Assembly: GCA_938020445.1 (NCBI GenBank)
Contig: CALIIC010000193.1
Coordinates: 1-39,444 of the forward strand
Direction of reading: 5' to 3'
DNA length: 39,444 nucleotides
Source of the DNA: an uncultured Flavobacteriaceae bacterium
Lineage (GTDB): Bacteria > Bacteroidota > Bacteroidia > Flavobacteriales > Flavobacteriaceae
The number at the start of each line of letters is the position of its first letter. Within the stretch, counting starts at the first letter, position 1. Shown here piece by piece: positions 1-39,444 of the stretch. The notes below the pieces were generated by a model that saw nothing but the letters and a program-made list of their open reading frames with translations, was not told the origin of the DNA and did no database searches. The translations under genes were made by a program, and so were the position numbers.

Positions 1-834
1 ATGTAATTTTAATCCACCCGTTTTGGTATGGCCATCAATATCGTCGGAGGCGCCTTTGGCTTCATCAATAATGGAAACACACCCTTTTGGGCCAATAACG
101 TCTTTTACAAAAAAGGCGGTCTCGCTCATCATAGGCCCCCAGCCCGCTTCATACCACCCAACGGAGCCATCGGCAAAACGCACCTGTAGCTGTCCGTAGT
201 TATACATTTCAGGAGCTATTTCATCTGATAATCGTGCCCCGATGGCACTTACACTTATAGGGGCCGATTGGGTCATTAAACACATAATATCTACATAGTG
301 TACCCCACAATCAACAATGGGTGACATCGACTTCATTAACTGCTTATGGGTATGCCAATGGGCGCCCGAACTTTGTTGGTTGAGGTTCATTCGCATCACC
401 AAGGGTTTTCCCAAGGTCTGGGCAATTTCAACAAATTTTGCCCAGGCGGGGTGCACTCTAAGAATATATCCCACGACCATTTTAAGGTTTTTTTTCAATG
501 CCAGTTGCACCAAATCTTCTGCCTCCTCCACGGTCAAGGCCAAGGGTTTTTCAACAAAGATATGGGCACCGACCTGTAAAGCGGCGCGAATATACGGTGC
601 ATGCGTATCTGGATAGGTGTTGATTGACACAGCATCAGGTTTTGTGCTGGCTAGCGCTGTCTCAAAGTCAGAGAAAGTAGGCAAACCTCCTAATTCCTGA
701 GACAATTTTTCACGGCTTTCGGGAGCCCTACTAACCAGCCCGACAATCGAAAACTCTTTCAACTGTTGATAGGCTCGGGCATGGGAAGTACCCATATTTC
801 CACATCCTACGACCAAGATATTTATTTTGCCCAT
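1..834 (-). CDS. Gfo/Idh/MocA family oxidoreductase (3' end cut by window edge)
   Basis: This is an NAD(P)-dependent sugar or cyclitol oxidoreductase of the Gfo/Idh/MocA family. Reading the minus strand from the ATG at 834 gives 278 codons without a stop to position 1, so the C-terminus lies outside the window. The N-terminus has the Rossmann motif GCGNMGTSHA (about residues 10-19). The family signature VEKPLAL follows at about residue 100, and a DCGVHYVDIM stretch matches the region of the usual catalytic D/H in the second domain. The gene diverges from the sulfatase across about 140 bases, so the two may share a control region. The substrate cannot be told. Family assignment is secure. Confidence 0.9.
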   Translation of the reverse strand, partial: MGKINILVVGCGNMGTSHARAYQQLKEFSIVGLVSRAPESREKLSQELGGLPTFSDFETALASTKPDAVSINTYPDTHAPYIRAALQVGAHIFVEKPLALTVEEAEDLVQLALKKNLKMVVGYILRVHPAWAKFVEIAQTLGKPLVMRMNLNQQSSGAHWHTHKQLMKSMSPIVDCGVHYVDIMCLMTQSAPISVSAIGARLSDEIAPEMYNYGQLQVRFADGSVGWYEAGWGPMMSETAFFVKDVIGPKGCVSIIDEAKGASDDIDGHTKTGGLKLH

Positions 835-858
835 GGTTTGGTATCTTTAACTGTATAA

Positions 859-890
859 TTGAGTTTTAAAAACTCCGACACGTACATTTA
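859..890 (+). promoter_or_regulatory. possible Bacteroidota promoter for the sulfatase
   Basis: ATTG ends at 861 and TACATTTA lies at 883-890, with 21 bases between. The Bacteroidota consensus is TTTG, 19-21 bases, then TAnnTTTG. The -7 box has one mismatch (final A instead of G) and the -33 box is only partly matched. It is the only reasonably placed pair in this divergent gap. The assignment is weak. Confidence 0.3.
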
Positions 891-973
891 AATGAGGTAT
901 TTCATTTCCTTTTAATTTTTTACGGGTCGTCACAGGAGTTCGTTTGTGAATACATGAAAAATAAACTTTGAAA

Positions 974-2533
974 ATGAAACATGCAACCGCTTATCAAAAG
1001 ATTGCGTTTTTAGTATGGATGATTATTGGTTGTATGCTCACAATATCATGGTTCAAACCTGACGCCCCTGATGACAAAATGCCATTGGTGCCCCTACCGA
1101 ATATTGTGTTTTTGATAGCCGATGATTGGTCCTATCCGCATGCCACTATGTATGGTGATGCCACTGCAAGAACACCTACATTTGATTTTCTTGCGACAGC
1201 AGGAGCCGTTTTTGAAAACGCCTATTGTGCGGCGCCCTCTTGCTCGCCGTCAAGGGCAAGTATTTTGCTGGGTCGTTATCCACATCAAATGGAAAGTGCC
1301 GGGAATTTGTGGTCCGTAATTCCGGATAAATTTCCGAATTGGATGTCCCTTTTAAAAGAAGCGGGATATCATACCGGTAAAAGCAGAAAAGGGTGGGGCC
1401 CCGGAGATTTTAAAGCGGGAGGTTACAAAGAAAATCCGGCAGGAAAAGACTATGATAATTTTGAAGCTTTTTTGAAAAGTAAAAAAGAGAACGCCCCCTT
1501 TGTATATTGGTTTGGAAGTAAGGACCCACATAGGGTCTACGAACCCAATTTGGGTGCAAAAACAGGGATGGATGCTTCTCGAATAAGCGTGCCCGCTTTC
1601 TTTCCCGACCTACCTTGTGTGCGAAACGATCTAATGGATTATTATTTTGAAGTAGAACGATTTGATAGGGAGTGTGGTACGATTCTCAAAAAATTGGAGG
1701 AAGAGGGTTTCCTAGAAAATACGATTGTTGTTATGACCAGTGATAATGGAATGCCTTTTCCGCGGGCCAAGGCCAATTTGTACGATTTGGGAACCCGGAT
1801 GCCTCTTGCCATCTATTGGAAGGGAAAAATCGAAGGAGGAAAAAAAGTTTCGGAATTCGTAAGTTTTGTAGATTTTGCGCCGACTTTTTTGGAGGCTGTA
1901 GGTGTGGAAATACCTTCGGACTTTAGTGGGGAGAGTTTGCTGTCGCTTTTTGAGGGTGGTGCAACTGGAAACAGGAACCGCGATCGGGTATTTTTTGAAC
2001 GGGAACGGCATGCCAACGTTCGAAAAGGAGATTTAAGCTATCCTTCGAGGGGCCTGCGGACCAATGATTTTTTATATATCAAAAATTTTGAACCAGACAG
2101 GTGGCCCGCAGGTGATGCATTGGTGCACCAATCAGTAGGGCAATATGGGGATGTAGACAATTCTATTACCAAGTATCTGATACTAAACATGGAAAACGAA
2201 CGCCATGAACCGGATTATTTTCAACTGTCTTTTGGAAAAAGACCGCAAGAAGAATTGTATGTGCTTGCCCAGGACCCATATCAACTTACAAATGTCGCAA
2301 CCAATATAAAGTATGCCAAAACGCTCTCAAAAATGAGGAAAGAACTACACGAATGGATGCGCGCCACGGGAGATCTAAGGGCAACAGAGCCCACAACTGA
2401 TTATTGGGACAAGGTATTGTATACTCCCGACTATCAACGTGAAAATTTTAACCTTCAAGAAGAAATCAGCACCTATAATATGCTCTTAAAAAAAGGAGGG
2501 TCGTTCAAAGAAACGCGTTGCTCAACAAATTAG
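974..2533 (+). CDS. S1-family sulfatase (heparan N-sulfatase-like)
   Basis: This is a type I sulfatase that removes sulfate esters or N-sulfate from a glycan or small molecule. Metal-binding LIADD is at about residues 47-51. The formylglycine motif C-S-P-S-R is at residues 90-94, with Cys90 the residue that a maturase would oxidise. A KDPHR motif follows, like that in sulfamidase-type (S1_8-like) enzymes, and SDNGMP is the C-terminal metal site. The N-terminus has one hydrophobic stretch ending IIGC, either an atypical lipobox or a signal anchor, so it is probably exported. I chose the ATG at 974; a TTG two codons upstream (968) is in frame. Length 519 residues is normal. No anSME-type maturase gene is in the window. 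The substrate is unknown; the heparan-like label rests on a short motif only. Confidence 0.88.
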   Translation: MKHATAYQKIAFLVWMIIGCMLTISWFKPDAPDDKMPLVPLPNIVFLIADDWSYPHATMYGDATARTPTFDFLATAGAVFENAYCAAPSCSPSRASILLGRYPHQMESAGNLWSVIPDKFPNWMSLLKEAGYHTGKSRKGWGPGDFKAGGYKENPAGKDYDNFEAFLKSKKENAPFVYWFGSKDPHRVYEPNLGAKTGMDASRISVPAFFPDLPCVRNDLMDYYFEVERFDRECGTILKKLEEEGFLENTIVVMTSDNGMPFPRAKANLYDLGTRMPLAIYWKGKIEGGKKVSEFVSFVDFAPTFLEAVGVEIPSDFSGESLLSLFEGGATGNRNRDRVFFERERHANVRKGDLSYPSRGLRTNDFLYIKNFEPDRWPAGDALVHQSVGQYGDVDNSITKYLILNMENERHEPDYFQLSFGKRPQEELYVLAQDPYQLTNVATNIKYAKTLSKMRKELHEWMRATGDLRATEPTTDYWDKVLYTPDYQRENFNLQEEISTYNMLLKKGGSFKETRCSTN

Positions 2534-2545
2534 AAGCGCAACTAG

Positions 2546-3733
2546 TTACTGGTTTTTTGGAGGATAAATAATAGCCCGCAAAGACTTACAGTATTGCTTT
2601 TGTTGCGCGGTGGCTTTCGGAACTGCGAATTTCGTTCGTTCGTAGGCTGCGGCAAAAACTTTGAATTTTATCCGAGCAACGAGATGGGACATTTCGGTAT
2701 TCTCACCACTTTCTTTTTTACTAAGCTTTTGTAGTTCACGTTTCCACCACTTAAAATCCGCATTTTTCGGATCCATATATTCCATATTAAAACGCTTTAA
2801 GAAAGTTTCGGTAAGTTTTGACTCTTTTCCAAAAGCAGCATTTCGCGCCTGTAAGGCAGTTTTATAAAGCTTGGTTTTTTGCAGTGAATCTAACTTTGAA
2901 AGCAAACTATCTGTTTCAAAAAACGGACGATAACTAGAAATGGTTCGGTTAAGACGTTCGCTCATGAGCAGTGGCTGCTGGGTGTTCAGCGCATGTCTGT
3001 AGCTCTTGTTGTAGCTCTTAAGCAAATCAGTATCTGTTTTGGTGTCATATTCTTTTTCGTGTGCTTTTATAGCAAGCCAATCGAAGGCCTTTGTCAATTC
3101 CGCCGCCGGTGGCCAGCTATGCCCCCCGTCAAATGTTATCAAAGTATTGGTGAAACCTGTTTTGTCTAAATACTCCTTTGCACGGAACATTTCAGTGAAA
3201 TTCATGTCTTCATTGCCACAAACCCCCACAAAAGAGAATTTTTGATTGGTTGGCATATGGGCTTGGTTTTGTGAAAAACTTGCTCCGCAGGCAATTACAC
3301 CTGTTATTTTTTTGGTCAGCACGGCAATGGTGGTGGCCAAGCGTGCCCCTCCTGAAAACCCGGCAAGATATACTTGATTCTCCCCGATGGTAAAGGCACC
3401 GAAAACTTGGTTGAACCAACGGTCGGTCTTGTCAAAATTTACATCATAAGAGCCATTTTTAATAGTATTGGAACAAACAAGGATGTGGCCATAAGCCTCC
3501 GAAGCCGCTATAAAGGGCTGAATGCCAATAGCACCCCTTCCAGCGGGTTCAAAAATAAACACGATAGAACTTAGTACATCTGGATTAAATTTCTCGGGAA
3601 CGTACATCGCGAACGTTTCATTCAGAGCAATCGAAATGGGAATCGAATCGATGATACGCCCTTTTTCAAAGGGTTGTTGTGCGCTTGTGAAAAACGCAAG
3701 AAAGAGACTTAAAATTACCGCAAGGTTTTTCAT
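2546..3733 (-). CDS. secreted alpha/beta hydrolase (dienelactone hydrolase / PHB-depolymerase-like)
   Basis: A 395-residue exported hydrolase with a classic Sec signal peptide (basic start, hydrophobic core, cleavage near TSAQ-Q at about residue 19). The alpha/beta-hydrolase triad can be proposed: nucleophile Ser127 in GFSGG, an acid in the GNEDMNF segment, and His in GGHSWPP. The GHSWP signature is typical of esterases of the LpqC / PHB-depolymerase type. A C-terminal helical, lysine-rich extension of about 150 residues lies beyond the hydrolase fold. The ATG overlaps the stop of the upstream PQQ dehydrogenase by four bases (3730-3733), so the two are probably translationally coupled and act in the same compartment. 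The gene converges with the sulfatase. The substrate is unknown; a lactone or ester made by the dehydrogenase is a plausible inference. Confidence 0.75.
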   Translation of the reverse strand: MKNLAVILSLFLAFFTSAQQPFEKGRIIDSIPISIALNETFAMYVPEKFNPDVLSSIVFIFEPAGRGAIGIQPFIAASEAYGHILVCSNTIKNGSYDVNFDKTDRWFNQVFGAFTIGENQVYLAGFSGGARLATTIAVLTKKITGVIACGASFSQNQAHMPTNQKFSFVGVCGNEDMNFTEMFRAKEYLDKTGFTNTLITFDGGHSWPPAAELTKAFDWLAIKAHEKEYDTKTDTDLLKSYNKSYRHALNTQQPLLMSERLNRTISSYRPFFETDSLLSKLDSLQKTKLYKTALQARNAAFGKESKLTETFLKRFNMEYMDPKNADFKWWKRELQKLSKKESGENTEMSHLVARIKFKVFAAAYERTKFAVPKATAQQKQYCKSLRAIIYPPKNQ

Positions 3734-5868
3734 TCGGTTAGTGCAAAAGCGATGATTTGATTTCCTTTTTTTGTTCCTAATTTTTCACCTCCACAAGCAA
3801 TAGCAATGTATTGTTTCCCGTCCACCTCGTACATTGCCGGGGTTGCAAAGGCAGGGGCGGGCAGCTCATATTCCCATAATAATTTTCCGGTATGCTTATC
3901 GAAAACTCTAAAATAACCATCTTTGGTGGCGCCTATAAAAAGAAGGCCATTGCTCGTAACAACCGGTCCGCCATAGTTTTCGGTTCCAGTGGTCGGAAAC
4001 CCTTTTTCCTTTAGCTCGGGTGTTTCCCCGAAGGGAATAGACCAAATATACTCACCGGTATTTAAATCAATGGCATGCAATGTTCCCCAAGGAGGGGAAA
4101 TGGCTGGAAGGCCTTTACTATCTAGCCATTTATTATAGCCTTTGTGTACAAAGGGAACTTGTTCCACAGTTGATTTTTTAGAAGTGTTTGTCACGGTATG
4201 TTTTACTTCTTCATCGAACAAGAAGCGAAGCAATGCTTCTTGTTCTTCTTTTGGAATCTGAGGAAAACCCGTCATCATTCCTTTTCCTTGAGTAACTATT
4301 TCCAGCACTTCTTTCTTTTCTTTTCGTAATTGCAGATCAATCAGAGATGGAAAACCGCTGGCTTCGATACCCTGCTTGTTCGCTTGGTGGCATGTTGCGC
4401 AGTAATTTTTGTAAATACCTTCGCCCATGGGCAATCCTGAAACAGCCTCCTCGGCTTTTTCCATGAGCAGATTTCTTGGCATTTCATTACTGTTCACATA
4501 CAAAATACCTTCGTCTGGGTCTGAAGCGGCCCCTCCCCATTCTGCGGCCCCGTCATATCCGGGTAACAAAAGAACTGGATCTAGTCCAGGAGGGGCATAA
4601 ATCCGTTTATCGGCCTTTTTAAAAAAGGTTTGGAGTTCCTCACGGTTTTCTGCGTAGGGGCTCAAATCATCTTCAGTCAAATCGCTCGACTGGCGCGCAA
4701 AAGGTGCCGGCTTTACCGGAAAAGGTTGTGTGGGCCACGCTTCTTCGCCTTCCAAACTAGAAGGTGGTACAGGAATTTCTTCAATAGCGAACAAGGATGT
4801 TCCCGTTTTACGATCAAACAAATACACATATCCTTGCTTGGTAACTTGCGCTACAGCGGGAATTTTCTTCCCTTCTTTTTCGACTATCAATAGATTCGGG
4901 GGAGCGGGAGGGTCACGGTCCCATATATCGTGATGGGTAAACTGAAAATGCCAAAGATAGGTACCGGTAGCGGCATCAAGCGCCAAAAGGCTGTTTGAAT
5001 AGAGGTTGCTCCCCTTTCGAACACCTCCATAAAAATCTGGCGCGGCTGAACCTGTAGGGACATATAGGATTCCCGTGTCTTCGTCGACGGCCATTCCCGC
5101 CCAATTATTCGCTGCCCCGACAATGTCGCTGTTACGTACATTGGTATCCCCCCAAGTATCGGAACCGGACTCGCCCTTAGCCGGAATTGTGTGGAAAACC
5201 CACGCAACCGCCCCGGTAATCACATTAAATGCAATAATATCTCCAGGAGGGGCCGAAGGTCCTTCCGATAAACGCAAGGGCATTACGATAAGGTCTTTAT
5301 AGATGGTTCCAGGCGTATTGGAAATCACGAAGTTGTTTTTGGCCGATTCGGCCATTCCGGTGCGCATATCAACCTTTCCATTGTTCCCAAAGGTGGGAAT
5401 AGGTTTTCCCGTGAGTGCATCAAGGGCATATAAATCAGGCCCGCGTGTACACAGAATTCGTTGGTCATTTCCCCTTTCCCAGTAGGAAACACCACGGCTG
5501 GTAGAGTGCCAAACTTTTACCGAGTCCCCAAATTGCCATACTTCCTTCCCAGTGGCCGCATTTAAAGCCACCACCCGCATCGCGGCGGTTACCCCATACA
5601 AAAGAGAGTCGGCGATAATAGGATTCATTTGCATCTGCCCCCAATCGGCCGCTTCGTATGACCAGGCTACCTCAAGCCTATTCAGGTTTTCCGGGGTAAT
5701 TTGTGAAAGGGTGGAATAGTGGCTTCTTCCCGAATCCCCGAGATAAGAAGACCAGCTTGTATACGGGCTTTTCGAGGGCGTTTTTTTATCTTCCTCTTTA
5801 CATGCCGTAAAGACCAAAAAAGAGAGCAACAAGAGGGGCATTCGTAAACGACCTATTTTCAAAAACAT
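3730..5868 (-). CDS. PQQ-dependent dehydrogenase lipoprotein with inserted cytochrome c domain
   Basis: A quinoprotein alcohol/sugar dehydrogenase of 712 residues with an eight-bladed beta-propeller, related to the glucose/quinate dehydrogenase group. The N-terminus is a lipoprotein signal ending FTAC (Cys23), so it should be membrane-anchored outside the cytoplasm. Repeated propeller-blade motifs occur (for example ALDALTGK, ALDAATGTYLW, AIDLNTGEYIW, VFDKHTGKLLWE). THHDIWDRD at about 311-319 is the family's active-site region. A mono-haem cytochrome c domain is inserted at about 475-560, with CATCH at 490-494 and a likely axial Met at 531/532, so electrons can pass from PQQ to haem within one chain. 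I used the ATG at 5868; a TTG at 5877 is in frame. It is followed by a coupled hydrolase gene. Substrate unproven. Confidence 0.9.
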   Translation of the reverse strand: MFLKIGRLRMPLLLLSFLVFTACKEEDKKTPSKSPYTSWSSYLGDSGRSHYSTLSQITPENLNRLEVAWSYEAADWGQMQMNPIIADSLLYGVTAAMRVVALNAATGKEVWQFGDSVKVWHSTSRGVSYWERGNDQRILCTRGPDLYALDALTGKPIPTFGNNGKVDMRTGMAESAKNNFVISNTPGTIYKDLIVMPLRLSEGPSAPPGDIIAFNVITGAVAWVFHTIPAKGESGSDTWGDTNVRNSDIVGAANNWAGMAVDEDTGILYVPTGSAAPDFYGGVRKGSNLYSNSLLALDAATGTYLWHFQFTHHDIWDRDPPAPPNLLIVEKEGKKIPAVAQVTKQGYVYLFDRKTGTSLFAIEEIPVPPSSLEGEEAWPTQPFPVKPAPFARQSSDLTEDDLSPYAENREELQTFFKKADKRIYAPPGLDPVLLLPGYDGAAEWGGAASDPDEGILYVNSNEMPRNLLMEKAEEAVSGLPMGEGIYKNYCATCHQANKQGIEASGFPSLIDLQLRKEKKEVLEIVTQGKGMMTGFPQIPKEEQEALLRFLFDEEVKHTVTNTSKKSTVEQVPFVHKGYNKWLDSKGLPAISPPWGTLHAIDLNTGEYIWSIPFGETPELKEKGFPTTGTENYGGPVVTSNGLLFIGATKDGYFRVFDKHTGKLLWEYELPAPAFATPAMYEVDGKQYIAIACGGEKLGTKKGNQIIAFALTE

Positions 5869-5905
5869 TGGATACAATCAGAGTTTCCTTTAAAAGTAAT
5901 GAAAA

Positions 5906-6427
5906 CTAGGCAATTTTTGCAAGCATCTTTTTTGCCCTTCCCGATACCGATTTTCTTGAATCGTTGCTTAGACGCTCTAATTGCGGAACTAGCCAGTTTT
6001 GAAGCTTTACGTCCGATTGGGCCCAATGCGACAATGTTTCCATGGTGGTGTTAAGAACGATCCAATCATGGTGGTTTGCCAGATTATGCGTAAGCAATTC
6101 TTTGGCCTTTCGTATTTCGGCTTCTTGCATATCGTCTTCCAGCGATAAAAAGAGCTGGGCAAGGGTCCATTGCGTCGAAGCTTGGTCAATTCTACTAATT
6201 TCATCCAAAAAACGACTTATAAAAGGCATTAGTAACTCTTTTCGCTCTTTGCAAATACGTTTCATGGCATTTGAAACACGTAACCGCACGACTTCGTCTG
6301 TGCTAAAGTAGCAGTTAAAAAGTTCCTCGAAACGCTCTGGTGATGCTAGAACGGTTTCTACGACCGCAACCGTATTTCCCAAGGAATTTGGATGGCCGCC
6401 CGTAAGTAGTATTTCAAAGGATTTCAT
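5906..6427 (-). CDS. HEAT-repeat-like cytoplasmic protein of unknown function
   Basis: A 173-residue protein without signal peptide or membrane segment. It is nearly all alpha-helical by pattern: several 30-40 residue units pair two amphipathic helices, for example RLRVSNAMKRICKERKELL and LNTTMETLSHWAQSDVKLQ, which is the look of HEAT/ARM repeats. Such proteins are scaffolds; no catalytic motif is visible. It lies between the fructosamine-kinase gene (66 bases upstream) and the PQQ dehydrogenase (37 bases downstream) on the same strand, so it is probably co-transcribed. The ATG at 6427 gives a sensible start (MKSFEILL). The gene is real on length and context; the function is unknown. Confidence 0.75.
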   Translation of the reverse strand: MKSFEILLTGGHPNSLGNTVAVVETVLASPERFEELFNCYFSTDEVVRLRVSNAMKRICKERKELLMPFISRFLDEISRIDQASTQWTLAQLFLSLEDDMQEAEIRKAKELLTHNLANHHDWIVLNTTMETLSHWAQSDVKLQNWLVPQLERLSNDSRKSVSGRAKKMLAKIA

Positions 6428-6493
6428 GAATTAAAATTAAAAAATGAACTATTGTTGTGCAATACTATTTAGGTTTTATAGCAGTATGGCGAG

Positions 6494-7360
6494 CTACAAA
6501 AAATACTTTTTAAGAATAGAAATGACCGCTCCGCGATAGGAGCTGCCAAAAAGATTTAGATGTACTAGGAGGTAATATAGCTGGTAAAACTCCTGTCGGT
6601 CGGCGGCTCCATCAGTTTCCGGAAAATGTTCTTGGTATGCGTTGTAAAAAGAAGAATCAAAACCGCCGAAAAGACGGGTCATTGCTAGATCTACCTCATT
6701 ATGCCCGTAGTAAACTGCCGGATCGATCAGGTACGGAGTACCGTTTTGTGCGAAAAGATAATTTCCACCCCATAGATCACCATGCAGCAATGCGGGAACC
6801 ACCTTTGGCATCAAAGAATCAAACTTTTTTAATAAGTGGGTTTGCGAAGGAAGTTCTTTTGTCGAAAGATATTTTTTAGCGACGGCCCTCTTAAGTTGTG
6901 GTAACAGCCTCTCGAAAATATAAAAATAAGACCAATTAGTATTTTTTATATTGCTTTGCGGCAGATTCCCAATAAAGTTAGGGTCTTCCCAACCAAAGCT
7001 CTCTGTAGTAATTCTCCCATGCAGCGCTGCAAGTTGATGCCCAAACAAGACCATATCTTTGGAGTCGGGTTTTTTTGGCGCTATGTATTCCATAACCAAC
7101 AAAGCCCCCTTTTCCAGTGCTTCGCAGAAGAGTGTCTTTGGTGTTGCAATGGTTTTTGTTTGGGCAATGGCATCCAAACCCTGCTTCTCTGCCTGAAATA
7201 GCTTTAGGGCGTTGGCCCCATGATTAATTTTGCAAAAAAATTGCTCGGTCTCCGTTTCCAACAGATATGCTTTTGAAATATCGCCGCCGGACAAGGCTGT
7301 TACCTTACCGTTTTTTATGCAAAGCAGGTATTCAATATGTTCAATAAGGGCTTTTTTCAT
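6494..7360 (-). CDS. fructosamine-3-kinase family protein (ketosamine kinase)
   Basis: A 288-residue full-length member of the fructosamine-kinase family, which phosphorylates ketoamines formed when sugars react with protein amines, so that the adduct falls off. Key motifs are visible: a glycine-containing start of the small lobe (LSGGDISKAYLL), a Lys in CKIN, the catalytic loop HGDLWGGN (Asp195, Asn200), and the metal-binding LIDP (Asp213) followed by GHNEVDLAM, a hallmark of this family rather than of other aminoglycoside-kinase-like proteins. It is cytoplasmic. It begins 20 bases after the PqqB-like gene and runs toward the HEAT and PQQ dehydrogenase genes, so a common transcript is likely. 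The substrate (ribulosamine or fructosamine type) cannot be told. Confidence 0.9.
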   Translation of the reverse strand: MKKALIEHIEYLLCIKNGKVTALSGGDISKAYLLETETEQFFCKINHGANALKLFQAEKQGLDAIAQTKTIATPKTLFCEALEKGALLVMEYIAPKKPDSKDMVLFGHQLAALHGRITTESFGWEDPNFIGNLPQSNIKNTNWSYFYIFERLLPQLKRAVAKKYLSTKELPSQTHLLKKFDSLMPKVVPALLHGDLWGGNYLFAQNGTPYLIDPAVYYGHNEVDLAMTRLFGGFDSSFYNAYQEHFPETDGAADRQEFYQLYYLLVHLNLFGSSYRGAVISILKKYFL

Positions 7361-7380
7361 GGTTGATTCAATCCAATCGC

Positions 7381-8349
7381 TTACAAAGCAAACCGGTCGT
7401 TTATACGTGCAATGCGAAAACCCTTGGTCATAACCTTTTTAGCTTCCGTGCTTTCCTGGTTCAATAGGGGGTTGGTATGGTTAAAATGAATAAAATAAAT
7501 CTTTTGTTTTTCGCTCATGGGCAGCTTTTCGAACATGGCCATGCTCTCAATAACAAAAGGATGTGGAATCTGGGAAATATCCCGGTTGTTAATTTCCGCG
7601 CCATCGTAAAACGTGGCATCTATAAAGGCAAAATCAACTTTGGCAATTTCGTCAATGATCTTTTTATTCCACTTTTCCCATTTATCGATATCTGGGATAA
7701 ACAGCGCTTTTTTTGTGGGGCCTATAATTTGGTAGCCGACCGTTTCTGAAAACTCGTCACGATGCGGAACGGTTAAAGGCCGTATACTGCAATTCGGGTT
7801 CAAGCGGCTTTTAGTTGCATCTTGTAGTGAACGTAAGGCAATATTTTTTTCGGCAACCAATTGACTCCATGGACCGTTGTTTTGTAAAAAACGCTGCATC
7901 TTGGGCATTACAAAAACAGGCGTTTCCGCAGCGTTGGTTGCTTCCTTTCCTAAGTACATTAAGCCTGTATAGTGCCCCATATGGGCATGTGTAAGAAATA
8001 TTCCGTTTGGTATCTCCTTTGCAGGCCAAGATGCCGCTTTCTTCAGCATCTTTAGTTGTTCCGTGATATCAGGGGTAGCCTCAAATAAAAACGTCTGTTG
8101 GTTTTCGTTGTCCACTAATCCCAAAGACACTATTTTTCTAGCATTGTCGGGATTTTCAAACAAATGCACACAACATTCCTTTTTACAAGCGATGTGCGGG
8201 GAGCCGGCGTCTTGAACAGTGCCAAGAATGGTTAGCAATACCTTTGGTTTGCTATGTTGTTCTGCATGGTCGCTTATATCTTCTTTTTGAGTATTTGGCT
8301 TACATGCCATCACTAAAAATAATCCGATCAAACACCAACACTTTTTCAT
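7381..8349 (-). CDS. PqqB-like metallo-beta-lactamase-fold lipoprotein
   Basis: A metallo-beta-lactamase-fold hydrolase of the group that resembles PqqB. The ATG at 8349 gives a 322-residue lipoprotein with signal MKKCWCLIGLFLVMAC (lipobox VMAC, Cys16); an in-frame TTG at 8385 gives a poor N-terminus. Motifs include LGTVQDAGSPH with a following Cys-rich segment, the metal site HAHMGH at 121-126, and an FNHTN site near the C-terminus. In canonical members the first site is HxHxDH; here the Asp position is Gly125, so the second metal or its role may differ. True PqqB is not a lipoprotein, and no pqqA, C, D or E is present, so PQQ synthesis is not implied. First gene of the probable operon running to 2546. 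Confidence 0.8.
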   Translation of the reverse strand: MKKCWCLIGLFLVMACKPNTQKEDISDHAEQHSKPKVLLTILGTVQDAGSPHIACKKECCVHLFENPDNARKIVSLGLVDNENQQTFLFEATPDITEQLKMLKKAASWPAKEIPNGIFLTHAHMGHYTGLMYLGKEATNAAETPVFVMPKMQRFLQNNGPWSQLVAEKNIALRSLQDATKSRLNPNCSIRPLTVPHRDEFSETVGYQIIGPTKKALFIPDIDKWEKWNKKIIDEIAKVDFAFIDATFYDGAEINNRDISQIPHPFVIESMAMFEKLPMSEKQKIYFIHFNHTNPLLNQESTEAKKVMTKGFRIARINDRFAL

Positions 8350-8504
8350 TCGTTGCGGTTTATATATTCGATATTCGAAGGTCAAATACTCTTTCAGGCT
8401 TTTGAGGGCTTGTTCTTAGGTTGTTTACTTTTTGTAAGATATCACATTATCTGCGTTTTTCAATTGACTGTAAGCAGTTTTGCTAAAACCCCAAAAACAA
8501 GAAA

Positions 8505-8527
8505 CACCGGAAAAAGACATTCCGGTG
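8505..8527 (-). terminator. intrinsic terminator after the NTF2-like lipoprotein gene
   Basis: A perfect 8-bp inverted repeat (CACCGGAA at 8505-8512, TTCCGGTG at 8520-8527) has a 7-base loop. On the minus strand it is followed by TTTCTTGTTTTT, a T-rich tail. It lies about 40 bases past the stop of the gene ending at 8566 and upstream of the PqqB-like gene, so it separates the two transcripts. Confidence 0.65.
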
Positions 8528-8565
8528 CTTCGTGATGGCAGTGCCATTGAAATATCCCCCGAATA

Positions 8566-9486
8566 CTAGCGTATCAAGGCACTGCTTTTGTTGATAGAAA
8601 ATACCATGGCAGAAATTTTCCAACCCTCACTGGGCGTCCCGACCAAAGTTGTTAGCAAACGTCCCTTTTCTAGTTTTTTGGCCCCTTTTGAGATGGTATA
8701 CGAGGCACTTGCCAGTGCAGTATATTGGTCTTTTACATCAATATTTAAACGTTGAAAATCAATTTTGATATTAGATGGTAATCCGTTGAGTTGTTCCAAG
8801 AACACACCAGCGGTATGGGTATTTGCGTCATAGGTTTCGGAAAAGACCTTTTTAAAGCGAAAACAAGGCGCCGTAGGCGTGCTAAACAAAGAAGTAAAGT
8901 CCGTTGCCGCTCTTGAGTCGAAAGCCGTTTTGAAGTCTTGGAAAATAACTTGGGTCGATGCTTCTATTTCTAAGTCCGAGTAGTCTGTGGTATCGTCGGG
9001 AGCCGTAATGGTAGAGGAGAGGCTTACGATTTTCCAACCTTCAGGCGTATGTACGTATACGAATAGATCATTGCCAAAAAGATCTTCATTCCCATCCCTA
9101 AATCCTTGAAAGAGATGACTGTCCGCAGCCAATCCCTTTTCGATACTAAATTCGATATCTGAATAGACCGGAAAATAGTCATAATCCCAACTGGTGAAGA
9201 ATCCGATCCACTGGTCTCTGGTAAGGGTGGCAATGGCAGGGCTTCCATTGCTTTTTAATACAAAGTTGACTGTCGAATTCTCTGATAAATAAAGCGCTGC
9301 GTGGCCTTGCGCATTTTTATCCTCTTCGGTTACCGCAAAATCGACCAATAGCTGTTGCAGTTCTTCCTTGGTCTCCTTTTTTGATGGACCGCTTCCTAAA
9401 TAGTCATTCACGCAGCCTGTGTGGAGGGTTAAAAGGGCAATTGCAAATGCGAAGTAAATAGTGGTAAATTTCTTTTTTTGTTTCAT
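8566..9486 (-). CDS. lipoprotein with two NTF2/SnoaL-like halves (DUF4440-like)
   Basis: A 306-residue lipoprotein. I chose the ATG at 9486, which gives a basic start (MKQKKKF), hydrophobic core and lipobox HTGC; an upstream in-frame non-ATG start at 9543 gives no sensible signal. After the anchor, two similar halves follow. Each has an N-terminal helix (LQQLLVDFAVTEEDKNAQ; IFQDFKTAFDSRAATDF), a beta-rich middle and a final strand (EGWKIVSLSSTI; EGWKISAMVFSI). This is the cone-shaped NTF2-like fold, usually a binding protein or small-molecule enzyme. The paired EGWKI motifs support an internal duplication. It lies just downstream of the AraC regulator on the same strand (89-base gap) and is followed by a clear terminator. 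Function unknown. Confidence 0.75.
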   Translation of the reverse strand: MKQKKKFTTIYFAFAIALLTLHTGCVNDYLGSGPSKKETKEELQQLLVDFAVTEEDKNAQGHAALYLSENSTVNFVLKSNGSPAIATLTRDQWIGFFTSWDYDYFPVYSDIEFSIEKGLAADSHLFQGFRDGNEDLFGNDLFVYVHTPEGWKIVSLSSTITAPDDTTDYSDLEIEASTQVIFQDFKTAFDSRAATDFTSLFSTPTAPCFRFKKVFSETYDANTHTAGVFLEQLNGLPSNIKIDFQRLNIDVKDQYTALASASYTISKGAKKLEKGRLLTTLVGTPSEGWKISAMVFSINKSSALIR

Positions 9487-9575
9487 TGTTTTAAATTTTA
9501 GGGTTGAATTAAAAAACAATGGTACTGCGCAATCGAATACCAATCGAACGTGTGCATGTAGGCGTACCTATTTGG

Positions 9576-10691
9576 CTATCGGCCCAACTGATTTATGTAT
9601 TGGCTGGGGGTTAAATGAAACAGTTGCTTGAACGATTTGTTGAAAGTGGTTTTTGAGTTGAATCCCACTTCGAAGGCGATGGCCAGGAGGGTATGTTTCT
9701 TATGGGCGTTCTGTTCAACCTTGGCGATAAAATCTTGCAGGCGAAACCGGTTTACGAATTCGTAGAAATTACAATGATAGCATTGGTTAATGGTATGGGA
9801 AAGTTTGGTCTGCCCCACTTTCAGTTTTTCTGCAAGTTCTTGAAGTGACAAGGTGGGGTTTCGATACAGTTGGTCATTGACCATGGCGCTTTCCAAGCTT
9901 ATTTTAAGTGCCTCCAGTTCTTCTGACGGCCTTTTACTCTTTGCTTTTCTGGGAATTTGATACGGCACCCTTAACAGCTCGGGTCGTCCCATCGACACAT
10001 AGGTGACCGCATAGATGACAAATGGTATGATGGTCCAACCGATATACGTCTTGGTAAATGGGAAGAATCGAATCTCGAAAAAGAAATCCAAGGCGAACAG
10101 GCTGCAAATTGCAGTTCCCAATAATAGGGCTACCAGAAACAGGGATAGGTATCGAATCTGTGGTTTAAAGGAAACCAAGTTGCGGGCATTTTTTCTAAAA
10201 CGAATAAGTAAATGAGCCGACATCGCCGATAAAGTAAGGGTCCACCCTATCAGCACGATAAAGATGAACAACCATTCCAATTCGAACATTTTTGCCCGTA
10301 CCATGATGGCCATGTTTTGCTCCGAATACCCAAAAAGAAAAACGCCATAAAAGAAATGTAGCATGGCAGGGCCAAAAAGACCTGCTGGTGGGATACCAAG
10401 TTTTCTGGTTGGAAAAAGTAATTTGGAAAAATAGCGATAGGTCAATGGCGCGAACATAAAAGCCAGGGAATCTAAAAAAACGATGCTTCTTAAAGGAAAA
10501 ATGGGGTATACGATGGTACACACATACAATATGAGCGAAACCGAGCCTACCAAGAGAAGCGCAGAAAGGGTTTGTACGGCCCTTGGATGCGCCTTATGGA
10601 TTCTTGGAAGTGTAAATGATAAGAAGAGCCCCTGTAGGGCCCCCAATAATAGAGGAAGGGATAGTAGGAGATGTGATGATTGAGGCGCCAT
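9576..10691 (-). CDS. AraC-family regulator with multi-pass membrane N-terminus
   Basis: A 371-residue membrane-bound transcription regulator. About residues 8-240 contain seven probable membrane helices, for example LLLSLPLLLGALQGLFLSF and YLSLFLVALLLGTAICSLF. The last 100 residues are a standard AraC double helix-turn-helix: SLQELAEKLKVGQTKLSHTI, then LLAIAFEVGFNSKTTFNKSFK and the closing LTPSQYI. This architecture is common in Bacteroidota and is thought to sense a membrane or periplasmic signal. The gene diverges from the DUF5009 protein with about 146 bases between and is followed by the NTF2-like lipoprotein gene. Either neighbour is a possible target. ATG start at 10691. The signal is unknown. 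Confidence 0.9.
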   Translation of the reverse strand: MAPQSSHLLLSLPLLLGALQGLFLSFTLPRIHKAHPRAVQTLSALLLVGSVSLILYVCTIVYPIFPLRSIVFLDSLAFMFAPLTYRYFSKLLFPTRKLGIPPAGLFGPAMLHFFYGVFLFGYSEQNMAIMVRAKMFELEWLFIFIVLIGWTLTLSAMSAHLLIRFRKNARNLVSFKPQIRYLSLFLVALLLGTAICSLFALDFFFEIRFFPFTKTYIGWTIIPFVIYAVTYVSMGRPELLRVPYQIPRKAKSKRPSEELEALKISLESAMVNDQLYRNPTLSLQELAEKLKVGQTKLSHTINQCYHCNFYEFVNRFRLQDFIAKVEQNAHKKHTLLAIAFEVGFNSKTTFNKSFKQLFHLTPSQYINQLGR

Positions 10692-10837
10692 TTTTTTAAG
10701 GCAAATTAGGTCGGGCGGACATTAATTTTGTCAATTTCTGTAGGGGAACTACCTTATCTTGGATTTTTTGCCCAGAACAGACATTCAAATGAAAGCTCGT
10801 TTTTTGCGTATCTTAAAGAAATTTTTAGCCGACTACT

Positions 10838-11944
10838 ATGTCTCAACTAGCATCCAACGTATCCAAACGCTTATTCTCATTAGATGTTTTTAGGGGTTTG
10901 ATCATGTTTTTGCTCATTGCCGAAGCAGCGGGTTTTCATCATGGCATTGTAGTACTTACCGAAGGAACCGTTTTTCATAGTGTCGCGTTACAATTCGAAC
11001 ACCACCCCTGGAACGGACTTCGATTTTGGGATTTGATACAGCCTTTTTTCATGTTTATAGTAGGGGTTGCCATGCCCTTCTCCCTGCGCAAGCGATTAGC
11101 CAGTGGTAACCGTGGCGTGGTAACCAAGCACATTTTACGCCGTTGTTTTTTGCTCTTTAGCTTTGGGGTGTTGTTGCATTGTGTTTATAGCCATGCCTTG
11201 GTATGGGAGCTATGGAATGTTTTGGTTCAGCTGGCGTTTACGATTCTGATTGCCTATGCTTTAATAAATCTTCCACATCGTCTGCAAATAGGGGTTTCGG
11301 TTATTTTATTAATAGTAACGGAACTAGCATACCGCTTTTATGACCCTGCAGGGCCATATGTACAAGGGCATGAGAGTTTGGGCGCTTTTATAGATCAACT
11401 GGTTATGGGGCAAGTGAATGATGGGTATTGGGTTTTCATCAACTTTGTTCCTACGGCGGCACATACTATTTGGGGGGTTGTTTGCGGACAGTTGTTACTA
11501 AAGAACATACCGGAAACCCAAAAAATAAAATCGTTTCTGATTTGGGGGTCGGGGGCACTTGTTTTGGGTTTTGCGCTCGATTGGCTCGCCATTACCCCAA
11601 TGGTAAAACGCATAGCCACCTCCTCATTTGCATTGGCTTCGGGAGGTTTTGCAATACTGACCCTGACGTTGTTTTATTGGGCGATCGATGTAAAGGACAA
11701 TCATAAAAAGTGGCTGCGTATTTTCTCGGTTGTCGGTACTAATTCAATCTTTATTTACCTTTTTGCCGAAACGGTCGGGCACCAATGGTTTCGGGATTTT
11801 GGAATGATTTGGACCGATGGGTTGCTTGGTCCACTAGGGCTTTCGGAAAAAGCAATTGCAGTACTAAACTCCCTGCTCGTACTGTTTATTTTTTGGTATA
11901 TCACCTATTTTCTTGATAAATATAAGGTGTATTTTAAAGTGTAA
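10838..11944 (+). CDS. DUF5009 / HGSNAT-like multi-pass membrane acyltransferase
   Basis: A 368-residue integral membrane protein with about ten hydrophobic helices. The N-terminus carries the family signature RLFSLDVFRGLIMFLLI, then a His-rich loop (GFHHG and FEHHPWNGLRFWDLIQPFFMF) typical of the DUF5009/DUF1624 group. That group includes heparan-alpha-glucosaminide N-acetyltransferase (HGSNAT), which moves an acetyl group from cytoplasmic acetyl-CoA across the membrane to a glucosamine. Bacterial members probably acetylate sugars at or beyond the inner membrane. Length is usual. It is transcribed alone, divergent from the AraC regulator and convergent with the next operon. Family fairly sure; reaction and acceptor inferred. 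Confidence 0.82.
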   Translation: MSQLASNVSKRLFSLDVFRGLIMFLLIAEAAGFHHGIVVLTEGTVFHSVALQFEHHPWNGLRFWDLIQPFFMFIVGVAMPFSLRKRLASGNRGVVTKHILRRCFLLFSFGVLLHCVYSHALVWELWNVLVQLAFTILIAYALINLPHRLQIGVSVILLIVTELAYRFYDPAGPYVQGHESLGAFIDQLVMGQVNDGYWVFINFVPTAAHTIWGVVCGQLLLKNIPETQKIKSFLIWGSGALVLGFALDWLAITPMVKRIATSSFALASGGFAILTLTLFYWAIDVKDNHKKWLRIFSVVGTNSIFIYLFAETVGHQWFRDFGMIWTDGLLGPLGLSEKAIAVLNSLLVLFIFWYITYFLDKYKVYFKV

Positions 11945-12178
11945 TTGTTTTATCGGGCCGAGAAACAAAATTATACTAGGTGGTCGGTTTATAGGGGGTC
12001 GTTCGATATCTTGAACGCTCTTAGAAATAGCTGTAAGCAGCTAAAATGTCGATGAAAAACCCATTTCTAAAGGGCTACGGGGCAATTGAGCTCAAAACAG
12101 ACCGCTGAGTCGGTTATTGACCCTAAAAAGTATCTTGGAAATAATGCAAATCGCTCCGGTATAAAGTAAGGCCACCAT
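11945..12178 (+). other. convergent intergenic region with several small hairpins
   Basis: No gene was found here. The stretch contains stacked short inverted repeats: GGGTC 11996-12000 with GACCC 12119-12123; CGTTC 12000-12004 with GAACG 12013-12017; TTAGAAAT 12021-12028 with ATTTCTAA 12063-12070; AGCTG 12029-12033 with CAGCT 12038-12042; ACCG 12101-12104 with CGGT 12111-12114. The last one, read on the minus strand, is followed by CTGTTTTG, so it could be a weak terminator for the sugar operon. The strand given is arbitrary. Confidence 0.3.
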
Positions 12179-12565
12179 CTATTTTTCATAGATTTCCAGA
12201 GGAAGTCCGTCTGGATCTTCAAAGAATGTAAATTTCTTTAGGGTAGCTTCATCAATTCGTATATCTTCTATGACAAGTCCCTTTTGTTCTAACTCCTTTT
12301 TGGTGATTTCCACATTTTCTACCTCAAATGCCAAATGCCTTAGTCCTGCCGCTTCTGGCCTAGAAGTTCGCGGCGGAGGGTCCGGAAATGAAAATAATTC
12401 TAGCACATACTCCCCGTTCAACGCTAGATCTAGTTTGTATGATTGTCGTTCCTTCCTGTAGGTTTCCTTCATAATATCGAGACCAAGAATTTCTGAATAG
12501 AAGTGCTTGGATGTTTTGTAATCGGAACAAATAATAGCGATATGGTGTATTTTATTAAAATGCAT
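12179..12565 (-). CDS. VOC-family (glyoxalase-like) protein
   Basis: A 128-residue vicinal-oxygen-chelate protein, close in pattern to the YaeR/SMU1112c subgroup. The start MHFNKIHHIAIICSDY (ATG 12565) gives the first metal-site His near residue 8. YVLELFSFPD supplies the first Glu region, GLRHLAFEV the second His, and PDGLPLEIYEK the final Glu, so the metal site is complete. An in-frame extension to 12619 would overlap the SDR gene and has no support. It is the last gene of the sugar operon, seven bases after the SDR stop. VOC enzymes act as lyases, isomerases or dioxygenases; its role here could be isomerisation of, or protection from, a reactive keto-sugar fragment. Substrate unknown. Confidence 0.85.
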   Translation of the reverse strand: MHFNKIHHIAIICSDYKTSKHFYSEILGLDIMKETYRKERQSYKLDLALNGEYVLELFSFPDPPPRTSRPEAAGLRHLAFEVENVEITKKELEQKGLVIEDIRIDEATLKKFTFFEDPDGLPLEIYEK

Positions 12566-12572
12566 GAATGGT

Positions 12573-13352
12573 TTATAAATCTTCGGGATACTTCCCAGCG
12601 GTGGTCCAGCCCCCATCAACGGTTATGGTCTGGCCATTGATATGTGCGGCTTCGTCCGATAGCAGGAAAAGACAGGTTTTGGCAATATCGTCAGGTGTTC
12701 CCACCTTATTATTTGGGTTCAAATGGCTCCAAACCCCTTCGTAATCAGGCTGTTCTTGCTGTGTTCTAGCAGTCAATGTGGCCCCGGGGGCAATCACGTT
12801 AATGTTGATTTGATGTTCTCCAAGTTCATATGCGAGGTTAACGGCCATCATGCGCAGTGCTGCCTTGGTCATCGCGTAGGTGGTGAGGTTTTTATAGGCC
12901 CGAATACCCACCTGTGATGACATAAGTACCATTTTTCCACCACCACCTTGCTTTATGATTTCTTGAGCAGCACGTTGCGCAAGAAAAAAGGCTCCTTGAA
13001 GATTTAACTGCACTACTTTTTGAAACGAGGCCGGGGTAAACTCCAGAAAATCTCCAAACAAGGTAATTCCCGCGTTGGGAACAATAAAATCTAGTCGACC
13101 ATATTGTTCCAAGGTAAAATCAACCAGGGCATTGATATGTTCTACATCGCCGGCGTCGCCGGGAAAAGTGCTACAACTATTAGGGTATTCTTTGTTCAAT
13201 CTGGCAGTGGCGTCTAGGGCTTTTTGTGAATCTATATCGTTTAGGACTACTTTGGCGCCTGCCCTTAGCAATAACGAAACAATAGCAAAACCGATGCCCT
13301 CCGCGGCTCCGGTAATGATTGCAACTTTATTGGTAATTCCCGAATACTGCAT
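12573..13352 (-). CDS. SDR-family oxidoreductase (sugar dehydrogenase-like)
   Basis: A 259-residue classical short-chain dehydrogenase. The cofactor motif TGAAEGIG is at residues 14-21, the NAG motif in VPNAGI, the catalytic Ser at 146, and Tyr159-x-x-x-Lys163 in YAMTK. The C-terminus has GQTITVDGGW, usual for glucose/ribitol-dehydrogenase-like members. Asp near the end of beta-2 (VVLNDID) favours NAD over NADP. Its ATG shares one base with the stop of the SMP-30 gene (TAATG at 13352), implying coupled translation. Oxidation of a sugar to a lactone by this enzyme followed by hydrolysis by the SMP-30 protein is the natural reading of the pair, by analogy to other oxidative sugar pathways. Substrate not known. 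Confidence 0.88.
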   Translation of the reverse strand: MQYSGITNKVAIITGAAEGIGFAIVSLLLRAGAKVVLNDIDSQKALDATARLNKEYPNSCSTFPGDAGDVEHINALVDFTLEQYGRLDFIVPNAGITLFGDFLEFTPASFQKVVQLNLQGAFFLAQRAAQEIIKQGGGGKMVLMSSQVGIRAYKNLTTYAMTKAALRMMAVNLAYELGEHQININVIAPGATLTARTQQEQPDYEGVWSHLNPNNKVGTPDDIAKTCLFLLSDEAAHINGQTITVDGGWTTAGKYPEDL

Positions 13353-14245
13353 TAGGTTTCTTTAAAGTAATAAAAAGGCATTCCCTTCACCTTTGTTTGA
13401 AAGGCAAATAGTCCCCCGCTTAGGGGAAATTCGTTTAATTGCGCCTTGTTCAAACCACTTCTCGCAGTAGTGATGTACAAGGTATCTAGATTCTCTCCAC
13501 CAAAACAACAGGAGGTCACATTTGGTACCGGAAGACCAACTTTTTCAATCATTTCTCCGGTGGTGGGGTTCCAACGTCTTATTGCATGGCCTCCCCAATG
13601 GGCAATCCATAGCATTCCCTCCTTGTCAATGGTCATCCCGTCTGGGGCTCCAAAACTCTCAGGGATTGTAAAAGCTACTTTTTTATTGGTGATACCACTG
13701 GTGCTTTTATCAAAACTAAATTGAGCCACTTGTTGTGTCGCGGTATCAATATAGTAAAATAGTTTATGATTTGCGGTCCATGCCATTCCGTTTGAAATGG
13801 TCGTACCCGATAGCATTTGGGTTACTTTTAAATGTGAATCAACCCGGTAAAGGCTTCCCGAATTTGGAGCCAATTGCTTGTGCATGCTTCCAATCCAAAA
13901 ATTCCCGTTTGGGCCAACTTTGCCATCATTGTAACGCATTTCGGGACGATCGTTTTGCAAAACCGCAAGCGGTGTCAAGGTTTCCGAAGTAGGTATAAAC
14001 CGGGCCAGACCATTCTCCAATGCAAGTAAAAGCGTGTCTTTATCGGTAGGTACAACAGCACCCACCATGTGTTCAAATGACCATGTGTGATGCTCTTTCC
14101 TAATTGGGTTATACCGGTGCACTACGCACCCTTCGATATCGACCCAAAACAGCACCTGCTTTTTCCAATCCCAAACGGGTCCTTCCCCTAGTGTGGATTT
14201 TGTATCGATTAGCAGGGTGGCGCTGTTTTTCTTGGTAGTTTTCAT
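13352..14245 (-). CDS. SMP-30/gluconolactonase-family lactonase
   Basis: A 297-residue cytoplasmic six-bladed beta-propeller of the SMP-30/LRE family, which hydrolyses sugar-acid lactones using one divalent metal. Family landmarks: LGEGPVWD near residue 18 (metal Glu), NDGKVGPNGNFWIGSM in the middle, SNGMAW (Asn ligand region), and APDGMTIDKEGMLWIA (Asp ligand). No signal peptide, unlike the SMP-30-like lipoprotein at 26920-27825. The ATG at 14245 is well placed and the stop overlaps the SDR start by one base. The upstream zinc dehydrogenase ends six bases away. A lactonase beside two dehydrogenases and a dehydratase points to an oxidative (Entner-Doudoroff-like or non-phosphorylating) sugar route. 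The exact lactone is unknown. Confidence 0.9.
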   Translation of the reverse strand: MKTTKKNSATLLIDTKSTLGEGPVWDWKKQVLFWVDIEGCVVHRYNPIRKEHHTWSFEHMVGAVVPTDKDTLLLALENGLARFIPTSETLTPLAVLQNDRPEMRYNDGKVGPNGNFWIGSMHKQLAPNSGSLYRVDSHLKVTQMLSGTTISNGMAWTANHKLFYYIDTATQQVAQFSFDKSTSGITNKKVAFTIPESFGAPDGMTIDKEGMLWIAHWGGHAIRRWNPTTGEMIEKVGLPVPNVTSCCFGGENLDTLYITTARSGLNKAQLNEFPLSGGLFAFQTKVKGMPFYYFKET

Positions 14246-14251
14246 AGGATA

Positions 14252-15283
14252 TTAAGACGGATACAGTAGTATTTTAAGCGATTTTTTTTGTTGCATCAAA
14301 TCGAAACCCTTTTGCCAATCTTTTAGTGACATTCGGTGGGAAATGACAGGGTCGAGATCAACACCCCCTTGATTGATGATGGCAACGGCTCGATCCCAGG
14401 TTGCTCTTGTATACCCTACAGAACCTTTGATTATCAATTGCCGAAAGGCCGATAAATCAAATGGGAGGCTAATGTTCTTGCCGAAATGTCCCACCTGAAT
14501 GTATTGCCCCAATGGCCGTAATGCTTGTAAGCAATTGCTTGCTGAAGCCTGCGCTCCGGCAGTCTCAAATGCAATATCTACTCCTTTTCCCTTTGTTTCT
14601 TTTTGTATGATTGCCTGTAGATCTTCTACGTCTACTGTAACCGTCGTATGAGCGCCCCATTCCTTTGCCGTTTTTAGCTTTTCACTGTCATGACTTGTGC
14701 CCGCTACGATTGTTTTTACCCCTTGTGCCAACAAAAGTTTTAACAATAACATCCCGATAGGACCGGGGCCAGAGAGCAAAACCGTATCACCGAATTGTAG
14801 GTCCGCGATTTCACCTACAGCATGCACCGCTACCGCGAAAGGTTCTACCAGGGCAGAAACATCATCACTTATGTGGCTTGCGGTAGCGTATAGTTGATCG
14901 GGCCTTGCGGCCACGTATTTTGTAAAAGCACCGTTTACTCCATGTCCCATACCTCTTTTAGCCTTGCAAAACATGAACTCCCCACTGCGGCAATACTCAC
15001 AGTTGTTGCAGATGACCGTTAGGGCTCCGAGAACGGAATATCGAGCGCCTAGCTCGATGCCATCGGTCCGTTTCCCTTTTTCAATAACGCGACCGGAAAA
15101 CTCATGACCTAGAATTACTGGGGGATAGTTTTTAAAGGTATCCTGAAAAACATGCAGATCCGTACCGCAAATACCACAGGAATTTACCTCCAAAATGACT
15201 TTTCCGTCTTCCAGATGGGGGTCGGGCATCTGCTGAAGCCGTACATTTCCCGGTCCTTTGTCATATTTTACAAGTGCTTCCAT
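14252..15283 (-). CDS. zinc-dependent medium-chain dehydrogenase (sorbitol dehydrogenase-like)
   Basis: A 343-residue zinc alcohol dehydrogenase of the sorbitol/threonine dehydrogenase group. Catalytic zinc ligands are Cys39 (CGICGTD), His60 and Glu61 (GHEF). The structural-zinc lobe has Cys92, Cys95, Cys98 and Cys106. The nucleotide site is GPGPIGMLLLKLLL. I used the ATG at 15283, which begins MEALVKY and shares one base with the stop of the transketolase C-subunit gene (TAATG). A longer in-frame reading to 15409 runs into that gene and has a polar, non-family N-terminus. Likely role: NAD-linked oxidation of a polyol or secondary alcohol, perhaps a keto-deoxy sugar acid in this module. Substrate not determined. 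Confidence 0.9.
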   Translation of the reverse strand: MEALVKYDKGPGNVRLQQMPDPHLEDGKVILEVNSCGICGTDLHVFQDTFKNYPPVILGHEFSGRVIEKGKRTDGIELGARYSVLGALTVICNNCEYCRSGEFMFCKAKRGMGHGVNGAFTKYVAARPDQLYATASHISDDVSALVEPFAVAVHAVGEIADLQFGDTVLLSGPGPIGMLLLKLLLAQGVKTIVAGTSHDSEKLKTAKEWGAHTTVTVDVEDLQAIIQKETKGKGVDIAFETAGAQASASNCLQALRPLGQYIQVGHFGKNISLPFDLSAFRQLIIKGSVGYTRATWDRAVAIINQGGVDLDPVISHRMSLKDWQKGFDLMQQKKSLKILLYPS

Positions 15284-16212
15284 TAGGTTAAGATTTTCAT
15301 CGCTTTTTTCAAGACATCTGGTGCGCGAAGGCCGTACAAATCTAGAAGTTCCTGACTTTGGCCCGATTCTCCAAAGGTATCCATTACCCCGACCCTTTGA
15401 ACCGGGCATGGGTGATGTTCCGATACGACTCCTGCCACCGCTTCTCCCAAGCCCGCCAAAATCGAATGTTCTTCTACGGTAACAATTCCTTTTGTTTCCT
15501 TTGCCGCTAGGAGGATGACTTCTTCATCTAAGGGTTTTATGGTGTGCATATGAATGACACGGGTCGAATAGCCTTTTTCTTCCAAAGATTTTGCGGCCAA
15601 AAGTCCCTCGTTCACTAAAATACCCGTTGTAATGATGGTAATATCGGTGCCTTTTCGAATGGTTTTGGCCTTTCCTATTTCAAAAGAGCCGTGGATTTCC
15701 GGAACAACAGGGTATTTGTCCCTACCGAAACGTAAATATACCGGTCCGTTCATTTTTGCCGCTGCGTGGGTTGCCAGTCGCGACTCTTCATAATCTCCTG
15801 GTACGATTACCGTCATATTCGGCAGCGTTCGGGCCATACCGATATCTTCGTTCGACTGGTGCGAGGCCCCATCCCCACCAACACTAATTCCGCAATGGGT
15901 TACGCCGATTTTTACATTCAGTTTTGGGTATGCGATGCTGCTTCGCATTTGGTCGCCAGCCCTGCAAGTGGCAAAAACGCCAAAAGTAGATGCGAAAGGA
16001 ATAAACCCTTCCAAGGCCAAGCCCGCCGCCGCCGACAGCATGTTCTGTTCCTGAACGCCACAATTAAAGAAGCGATCGGGAAATACGGCCTCAAACTGTT
16101 CGGTTAATGTTGCCTTTGCCACATCGGCATCCATTACCAATATCTTTTCGTTTTCGTGTCCTAATTCTATGAGGGCATCGGCATAACCCTGTTTTGTTGC
16201 CTTGTATTCCAT
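15283..16212 (-). CDS. transketolase C-terminal subunit (split transketolase)
   Basis: A 309-residue protein carrying the pyrimidine-binding and C-terminal transketolase domains. MDADVAKATLTEQFEAVFP and FNCGVQEQNMLSAAAGLA (with the conserved Glu that activates thiamine diphosphate) fall in the first half, and the GVMDTFGESGQS region lies near the end. It forms one transketolase with the N-subunit encoded one base upstream. Split transketolases are known as general enzymes in some bacteria and as specialised ones, for example the AptA/AptB D-apulose-4-phosphate transketolase and the sulfo-sugar transketolase SqwGH. Embedded among sugar oxidation genes, this pair is more likely a specialised enzyme, but donor and acceptor cannot be read from the sequence. 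Confidence 0.93.
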   Translation of the reverse strand: MEYKATKQGYADALIELGHENEKILVMDADVAKATLTEQFEAVFPDRFFNCGVQEQNMLSAAAGLALEGFIPFASTFGVFATCRAGDQMRSSIAYPKLNVKIGVTHCGISVGGDGASHQSNEDIGMARTLPNMTVIVPGDYEESRLATHAAAKMNGPVYLRFGRDKYPVVPEIHGSFEIGKAKTIRKGTDITIITTGILVNEGLLAAKSLEEKGYSTRVIHMHTIKPLDEEVILLAAKETKGIVTVEEHSILAGLGEAVAGVVSEHHPCPVQRVGVMDTFGESGQSQELLDLYGLRAPDVLKKAMKILT

Positions 16213-16213
16213 G

Positions 16214-17032
16214 TCAGTTCAATTCTAGCATTGCTTTGTCAAAATGTTCTTTTGCCGGAGGTTTTCCATGCCATTCGGCCTCCCCTTCCATAAACGAAAC
16301 CCCTTTTCCCTTCGTGGTATTGGCGATGATCATTACCGGTACTGTTTCTTTTTTAGCTGTTTCAATGGTCGAGATGATTTCTCCAAAATCATGCCCATTG
16401 ATGGTAAACACCTTCCAACCAAAGCTTTCCCATTTAGCATCCAAAGGATCCATGGGCATTACTTTTTCGGAGTAGCCATCGGTTTGCAGGTAATTGCGAT
16501 CTACGAAACCGATTACATTATCTAGTTTGTATTTGTTTGCGAACGCAGCTGCTTCCCAAACCTGACCTTCCTGAATTTCCCCATCTCCGCAAAGAATGTA
16601 ATAGTACTGGTCTTGTTTTTTTAGCTTGGCGCCCAAGGCCATGCCCACTCCTGTGGATATTCCAATTCCCAAGGTGCCTGTACAAGCGTCGATTCCTGGG
16701 GTCTTGGGTTGGTAGGGATGCCCTTGAAGGTGCGATCCTGGCCTTCGAAACGTTAATAAATCTTCTTTTGGAAAATACCCACAGTCGGCTAGTGCGGCAT
16801 AAATCACAGGTGTACAATGGCCTTTGGAAAGTACAAAGCGATCTCGACTTTCCCATTCTGGGTTTTGTGGGTCGTGCTGCATTACATGGTAGTAGAGCGC
16901 AGTAACTATATCTGCGGCACCCAGACTACCTCCAACATGGCCGGAGTTGGCACGGTGCACCATGGAAACGATTTCGCGCCGTATTTCCTTGGCTTTGGTT
17001 TTTAAGTCTTTGTGTTTTTGTTCGTCAAGCAT
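16214..17032 (-). CDS. transketolase N-terminal subunit (split transketolase)
   Basis: A 272-residue thiamine-diphosphate-binding half of transketolase. The TPP motif starts GDGEIQEGQVWEAA (Gly149-Asp150-Gly151) and closes with Asn180 (FVDRN). His residues of the active site are in SGHVGGSLG and SKGHCTPV. ATG 17032 (MLDEQKH) is preferred to the in-frame TTG at 17047. It is 22 bases downstream of the IlvD-type gene and one base upstream of its partner, so equal production of both halves is expected. Cytoplasmic. Function as in its partner: transfer of a two-carbon ketol unit. Confidence 0.93.
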   Translation of the reverse strand: MLDEQKHKDLKTKAKEIRREIVSMVHRANSGHVGGSLGAADIVTALYYHVMQHDPQNPEWESRDRFVLSKGHCTPVIYAALADCGYFPKEDLLTFRRPGSHLQGHPYQPKTPGIDACTGTLGIGISTGVGMALGAKLKKQDQYYYILCGDGEIQEGQVWEAAAFANKYKLDNVIGFVDRNYLQTDGYSEKVMPMDPLDAKWESFGWKVFTINGHDFGEIISTIETAKKETVPVMIIANTTKGKGVSFMEGEAEWHGKPPAKEHFDKAMLELN

Positions 17033-17054
17033 GGTGTTTTTTATCAATGTAAGG

Positions 17055-18746
17055 TTATAGGTTTGGATTTAGTTCATCTGTAACACATCCTTCGGAAGCG
17101 GTGGAGACGAAATGGGCATATTTTAATAGCAACCCATGGTCAGCATTTATTTTTGGCGCCGTCCATTTGCGACGACGTTCTTGTAATTCTGAATCGGTTA
17201 ACTGTACTTCCAAGCGATTGTTGAGCCCGTCAATCTTAATTTTATCACCATTTTGAATCAAAGCGATTGCGCCGCCAGTCTGTGCCTCCGGGGTGATATG
17301 ACCTACCACAAAGCCGTGTGTAGCGCCAGAGAAGCGCCCATCGGTGATCAAGGCAACCTTTTTACCAAGACCCATGCCCATGATCGAAGCGGTGGGCTTC
17401 AACATTTCTGGCATTCCCGGCCCTCCCTTCGGACCACAAAATCGAATCACCACAACATCGCCTTCTGATACCTTGCCTGCAAGGATTGCCGTGTTTGCCT
17501 CATCTTCCGAATCGAAAATATTGGCCGTACCTTCAAAGACCTCACCTTCTTTACCGGTAATTTTAGCCACAGCGCCCTCGTTGGCTAGATTGCCATATAA
17601 AATTTGTAAATGCCCTTCTTTTTTCAACGGCTTGTCCAAGGGCATTACAACTCTCTGTCCCTGCTCCAAATCGGAAACTTCCGCCAGATTTTCTGCCAAT
17701 GTTTTCCCTGTTACGGTCATGCAATCCCCGTGCAGGAGACCTTCTTTGAGCATCATTTTCATGACGCCTGGCACTCCGCCAACATCGTTCAATTCTTCCA
17801 TAACGAATTGCCCGCTTGGCTTTAGATCAGACAACAAGGGTGTTTTATTGCTCGCTTGCTGAAAATCATTCATCGTGAGCGGAATACCCACCGACTTGGC
17901 CAATGCGATCATATGTATGACCGCGTTGGTAGAACCGCCCAAAACGATGATCAGCCGTAAGGCGTTTTCGAAAGCTGCTCGGGTTTGTATGTCTTTAGGG
18001 CGAATATCTTTTTCAAGGATTGTTCGAATGGCAGCGCCGATGGTTCGGGTTTCGTTTGCCTTTTGTTCGCTTACAGCGGGGAAAGAAGAATTAAACGGCA
18101 TGCTCATTCCTAATGCTTCGATCGCCGAAGCCATCGTATTTGCGGTATACATACCTCCACAAGCCCCGGGTCCCGGACAGGCGTTTCGAACAATGTTCTT
18201 GAATTCCTCAGGAGTAATTTGCCCTGACATTTTTTGGCCTACTGCTTCGAAGGAAGAGGTAATATCTAACTTTTTATCCTTGTGGCAGCCACTTTTAATG
18301 GTGCCGCCATAGACGATGATACCTGGCCTGTTGACTCTGTTGATTCCCATGAGGGCTCCTGGCATATTTTTGTCACAGCCAACAACGGCAATAGTGCCGT
18401 CATACCATTGGGCAGAAGTAACCATTTCGACCGAGTCTGCAATGATATCTCTCGAAGGCAAGGAGAATCGCATTCCAGAAGTACCCATTGAAATTGCATC
18501 ACTTACTCCGGAGGTGTGATAAACCAGTCCTATCAAATCACTTTCGCTAACATTTTGTTTTATTGCAGTTGCAAGTTCGTTGAGATGCATATTACAGGGG
18601 TTGCCCTCCCAGCCACAGCTAACGATTCCTACCTGCGCTTTTCGGAGATCTGCGTCACTGAGACCGGCGGCGTGTAGCATTGATTGTGCTCCTGGGCGCT
18701 CGTCGTTTTGAGTAACGTGTTTGCTATACTTATTGATTTCACTCAT
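17055..18746 (-). CDS. ilvD: IlvD/Edd-family dehydratase (dihydroxy-acid dehydratase-like)
   Basis: A 563-residue Fe-S dehydratase closest in pattern to IlvD of Bacteroidota. Cluster cysteines are all present: Cys51 (GNPCNMH), Cys124 (GCDKNMPG) and Cys196 ([12 protein letters not shown]), a [2Fe-2S]-type arrangement. The C-terminal region has the usual GGPGMPEML and [10 protein letters not shown] motifs. IlvD makes 2-keto acids from dihydroxy acids in valine/isoleucine synthesis, but here no ilvB, ilvN, ilvC or leu gene is nearby. It sits between a Gfo/Idh oxidoreductase and a split transketolase, with a lactonase in the same operon, so a sugar-acid dehydratase is a serious alternative. The ilvD symbol is a family name, not a claim of function. 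Family assignment is sure. Confidence 0.85.
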
Positions 18747-18770
18747 AGGTATCTATACTAATTCTATCAA

Positions 18771-19910
18771 TTAATTATTTAGGGCCCCTGGAATAGTGAC
18801 CCAAGCTCTTTTTTCTGCCGATTCCGAAACGGCATCCAATACCTGTTGGCAGCGCAAACCGTCATAAAAGTTGGGAGTTACCTGCTGGTGATTCGCAATG
18901 CCGTTCATTAAGTCCGAAAATTGATGTACAAAGGTGTGTTCCCAACCAATAATATGGCCTGGAGGCCACCAGGCGTCTACATAGGGGTGTGTTTGTTCGG
19001 TTACTAAAATGCTACGGAAGCCCTGTTCTCCTTCTGGATCTTTTGAAGAGAAATAGCGAAGCTCGTTGAGGTTCTCTAGATTGAAAGTAAGACTGCCTTC
19101 GCTCCCAAAAATTTCCAAACGCAAATGGTTTTTGAAACCGTTCGCAAATCGAGTCGCATTGAAAGACCCCAATGCACCGTTCCGAAAATGTGCCATAAAA
19201 AGGGTGGTGTCATCGGCGGATACTTTTCCAGTGCCCTCTCCCGAGGCCAATGGCCGTTCTTTTACAAACACTTCTTGAATGCCCGTTACCGCCTCAAATT
19301 CTCCTACCAGGAAACGTGCCAAGTCTATAATATGGGCATTCATATCGCCATGCGCGCCAGAGCCGGTCGTTTTTACATCGTGCCGCCAAACCAAGGGGAA
19401 TAATGGGTCTACCAGCCAGTCTTGGTAGTACACCGCATTGAAATGATGAATGGCACCTAGTTTCCCATTTTGAATCATCCGCTTGGCAAGCGCCAATGCC
19501 GGTACAAAACGGTAATTAAAAATCATCATATGCACGATACCCGCCGATTCGGCCAGCTCGTACATTTCTTGTGCTTCCCGAACATTCATGGCCATGGGTT
19601 TTTCACAGAGCACATTTTTTCCATTTCGAATGGCTTCCAGGACAATAGGATGGTGCAGGTTGTTCGGCGTACAGATATCGATTAAATCTATTTCTTCATT
19701 GCTGACGAGTTGTTTCCAATCGGTAGTTTGTTGTTTCCAACCATATTTTTTCGAAAACGAATCGAGTTGTTGGGGGTTTCGCCCACAGGCAGTATGCAAT
19801 ACAGGGGTTCCATTGATATCAAAAAAATGGGGGAGGCGCAGATACCCATTGGTATGGGCCTTGCCCATGAACTGTGTCCCTACAATTCCGATATTGATGT
19901 CGTTTTTCAT
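18771..19910 (-). CDS. Gfo/Idh/MocA-family sugar oxidoreductase
   Basis: A 379-residue NAD(P)-dependent oxidoreductase. The Rossmann motif GIVGTQFMGKAH is at residues 9-20, the signature CEKPMAM at about 97-103, and a GSGAHGDMNAHIIDLARF stretch in the C-terminal domain has Asp and His at the expected catalytic positions. HTFVHQF and DGLRCQQVLDAV near the end are typical of the family. Length is usual; the start is the ATG at 19910. The stop lies 24 bases before the IlvD start. Along with the sugar isomerase/epimerase upstream, it forms the head of the operon. It likely oxidises a ring hydroxyl of a sugar or cyclitol. Substrate not determined. Confidence 0.9.
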   Translation of the reverse strand: MKNDINIGIVGTQFMGKAHTNGYLRLPHFFDINGTPVLHTACGRNPQQLDSFSKKYGWKQQTTDWKQLVSNEEIDLIDICTPNNLHHPIVLEAIRNGKNVLCEKPMAMNVREAQEMYELAESAGIVHMMIFNYRFVPALALAKRMIQNGKLGAIHHFNAVYYQDWLVDPLFPLVWRHDVKTTGSGAHGDMNAHIIDLARFLVGEFEAVTGIQEVFVKERPLASGEGTGKVSADDTTLFMAHFRNGALGSFNATRFANGFKNHLRLEIFGSEGSLTFNLENLNELRYFSSKDPEGEQGFRSILVTEQTHPYVDAWWPPGHIIGWEHTFVHQFSDLMNGIANHQQVTPNFYDGLRCQQVLDAVSESAEKRAWVTIPGALNN

Positions 19911-19991
19911 ACTTTCGAACGTCTCGCTTACGCGAAAATCATCTTATTTTCTTTTTGTACTCACATTAGGTCGTTTCTGAAACGCCTAGGT

Positions 19992-21029
19992 TTAAATACC
20001 GAGAATGTCTTTGTTCAATGTTGTATCTGTTTCACTTTTTGCAAAATCGTCGAAGGAACGCTCGGAGGCTTGTATAATGTTTTTTGCAATAAAGGGAGCC
20101 CCTTCAATTGCACCTTGCTCGGAACTTTTCACACAGCATTCCCACTCCATGATGGCCCAACCATCAAATCCTGCATCGGTAAGAAGGGTGAAAATACGCT
20201 TGAAATCAATTTGCCCATCTCCTAAGGAGCGAAAACGCCCGGCGCGCTGTTTCCAATCTTGATAGCCGCCATATACTCCTGTCATCCCATCGGGGCGAAA
20301 TTCTGCGTCTTTTACATGAAACGCTTTGATACGGTCCTTGAACAGTTTTATAAAGTCGATATAATCTAGTTGCTGTAATAGAAAATGGCTTGCGTCATAG
20401 GTCAAGCATGCGGCGGAATGTCCTTTGGTCTCTTCTAAAAACCGTTGGTAGGTAGCGCCATCATATAAATCAGATCCGGGATGTAATTCGTAACCAAAGG
20501 TAATACCGTTTTCTTCCGCCATATTTAAAATGGGAAGCCATCGTTTTGCTAGCTCTTCAAAAGCATCATCGATAAGGCCTGCAGAACGTTGTGGCCAAGG
20601 ATATATGTAGGGCCAAGCAAGACCGCCAGACATAACCGAAATATTGGTAGTCCCAAAGTGAACGGAAGCTTTGATGGTTTTTTGAAGTTGTTCTGAAGCC
20701 CAGAGCATGGCTTCTTTAGCGCTTAACCCTTTTGGGTAAAAAGCTTGAAAAAGCTTCTGATAAGCTGGGTGCATAGCCAACACTTGCCCTTGGAGGTAGG
20801 AGGCCAATTCACAGGCTTCCAATCCGTGTTCTGCTAAAATTCCGAGATAGGTATCACAATAGGTTTTGGAACTGGATGCTTGTTCCAAATCGAACAGGCG
20901 CGTATCCCAAGTAGGTATCTGCACTCCTTGATATCCTAAGCCTGCCGCCCATTTGGCCATCCCTTCAATAGTATTGAAAGGCGGTGTATCATCCGCGAAT
21001 TGTGCCAAGAAAATCCCAGGTCCCTTCAT
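19992..21029 (-). CDS. sugar phosphate isomerase/epimerase (AP-endonuclease-2 TIM barrel)
   Basis: A 345-residue TIM-barrel enzyme of the xylose-isomerase-like family. Metal-site segments: FGYELHPGSDLYDG (Glu and His), LTYDASHFLLQ (Asp, His), AFHVKDAEF (His, Asp) and WAIMEWECC (final Glu), so the metal site appears intact. No signal peptide. The ATG at 21029 is preferred over a TTG at 21038. It is the first gene of the nine-gene minus-strand sugar module, and an 82-base gap separates it from the next gene, larger than the other gaps. Family members isomerise, epimerise, dehydrate or decarboxylate free or phosphorylated sugars (the 3-oxo-isoapionate decarboxylase OiaC also has this fold), so the reaction is open. 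Confidence 0.88.
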   Translation of the reverse strand: MKGPGIFLAQFADDTPPFNTIEGMAKWAAGLGYQGVQIPTWDTRLFDLEQASSSKTYCDTYLGILAEHGLEACELASYLQGQVLAMHPAYQKLFQAFYPKGLSAKEAMLWASEQLQKTIKASVHFGTTNISVMSGGLAWPYIYPWPQRSAGLIDDAFEELAKRWLPILNMAEENGITFGYELHPGSDLYDGATYQRFLEETKGHSAACLTYDASHFLLQQLDYIDFIKLFKDRIKAFHVKDAEFRPDGMTGVYGGYQDWKQRAGRFRSLGDGQIDFKRIFTLLTDAGFDGWAIMEWECCVKSSEQGAIEGAPFIAKNIIQASERSFDDFAKSETDTTLNKDILGI

Positions 21030-21147
21030 CTGGAGCAATATAGACTTAAGTTACGGAAATTCTAAGTCGTATTTTGTCAGAAGTGCCGCGGATATTTAGC
21101 ACAGGCCGCGCCAAGTAGCGTTAGTAGATAGTCGTAAACCAAAAATC

Positions 21148-21190
21148 AAAGGCTATCCGTTTTCGGAAAGGCTATCCCTAAAAAATAGGG
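21148..21190 (-). terminator. possible terminator region after the S41 protease gene, with an 11-base direct repeat
   Basis: AAAGGCTATCC occurs twice, at 21148-21158 and 21167-21177, with eight bases between. Next to it CCCTA (21176-21180) and TAGGG (21186-21190) form a short hairpin with an A5 loop. On the minus strand it follows the S41 protease stop at 21197. The stem is short and no clean T-run follows, so termination is only possible. Confidence 0.3.
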
Positions 21191-21196
21191 AGGGCA

Positions 21197-22828
21197 TTAC
21201 TTTAAGATTCCCCCATACTTTTCATCGTTTCCTAACAACTCTGTTGCGGCCAAAATAGCTTCATCGTTGCTGAGGTAGTACTGATAGAGCCCATCTCGAT
21301 AGAAATACCGTTTTACGATTTCATCCTCCAGTTTTTTCTGAATTTCCTTTTGGTAGGTTCCCAGGGCAGCGATTTTATTTTTGTCGATGCTTGCCAGAAG
21401 TTCTTCGAAATCTCCTTCGATTTCAGGGTTGACAAGTACTTCTTCTTTCGTGGACATGGCTTCTTTCAAGGCTTTTTCAGTCTTGGTTTCAAATGAGAAA
21501 TCACTTTTGGATACAAAGGTTTTAAAATTTTGATAGTCGTTATCAGAGAAGTTGAAGCTTCCTAGTTCTTGTTCTTTGTTTTGATAATAATACTCGGTTG
21601 CGTAATCGAATATTACGTTATTGTTCAATAAAGCAATGGTTAATTCATTCGCCTTTACCGCGGCAATTTCGATATCGGGAAGTACCCCGCCACCATCTTG
21701 TACCTTACGACCGTTTCTCGTGGTGAAATCATTAAATGTGCTCGTTCTTACGGCCTTTCCATCAGCATCGCGGTTCCAATAGTCCAATGATTGAATACAG
21801 CGTCCAGAAGGCGTATAATAGCGGCTAATGGTTACTTTTAATTGTGTTCCATAGGTGAGTTTCATAGGGCGTTGTACGAGTCCCTTACCAAAACTGCGGG
21901 CACCCATTACCACGGCACGATCCAAGTCTTGCAAGCTTCCCGAAACGATTTCACTTGCTGAAGCACTGCTGCCATCTACAAGCACTACCAACGGAATTTC
22001 AGTATCTACCGCCTTGTTCTTGGTCTTGTATTCTTGATTGAACTTTTTGACCTTACTTTTGGTGGTCACGATCAATTCTCCCTTGTCAACAAAAAGATTG
22101 GTAACATTTATTGCCTCGGACAAGAGTCCGCCTGGATTTCCACGAAGATCAAGAATAATTTTCTCGGCTCCCTGTCCTTTTAAATCTTTTAAAGCTGCTT
22201 TGGTTTCACTAGATGCTTTTGCATTGAATTTTGACAAAACAATATAGCCTGTTTTGCTATCTACCATTTTATAAAAAGGCACCGCATCAACCTCTACGGC
22301 TGCCCTGGTAATCATAGTAGTCTTTGTTTCACCTTGCCTTTTGAAAGTGATTTTTACCGAGGTATTGTTTGCTCCCTTCAGCAACTCACTGGCGTTGTCA
22401 TCAAAATCGGCGACTTTTATATCTCCGATTTTAATAATTTCATCGCCTGCTTTAAGACCGGCTTTGTCGGCAGGGTAGTCTTTATGAGGCTCAATAATAA
22501 CCAGTTTATCCTTGTATGAGCGAACGGTGGCTCCAATTCCAGAATATTCTCCTGCGTTGTTGATACGATAGGCCTCAACATCTTGTTCGTTCAGAAACTT
22601 GGTATACGGGTCTAAATCGTCTAGCATGTTTTTGATTGCAGTATCCATCAACTCGGCGGGATTGGTCTCATCCACATAATTCATGTTCAACTCCTTAAAA
22701 AGGGTGGTGAAAATTTCAATTTGCTTTGCAATTTCGAAGAAATCACTTTTGACAAAACCACTACCAAGTACCAATACAATTACCGCAAAGGCGGGAACCA
22801 GTACTTTTTTACCTATCATTTTTCGCAT
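21197..22828 (-). CDS. S41-family C-terminal processing peptidase (CtpA/Prc-like)
   Basis: A 543-residue serine protease of family S41A. An N-terminal membrane/signal segment (VLVPAFAVIVLVLGSGF, about 9-25) places it in the periplasm or anchored there. The PDZ domain (about 92-180) includes YSGIGATV and ADKAGLKAGDEIIKI. The catalytic domain has LDLRGNPGG (about 227-235), Ser290 in SASE and Lys315 in FGKG, a spacing of 25 residues that matches the Ser-Lys dyad of tail-specific proteases. A C-terminal helical part of about 130 residues follows. It trims or degrades periplasmic proteins. It follows rnpA, an order common in flavobacteria. Substrates unknown. Confidence 0.94.
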   Translation of the reverse strand: MRKMIGKKVLVPAFAVIVLVLGSGFVKSDFFEIAKQIEIFTTLFKELNMNYVDETNPAELMDTAIKNMLDDLDPYTKFLNEQDVEAYRINNAGEYSGIGATVRSYKDKLVIIEPHKDYPADKAGLKAGDEIIKIGDIKVADFDDNASELLKGANNTSVKITFKRQGETKTTMITRAAVEVDAVPFYKMVDSKTGYIVLSKFNAKASSETKAALKDLKGQGAEKIILDLRGNPGGLLSEAINVTNLFVDKGELIVTTKSKVKKFNQEYKTKNKAVDTEIPLVVLVDGSSASASEIVSGSLQDLDRAVVMGARSFGKGLVQRPMKLTYGTQLKVTISRYYTPSGRCIQSLDYWNRDADGKAVRTSTFNDFTTRNGRKVQDGGGVLPDIEIAAVKANELTIALLNNNVIFDYATEYYYQNKEQELGSFNFSDNDYQNFKTFVSKSDFSFETKTEKALKEAMSTKEEVLVNPEIEGDFEELLASIDKNKIAALGTYQKEIQKKLEDEIVKRYFYRDGLYQYYLSNDEAILAATELLGNDEKYGGILK

Positions 22829-22906
22829 ATGCTGTTGTTTGTAGAAAAACTGAAAACCAATTGAAAATCGATAGTGCGATTCGCAAATGGGGATGTCATT
22901 TCTTTG

Positions 22907-23302
22907 TTATTCATTCCTATTCTGGTTGGTCTCGGCTTCCAAAAAACGCTGTAGTACCGCCTTCATTCCTTTCTCAACTTGTTTGAATGTCGGAACTTCC
23001 TTACCAAGGTATAAAAATAGGAACGCAAATCTGCCTTCGGTATTGTTAAAAACCTCCTGTTTGTTTAATCGGTATGCTTCCCGAAGCAATCTTTTGATCC
23101 GATTTCGTTTGACCGCGCTTTTGAAATTTCTTTTTGGAACCGTAACACCCGTTTGTATTTGTGTATTTGGGGATGCGACAATCTGTAGGTAGATTAGCTT
23201 AAGAGGATATTTTGAAACAGATTTCCCCTCAGAAAACAATTGGTCTATTATCTTTTTGTTTTTGAGTTTTTCACTTTTAGGATAGCTAAATACGTTCTTC
23301 AT
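22907..23302 (-). CDS. rnpA: ribonuclease P protein component
   Basis: RnpA, the small basic protein that binds the M1 RNA of RNase P and helps it to cut pre-tRNA leaders. The RNR signature is clear: KSAVKRNRIKRLLREAYR at about residues 61-78 (Arg66-Asn67-Arg68). The N-terminus LKNKKIIDQLFSEGKS is also typical. Length 131 is normal; ATG at 23302. It lies 53 bases after the M1 peptidase and 78 bases before the S41 protease. rpmH is not adjacent, which is usual in Bacteroidota. Confidence 0.95.
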   Translation of the reverse strand: MKNVFSYPKSEKLKNKKIIDQLFSEGKSVSKYPLKLIYLQIVASPNTQIQTGVTVPKRNFKSAVKRNRIKRLLREAYRLNKQEVFNNTEGRFAFLFLYLGKEVPTFKQVEKGMKAVLQRFLEAETNQNRNE

Positions 23303-23355
23303 AGGACTAGTAGATCTTCCTAATGAGCATTATGCCCATACTTTAAAAAGGCGTA

Positions 23356-25230
23356 TTACTCCCCAGAATTTTCGTAGAAGTTGTTCGCCTGATCAATATC
23401 GGCCATTAGCTGCGAAGGATCGATCATGACCCCTTTTATGCTATCAAAAGGCTTATCAATGGTAAAATCATAGGTGGTCGATGCCCAAGGCCAATCAGGT
23501 AAAACTGTACGGTTTAACTGTGGATACGGGTTTTCTTTTTCCCCTCGCATCATGCGCAAAGGGGCATAAAAAGTTTCTTGAGTACCATCCTTGTACACTA
23601 CTAAGATGTCTATAGGCATTGGCATGAGGCCTATACGTTCCAAACGTACCGTGGTCTTATTTTCATCGGCCGTTACCGATGTCACCCCATAATCAATAGT
23701 ATTGGTCGTCTGGGTCCAATCGGTCAAGTACCAATCAAGTTCCATCCCCGAAACTTTTTCGGCAGTTCTTTTGATATCGTTTGGTACCGGGTGTTTGAAT
23801 TTAAAGTTATTGTAGTAGGTCCTTATCGTTTCCATGAGCTTATCTTGCCCGATGATGTAACCTAATTGAGATAGAAAAATGGCACCTTTGCTATAGGCAG
23901 CAATACCATAAGGCATGTTTGAATCGTAGCGATCGGCATGGGTAGATTGTGGTTGTTCCTTTCCTGACTTGGCCAGGTAATAATAGCCCCCATAACTGCT
24001 TTCAAAAGGGTTTGTTTTGTTTTGTTCCAGAATTTCATTGTTGCAAAGTGCAGAAATAAAGGAAGTAAAGCCTTCATCCATCCAAGCATGTTTGGCTTCG
24101 TTGGTGGCCAACACATGCTGAAACCAAGAGTGTGCAAGCTCATGGACCATGGTGCCTGAGAGTCCCGCTAATTGCTCCCCACCGGTAATCAAGGTACTCA
24201 TGGCGTATTCCATACCCCCGTCACCGCCCTGAATGACGGAATATTGTTCGTATGGGTATTCACCAATATTTTTATTGAAAAAGCGCATGGCTGCAGCGGT
24301 TCTGGGTTGTACCGCTTTCCAATTTTGTATGACTTTCTCGTCGTTTTTATAGAAAAAGTGGAGCGTAGGGCCATCTTCCATTGGAAGAGTATCATGAATG
24401 TATTCGGGATCGGCGGCCCACATAAAATCGTGCACCATTGGCGCCTTGAAATGCCAGGTCAGGTTTTTCCCCTTTTGCTTTTTTACCTTGCTCCCTGGGG
24501 TTTCATATCCGTGCCCTATTTCTTGTGGATTTTGAAGATATCCTGTACCTCCTACTACGTAATCTTTGTCTAAGGTAAGCTTCACATCAAAATTTCCCCA
24601 GACTCCGTGAAATTCGCGGGCGATATAAGGGTCGGCATGCCATCCTTCAAAATCGTACTCTGCCATTTTTGGATACCATTGGCTCATAGAGAGTGCCACG
24701 CCATCACCGTTGTTTCTTCCAGAACGCCTAATCTGTACAGGTACCTGCCCTTCGAATTTCATTTCAAAAGTGGCTTTGCCACCTGCAGGAATGGGTTTTG
24801 CTAATGCTACAACGAGTACCGTACCTTCCTCATTAAAAGTGACCGCTTGCCCATCTTGCGTCAATGAAAGGGCATGTAAATAACCTATTTCAGTTTCGGT
24901 AAGCGCTGCGATACGACTGGTTTTGGCTTCTGTGGTCATGCGAGGGTCCGGATCGGCAATACTTTGCAAACGCATGTCCATTTCACTGCCGGGTTGAAAG
25001 GCATTGAAGTACAAGTGATAGTATACCCTATTCAGCTCATCTTGTGAGTTGTTGGTATAGACTAGTTTTTGGGTACCGGTGTATTGGAAACTTTGGACAT
25101 CCATACTCACTTCCATGGTGTAATCGACATGTTGTTGCCAGTAGTTGGTGGTGTTTTGGCCAATTAGGCCACCGGAAATTCCGAAAATCAAGAGTAGTGA
25201 GAACAACAGGTTTGAATTTTTATATCGCAT
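23356..25230 (-). CDS. M1-family zinc aminopeptidase (secreted)
   Basis: A 624-residue gluzincin. A Sec signal peptide is present (LLFSLLLIFGISGGLIGQ). The N-terminal beta-sandwich spans about 30-240. The exopeptidase motif GGMEYAM (about 338-344) corresponds to GAMEN. The zinc site is His363-Glu364-x-x-His367 with the third ligand Glu386, the canonical HExxH-x18-E spacing. A catalytic Tyr is probably in MPYGIAAYSKGAIF. It likely trims peptides in the periplasm or outside the cell. It follows the subtilase gene on the same strand (51-base gap), so protein hydrolysis may be coordinated. No sorting domain of the Por type is visible at the C-terminus. Confidence 0.94.
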   Translation of the reverse strand: MRYKNSNLLFSLLLIFGISGGLIGQNTTNYWQQHVDYTMEVSMDVQSFQYTGTQKLVYTNNSQDELNRVYYHLYFNAFQPGSEMDMRLQSIADPDPRMTTEAKTSRIAALTETEIGYLHALSLTQDGQAVTFNEEGTVLVVALAKPIPAGGKATFEMKFEGQVPVQIRRSGRNNGDGVALSMSQWYPKMAEYDFEGWHADPYIAREFHGVWGNFDVKLTLDKDYVVGGTGYLQNPQEIGHGYETPGSKVKKQKGKNLTWHFKAPMVHDFMWAADPEYIHDTLPMEDGPTLHFFYKNDEKVIQNWKAVQPRTAAAMRFFNKNIGEYPYEQYSVIQGGDGGMEYAMSTLITGGEQLAGLSGTMVHELAHSWFQHVLATNEAKHAWMDEGFTSFISALCNNEILEQNKTNPFESSYGGYYYLAKSGKEQPQSTHADRYDSNMPYGIAAYSKGAIFLSQLGYIIGQDKLMETIRTYYNNFKFKHPVPNDIKRTAEKVSGMELDWYLTDWTQTTNTIDYGVTSVTADENKTTVRLERIGLMPMPIDILVVYKDGTQETFYAPLRMMRGEKENPYPQLNRTVLPDWPWASTTYDFTIDKPFDSIKGVMIDPSQLMADIDQANNFYENSGE

Positions 25231-25281
25231 GGTATGAAATTGTAGTGATGAGTACTTTTTAGCAGCAATCGTTTTTTGTTT

Positions 25282-26907
25282 CTACAGGGATATTTTTCCT
25301 GAATTCACTGCCGCGGCCATGATCAAGGCGTTGTATGCGTTGACGATTTTACCTGACTTTGATATCTTGTCCAAAGTGGCAGTGTTCGCGGCATCACCAC
25401 CAACCACCACTTTGGCTTTTGGTGACAACCCTGACTGCATTATTATTTTTTTCACCTGTGGAGCGGTCAATTTTGGATATTGTGAGCGAATTAGGGCGGC
25501 TACACCGGCTACGGCAGGAGCCGCCATAGAGGTTCCTCCATTAAATTCGTACTTATTTCCGGGAACGGTGGAATAGATTTTACCACCCGGGGCAAATACG
25601 TCTACGTTTTGATTTCCATAGTTGGAAAAACTGGCAACCATTTCAGAACCGTATTTAGGGTCTAGGGCACCTACCTCGATTACATTATCGGCAACTTCCT
25701 CACCACCATTTGGGCGATCATTGGGAAAGTTTGGGTTGCTCGCGTCGTCTATGTTGGCACCATCATTCCCAGCGGCATGCACAAATAGAACGTCTTTTGA
25801 AGCTGCATACTTAATCGCATCGTATACCCATTTGGCATTAGGGGAGAACGACTTCCCAAAACTACCGTTAATAATTTTGGCGCCGTTGTCTACGGCATAT
25901 CGGATGCCCAAGGCAATATCTTTATCGTACTCATCACCGTTCGGTACTGCACGAATACTCATTAAGGCCACATTGTTAGCGACCCCGTTGGCTCCTTTGC
26001 CGTTGTTACGCTCTGCGGCGACAATTCCTGCGACATGCGTTCCATGGCTTTCATCTTCATAATCGTTTTGAGGGCTGCCATCACCATATCCTCTATCATT
26101 GAAATCGTAGGGGTTGTCACCAACTTCCTTTCTACCGTCAAAGTCGACCTTTAAGTTGTAGTTCAATCGTTCGATCAGTCCTTTTCGGTCCCCATCGATG
26201 CTTTTCAGTACTTCAGGCATGGAATCACCATATTCGAACATTTGCGCGGCAATCGATTTGCTTTGCAAAAGTGATTGATCTTCGGTTTTGATGGCCGCTA
26301 CTTCTTTTTTGGTGTAGTCTTCTTTGCCTAAATGAGTGGTTAACGCCTTATGTGCATTTTCAATGACCGGATACATTTGATCCAGTTGGTTTTTATACCC
26401 TAGGTACTTTTGGGTATCGGCATCTACTTTCGCCTTGGCTTTGGCTTGCGTGGCCGCATCTCCCAGTTTTAACCTAAGGATTCGGGTCGCCTCTAACTGT
26501 TCGTTGTAAGAAGGCCCTAAAAAGTCATAGCCATGAATATCATCTACGTACCCATTCCCATCATCGTCCTTGCCATTTCCTGGTTTTTCACCCTTGTTGG
26601 TCCATAGAACATTTTTGAGGTCTTCATGTTTCAGATCCATGCCAGAATCCAAAATAGCCACGATTACTTTTTGTCCTTTTTTACTCCCGATAATTTCGGC
26701 ATAGGCTTTGTCAACACTCATTCCCGGTATGGTATCGGATACCAAATCCAAATGCCCCCAATTTTCTTTTTCGACCTTGGTAAGGTCGGCTATTTTTAAG
26801 GGGTTGGTATCAATATTTTCGATGGGGGTAGATACGAGCGCGGTAGCGCCACAGCCCATCAAGAAAACTGATAAGAGCAAGGCAATCGATTTCGAAAATG
26901 TGGTCAT
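25282..26907 (-). CDS. S8-family subtilisin-like protease lipoprotein
   Basis: A 541-residue lipoprotein protease. Signal ALLLSVFLMGC with lipobox Cys19. The catalytic triad is Asp87 (AILDSGMD), His288 (SHGTHVAG) and Ser460 (GGTSMAAP), with the oxyanion Asn381 in AAGND. The Asp-to-His distance of about 200 residues is far longer than in secreted subtilisins (about 30). The insert (about 130-275) is rich in Lys/Ala/Glu helices (AATQAKAKAKVDADTQKYL) and holds an NPYDFNDRGYGDGSPQNDYEDE acidic stretch that could bind calcium. It starts 12 bases after the SMP-30-like lipoprotein gene. Substrate unknown; the protease is anchored and so acts at the cell surface or periplasm. Confidence 0.93.
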   Translation of the reverse strand: MTTFSKSIALLLSVFLMGCGATALVSTPIENIDTNPLKIADLTKVEKENWGHLDLVSDTIPGMSVDKAYAEIIGSKKGQKVIVAILDSGMDLKHEDLKNVLWTNKGEKPGNGKDDDGNGYVDDIHGYDFLGPSYNEQLEATRILRLKLGDAATQAKAKAKVDADTQKYLGYKNQLDQMYPVIENAHKALTTHLGKEDYTKKEVAAIKTEDQSLLQSKSIAAQMFEYGDSMPEVLKSIDGDRKGLIERLNYNLKVDFDGRKEVGDNPYDFNDRGYGDGSPQNDYEDESHGTHVAGIVAAERNNGKGANGVANNVALMSIRAVPNGDEYDKDIALGIRYAVDNGAKIINGSFGKSFSPNAKWVYDAIKYAASKDVLFVHAAGNDGANIDDASNPNFPNDRPNGGEEVADNVIEVGALDPKYGSEMVASFSNYGNQNVDVFAPGGKIYSTVPGNKYEFNGGTSMAAPAVAGVAALIRSQYPKLTAPQVKKIIMQSGLSPKAKVVVGGDAANTATLDKISKSGKIVNAYNALIMAAAVNSGKISL

Positions 26908-26919
26908 AGTATATATAGT

Positions 26920-27825
26920 TTAATGTATTTTAGTATAAGAAGCGCCAGGATACAAGGCTTCAAAATATTCCAAACAACCTCGATCTGCCATGGTGACATA
27001 GCAGGTTGTTCCTTTTTCACCCCCAAAGGTAATATTTGAGGGCTTTTTTCCTAGCAGGCGTACTTCTTTTAATATTTCACCCTTGGGCGAGACAATTACC
27101 ACGGTACCTTTGTCGTAACGCGTAATGTATAAATTACCTTTCATATCACAACGCATTCCATCAAGTCCAAAATCTGGGAAGGAAAGGAACCGCGTTTTGT
27201 TGGAGATCCGATTGTTTGCATCAATGGTGTATCGCCAAACGTTTCGCTGTACCGACTCGTTGACATATAAGAATTTCCCGTCGGGACTTACTTCTACTCC
27301 ATTGGTCGTGCCCATATGCTCTTCTAAAAGGACTATTTTTTTATCTGATCCAACCTGCCAAAGGCGGCCCGTACTTTTTGCCCAATTAGGATCACTGAGG
27401 TAAATAATACCATTTGGCGCAATCGCTAAATCGTTAGGCTGACTCATATCCGGGTTGTGTGCCCAAACGGTTGGGTTCTTACTTCCTTTTTCAACCTTGT
27501 AAACGTTATGGCCCACATAGTCTGCAATGTACATATGACCCTCCTTATCAAAACGAATGCCATTCCCGATACTTTTACCTGGGAGTTTCAGAAAGGTACT
27601 TGCATTTCCTTCAGCATCTACAACACCCACGGTACCTTCTTCCTTATAGTTAACGGCGTATACATTTCCTTGGGAATCTACAGCGGGGCCCTCAATACCT
27701 TTTGTAAAAGAAAAAACAGGGGTAAAATCTCGGCTGACACCCTTTTGAGTCTTGCAGGAATAAAAGAGCAAACAGGCAAATAAACCAACAGGTATTTTCT
27801 TAGATAAAAGACTAGAACAACTCAT
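26920..27825 (-). CDS. SMP-30/gluconolactonase-like beta-propeller lipoprotein
   Basis: A six-bladed propeller of about 301 residues with repeated blades (GNVYAVNYKEEGT, GHMYIADYVGHN, GIIYLSDPNWAKS, KFLYVNESVQRN, GNLYITRYDKGT). The signal IPVGLFACLLFYSC ends in a lipobox Cys, so it is outside the cytoplasm. Metal-type residues match the SMP-30 pattern: Glu in GIEGPAVDSQG, Asn in QPNDLAIAPNG and NGVEVSPDG, Asp in DGMRCDMKGN. I chose the ATG at 27825; an ATG at 27843 is also in frame and would lengthen the overlap with the upstream MBL gene (stop at 27812) from 14 to 32 bases. Likely a lactonase or esterase-like enzyme. Substrate unknown. Confidence 0.82.
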   Translation of the reverse strand: MSCSSLLSKKIPVGLFACLLFYSCKTQKGVSRDFTPVFSFTKGIEGPAVDSQGNVYAVNYKEEGTVGVVDAEGNASTFLKLPGKSIGNGIRFDKEGHMYIADYVGHNVYKVEKGSKNPTVWAHNPDMSQPNDLAIAPNGIIYLSDPNWAKSTGRLWQVGSDKKIVLLEEHMGTTNGVEVSPDGKFLYVNESVQRNVWRYTIDANNRISNKTRFLSFPDFGLDGMRCDMKGNLYITRYDKGTVVIVSPKGEILKEVRLLGKKPSNITFGGEKGTTCYVTMADRGCLEYFEALYPGASYTKIH

Positions 27826-28669
27826 TAAATGTATAGGTTTCATTCAGCCGCGCCCCTTTTTCGGTGGACTTTAAGCTGCAAATTTCGTTGTGGGCATCGT
27901 GTTCGAAGAACAGGTAATAATCGTTTTGCAAAGCGTTGTTCAAAAATACCCTTTTCTCGGTTAGTGTTACTAACGGACGGGTATCATACCCCATTACATA
28001 TGGCACCGGAATATGGCCTACGGTAGGAATCAAATCGGCAACAAACACCAGTGTTTTTCCTTTGTATTGAATTTGGGGCAGCATCTGTTTTTCGGTGTGA
28101 CCATCTACAAAATGGATGCCAAACCCCAGTTCAGCGTTTTCAATAAAGCCGCTGCCTTCCTGATTTATAAAATGCAACTGGCCACTTTCTTGCATTGGTA
28201 AAAGGTTCTCTTTTAAAAAAGAGGCTTTTTCCCTTGAGTTTGGGTTAGTGGCCCATTCCCAATGGGCTTTATTTGTCCAGAAGCGGGCATTTTTAAAGGC
28301 AGGTTCAAAGCCAGTGCGGTCTTTGTTCCATTGCACGCTTCCCCCGCAATGGTCGAAATGTAGGTGGGTCATGAAAACATCGGTAATGTCATCTCTATGA
28401 AAACCAAACTTCGCCAAAGAACGGTCTATGGTGTGGTCGCCCCAAAGCGAATAATATCCAAAGAACTTATCAGATTGCTTGTTTCCCATTCCGGTATCTA
28501 TCAATATGAGCTTACCGCCATCTTCTATCAAAAGGCTTCTGGCGGCAATATCGATTTGATTATTCGCATCGGCCGGATTTGTTCTTTGCCATATGGTTTT
28601 TGGCACAACACCGAACATTGCGCCCCCATCTAATTTAAAGTTTCCGGTTTCTATGGGATAAAGATTCAT
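27812..28669 (-). CDS. MBL-fold metallo-hydrolase (lactonase-like)
   Basis: A 285-residue cytoplasmic metallo-beta-lactamase-fold enzyme. The metal motif THLHFDHCGG is complete (His102, His104, Asp106, His107). A third ligand is probably the His in VDGHTEKQ, then Asp in VADLIPT and His in EHDAHNEIC. The IDTGMG segment near residue 58 and the overall order resemble N-acyl-homoserine lactonase-type members, though many relatives hydrolyse other esters or lactones. The ATG at 28669 is overlapped by the stop of a short open frame upstream (see 28666-28860). Its 3' end overlaps the SMP-30-like gene. First clear gene of the proteolysis-linked cluster. Confidence 0.88.
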   Translation of the reverse strand: MNLYPIETGNFKLDGGAMFGVVPKTIWQRTNPADANNQIDIAARSLLIEDGGKLILIDTGMGNKQSDKFFGYYSLWGDHTIDRSLAKFGFHRDDITDVFMTHLHFDHCGGSVQWNKDRTGFEPAFKNARFWTNKAHWEWATNPNSREKASFLKENLLPMQESGQLHFINQEGSGFIENAELGFGIHFVDGHTEKQMLPQIQYKGKTLVFVADLIPTVGHIPVPYVMGYDTRPLVTLTEKRVFLNNALQNDYYLFFEHDAHNEICSLKSTEKGARLNETYTFNELF

Positions 28670-28860
28670 TCAAGTTTAATAAGATTCCACAAAATAAGAA
28701 AACCAACAGTTATAACACCTTTGATTTCAGGTTTTTTAACAGTCTGGTGAACCGTCTCAAGGTCTTGAACAATTTGTGTCAATTGTTTTCTAAAATAGTT
28801 ACTCGAAGAAAAGGTTTTAAACGGCCCGATTTCTATTTGCGGTTCTATGGGTTGGAGCTT
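28666..28860 (-). other. short open frame without ATG, ending in an ATGA overlap with the MBL gene
   Basis: The minus strand is open for 64 codons from just after a stop at 28861-28863 to TGA at 28666-28668, which overlaps the MBL start as ATGA. It has no ATG or GTG; the only usual start is TTG at 28782, giving 38 residues that end in a hydrophobic stretch (VITVGFLILWNLI) plus a basic tail. It may be a small membrane peptide, the remnant of a longer gene, or chance. The rest of the 28670-28970 gap holds only the antiporter promoter. Confidence 0.25.
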
Positions 28861-28903
28861 TCAAGATAACACAATATTTAAGAGTCAGAATGAAGGCTTC
28901 TTT

Positions 28904-28935
28904 TTTGCAGGGAATCAATTAAAATAGTATTTTTC
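28904..28935 (+). promoter_or_regulatory. Bacteroidota-type promoter for the antiporter gene
   Basis: TTTG at 28904-28907 is followed after 20 bases by TATTTTTC at 28928-28935. This fits the TTTG, 19-21 bases, TAnnTTTG consensus with one mismatch (final C). Transcription would start around 28942, about 30 bases before the ATG at 28971. Confidence 0.45.
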
Positions 28936-28970
28936 AAAAGATGGTTTAACTTCAAATAATAATGTAAAGG

Positions 28971-30818
28971 ATGGTCGAACTTGCTGGGATTATTATATTG
29001 GGTATTATAGCGCAGTGGGTTGCATGGCGATTAAAGTTACCTGCTATTTTACCTCTTATTTTAATTGGGCTGCTAGTAGGGCCATTGGCAACACTTTACA
29101 CCCAAGATGGGCTTAAGTTGATTGAACCCATTTGGAATGGAGAGAAGGGATTATTTCCCGGGGAGAGCCTCTACTATTTTGTTTCCCTGGCCATTAGCAT
29201 CATTCTGTTTGAAGGAGGTCTTACACTCAAACGTTCTGAGATACGCAACGTAGGACCAGTAATTACTAAATTGATTACGCTTGGAAGCTTGGTCACTTTC
29301 TTTGGTGCAAGTTTGGCCGCGCACTATATTTTTGGACTCAGCTGGCAAATTTCCTTTTTGTTCTCTGCCTTGATCATTGTCACCGGGCCTACTGTAATTA
29401 CTCCTATTCTTAGAAATATCCCCCTAAAGAAAGACGTTTCAGCTGTATTGAAATGGGAAGGAATTTTAATAGACCCCATCGGTGCCCTGGCGGCGGTTTT
29501 GGTATTTGAATTTATTAGTGTGGGAGAAGGGCAAGGATATACGCAAACTGCCCTTATAGAATTCGGGAAGATTTTACTATTTGGTTTTAGTTTTGGTTTT
29601 ACGTTCGCACACGCTCTTACCTTTGCCATCAAAAAGAATTTGGTGCCTCATTACCTACTCAATGTGGCGTCCCTATCGGTTGTGTTATTGGTTTTTGTAG
29701 TCTCGGATGTTTTTGCACATGAATCGGGGCTGCTCGCCGTGGTGGTAATGGGAATGGTGATGGGAAATACCGATTTGCCGAACATTAAGGAACTTCTTTA
29801 TTTTAAGGAATCACTGAGTATCCTATTGATATCCATTCTGTTTATTCTGTTATCTGCAAATATTAATCTTTCTGACTTGGAGCTGATTTACAATTGGAAA
29901 ACAGTCGGGTTATTTGCGGTGATTGTGTTTGTAATTCGCCCCATTGGTGTTTTCCTTAGCGCCTCAGGTTCTAATCTCAAGTTCAACGAAAAATTATTTA
30001 TAGGGTGGGTAGGCCCTCGCGGAATTGTAGCAGCAGGGATTGCCTCACTTTTTGGGTCTAAACTACTCTCAAAGGGGGAACCCGGTGCCGAGTACATTAC
30101 CCCTTTGGTTTTTATGATTGTCTTAGGTACCGTTTTGTTAAATGCTACTACAGCTCGCTTTTTTGCCAAGGTAATCGGGGTTTTCCTTACAAAATCGGAA
30201 GGGATACTAATTGTTGGTGCTTCGAAGGTCTCTCGACTTATTGGAGACTATTTACAAAAGAACAACCGCCATGTGGTTTTGATAGATAATAACAGAACAA
30301 ATGTGGAAAAGGCAAAAAGCTTGGGATTGGAAGCACTGTCGGCCAACATTTATTCTGACAACCTTTCCGATAATATAGAGTTAAATGATGTGGGTTATCT
30401 CATGGCACTTACTGGAAATCCCGATATCAATCAGTTCGCTATTAACCGCTTCAAAGATCAATTTGGGGAAAATGGGTCTTTTCGTTTGGTAAATACCGAT
30501 GAAATGAACGATCCGAAAAACAACCCTAAAGAAGGGCTGTTTTCACATACGGACGATTTTATAAAATTAATGGAAGTTACGAGGAAGTATCCTGCCATTA
30601 ATGAAATAGCGCTTAAGGATTCGGAACATTACAAATTATTGATCAAACGTACCGAGACTGATGACGATATCATTCCTATTTTCCTAAAGACGGCGGATCA
30701 GGATCTTAAAATAATCTCCTCTTTTGGTAAAGATATTGAAAATGATATGGAGGGAGCCAAGTTGGTCTATTTGGGGAAAGTCTTTGATGTAGAGGAAGCA
30801 ATAGTACCAATGAAATAA
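28971..30818 (+). CDS. CPA1-type cation:proton antiporter with TrkA-N domain
   Basis: A 615-residue inner-membrane antiporter. About residues 1-400 hold roughly twelve hydrophobic helices, including ILFEGGLTLKRSEIR and ALIIVTGPTVITPILR, which match the conserved helices of NhaP-type exchangers; GPRGIVAAGIASLF is a further signature. A cytoplasmic TrkA-N (RCK) domain starts near 408 with ILIVGASKVSRLIGDYL and VVLIDNNRTNVEKAKSLG, so NAD(H) or a related ligand may gate it. A further 100-residue C-terminal segment follows. Exchanges Na+ or K+ for H+; the ion cannot be told. It is transcribed alone from a good promoter and converges with the next operon. ATG 28971. Confidence 0.92.
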   Translation: MVELAGIIILGIIAQWVAWRLKLPAILPLILIGLLVGPLATLYTQDGLKLIEPIWNGEKGLFPGESLYYFVSLAISIILFEGGLTLKRSEIRNVGPVITKLITLGSLVTFFGASLAAHYIFGLSWQISFLFSALIIVTGPTVITPILRNIPLKKDVSAVLKWEGILIDPIGALAAVLVFEFISVGEGQGYTQTALIEFGKILLFGFSFGFTFAHALTFAIKKNLVPHYLLNVASLSVVLLVFVVSDVFAHESGLLAVVVMGMVMGNTDLPNIKELLYFKESLSILLISILFILLSANINLSDLELIYNWKTVGLFAVIVFVIRPIGVFLSASGSNLKFNEKLFIGWVGPRGIVAAGIASLFGSKLLSKGEPGAEYITPLVFMIVLGTVLLNATTARFFAKVIGVFLTKSEGILIVGASKVSRLIGDYLQKNNRHVVLIDNNRTNVEKAKSLGLEALSANIYSDNLSDNIELNDVGYLMALTGNPDINQFAINRFKDQFGENGSFRLVNTDEMNDPKNNPKEGLFSHTDDFIKLMEVTRKYPAINEIALKDSEHYKLLIKRTETDDDIIPIFLKTADQDLKIISSFGKDIENDMEGAKLVYLGKVFDVEEAIVPMK

Positions 30819-30887
30819 TCGGCGTAGGTTGTTGCGGTTGCTAGGTGTATTTTGAATGAGAAATCACGAAGATGGCCTTGAGATGTG

Positions 30888-32546
30888 TCAAAAGAAAACA
30901 ACCAGTACCCAAGGGTTTTTATCTGGTGCTTTGAATGCAGGTCCAGATACTTTTCCAAATTGTTTTATGTTTCCGGTTTTTGGATCGTACCATTGATAAT
31001 TTCCATTTTCAGGGAGGCCTTTGATCGTAACTTCTCCACCTTCATTTAGATATGAAATGTATAGATTCCCTTCTTTGGCCAACAATGGTTTACCTTCGGC
31101 AAGGCCCCACTTTTTTTGAATATCGGTCAGGTCAAAATTATTGAGAACCTTACCAAGTAACCCTACGTAGGTGGCCCCTTCGAGATGCAAGGCCCCTTTC
31201 CAAGAAAGTGGTTGATCGGCCCAGGAGGTCCACCCTGTTTCATCGGGAGCAATTTTCCATTGCCAAAGGCCGGCAGCGCCATACACAACACCCATAGTTC
31301 CGCCATGCATCAACTGCATCCAAGCATCTTCGCCTTGCCACCATCCCAAACCGTTCTTGCCCGCGTTCATTCCTTCGTAGGTAGTCTCACCGTTGGCTAC
31401 TGCCTTCACAGGGAGGTTTTCATACATTTTTTCTACCTTATGGTACTGGTGTTCCGCGCCATGCCCCGTTTGTGTCCATTGAAAATCGAGCCATTGCTTT
31501 TCTTGGTGGGTTTTATTGTAATGCATACACCTTTTAGTAGGGTCGTTTACCGCCCATTCAGCAACATAATCGTCACATGGGTTGTAGTGAATGCCAACTG
31601 GCTGTTCATAGGCATCCCATTCTTGTAACATTTCGCCACTCTCCCTTACTCCAGGGTCGTTCCCGTCATGATCTGCAGCTATGAGCCATAGCGCGGGCCG
31701 ACTGCCATACCTTGCAAGCAGGTATTTGGTATATCGAACATACTCTTCTGGCTCAATTTGCGGTCCTAGAACTTGTTGCCCTTTCCACCCAAACCCATGA
31801 AAAACGGGTTGAAAAACTGGAACAATACCATGTTCTAGCAAGGTGTTTACCAACCTATCATAATAGTGAAAATAGGCAACGTCTATTTTGTTTATATGCC
31901 CGTTTTCTAAATCGGTGAAGGCTCTTTTAAAACCTTGGTCCGTATTGCGTTCGTTGGGGCCTTCGGCTTTCATGTCGGGCTGTAAAGTCATCATCAAGGC
32001 GGTATTGAAGCCTTTGTTTTGACGATCTTTTGCATAGGTAAGTACTTGTTCGTTTGTTGCCCTAAACGGGATAGCCCAAGGCGTGTCTGCTACTACGAGA
32101 AAAGATTTCCCCGAACGGTGCACAACGTTTCGATGGTCTTGAGACATATGAAGTAATCCATTTTTGATCAAGGAATCGTTCCCAGTATAAGGCGTCGATT
32201 CAAAGGCTCCTGACCGTTGATGCAAACCCGTATCATTTTTGTTACTTGCAAAAGAAACCCAGTTCCATACCCCTTCCGAATCGGGGGGACAAAAGCGCAC
32301 TTTCCAAGTGTTTTCACCATCCCAAAATGCTGGTCTTACCATGGTAATCCCTGCTTTATTACTGAAATGAAAGGAAACGTCTACGTCGGTATAGGGGTTG
32401 TCGTATGTAGTGTTGGATGTTATAACCGTTTCATACGTGGTCCATTGTGAGATCTTCGGTAACGATTGTGCACTCATAAAGACAAATGCCAGTGGCAATA
32501 GCCCTTGAAAAAGAGTGAGGAAAAACGGTTTTAGTATGCCCTTCAT
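30888..32546 (-). CDS. DUF5060/DUF4038 glycoside hydrolase (apiosidase-like, GH140-like)
   Basis: A 552-residue exported enzyme with a Sec signal (FVFMSAQSLP near 20-30). Domains: an N-terminal beta-sandwich of the DUF5060 type (about 30-120, with VSFHFSNKAGI and GENTWKVRFCP), a TIM barrel of the DUF4038 'apiosidase-like' type (about 125-460), and a C-terminal collagenase-linked beta domain (about 465-550). Likely catalytic acids are Asp292 (LIAADHDGN) and Glu387 (ANGETTYEG); their spacing resembles that of the characterised apiosidase of GH140. The family contains enzymes with other specificities, so apiose is not proven. Last gene of the operon starting at 36164. No SusC/D pair is nearby, which is unusual for a polysaccharide locus. 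Confidence 0.8.
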   Translation of the reverse strand: MKGILKPFFLTLFQGLLPLAFVFMSAQSLPKISQWTTYETVITSNTTYDNPYTDVDVSFHFSNKAGITMVRPAFWDGENTWKVRFCPPDSEGVWNWVSFASNKNDTGLHQRSGAFESTPYTGNDSLIKNGLLHMSQDHRNVVHRSGKSFLVVADTPWAIPFRATNEQVLTYAKDRQNKGFNTALMMTLQPDMKAEGPNERNTDQGFKRAFTDLENGHINKIDVAYFHYYDRLVNTLLEHGIVPVFQPVFHGFGWKGQQVLGPQIEPEEYVRYTKYLLARYGSRPALWLIAADHDGNDPGVRESGEMLQEWDAYEQPVGIHYNPCDDYVAEWAVNDPTKRCMHYNKTHQEKQWLDFQWTQTGHGAEHQYHKVEKMYENLPVKAVANGETTYEGMNAGKNGLGWWQGEDAWMQLMHGGTMGVVYGAAGLWQWKIAPDETGWTSWADQPLSWKGALHLEGATYVGLLGKVLNNFDLTDIQKKWGLAEGKPLLAKEGNLYISYLNEGGEVTIKGLPENGNYQWYDPKTGNIKQFGKVSGPAFKAPDKNPWVLVVFF

Positions 32547-32557
32547 AAGCTTGTTTT

Positions 32558-33508
32558 TTACAGCTGTGCAAGGTTAAAAATACACCCTTCGTCAGGTTCT
32601 TTACCTTCAAGTATGGCGAGTACATTTCTAACCGTTTGCAAGCACATTTGCCGATAGGTTGTAGCGGTTAGGCTTCCTATATGAGGTGTTATCAATGCTT
32701 TTGGATGTGCCACTAGGGGGTCATTCTTCCCTGGGGGTTCCGTTGCCAGTACATCGGCAGCAAAGCCAGAGATCAATTCGGTATCCAGCGCCTGAAACAA
32801 AGCTTGTTGATCAATGATTTTACCACGCGCAGTATTGATGAGCAATGGTTTTTTTTCCATTTTTTCAAAGGTGAAACAATCCAATAGGTTTTTTGTTTTT
32901 GGTGTTAAGGGAAGGTGAATACTGATGCAATTGGATTGTTTTAGCAAATCCTCAAAAGGTACAAAAGGGTACGGCACATTCTCCTTTTTTGCACTCCAGT
33001 AGATGACCTTCATTCCCAATACCGTTGCAATGGCAGCAACTTTTTTGCCAATGTTTCCTAGGCCCAGAATTCCCAAGGTCTTTCCGTTGACCTCATCTCC
33101 CTGGTACTTGTTTCGAGCGTTCCAATTCCCCTCCTTTGTTATAGAAATTGAGGAGTACAGATTGCGTTGCAAAAGAAGCAAAAGGGCAATGGTATGTTCT
33201 GCAATGGTGCTGGCATTCGAGTTAGGGGCATTGATTACTTTTATTCCTCGTATGGTGGCTTCTTTTAGGTCGATATTATCCAAGCCAACTCCACAACGTG
33301 CTATGATCCTAAGGTGGGGGCATTCGTCTAGCAAGGCAGTGTTTACTTGGCCCTTGCCCCGTGTAATAATTACATGAATATTATTTTCTGAAACCACATT
33401 CTTTTTAGTTTGTTCGGTAAACCCTTCGAAAAGTGTAATGTCCTGTGCCGCTGACAGCACTTTCATTGCGGCAGGGTGAATAGTTTCTAAAAGCAGAATG
33501 TTTTTCAC
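32558..33508 (-). CDS. D-isomer-specific 2-hydroxyacid dehydrogenase
   Basis: A 316-residue NAD(P)-dependent dehydrogenase of the phosphoglycerate/glyoxylate-reductase family. Nucleotide motif GLGNIG at 149-154; catalytic Arg228 (NTARG), Glu257 (ATEPP) and His276 (TPHIGS) are all in place. The start is GTG at 33508; the next in-frame ATG (codon 15) would remove the first beta-strand, so GTG is preferred. No ACT or other C-terminal domain, so it is the short form. In the operon it follows a VOC protein and precedes the glycoside hydrolase (11-base gap). Likely reduces or oxidises a 2-keto/2-hydroxy acid, for example glyoxylate, hydroxypyruvate or a sugar-derived keto acid. Substrate unknown. 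Confidence 0.9.
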   Translation of the reverse strand: MKNILLLETIHPAAMKVLSAAQDITLFEGFTEQTKKNVVSENNIHVIITRGKGQVNTALLDECPHLRIIARCGVGLDNIDLKEATIRGIKVINAPNSNASTIAEHTIALLLLLQRNLYSSISITKEGNWNARNKYQGDEVNGKTLGILGLGNIGKKVAAIATVLGMKVIYWSAKKENVPYPFVPFEDLLKQSNCISIHLPLTPKTKNLLDCFTFEKMEKKPLLINTARGKIIDQQALFQALDTELISGFAADVLATEPPGKNDPLVAHPKALITPHIGSLTATTYRQMCLQTVRNVLAILEGKEPDEGCIFNLAQL

Positions 33509-33545
33509 TGGTAATCAAATTGATTTGAAAAAGGCAAGCTCATTT

Positions 33546-34037
33546 TTAAGAGTCACCATGATAAAGGGTTGCATCTTTCGATTTGTAACCTCTAAAATCG
33601 TTGCGTCCCGACACATAGATTCCTTCTTTATAGAGCGCATCTTCAAAAATGGCTTGGTCAATTGGTGCTCCGGGAACCGAGGAAAGTTCAACTAAGTTTC
33701 CTGAAGGATCTCGCACAAAAAGTTGAATGGCCCCATCGGGCAATTGGCGAACGTTGCCCCATGGTTGAATATCGATTACGCCCAATGCTTTCATTCTAAA
33801 AAATAGCGTGTTGATGTCATCTACCTCTACACAAATATGTCCTCGAAAAGAATAGACATCGTCCCACTCGGTCAAATGCAGCTGTTGCTCTTCATTGAAC
33901 TTGAAAAAAGCGGTAGGATAATCAAAAAGAAATGCGGGAATGGGCTCAAGACCTAGTTCGTTTTCGTAAAACACACAGGCTTCTTCAAGATTACTTACTA
34001 CCAATGCCACATGATTTATTTTGGTCGCCTTTGCCAT
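33546..34037 (-). CDS. VOC-family (glyoxalase/dioxygenase-like) protein
   Basis: A 163-residue vicinal-oxygen-chelate protein. Probable metal ligands: His9 (NHVALVVS), a Glu after LHLTE, His in RGHICVEV, and Glu in NLVELSS. The sequence DPSGNLVEL is a family hallmark. A C-terminal tail of about 35 residues (IYVSGRNDFRGYKSKD) is longer than usual. It is not closely similar to the VOC protein at 12179-12565. Between the enolase-superfamily gene and the hydroxyacid dehydrogenase on the same strand, it is presumably part of the same pathway, perhaps a lyase or isomerase. Function otherwise unknown. ATG at 34037. Confidence 0.87.
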   Translation of the reverse strand: MAKATKINHVALVVSNLEEACVFYENELGLEPIPAFLFDYPTAFFKFNEEQQLHLTEWDDVYSFRGHICVEVDDINTLFFRMKALGVIDIQPWGNVRQLPDGAIQLFVRDPSGNLVELSSVPGAPIDQAIFEDALYKEGIYVSGRNDFRGYKSKDATLYHGDS

Positions 34038-34116
34038 ATCTTTTATTTTAGTCGATCATTGAATGTTACATTTCCGCTCTATACCTCTAATGCCTCGAGG
34101 ATCTTCCCGAGGTAGT

Positions 34117-35277
34117 TTACTGTTGATACTCCTTTACAAAATCCCAATTGGGAGTAAGACCCAAACCGGGCTTGTTGGGGGCGCTTATCATTCCTTTTTT
34201 TACTTCGATTTTTTCATTCACCAGATTATACATCATAGGGTTGCCTCCCAGGGAAAACTCGATTACATTGGCCGAGGGTGCTGCAAATGCAACAGAGACA
34301 CCTGCCATAAAAGAAAAAGCCGAACCCCAGCAGTGGGGCGCCAACTCTAACTGGTAGGTATGCGCCAAATGGGCAATGCGCATTGCTTCGGTAATGCCCC
34401 CGACAATAGCACAATCGGGCTGTAACACATCCAATGCCCTTAGTTGAATCATATCGCGCATATCGAAGGCGGTGTATTCACTTTCTCCTGCCGCAATGGG
34501 AATGCTGGTTGATGCTCGCACTTCTGCCGTACCCTGACGATTGTCGGGGCTTATTGGCTCTTCGAGCCAATACACATCACAGTCGGCAACTCCTTCACAA
34601 AATTTCTTTGCTTCTGGAACGCTGAACGTGCCATGGGCATCGGCCATCAATTTCACGTTGTCAGGGAGCGTTTCTCGAGCAGCTTGCACTCTTTTGACAC
34701 TTTCTTTAACGGTAGTATCCATTACTCCAACCCGCATTTTCACACCTTGAAAACCTTTGGCAACATAGCCTGTTAATTGAGCACCGATTTCCTTGGCATT
34801 GGCCCATCCACCACTGGCGTATGCCTGCATTTCATCTCTACAGCTACCGCCTAACAATTGCGTAACGGGGGTTCCCAAGGCTTTGCCCTTTAAGTCCCAC
34901 AGGGCCATGTCGACACCGCTCAGCGCTGAAATTGCAAGCCCCCTTCTTCCCAAAATCGGAAATTTACGACCCCTCGATAGCGCATAGTGATCTCGCGTAC
35001 CATTGTAAACATATTCCCATATACGGGTAATTTGATGCGCATCTTTTCCCAAGAGTTGTGGTTTTATCTCATTTTCAATACAACTTACGATCGACGCACA
35101 CGAACCAGAAGAGCCAACGGCAGCTTTGGCCTCTCCAAAGCCTTGAAGGCCGTTATCTGCGGTAACGACTATCAGTGTCATATCAAAGTGGGTCAACAAG
35201 CCATAGTCAGAACGGTGCTGTTTTTCACTTTCAATGGGGCATCGCAACCAAAAAGCTTCTATATTGCTGATTCGCAT
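34117..35277 (-). CDS. mandelate racemase/muconate lactonizing enzyme family (sugar-acid dehydratase or cycloisomerase)
   Basis: A 386-residue enolase-superfamily enzyme. The barrel base is Lys180-Met-Arg182, metal ligands are Asp213 (LMADAHG), Glu239 (WLEEP) and Glu265 (AAGESE), and the general base is His315 (LAPHCWGSA) with a partner Asp near 288 (QPDCA). This K...D-E-E...H layout belongs to the mandelate-racemase subgroup, whose members dehydrate acid sugars (galactonate, fuconate, rhamnonate) or open and close lactones (galactarolactone or anhydrogalactonate cycloisomerase). No signal peptide. Two bases separate it from the sugar isomerase gene upstream. The specific acid sugar cannot be read from the sequence. 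Confidence 0.9.
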   Translation of the reverse strand: MRISNIEAFWLRCPIESEKQHRSDYGLLTHFDMTLIVVTADNGLQGFGEAKAAVGSSGSCASIVSCIENEIKPQLLGKDAHQITRIWEYVYNGTRDHYALSRGRKFPILGRRGLAISALSGVDMALWDLKGKALGTPVTQLLGGSCRDEMQAYASGGWANAKEIGAQLTGYVAKGFQGVKMRVGVMDTTVKESVKRVQAARETLPDNVKLMADAHGTFSVPEAKKFCEGVADCDVYWLEEPISPDNRQGTAEVRASTSIPIAAGESEYTAFDMRDMIQLRALDVLQPDCAIVGGITEAMRIAHLAHTYQLELAPHCWGSAFSFMAGVSVAFAAPSANVIEFSLGGNPMMYNLVNEKIEVKKGMISAPNKPGLGLTPNWDFVKEYQQ

Positions 35278-35279
35278 AC

Positions 35280-36164
35280 TTATAAAAAGGGTTTAAGAGT
35301 TTCGACCGATTTTCGGGTAAGCATTTCATAGAATTCCTTGGTTACCGCTGCACTGCCATGATCTTCAAGGAATTTTCGTTGTTCCTCGCTAAGTCCTTTT
35401 GCAGCAGTATCTATTGAATTGGGGTACGGATTTACCGGAGTTCTATCGATTGGTGCGCAGAATTCAACCGATAACACTGAATCGTACTCGATTTCCCGTA
35501 AAGTGCCTATAATTTTGTTCCAATTAAGCGTTCCCATACCTGGGGCCATACGATTATTATCGGCCACATGAAAGTTTACCAATCTGCCTTTTGCCTTACG
35601 AATGGCATCATATAGGTCCTCTTCCTCTAAATTCATGTGAAATGTATCCAAACAAACACCACAATTTGGACCAACTGCTTCTGCAAGGGCCAATGCTTGA
35701 TCTCCTCTATTAATAAAATAGGTTTCGAACCTGTTGATGGGTTCAATACCGATACGTAGCCCAACCGACTCTGTATACTCATATACTTTTTGAATTCCTT
35801 CAATGGCCCATTTCCACTCTTCTTCGGGACGACCATCGGGAATTGTCTTGCCTACTGTTGCAGGAACCAACGAAATGACCGAACCGCCAAGTTCTTTTAC
35901 CATTTTTGCAAGATCTAGCACGTACTGCACCGATTTTTCGCGTTGCCTAGGGTCTTTGGCCAACATATTGCGATCTTCAAGCATAAGGGTAACGGAACCC
36001 CAGCAATCAAGACCATGGGCGTCTAATAGTTTTTTTACTTTTTGCGTATTATACAGCTCGGGAGCTCCTTGAATTTCGAGTTTGGTATAGCCCAATTTCG
36101 CAATTCGTTCTACCGTTTCTGCCAAGGGTTCGGCACGCATCCAATTGTGTATTGCAAGTTCCAT
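35280..36164 (-). CDS. sugar phosphate isomerase/epimerase (AP-endonuclease-2 TIM barrel)
   Basis: A 294-residue TIM-barrel isomerase like hydroxypyruvate isomerase or D-tagatose 3-epimerase. Metal-site segments are GIEPINRFETY (Glu), CLDTFHMNLEE (Asp, His), NFHVADNNR (His) and SVEFCAPI (Glu). ATG 36164 (MELAIHNWM) is chosen; the in-frame TTG at 36215 adds a poor N-terminus. The sequence differs clearly from the isomerase at 19992-21029, so they are not recent duplicates. It leads the second sugar operon (36164 to 30888). A weak -7-like box TAACTTTA lies on the minus strand at 36227-36234 without a matching -33 box. Substrate unknown. Confidence 0.9.
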   Translation of the reverse strand: MELAIHNWMRAEPLAETVERIAKLGYTKLEIQGAPELYNTQKVKKLLDAHGLDCWGSVTLMLEDRNMLAKDPRQREKSVQYVLDLAKMVKELGGSVISLVPATVGKTIPDGRPEEEWKWAIEGIQKVYEYTESVGLRIGIEPINRFETYFINRGDQALALAEAVGPNCGVCLDTFHMNLEEEDLYDAIRKAKGRLVNFHVADNNRMAPGMGTLNWNKIIGTLREIEYDSVLSVEFCAPIDRTPVNPYPNSIDTAAKGLSEEQRKFLEDHGSAAVTKEFYEMLTRKSVETLKPFL

Positions 36165-36328
36165 GTATTCGGTCTGGTTTAGAAAACTACTTTGCGCTTG
36201 TGCGAATAGCTTCAAAGGAGATGTACTAAAGTTAACCTAATTTTTTAATTCTAGGAATGATGCTTCATGCCAACATATAGAATCGGATTCATATGGCTTA
36301 GAAAAAGATAAAATAGGGTAAGTAGTAT

Positions 36329-36562
36329 TTATCCTGAATACGGTTCCGTTTTACTTATGGAAACGGAGATATCTTTTTCGGAAATTGTATAGTGCGCCCC
36401 TGTAAGCATTTGAAAAAAATGAACAGAAGATTCTCTTTTAATCTTGTTTTCTAAAAGAACCGGGTCAATATCGCCGCCTTCTTGTTTCCAAATAAAGATA
36501 GAGTGTTGTTCAACCTGAACTACCCGATGGTGGGCCTTGAATTGTGCAATATAAAATGTCAT
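36329..36562 (-). CDS. small protein of unknown function (77 residues)
   Basis: A 77-residue open frame with ATG start (MTFYIAQFKAHHRVV). It has no signal peptide, membrane helix or Cys pair. The composition is a normal cytoplasmic mix with alternating strand-like segments (QHSIFIWKQEGGDI; HYTISEKDISVSI), which suggests a small beta-rich fold, but no family is recognised. It stands between lepA and the second sugar operon on the same strand, with more than 120 bases on each side. I treat it as probably real because the frame is open and no competing gene exists there. Confidence 0.5.
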   Translation of the reverse strand: MTFYIAQFKAHHRVVQVEQHSIFIWKQEGGDIDPVLLENKIKRESSVHFFQMLTGAHYTISEKDISVSISKTEPYSG

Positions 36563-36688
36563 TAGTCGGGGAAACTTTTATGATATCAAATAAAACTATA
36601 GGACGTTAAAGATATTGTTTAATTAGACATAGATTGTAAGAAAAATCATTTTATTGTTGTCAAAACCAGCAAATTTGTAGTGTGGTAT

Positions 36689-38485
36689 TTAGTCGTTTAG
36701 TTTTAAAACAGCCATAAATGCCTGTTGTGGTATTTCTACATTTCCTACTTGTCGCATTCGTTTTTTCCCTTTTTTCTGTTTTTCAAGTAGTTTCCTCTTA
36801 CGCGAAATATCTCCGCCGTAACATTTAGCGGTTACATCTTTTCGGAGCGCTTTGATTGTTTCTCGGGAAATAATTTTGGCCCCAATCGCTGCTTGAATTG
36901 GAATATCGAATTGCTGGCGTGGAATAAGTTCTTTCAATTTTTCACACATCTTTTTACCGATATTCACCGCATTGTCAAAATGGATCAAGGCCGACAAGGC
37001 ATCAACGGGTTGAGCGTTTAGCAAGATATCGACTCGAACAAGTTTTGAGGCGCGCATGCCTATGGGTGTATAGTCGAATGAAGCGTAGCCTTTTGAGACT
37101 GTTTTTAAGCGATCATAAAAATCGAATACAATTTCTGCCAATGGCATATCGAATGTCAACTCAACTCGATCCGTTGTAAGATAGGTTTGATTGGTTATTA
37201 AACCACGCTTATCGATGCAGAGCGACATTACATTCCCCACAAAGTCCGATTTTGTGATAATCGTTGCCTTGATATAGGGTTCTTCGACCCGGTCGACCGT
37301 TGAGGGGTCGGGCAGGTCTGTTGGGTTGTTTACTATTAGGGGTGTTTCTGGGTCTTTTCTGGTGTACGCATGATAACTTACGTTGGGAACGGTAGTTATC
37401 ACGGTCATATCGAATTCACGTTCTAGGCGCTCTTGGATTATTTCCATGTGGAGCATTCCAAGAAAACCGCAGCGAAAGCCAAAACCAAGGGCAGCACTGC
37501 TTTCCGGAGCGAATACCAAGGAGGCGTCGTTCAACTGCAACTTTTCCATTGAAGAACGCAATTCTTCAAAATCCTCGGTATCTACTGGGTAGATTCCGGC
37601 AAACACCATCGGTTTTACATCTTCAAAACCATCGATTGCGTTTTGTGTGGGTTTGGCCGAATCGGTGATAGTATCCCCAACCTTTACTTCCCGTGCATCT
37701 TTGATTCCGGTAATAAGATACCCTACGTCACCAGCTTGGATAGTTGGTTTGGGATGTTGTGTAAGTTTTAAAGTACCTACTTCATCCGCAAAGTAACTCT
37801 TACCAGTCGCAACGAACTTTATTTTTTGGCCTTTTTTGATTTCACCATTGATCACCCTAAAGTAGGTCTCTACTCCTCGAAAAGGATTGTATACCGAGTC
37901 AAAAACCAAGGCCTGTAGGGGTTCGTCAAGAATTCCCTCAGGAGCGGGAATATGTTCAATAATTGCGGCCAATATCTCCTCGATTCCAATACCGGTTTTC
38001 GCACTTGCCGGAATGACCTCTTCTGGTTTACAGCCCAAAAGGTCAACGATATCATCTGTTACTTCTTCAGGGCTTGCACTCGGTAAATCAACCTTGTTCA
38101 GTACAGGAATGATTTCCAAGTCATTTTCCAAAGCCAAATACAGGTTACTGATGGTCTGCGCTTGAATACTTTGCGCGGCATCTACTACCAGAAGTGCTCC
38201 TTCGCATGCTGCAATAGAACGTGAAACCTCGTATGAAAAATCCACATGCCCTGGGGTATCGATTAAATTTAGTACGTAAGTCTCGCCTTTGTAGGTATAT
38301 TCCATTTGAATGGCGTGGCTTTTAATAGTAATGCCGCGCTCACGCTCCAAATCCATACTATCGAGTAGTTGTTCCTTTTTCTCCCGATCGGTTACAGCGC
38401 CTGTAAAATCTAACAAACGATCGGCCAAGGTGCTCTTACCATGGTCAATATGGGCTATGATACAGAAGTTTCTGATGTGCTTCAT
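36689..38485 (-). CDS. lepA: elongation factor 4 (LepA) GTPase
   Basis: LepA/EF4, a ribosome-binding GTPase that helps translation under stress and in initiation. The ATG at 38485 gives 598 residues, the standard length; an in-frame TTG at 38530 would add 15 non-family residues. GTPase motifs: AHIDHGKST (G1), RGITI (G2), DTPGH (G3), NKVDL (G4) and SAKTG (G5). The LepA-specific C-terminal domain is complete, ending in the basic tail [17 protein letters not shown]. It is preceded by a perfect TATCTTTG box and a leader hairpin. It diverges from the TonB-receptor-like gene. Confidence 0.98.
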
Positions 38486-38499
38486 AAATTTGCTTTCCG

Positions 38500-38517
38500 C
38501 AAGCCTTAAAGGGCTTG
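38500..38517 (-). promoter_or_regulatory. hairpin in the lepA leader
   Basis: CAAGCC and GGCTTG form a perfect 6-bp stem with a 6-base loop. It lies between the -7 box and the lepA ATG, ending about 14 bases before the start codon, so it would be in the mRNA leader. It has no T-run, so it is not a terminator. It may affect ribosome access or mRNA stability. Confidence 0.35.
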
Positions 38518-38527
38518 AATAAGGTTG

Positions 38528-38535
38528 CAAAGATA
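38528..38535 (-). promoter_or_regulatory. -7 promoter box for lepA
   Basis: The minus strand reads TATCTTTG here, a perfect match to the Bacteroidota -7 consensus TAnnTTTG. Transcription would start about 35 bases before the lepA ATG. No good TTTG was found at -33, which is often poorly conserved. Confidence 0.5.
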
Positions 38536-38677
38536 CTGTAAAATATGGAGTACCTTGTTTGGCTTATAGAATTCTCTCAAGGCACGAATACAGCGAATAT
38601 TTTTCGATAAAGCGCACATAAAAAGTAAGATTAAACCGATAAATAATAGTAGATTTATGGAATAATTAAAGAACCCT

Positions 38678-39444
38678 GTGAGGAACGCCCTTCTTCTTTC
38701 TTTCATTTGGACCCTATTTAGTACTTCGCTTTTTTCCCAAGAGTATCGTGTAAGCGGCACGGTCACGGACGCGAGCGGAACACCCTTGCCCCTTGCCAGT
38801 GTATTTTTGCTGGATGAAAAATACACTACTTTGATTGATGGCACTTCAACCAATGAAGCTGGCCAATTCGAAATTATGGGAATCCCAAAAGGCACTTATT
38901 TTTTGAAAGCGAGTTATATCGAAAATGAATCGGAACCGGTCCCAGTTGAAATAAAGGCGGACCTGGTGCTAGACGATATCGTACTGAACAAGACTAGAGA
39001 GCTCAAGGAAGTGGTAGTACTATCAGAGAAGCCACGTTTGGAGCGAAAAATAGACCGATTGGTATTTACAGTGGAGAACACCTCCATTGCAGATGCAGAT
39101 GTTTGGGAAGTATTGAAAAGAACCCCGTCGGTGGTAATTGTAAATGATAAAATCACGGTAAAAGGTGGCGGCAATATTCGCGTTATGATCAACGAACGTA
39201 TGGTAAACCTTCCGAATAGTGATATCATTAATTTATTGTCAGGCACTTCGGCAAGTAATGTTGAGGCAATCGAAGTGATTACGAATCCCCCTGCTAAATT
39301 TAGTGCGGAAGGGGGCATGTTGATCAATATCAAAATGAAGACCAATCTTATTTCGGGATATAATGGGGCCGTATTTAACAGGTATAGGCAGGCGGTTCTT
39401 CCTAAGCACTTGATTGGGATGGACCATTTTTTCAAAGGAAAAAA
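38678..39444 (+). CDS. TonB-dependent-receptor-like outer membrane beta-barrel protein (3' end cut by window edge)
   Basis: The plus strand is open from a GTG at 38678 to the right edge (255 codons). An in-frame stop lies just upstream at 38666-38668, so GTG is the first usable start, and it yields a good Sec signal peptide ending near SLFSQ. Residues about 24-100 form a carboxypeptidase-regulatory-like beta-sandwich (YRVSGTVTDASGTPLPLASV, then FEIMGIPKGTYFLKA). A plug-like region follows (LKRTPSVVIVNDKITVKG; NVEAIEVITNPPAKFSAEGG), as in the outer-membrane OMP_b-brl_3 / TonB-receptor group. The barrel itself lies outside the window. Divergent from lepA. Transported substrate unknown. Confidence 0.88.
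   Translation, partial: MRNALLLSFIWTLFSTSLFSQEYRVSGTVTDASGTPLPLASVFLLDEKYTTLIDGTSTNEAGQFEIMGIPKGTYFLKASYIENESEPVPVEIKADLVLDDIVLNKTRELKEVVVLSEKPRLERKIDRLVFTVENTSIADADVWEVLKRTPSVVIVNDKITVKGGGNIRVMINERMVNLPNSDIINLLSGTSASNVEAIEVITNPPAKFSAEGGMLINIKMKTNLISGYNGAVFNRYRQAVLPKHLIGMDHFFKGK

Follow-up and report, generated by a model that had tools for sequence, protein, structure and literature searches.

A gene cluster conserved in the Flavobacteriaceae combines a short-chain dehydrogenase, an SMP-30 lactonase and, in some genomes, an IlvD-type dehydratase with a dedicated split transketolase. This combination, first noted in a preliminary description made from the sequence alone, is real, and no publication describing it was found in the literature searched. 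Tentatively, and with somewhat less than even confidence, the cluster may degrade a C3-oxidised (3-keto) sugar of a glycoside without a kinase, the split transketolase moving the terminal two-carbon unit to a sugar phosphate.

Gene content and gene order

The window (the whole stretch of DNA that was analysed, 39,444 nucleotides from an uncultured Flavobacteriaceae bacterium) contained nine genes at 12179-21029, all of them on the minus strand, each beginning with ATG and forming an intact reading frame free of internal stops. In order, they encode an isomerase/epimerase-family protein (ISO), a Gfo/Idh oxidoreductase (GFO), an IlvD-type dehydratase (ILVD), the two halves of a transketolase (TKN and TKC), a zinc dehydrogenase (ZnDH), a lactonase (SMP30), a short-chain dehydrogenase (SDR) and a VOC protein. 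Pfam and NCBIfam profiles, used to assign the families, bore out the nine minus-strand genes and their family names as previously described, and likewise detected no kinase or aldolase within the run. One-base stop/start overlaps, previously reported for several junctions, were present at two, TKC/ZnDH (15283) and SMP30/SDR (13352). No transporter was identified within the gene run. A fructosamine-kinase-family gene was observed apart from the cluster, at 6494-7360.

A search for conserved order of the nine families in the Flavobacteriaceae had been proposed, and such order was found for seven of them: ISO-GFO-TKN-TKC-ZnDH-SMP30-SDR was kept in all six Flavobacteriaceae loci having a transketolase of the cluster type. 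The order held at identities as low as 48% for some members, and comparison of these loci indicates that its conservation is more than chance. A reduced cluster in Flexithrix, GFO-TKN-TKC-ZnDH-SDR, lacked ISO, SMP30 and IlvD. TKN, TKC and ZnDH were thus present in all seven clusters, that is, the six Flavobacteriaceae loci (the window's included) and Flexithrix. Homologues of ZnDH and TKC also occurred together more widely, with 40 contig-size matches against 0.03 expected in samples of 87 and 78 contigs, each of at least 5 kb. GFO appears to function without the transketolase as well, because 81 of the 86 loci retrieved with GFO had no transketolase match.

VOC (12179-12565, 128 aa), a YaeR-type glyoxalase-like protein (NF050075, 198.8 bits, passing the cut-off of 140), had been counted as the ninth gene of the module. 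It was not detected in the cluster of any relative, including in an E 1e-10 search of the 86 loci, and is probably a neighbour rather than a member. A DUF5009-like gene is a recurrent neighbour of the cluster. In the window, a gene for a DUF5009-like membrane protein (10838-11944, plus strand; PF16401 22.4 bits, below the cut-off of 25) was convergent with the cluster; by eye, DUF5009-like ORFs were seen near the SDR end in L044, L079 and L145, and none in L043 or L045.

A dedicated split transketolase

TKN (16214-17032, 272 aa; PF00456) is the N-terminal, thiamine diphosphate half of the transketolase and matched a split transketolase of known structure (PDB 6yak, E 1.5e-89); TKC (15283-16212, 309 aa; PF02779 and PF02780) is the C-terminal half. 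A second split transketolase, of the general type, was encoded in the same genome on contig C181, and the cluster halves were 43% and 48-49% identical to it. In a tree of the C-terminal half, 24 cluster-type rows formed one branch (99/100) and 17 general rows another (100/99). The comparison with general transketolases that had been proposed earlier therefore yielded separate groups, by identity for both halves and by phylogeny for the C-terminal half. A housekeeping identity for TKN/TKC was rejected on the separate, supported branch and the general copy on C181. The split state, which had been taken as a special mark, is not distinctive: Flavobacteriaceae have a split housekeeping transketolase as well. 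Environmental homologues of the cluster-type subfamily are numerous, at about 70% identity, and no AptA/B or SqwG/H model was among the NCBIfam matches listed for the cluster.

Alignment indicated that the catalytic residues of the transketolase superfamily are kept in TKN/TKC, their roles being taken as those usual for transketolases. The equivalents of His37, His110, His258 and the Asp of the GDG motif were retained in all seven TKN cluster rows, and those of Arg/Lys318, His416, Asp424 and Arg474 in cluster-type TKC rows, the last three in 126 of 126. These 126 rows (123 distinct), made up of the 120 best homologues and the cluster loci, all had Ala (Ala34 in TKC) in place of the equivalent of human Ser345, which we take to contact the substrate phosphate. 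This position was Ser in 19 of 21 other rows; the exceptions were a Collinsella gene pair located next to secA and prfB, which had Ala, and L192, a badly aligned row. In these alignments, Ala at this site is therefore not unique to the cluster type. A Bryobacteraceae contig (L049) carried GFO-ZnDH-TKN-TKC, but its transketolase was a different one, with Ser where the cluster type has Ala34 and Asn in place of the catalytic His. Ordinary sugar phosphates may act as donors for TKN/TKC.

The oxidoreductases, hydratase homologue and optional dehydratase

ISO (19992-21029, 345 aa) is a TIM-barrel protein whose closest solved relative was 2-hydroxy-3-keto-glucal hydratase (PDB 8ro4, E 5.6e-135, 453 bits over residues 1-345 of 345). 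The family named by the preliminary description, isomerase/epimerase, was correct, while the functional label was not borne out. ISO was 64-88% identical to its counterparts in five relatives' clusters and 56-57% identical to two alphaproteobacterial relatives adjoining Gfo/Idh genes. GFO (18771-19910, 379 aa) belongs to a levoglucosan-dehydrogenase-like branch of Gfo/Idh/MocA oxidoreductases, although it scored 363.7 bits against the levoglucosan dehydrogenase model NF052479 and did not reach the cut-off of 650. It matched PDB 4h3v (374 bits) and 6a3f (313 bits) and is predicted to be a 3-dehydrogenase/3-keto reductase. The presumed reductase Gfo genes beside the two alphaproteobacterial hydratase homologues were 26-31% identical to GFO; a Gfo of this type, presumably a 3-keto-glucose reductase, was not present in the cluster, where GFO was the single Gfo gene of the run. 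Genes for PF06439 3-keto-disaccharide hydrolases flanked the cluster in both Ulvibacterium genomes and did not flank the window's own cluster; this family is abundant, with 7-24 genes per genome. Because of the hydratase homology of ISO, the levoglucosan-type GFO and the PF06439 flanks in two relatives, the front end of the cluster looks like 3-keto-glycoside chemistry, which the preliminary description had overlooked. This front end is not universal, since in Flexithrix the transketolase core occurs with neither ISO nor SMP30 nor IlvD.

The same two proteins might instead belong to inositol or cyclitol catabolism, GFO acting as inositol dehydrogenase, ISO as inosose isomerase/dehydratase and ZnDH as inosose dehydrogenase, with a ring-opened 5-keto-hexonate as the transketolase donor. 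Weaker matches to IolG (139.5 bits), IolE (67.4) and IolM (176.8), and of GFO to a scyllo-inositol/L-glucose dehydrogenase structure (190.8 bits), point in this direction, but all of the Iol matches were far under the curated cut-offs, and among PDB structures the hydratase matched ISO with 453 bits and IolE with 34. As SDR and SMP30 would also go unexplained, a cyclitol substrate is considered very unlikely.

ZnDH (14252-15283, 343 aa; PF08240 and PF00107) is a zinc-dependent medium-chain dehydrogenase of the threonine/sorbitol/L-idonate dehydrogenase type, with solved relatives that include threonine, xylitol, sorbitol, L-arabinitol and L-idonate dehydrogenases. L-threonine 3-dehydrogenase was rejected as its identity, the curated tdh models giving 207.1 and 219.2 bits against cut-offs of 458.35 and 380. 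SMP30 (13352-14245, 297 aa) is a lactonase of the SMP-30/gluconolactonase family (PF08450, 279.6 bits) with structural matches to SMP-30 and regucalcin. The nearest subfamily model for SDR (12573-13352, 259 aa) was PRK07231, 'glucose 1-dehydrogenase', whose cut-off of 215 SDR did not reach (210.9 bits) but the copy in genome G500 did (218.4).

ILVD (17055-18746, 563 aa) is a diverged dihydroxy-acid dehydratase paralogue (PRK00911, 782 bits) that passes the curated ilvD model TIGR00110 (716.7 bits, cut-off 618). It shared a long branch (stem 0.39) with the L043 copy, and the sole neighbour of this branch among 34 ilvD rows was L016 (support 0.92). The genome's own ilvD was found in an ilvD-ilvB-ilvN-ilvC run on C145 (ilvB, ilvN and ilvC identified by eye), and this separate run and the long branch speak against ILVD being the biosynthetic copy. 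Only three of the seven clusters contained an IlvD, a diverged paralogue in two and a sugar-acid type in G500, and the two subfamilies were about 32% identical. Of the four genomes that had no cluster IlvD, the two Ulvibacterium genomes and Poritiphilus were searched, and all three encoded sugar-acid IlvD genes outside the cluster. IlvD is an optional cluster member and not, as had been proposed, its core. The earlier interpretation thus stood as to the gene combination, the gene order and a non-housekeeping transketolase, and was not supported as to the IlvD core and the significance of the split. Neither of the two outcomes named beforehand as refuting it, grouping of the halves with the general transketolase and loss of the gene order in relatives, was observed.

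This distribution bears on a non-phosphorylative Entner-Doudoroff route, in which SDR, SMP30 and IlvD would form 2-keto-3-deoxygluconate, to be processed by a KDG kinase and a KDPG aldolase whose genes lie elsewhere, the transketolase being merely a linked pentose-phosphate enzyme. PF01081 (KDPG-type) aldolases were encoded outside the cluster in all seven genomes checked, and therefore the ordinary route could be open to 2-keto-3-deoxygluconate; the G500 cluster holds the sugar-acid IlvD, and a second G500 locus has an SDR gene next to genes for a sugar-acid IlvD and a transporter-like protein. Such a route nevertheless appears unlikely, as IlvD is missing from four of the seven clusters while ZnDH and both transketolase halves are in all seven. 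ZnDH and the transketolase would be left without a role, and the cluster transketolase forms a separate branch with an altered substrate site.

A proposed route and its relation to known pathways

The preferred scheme, 3-keto-glycoside degradation, would start with GFO oxidising a glycoside or anhydrosugar at C3; elimination or hydration by ISO would then release a free 3-keto hexose, to be reduced to the hexose by GFO or SDR. SDR and SMP30 would convert the hexose to an aldonate, in the simplest case gluconate, and ZnDH would oxidise the hydroxyl adjoining the terminal CH2OH to give a 5-keto-aldonate, a terminal hydroxymethyl ketone; in clusters with an IlvD-type dehydratase, 2,5-diketo-3-deoxygluconate would be formed instead. 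TKN/TKC would then pass the HOCH2-CO unit on to glyceraldehyde 3-phosphate, yielding xylulose 5-phosphate and a four-carbon semialdehyde. The C4 piece would be tartrate semialdehyde or, if the dehydratase has acted, 2,4-dioxobutanoate, and would enter metabolism at the level of oxaloacetate. Every substrate, the redox directions, the reaction order, the acceptor and the C4 fate are ones that we infer. Since both possible C4 products can lead to oxaloacetate, the IlvD step can be optional in this scheme. The joining of two IlvD subfamilies to one cluster type is counted in its favor, as are the sugar-acid IlvD genes outside the cluster in the two Ulvibacterium genomes and Poritiphilus. Against it stand the unusual nature of 2,4-dioxobutanoate as an intermediate and the failure to identify a gene that would process the C4 piece. 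A narrower version, possible but somewhat doubtful, is a natural kinase-free glycolytic shunt in which a 5-keto-aldonate or 2,5-diketo-3-deoxyaldonate derived from a 3-keto-glycoside is split by a transketolase that has lost the phosphate-contacting serine from its site, so that the sugar, at no cost in ATP, would yield xylulose 5-phosphate together with a C4 acid at the level of oxaloacetate.

Parts of this scheme resemble known systems. Oxidative Entner-Doudoroff and sulfo-ED pathways use SDR, SMP-30 and an IlvD/Edd-type dehydratase, as found here, whereas the cluster has no 2-keto-3-deoxy-acid aldolase, its dehydratase is optional and of two subfamilies, and ZnDH and the transketolase are additional. 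Apulose-4-phosphate transketolase (AptA/B) and the sulfo-TK enzyme (SqwG/H) are dedicated split transketolases that break C-C bonds in sugar catabolic clusters, a role that TKN/TKC would share. The apiose route begins with a kinase and sulfo-TK acts on sulfosugars, whereas the nine genes include no sugar kinase or sulfosugar isomerase; neither route is known to have SMP-30, hydratase and zinc dehydrogenase partners. The levoglucosan/3-keto-glucoside pathways (LgdA-LgdB1-LgdB2-LgdC; AtGlycDH-AtOGE-AtHYD-Gfo) also pair a Gfo/Idh protein with a TIM-barrel hydratase relative, a likeness extended by the flanking PF06439 genes in two relatives. As described in excerpts of PMC7676230 and PMC10628242, these pathways end at glucose; the cluster adds a lactonase, a zinc dehydrogenase and a transketolase, and its run has no separate lyase or second Gfo.

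The L-glucose/L-galactose pathways of Paracoccus 43P and Luteolibacter LG18 likewise pass, unphosphorylated, through an aldose dehydrogenase, an aldonate and a 5-dehydrogenase to a 5-keto-aldonate. The cluster might accordingly act on a rare aldose, with GFO or SDR forming the lactone, SMP30 the aldonate and ZnDH the 5-keto-aldonate, ISO serving as an epimerase and the transketolase replacing epimerase, kinase and aldolase. This is quite unlikely, since ISO is nearest to a hydratase and not an epimerase, and no L-sugar source is known for these organisms. The first reactions would nonetheless be ordered as in Luteolibacter, where LguA and LguD convert L-glucose through L-gluconate to 5-keto-L-gluconate (excerpts of PMC12632266), a precedent for the 3-keto-glycoside scheme as well, and a Gfo/Idh L-glucose dehydrogenase is known (excerpts of PMC5969746). 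In LG18 the later steps are an epimerisation, a reduction and a dehydration to KDG, followed by a kinase and an aldolase; the term transketolase is absent from PMC12632266. A precedent for the cleavage proposed in the 3-keto-glycoside scheme is a tartaric semialdehyde route in which a transketolase cuts C4-C5 of 5-keto-gluconate; according to excerpts of PMC12016104, that enzyme is a mutant, TKTA_M, put into Gluconobacter, and not a natural dedicated one.

If the scheme is correct, the cluster would represent one way of using 3-keto sugars after glycoside cleavage, a stage at which the fate of 3-ketogalactose has been called unknown (excerpts of PMC9007349). A dedicated split transketolase would thereby gain a further natural use, here with a sugar acid that carries no phosphate, and the cluster would provide a natural enzyme for the conversion of 5-keto-gluconate to tartaric semialdehyde, a step performed with an engineered enzyme in PMC12016104.

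Conservation of the gene cluster

The nine open reading frames at 12179-21029 of the window, which belongs to a 4.66 Mb draft genome that is 82% complete, were all intact and all on the minus strand, with 1-base overlaps at two junctions (15283 and 13352). Pfam and NCBIfam assignments bore out the nine families named in the preliminary description: an isomerase/epimerase (ISO), a Gfo/Idh oxidoreductase (GFO), an IlvD-type dehydratase, the N and C halves of a split transketolase (TKN and TKC), a zinc dehydrogenase (ZnDH), an SMP-30 lactonase (SMP30), a short-chain dehydrogenase (SDR), and a VOC protein. Scans for sigma-70 promoters (11 found, mean 15.2) and terminators (16 found, mean 11.1, sd 3.7) gave results close to chance.

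Genome contigs were scanned with the GFO protein and 80 loci were kept; with 6 further loci, this gave 86 loci that were each read with all nine proteins. Transketolase matches were found in five of them: L043, the two Ulvibacterium loci L044 and L079, the Poritiphilus locus L045, and the Bryobacteraceae locus L049. A search with TKC found the cluster-type protein, at 70-100% identity, in 5 of 397 genomes of the family: the window's own, those of L044, L079, and L045, and genome G500, in which the order was kept at 48-70% identity (L145). All six Flavobacteriaceae loci that encode this type of transketolase (window, L043, L044, L079, L045, and L145) have the order ISO-GFO-TKN-TKC-ZnDH-SMP30-SDR. 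The preliminary description had named a lack of conserved gene order in relatives as part of what would refute it; the order is conserved for seven of its nine families. In the order of Pleomorphovibrio, 1 of 291 genomes matched, that of Flexithrix, whose cluster (L175) consists of GFO, a secreted protein, TKN, TKC, ZnDH, and SDR. The VOC protein was rejected as a pathway enzyme because none was found in the relatives' clusters.

The best 120 homologs in the protein database were all at least 69% identical for TKC and at least 58% for ZnDH. When 87 ZnDH contigs and 78 TKC contigs from these best-homolog lists (at least 5 kb) were compared, 40 were equal in length, where 0.03 would be expected for random lengths, indicating that ZnDH and the transketolase travel together. 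Of the 296 genomes in the window's order, 7 had a GFO match at E 1e-40, all but the window's own at 38-45%; ZnDH had matches in 2 of 395 genomes at the phylum level, the window's own and one at 37%, and a best match of 34% in the plasmid search.

A dedicated split transketolase

The transketolase of the cluster is a dedicated one, not the general enzyme. A general split transketolase is also encoded in the window's genome, on a separate contig (C181), and is 43% (N half) and 48-49% (C half) identical to the cluster type. TKC had a match at E 1e-80 or better in 328 of 397 family genomes, and among the matches listed nearly all were at 46-50%. A maximum-likelihood tree placed 24 cluster-type sequences on one branch (99/100) and 17 general sequences on another (100/99); the L049 row in this tree was a wrong ORF (a pyruvate dehydrogenase beta subunit) and the row from L192, an Agrobacterium plasmid, was long and badly aligned, and both were disregarded. 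The separate supported branches and the second copy on C181 go against the grouping with the general transketolase that the preliminary description had named among its refuting conditions, and a housekeeping identity was rejected by the tree branch and by residue comparison.

Alignment with human transketolase pairs Lys7, Ala34, His106, Gly113, and Asp114 of TKC with Arg318, Ser345, His416, Glu423, and Asp424, respectively. All 126 cluster-type rows had Ala34; 123 of the rows were distinct, and 119 of these were best database matches and hence picked for likeness. Among the 21 other rows, 19 had Ser and one had Ala (Collinsella, L193), and the residue was unreadable in the badly aligned L192. 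Because the Collinsella row has Ala too, this residue alone is an unsafe mark of the subfamily. Gly113 was likewise present in all 126 cluster-type rows, with Glu at that site in 20 of the 21 others. Arg318, Ser345, His416, and Arg474 of transketolase are taken here to contact the substrate phosphate. The partial loss of phosphate-site residues would fit an unphosphorylated donor and a phosphorylated acceptor, with which it is compatible but of which it is no proof.

The Bryobacteraceae locus L049 encodes GFO-ZnDH-TKN-TKC (3966-7928) at 47-52% identity. In its TKC, which is 47% identical, Ser stands in place of Ala34 and Asn in place of His106, the catalytic His of transketolases. As its transketolase is of another type, L049 was rejected as a cluster member; its gene set resembles that of the cluster but is distinct from it. 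Genes resembling the E1 component of pyruvate dehydrogenase adjoin this set (read by eye). A TKC search of Acidobacteriota, the phylum of L049, run without a positive control, matched 0 of 247 genomes. On the Agrobacterium plasmid, an operon at 6238-11800 encodes an SDR, transketolase N and C halves, and a TRAP transporter, without a linked kinase. This operon supports the general idea of dehydrogenase-transketolase pairing in another setting, yet shows that the partners can change.

Variable dehydratase and neighboring genes

The preliminary description centered the module on the IlvD dehydratase as well, which did not hold: IlvD was rejected as a core component, being optional, missing from the L044, L079, L045, and L175 clusters, and of two subfamilies elsewhere. 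The window and L043 encode a DHAD-like paralog that scored above the curated ilvD cut-off and lay on a long branch (stem 0.39), its sole neighbor among 34 ilvD rows being L016 (support 0.92). Its changes, among them T44C, Y46W, F76Y, N77H, I79S, G84A, and G475A, fall at sites identical in 33 or more of the 34 ilvD rows, and the true ilvD of the genome is in a separate ilvD-B-N-C run outside the cluster. The L145 dehydratase belongs to an L-arabinonate-dehydratase-like subfamily (31-33% identical). No dehydratase was encoded in the other four clusters; the genomes of L044, L079, and L045 have one of the sugar-acid type (63-64%) elsewhere, adjoining a GntP-type permease (read by eye). Recruitment from two subfamilies suggests that the pathway includes sugar-acid dehydration in some hosts, and that other hosts can supply this step in trans or bypass it. 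At a second G500 locus (L164, 6645-9347), an SDR 50% identical to that of the window adjoins a transporter-like gene and an IlvD of the sugar-acid type; no transketolase gene is present there.

Beyond the cluster, on its strand, the window encodes a member of the PQQ-dependent glucose/alcohol dehydrogenase family that includes a cytochrome c domain (3730-5877; PF01011, PF13442). Fructosamine-kinase-family (6494-7360) and beta-lactamase-superfamily (7381-8385) genes adjoin each other in the window; a pair of this type directly follows SDR in Poritiphilus (L045, 15618-17452, read by eye), and a fructosamine-kinase-type gene is close to the cluster in L079 (17902-18765). The window also encodes an AraC-type regulator (9576-10691) and a SnoaL-like lipoprotein (8566-9543), and genes for both types follow SDR in L043, the closest named relative (18292-20393, read by eye). 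L043 has an additional 145-aa ORF (15813-16250) between ZnDH and SMP30, where the window has no gap.

Flexithrix (L175, 11100-12167) and G500 (L145, 276-1370) encode, within the cluster or close to it, secreted proteins of one family (about 350 aa) that are 43% identical to each other; some members of the family have a jacalin domain. Homologs from this family were on contigs equal in length to those of ZnDH homologs in 8 cases and of TKC homologs in 5. The family was present in 4 of 7 genomes, with no match in the window's 82%-complete genome. The model of the Flexithrix protein (pLDDT 92) had Foldseek matches mostly to lectin/jelly-roll folds, with low TM-scores, and predicts at most a secreted carbohydrate-binding fold.

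A candidate kinase-free route

The match of ISO to a solved structure of 2-hydroxy-3-keto-glucal hydratase spanned the whole protein, and GFO was levoglucosan-dehydrogenase-like, short of the curated cut-off. According to two reports, the hydratase acts in levoglucosan and glucoside degradation after C3 oxidation and beta-elimination and before reduction to glucose (PMC7676230, PMC10628242), and both elimination and hydration were suggested for LgdB2 (PMC7676230). PF06439 genes were found on both sides of the cluster in both Ulvibacterium genomes, which is weak evidence, since this family is abundant (7-24 matches per genome in 7 genomes) and none flanks the window's cluster.

Solved relatives of ZnDH include sorbitol, xylitol, L-arabinitol, and L-idonate dehydrogenases. 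Several such dehydrogenases oxidize the hydroxyl adjoining a terminal CH2OH to give HOCH2-CO-CHOH, the group that a transketolase donor needs, and SDR and SMP-30 proteins are a standard pair for converting an aldose to an aldonate. We infer every step of a route from aldose through aldonate and 5-keto-aldonate to transketolase cleavage: SDR and SMP30 would form the aldonate, ZnDH would oxidize it to the 5-keto-aldonate, and the transketolase would move C5-C6 of the latter to glyceraldehyde 3-phosphate. Where IlvD acts, the donor would be 2,5-diketo-3-deoxygluconate, whose C4 configuration, like that of 5-keto-D-gluconate, is one that transketolase accepts. For the first half of this route, from aldose to 5-keto-aldonate, L-glucose catabolism is a proven precedent (PMC12632266). 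For the cleavage step, the precedent is an engineered enzyme (PMC12016104).

Several results count against this route. The Flexithrix cluster lacks ISO, SMP30, and IlvD, there is no second Gfo or lyase in the nine-gene run, no candidate gene for the C4 product was identified, and PF01081 aldolases were present in 7 of the 7 genomes checked. Searches of open-licence PubMed Central gave no description of this gene combination. Each enzyme family is already known; their combination, and this subfamily of transketolases, appear to be undescribed in the literature covered. That the cluster encodes a kinase-free 3-keto-sugar route ending in a dedicated split transketolase is plausible, if somewhat short of probable. 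It is rather doubtful, though conceivable, that these species have a natural kinase-free shunt, in which a subfamily of transketolases would use a non-phosphorylated keto-acid as donor.
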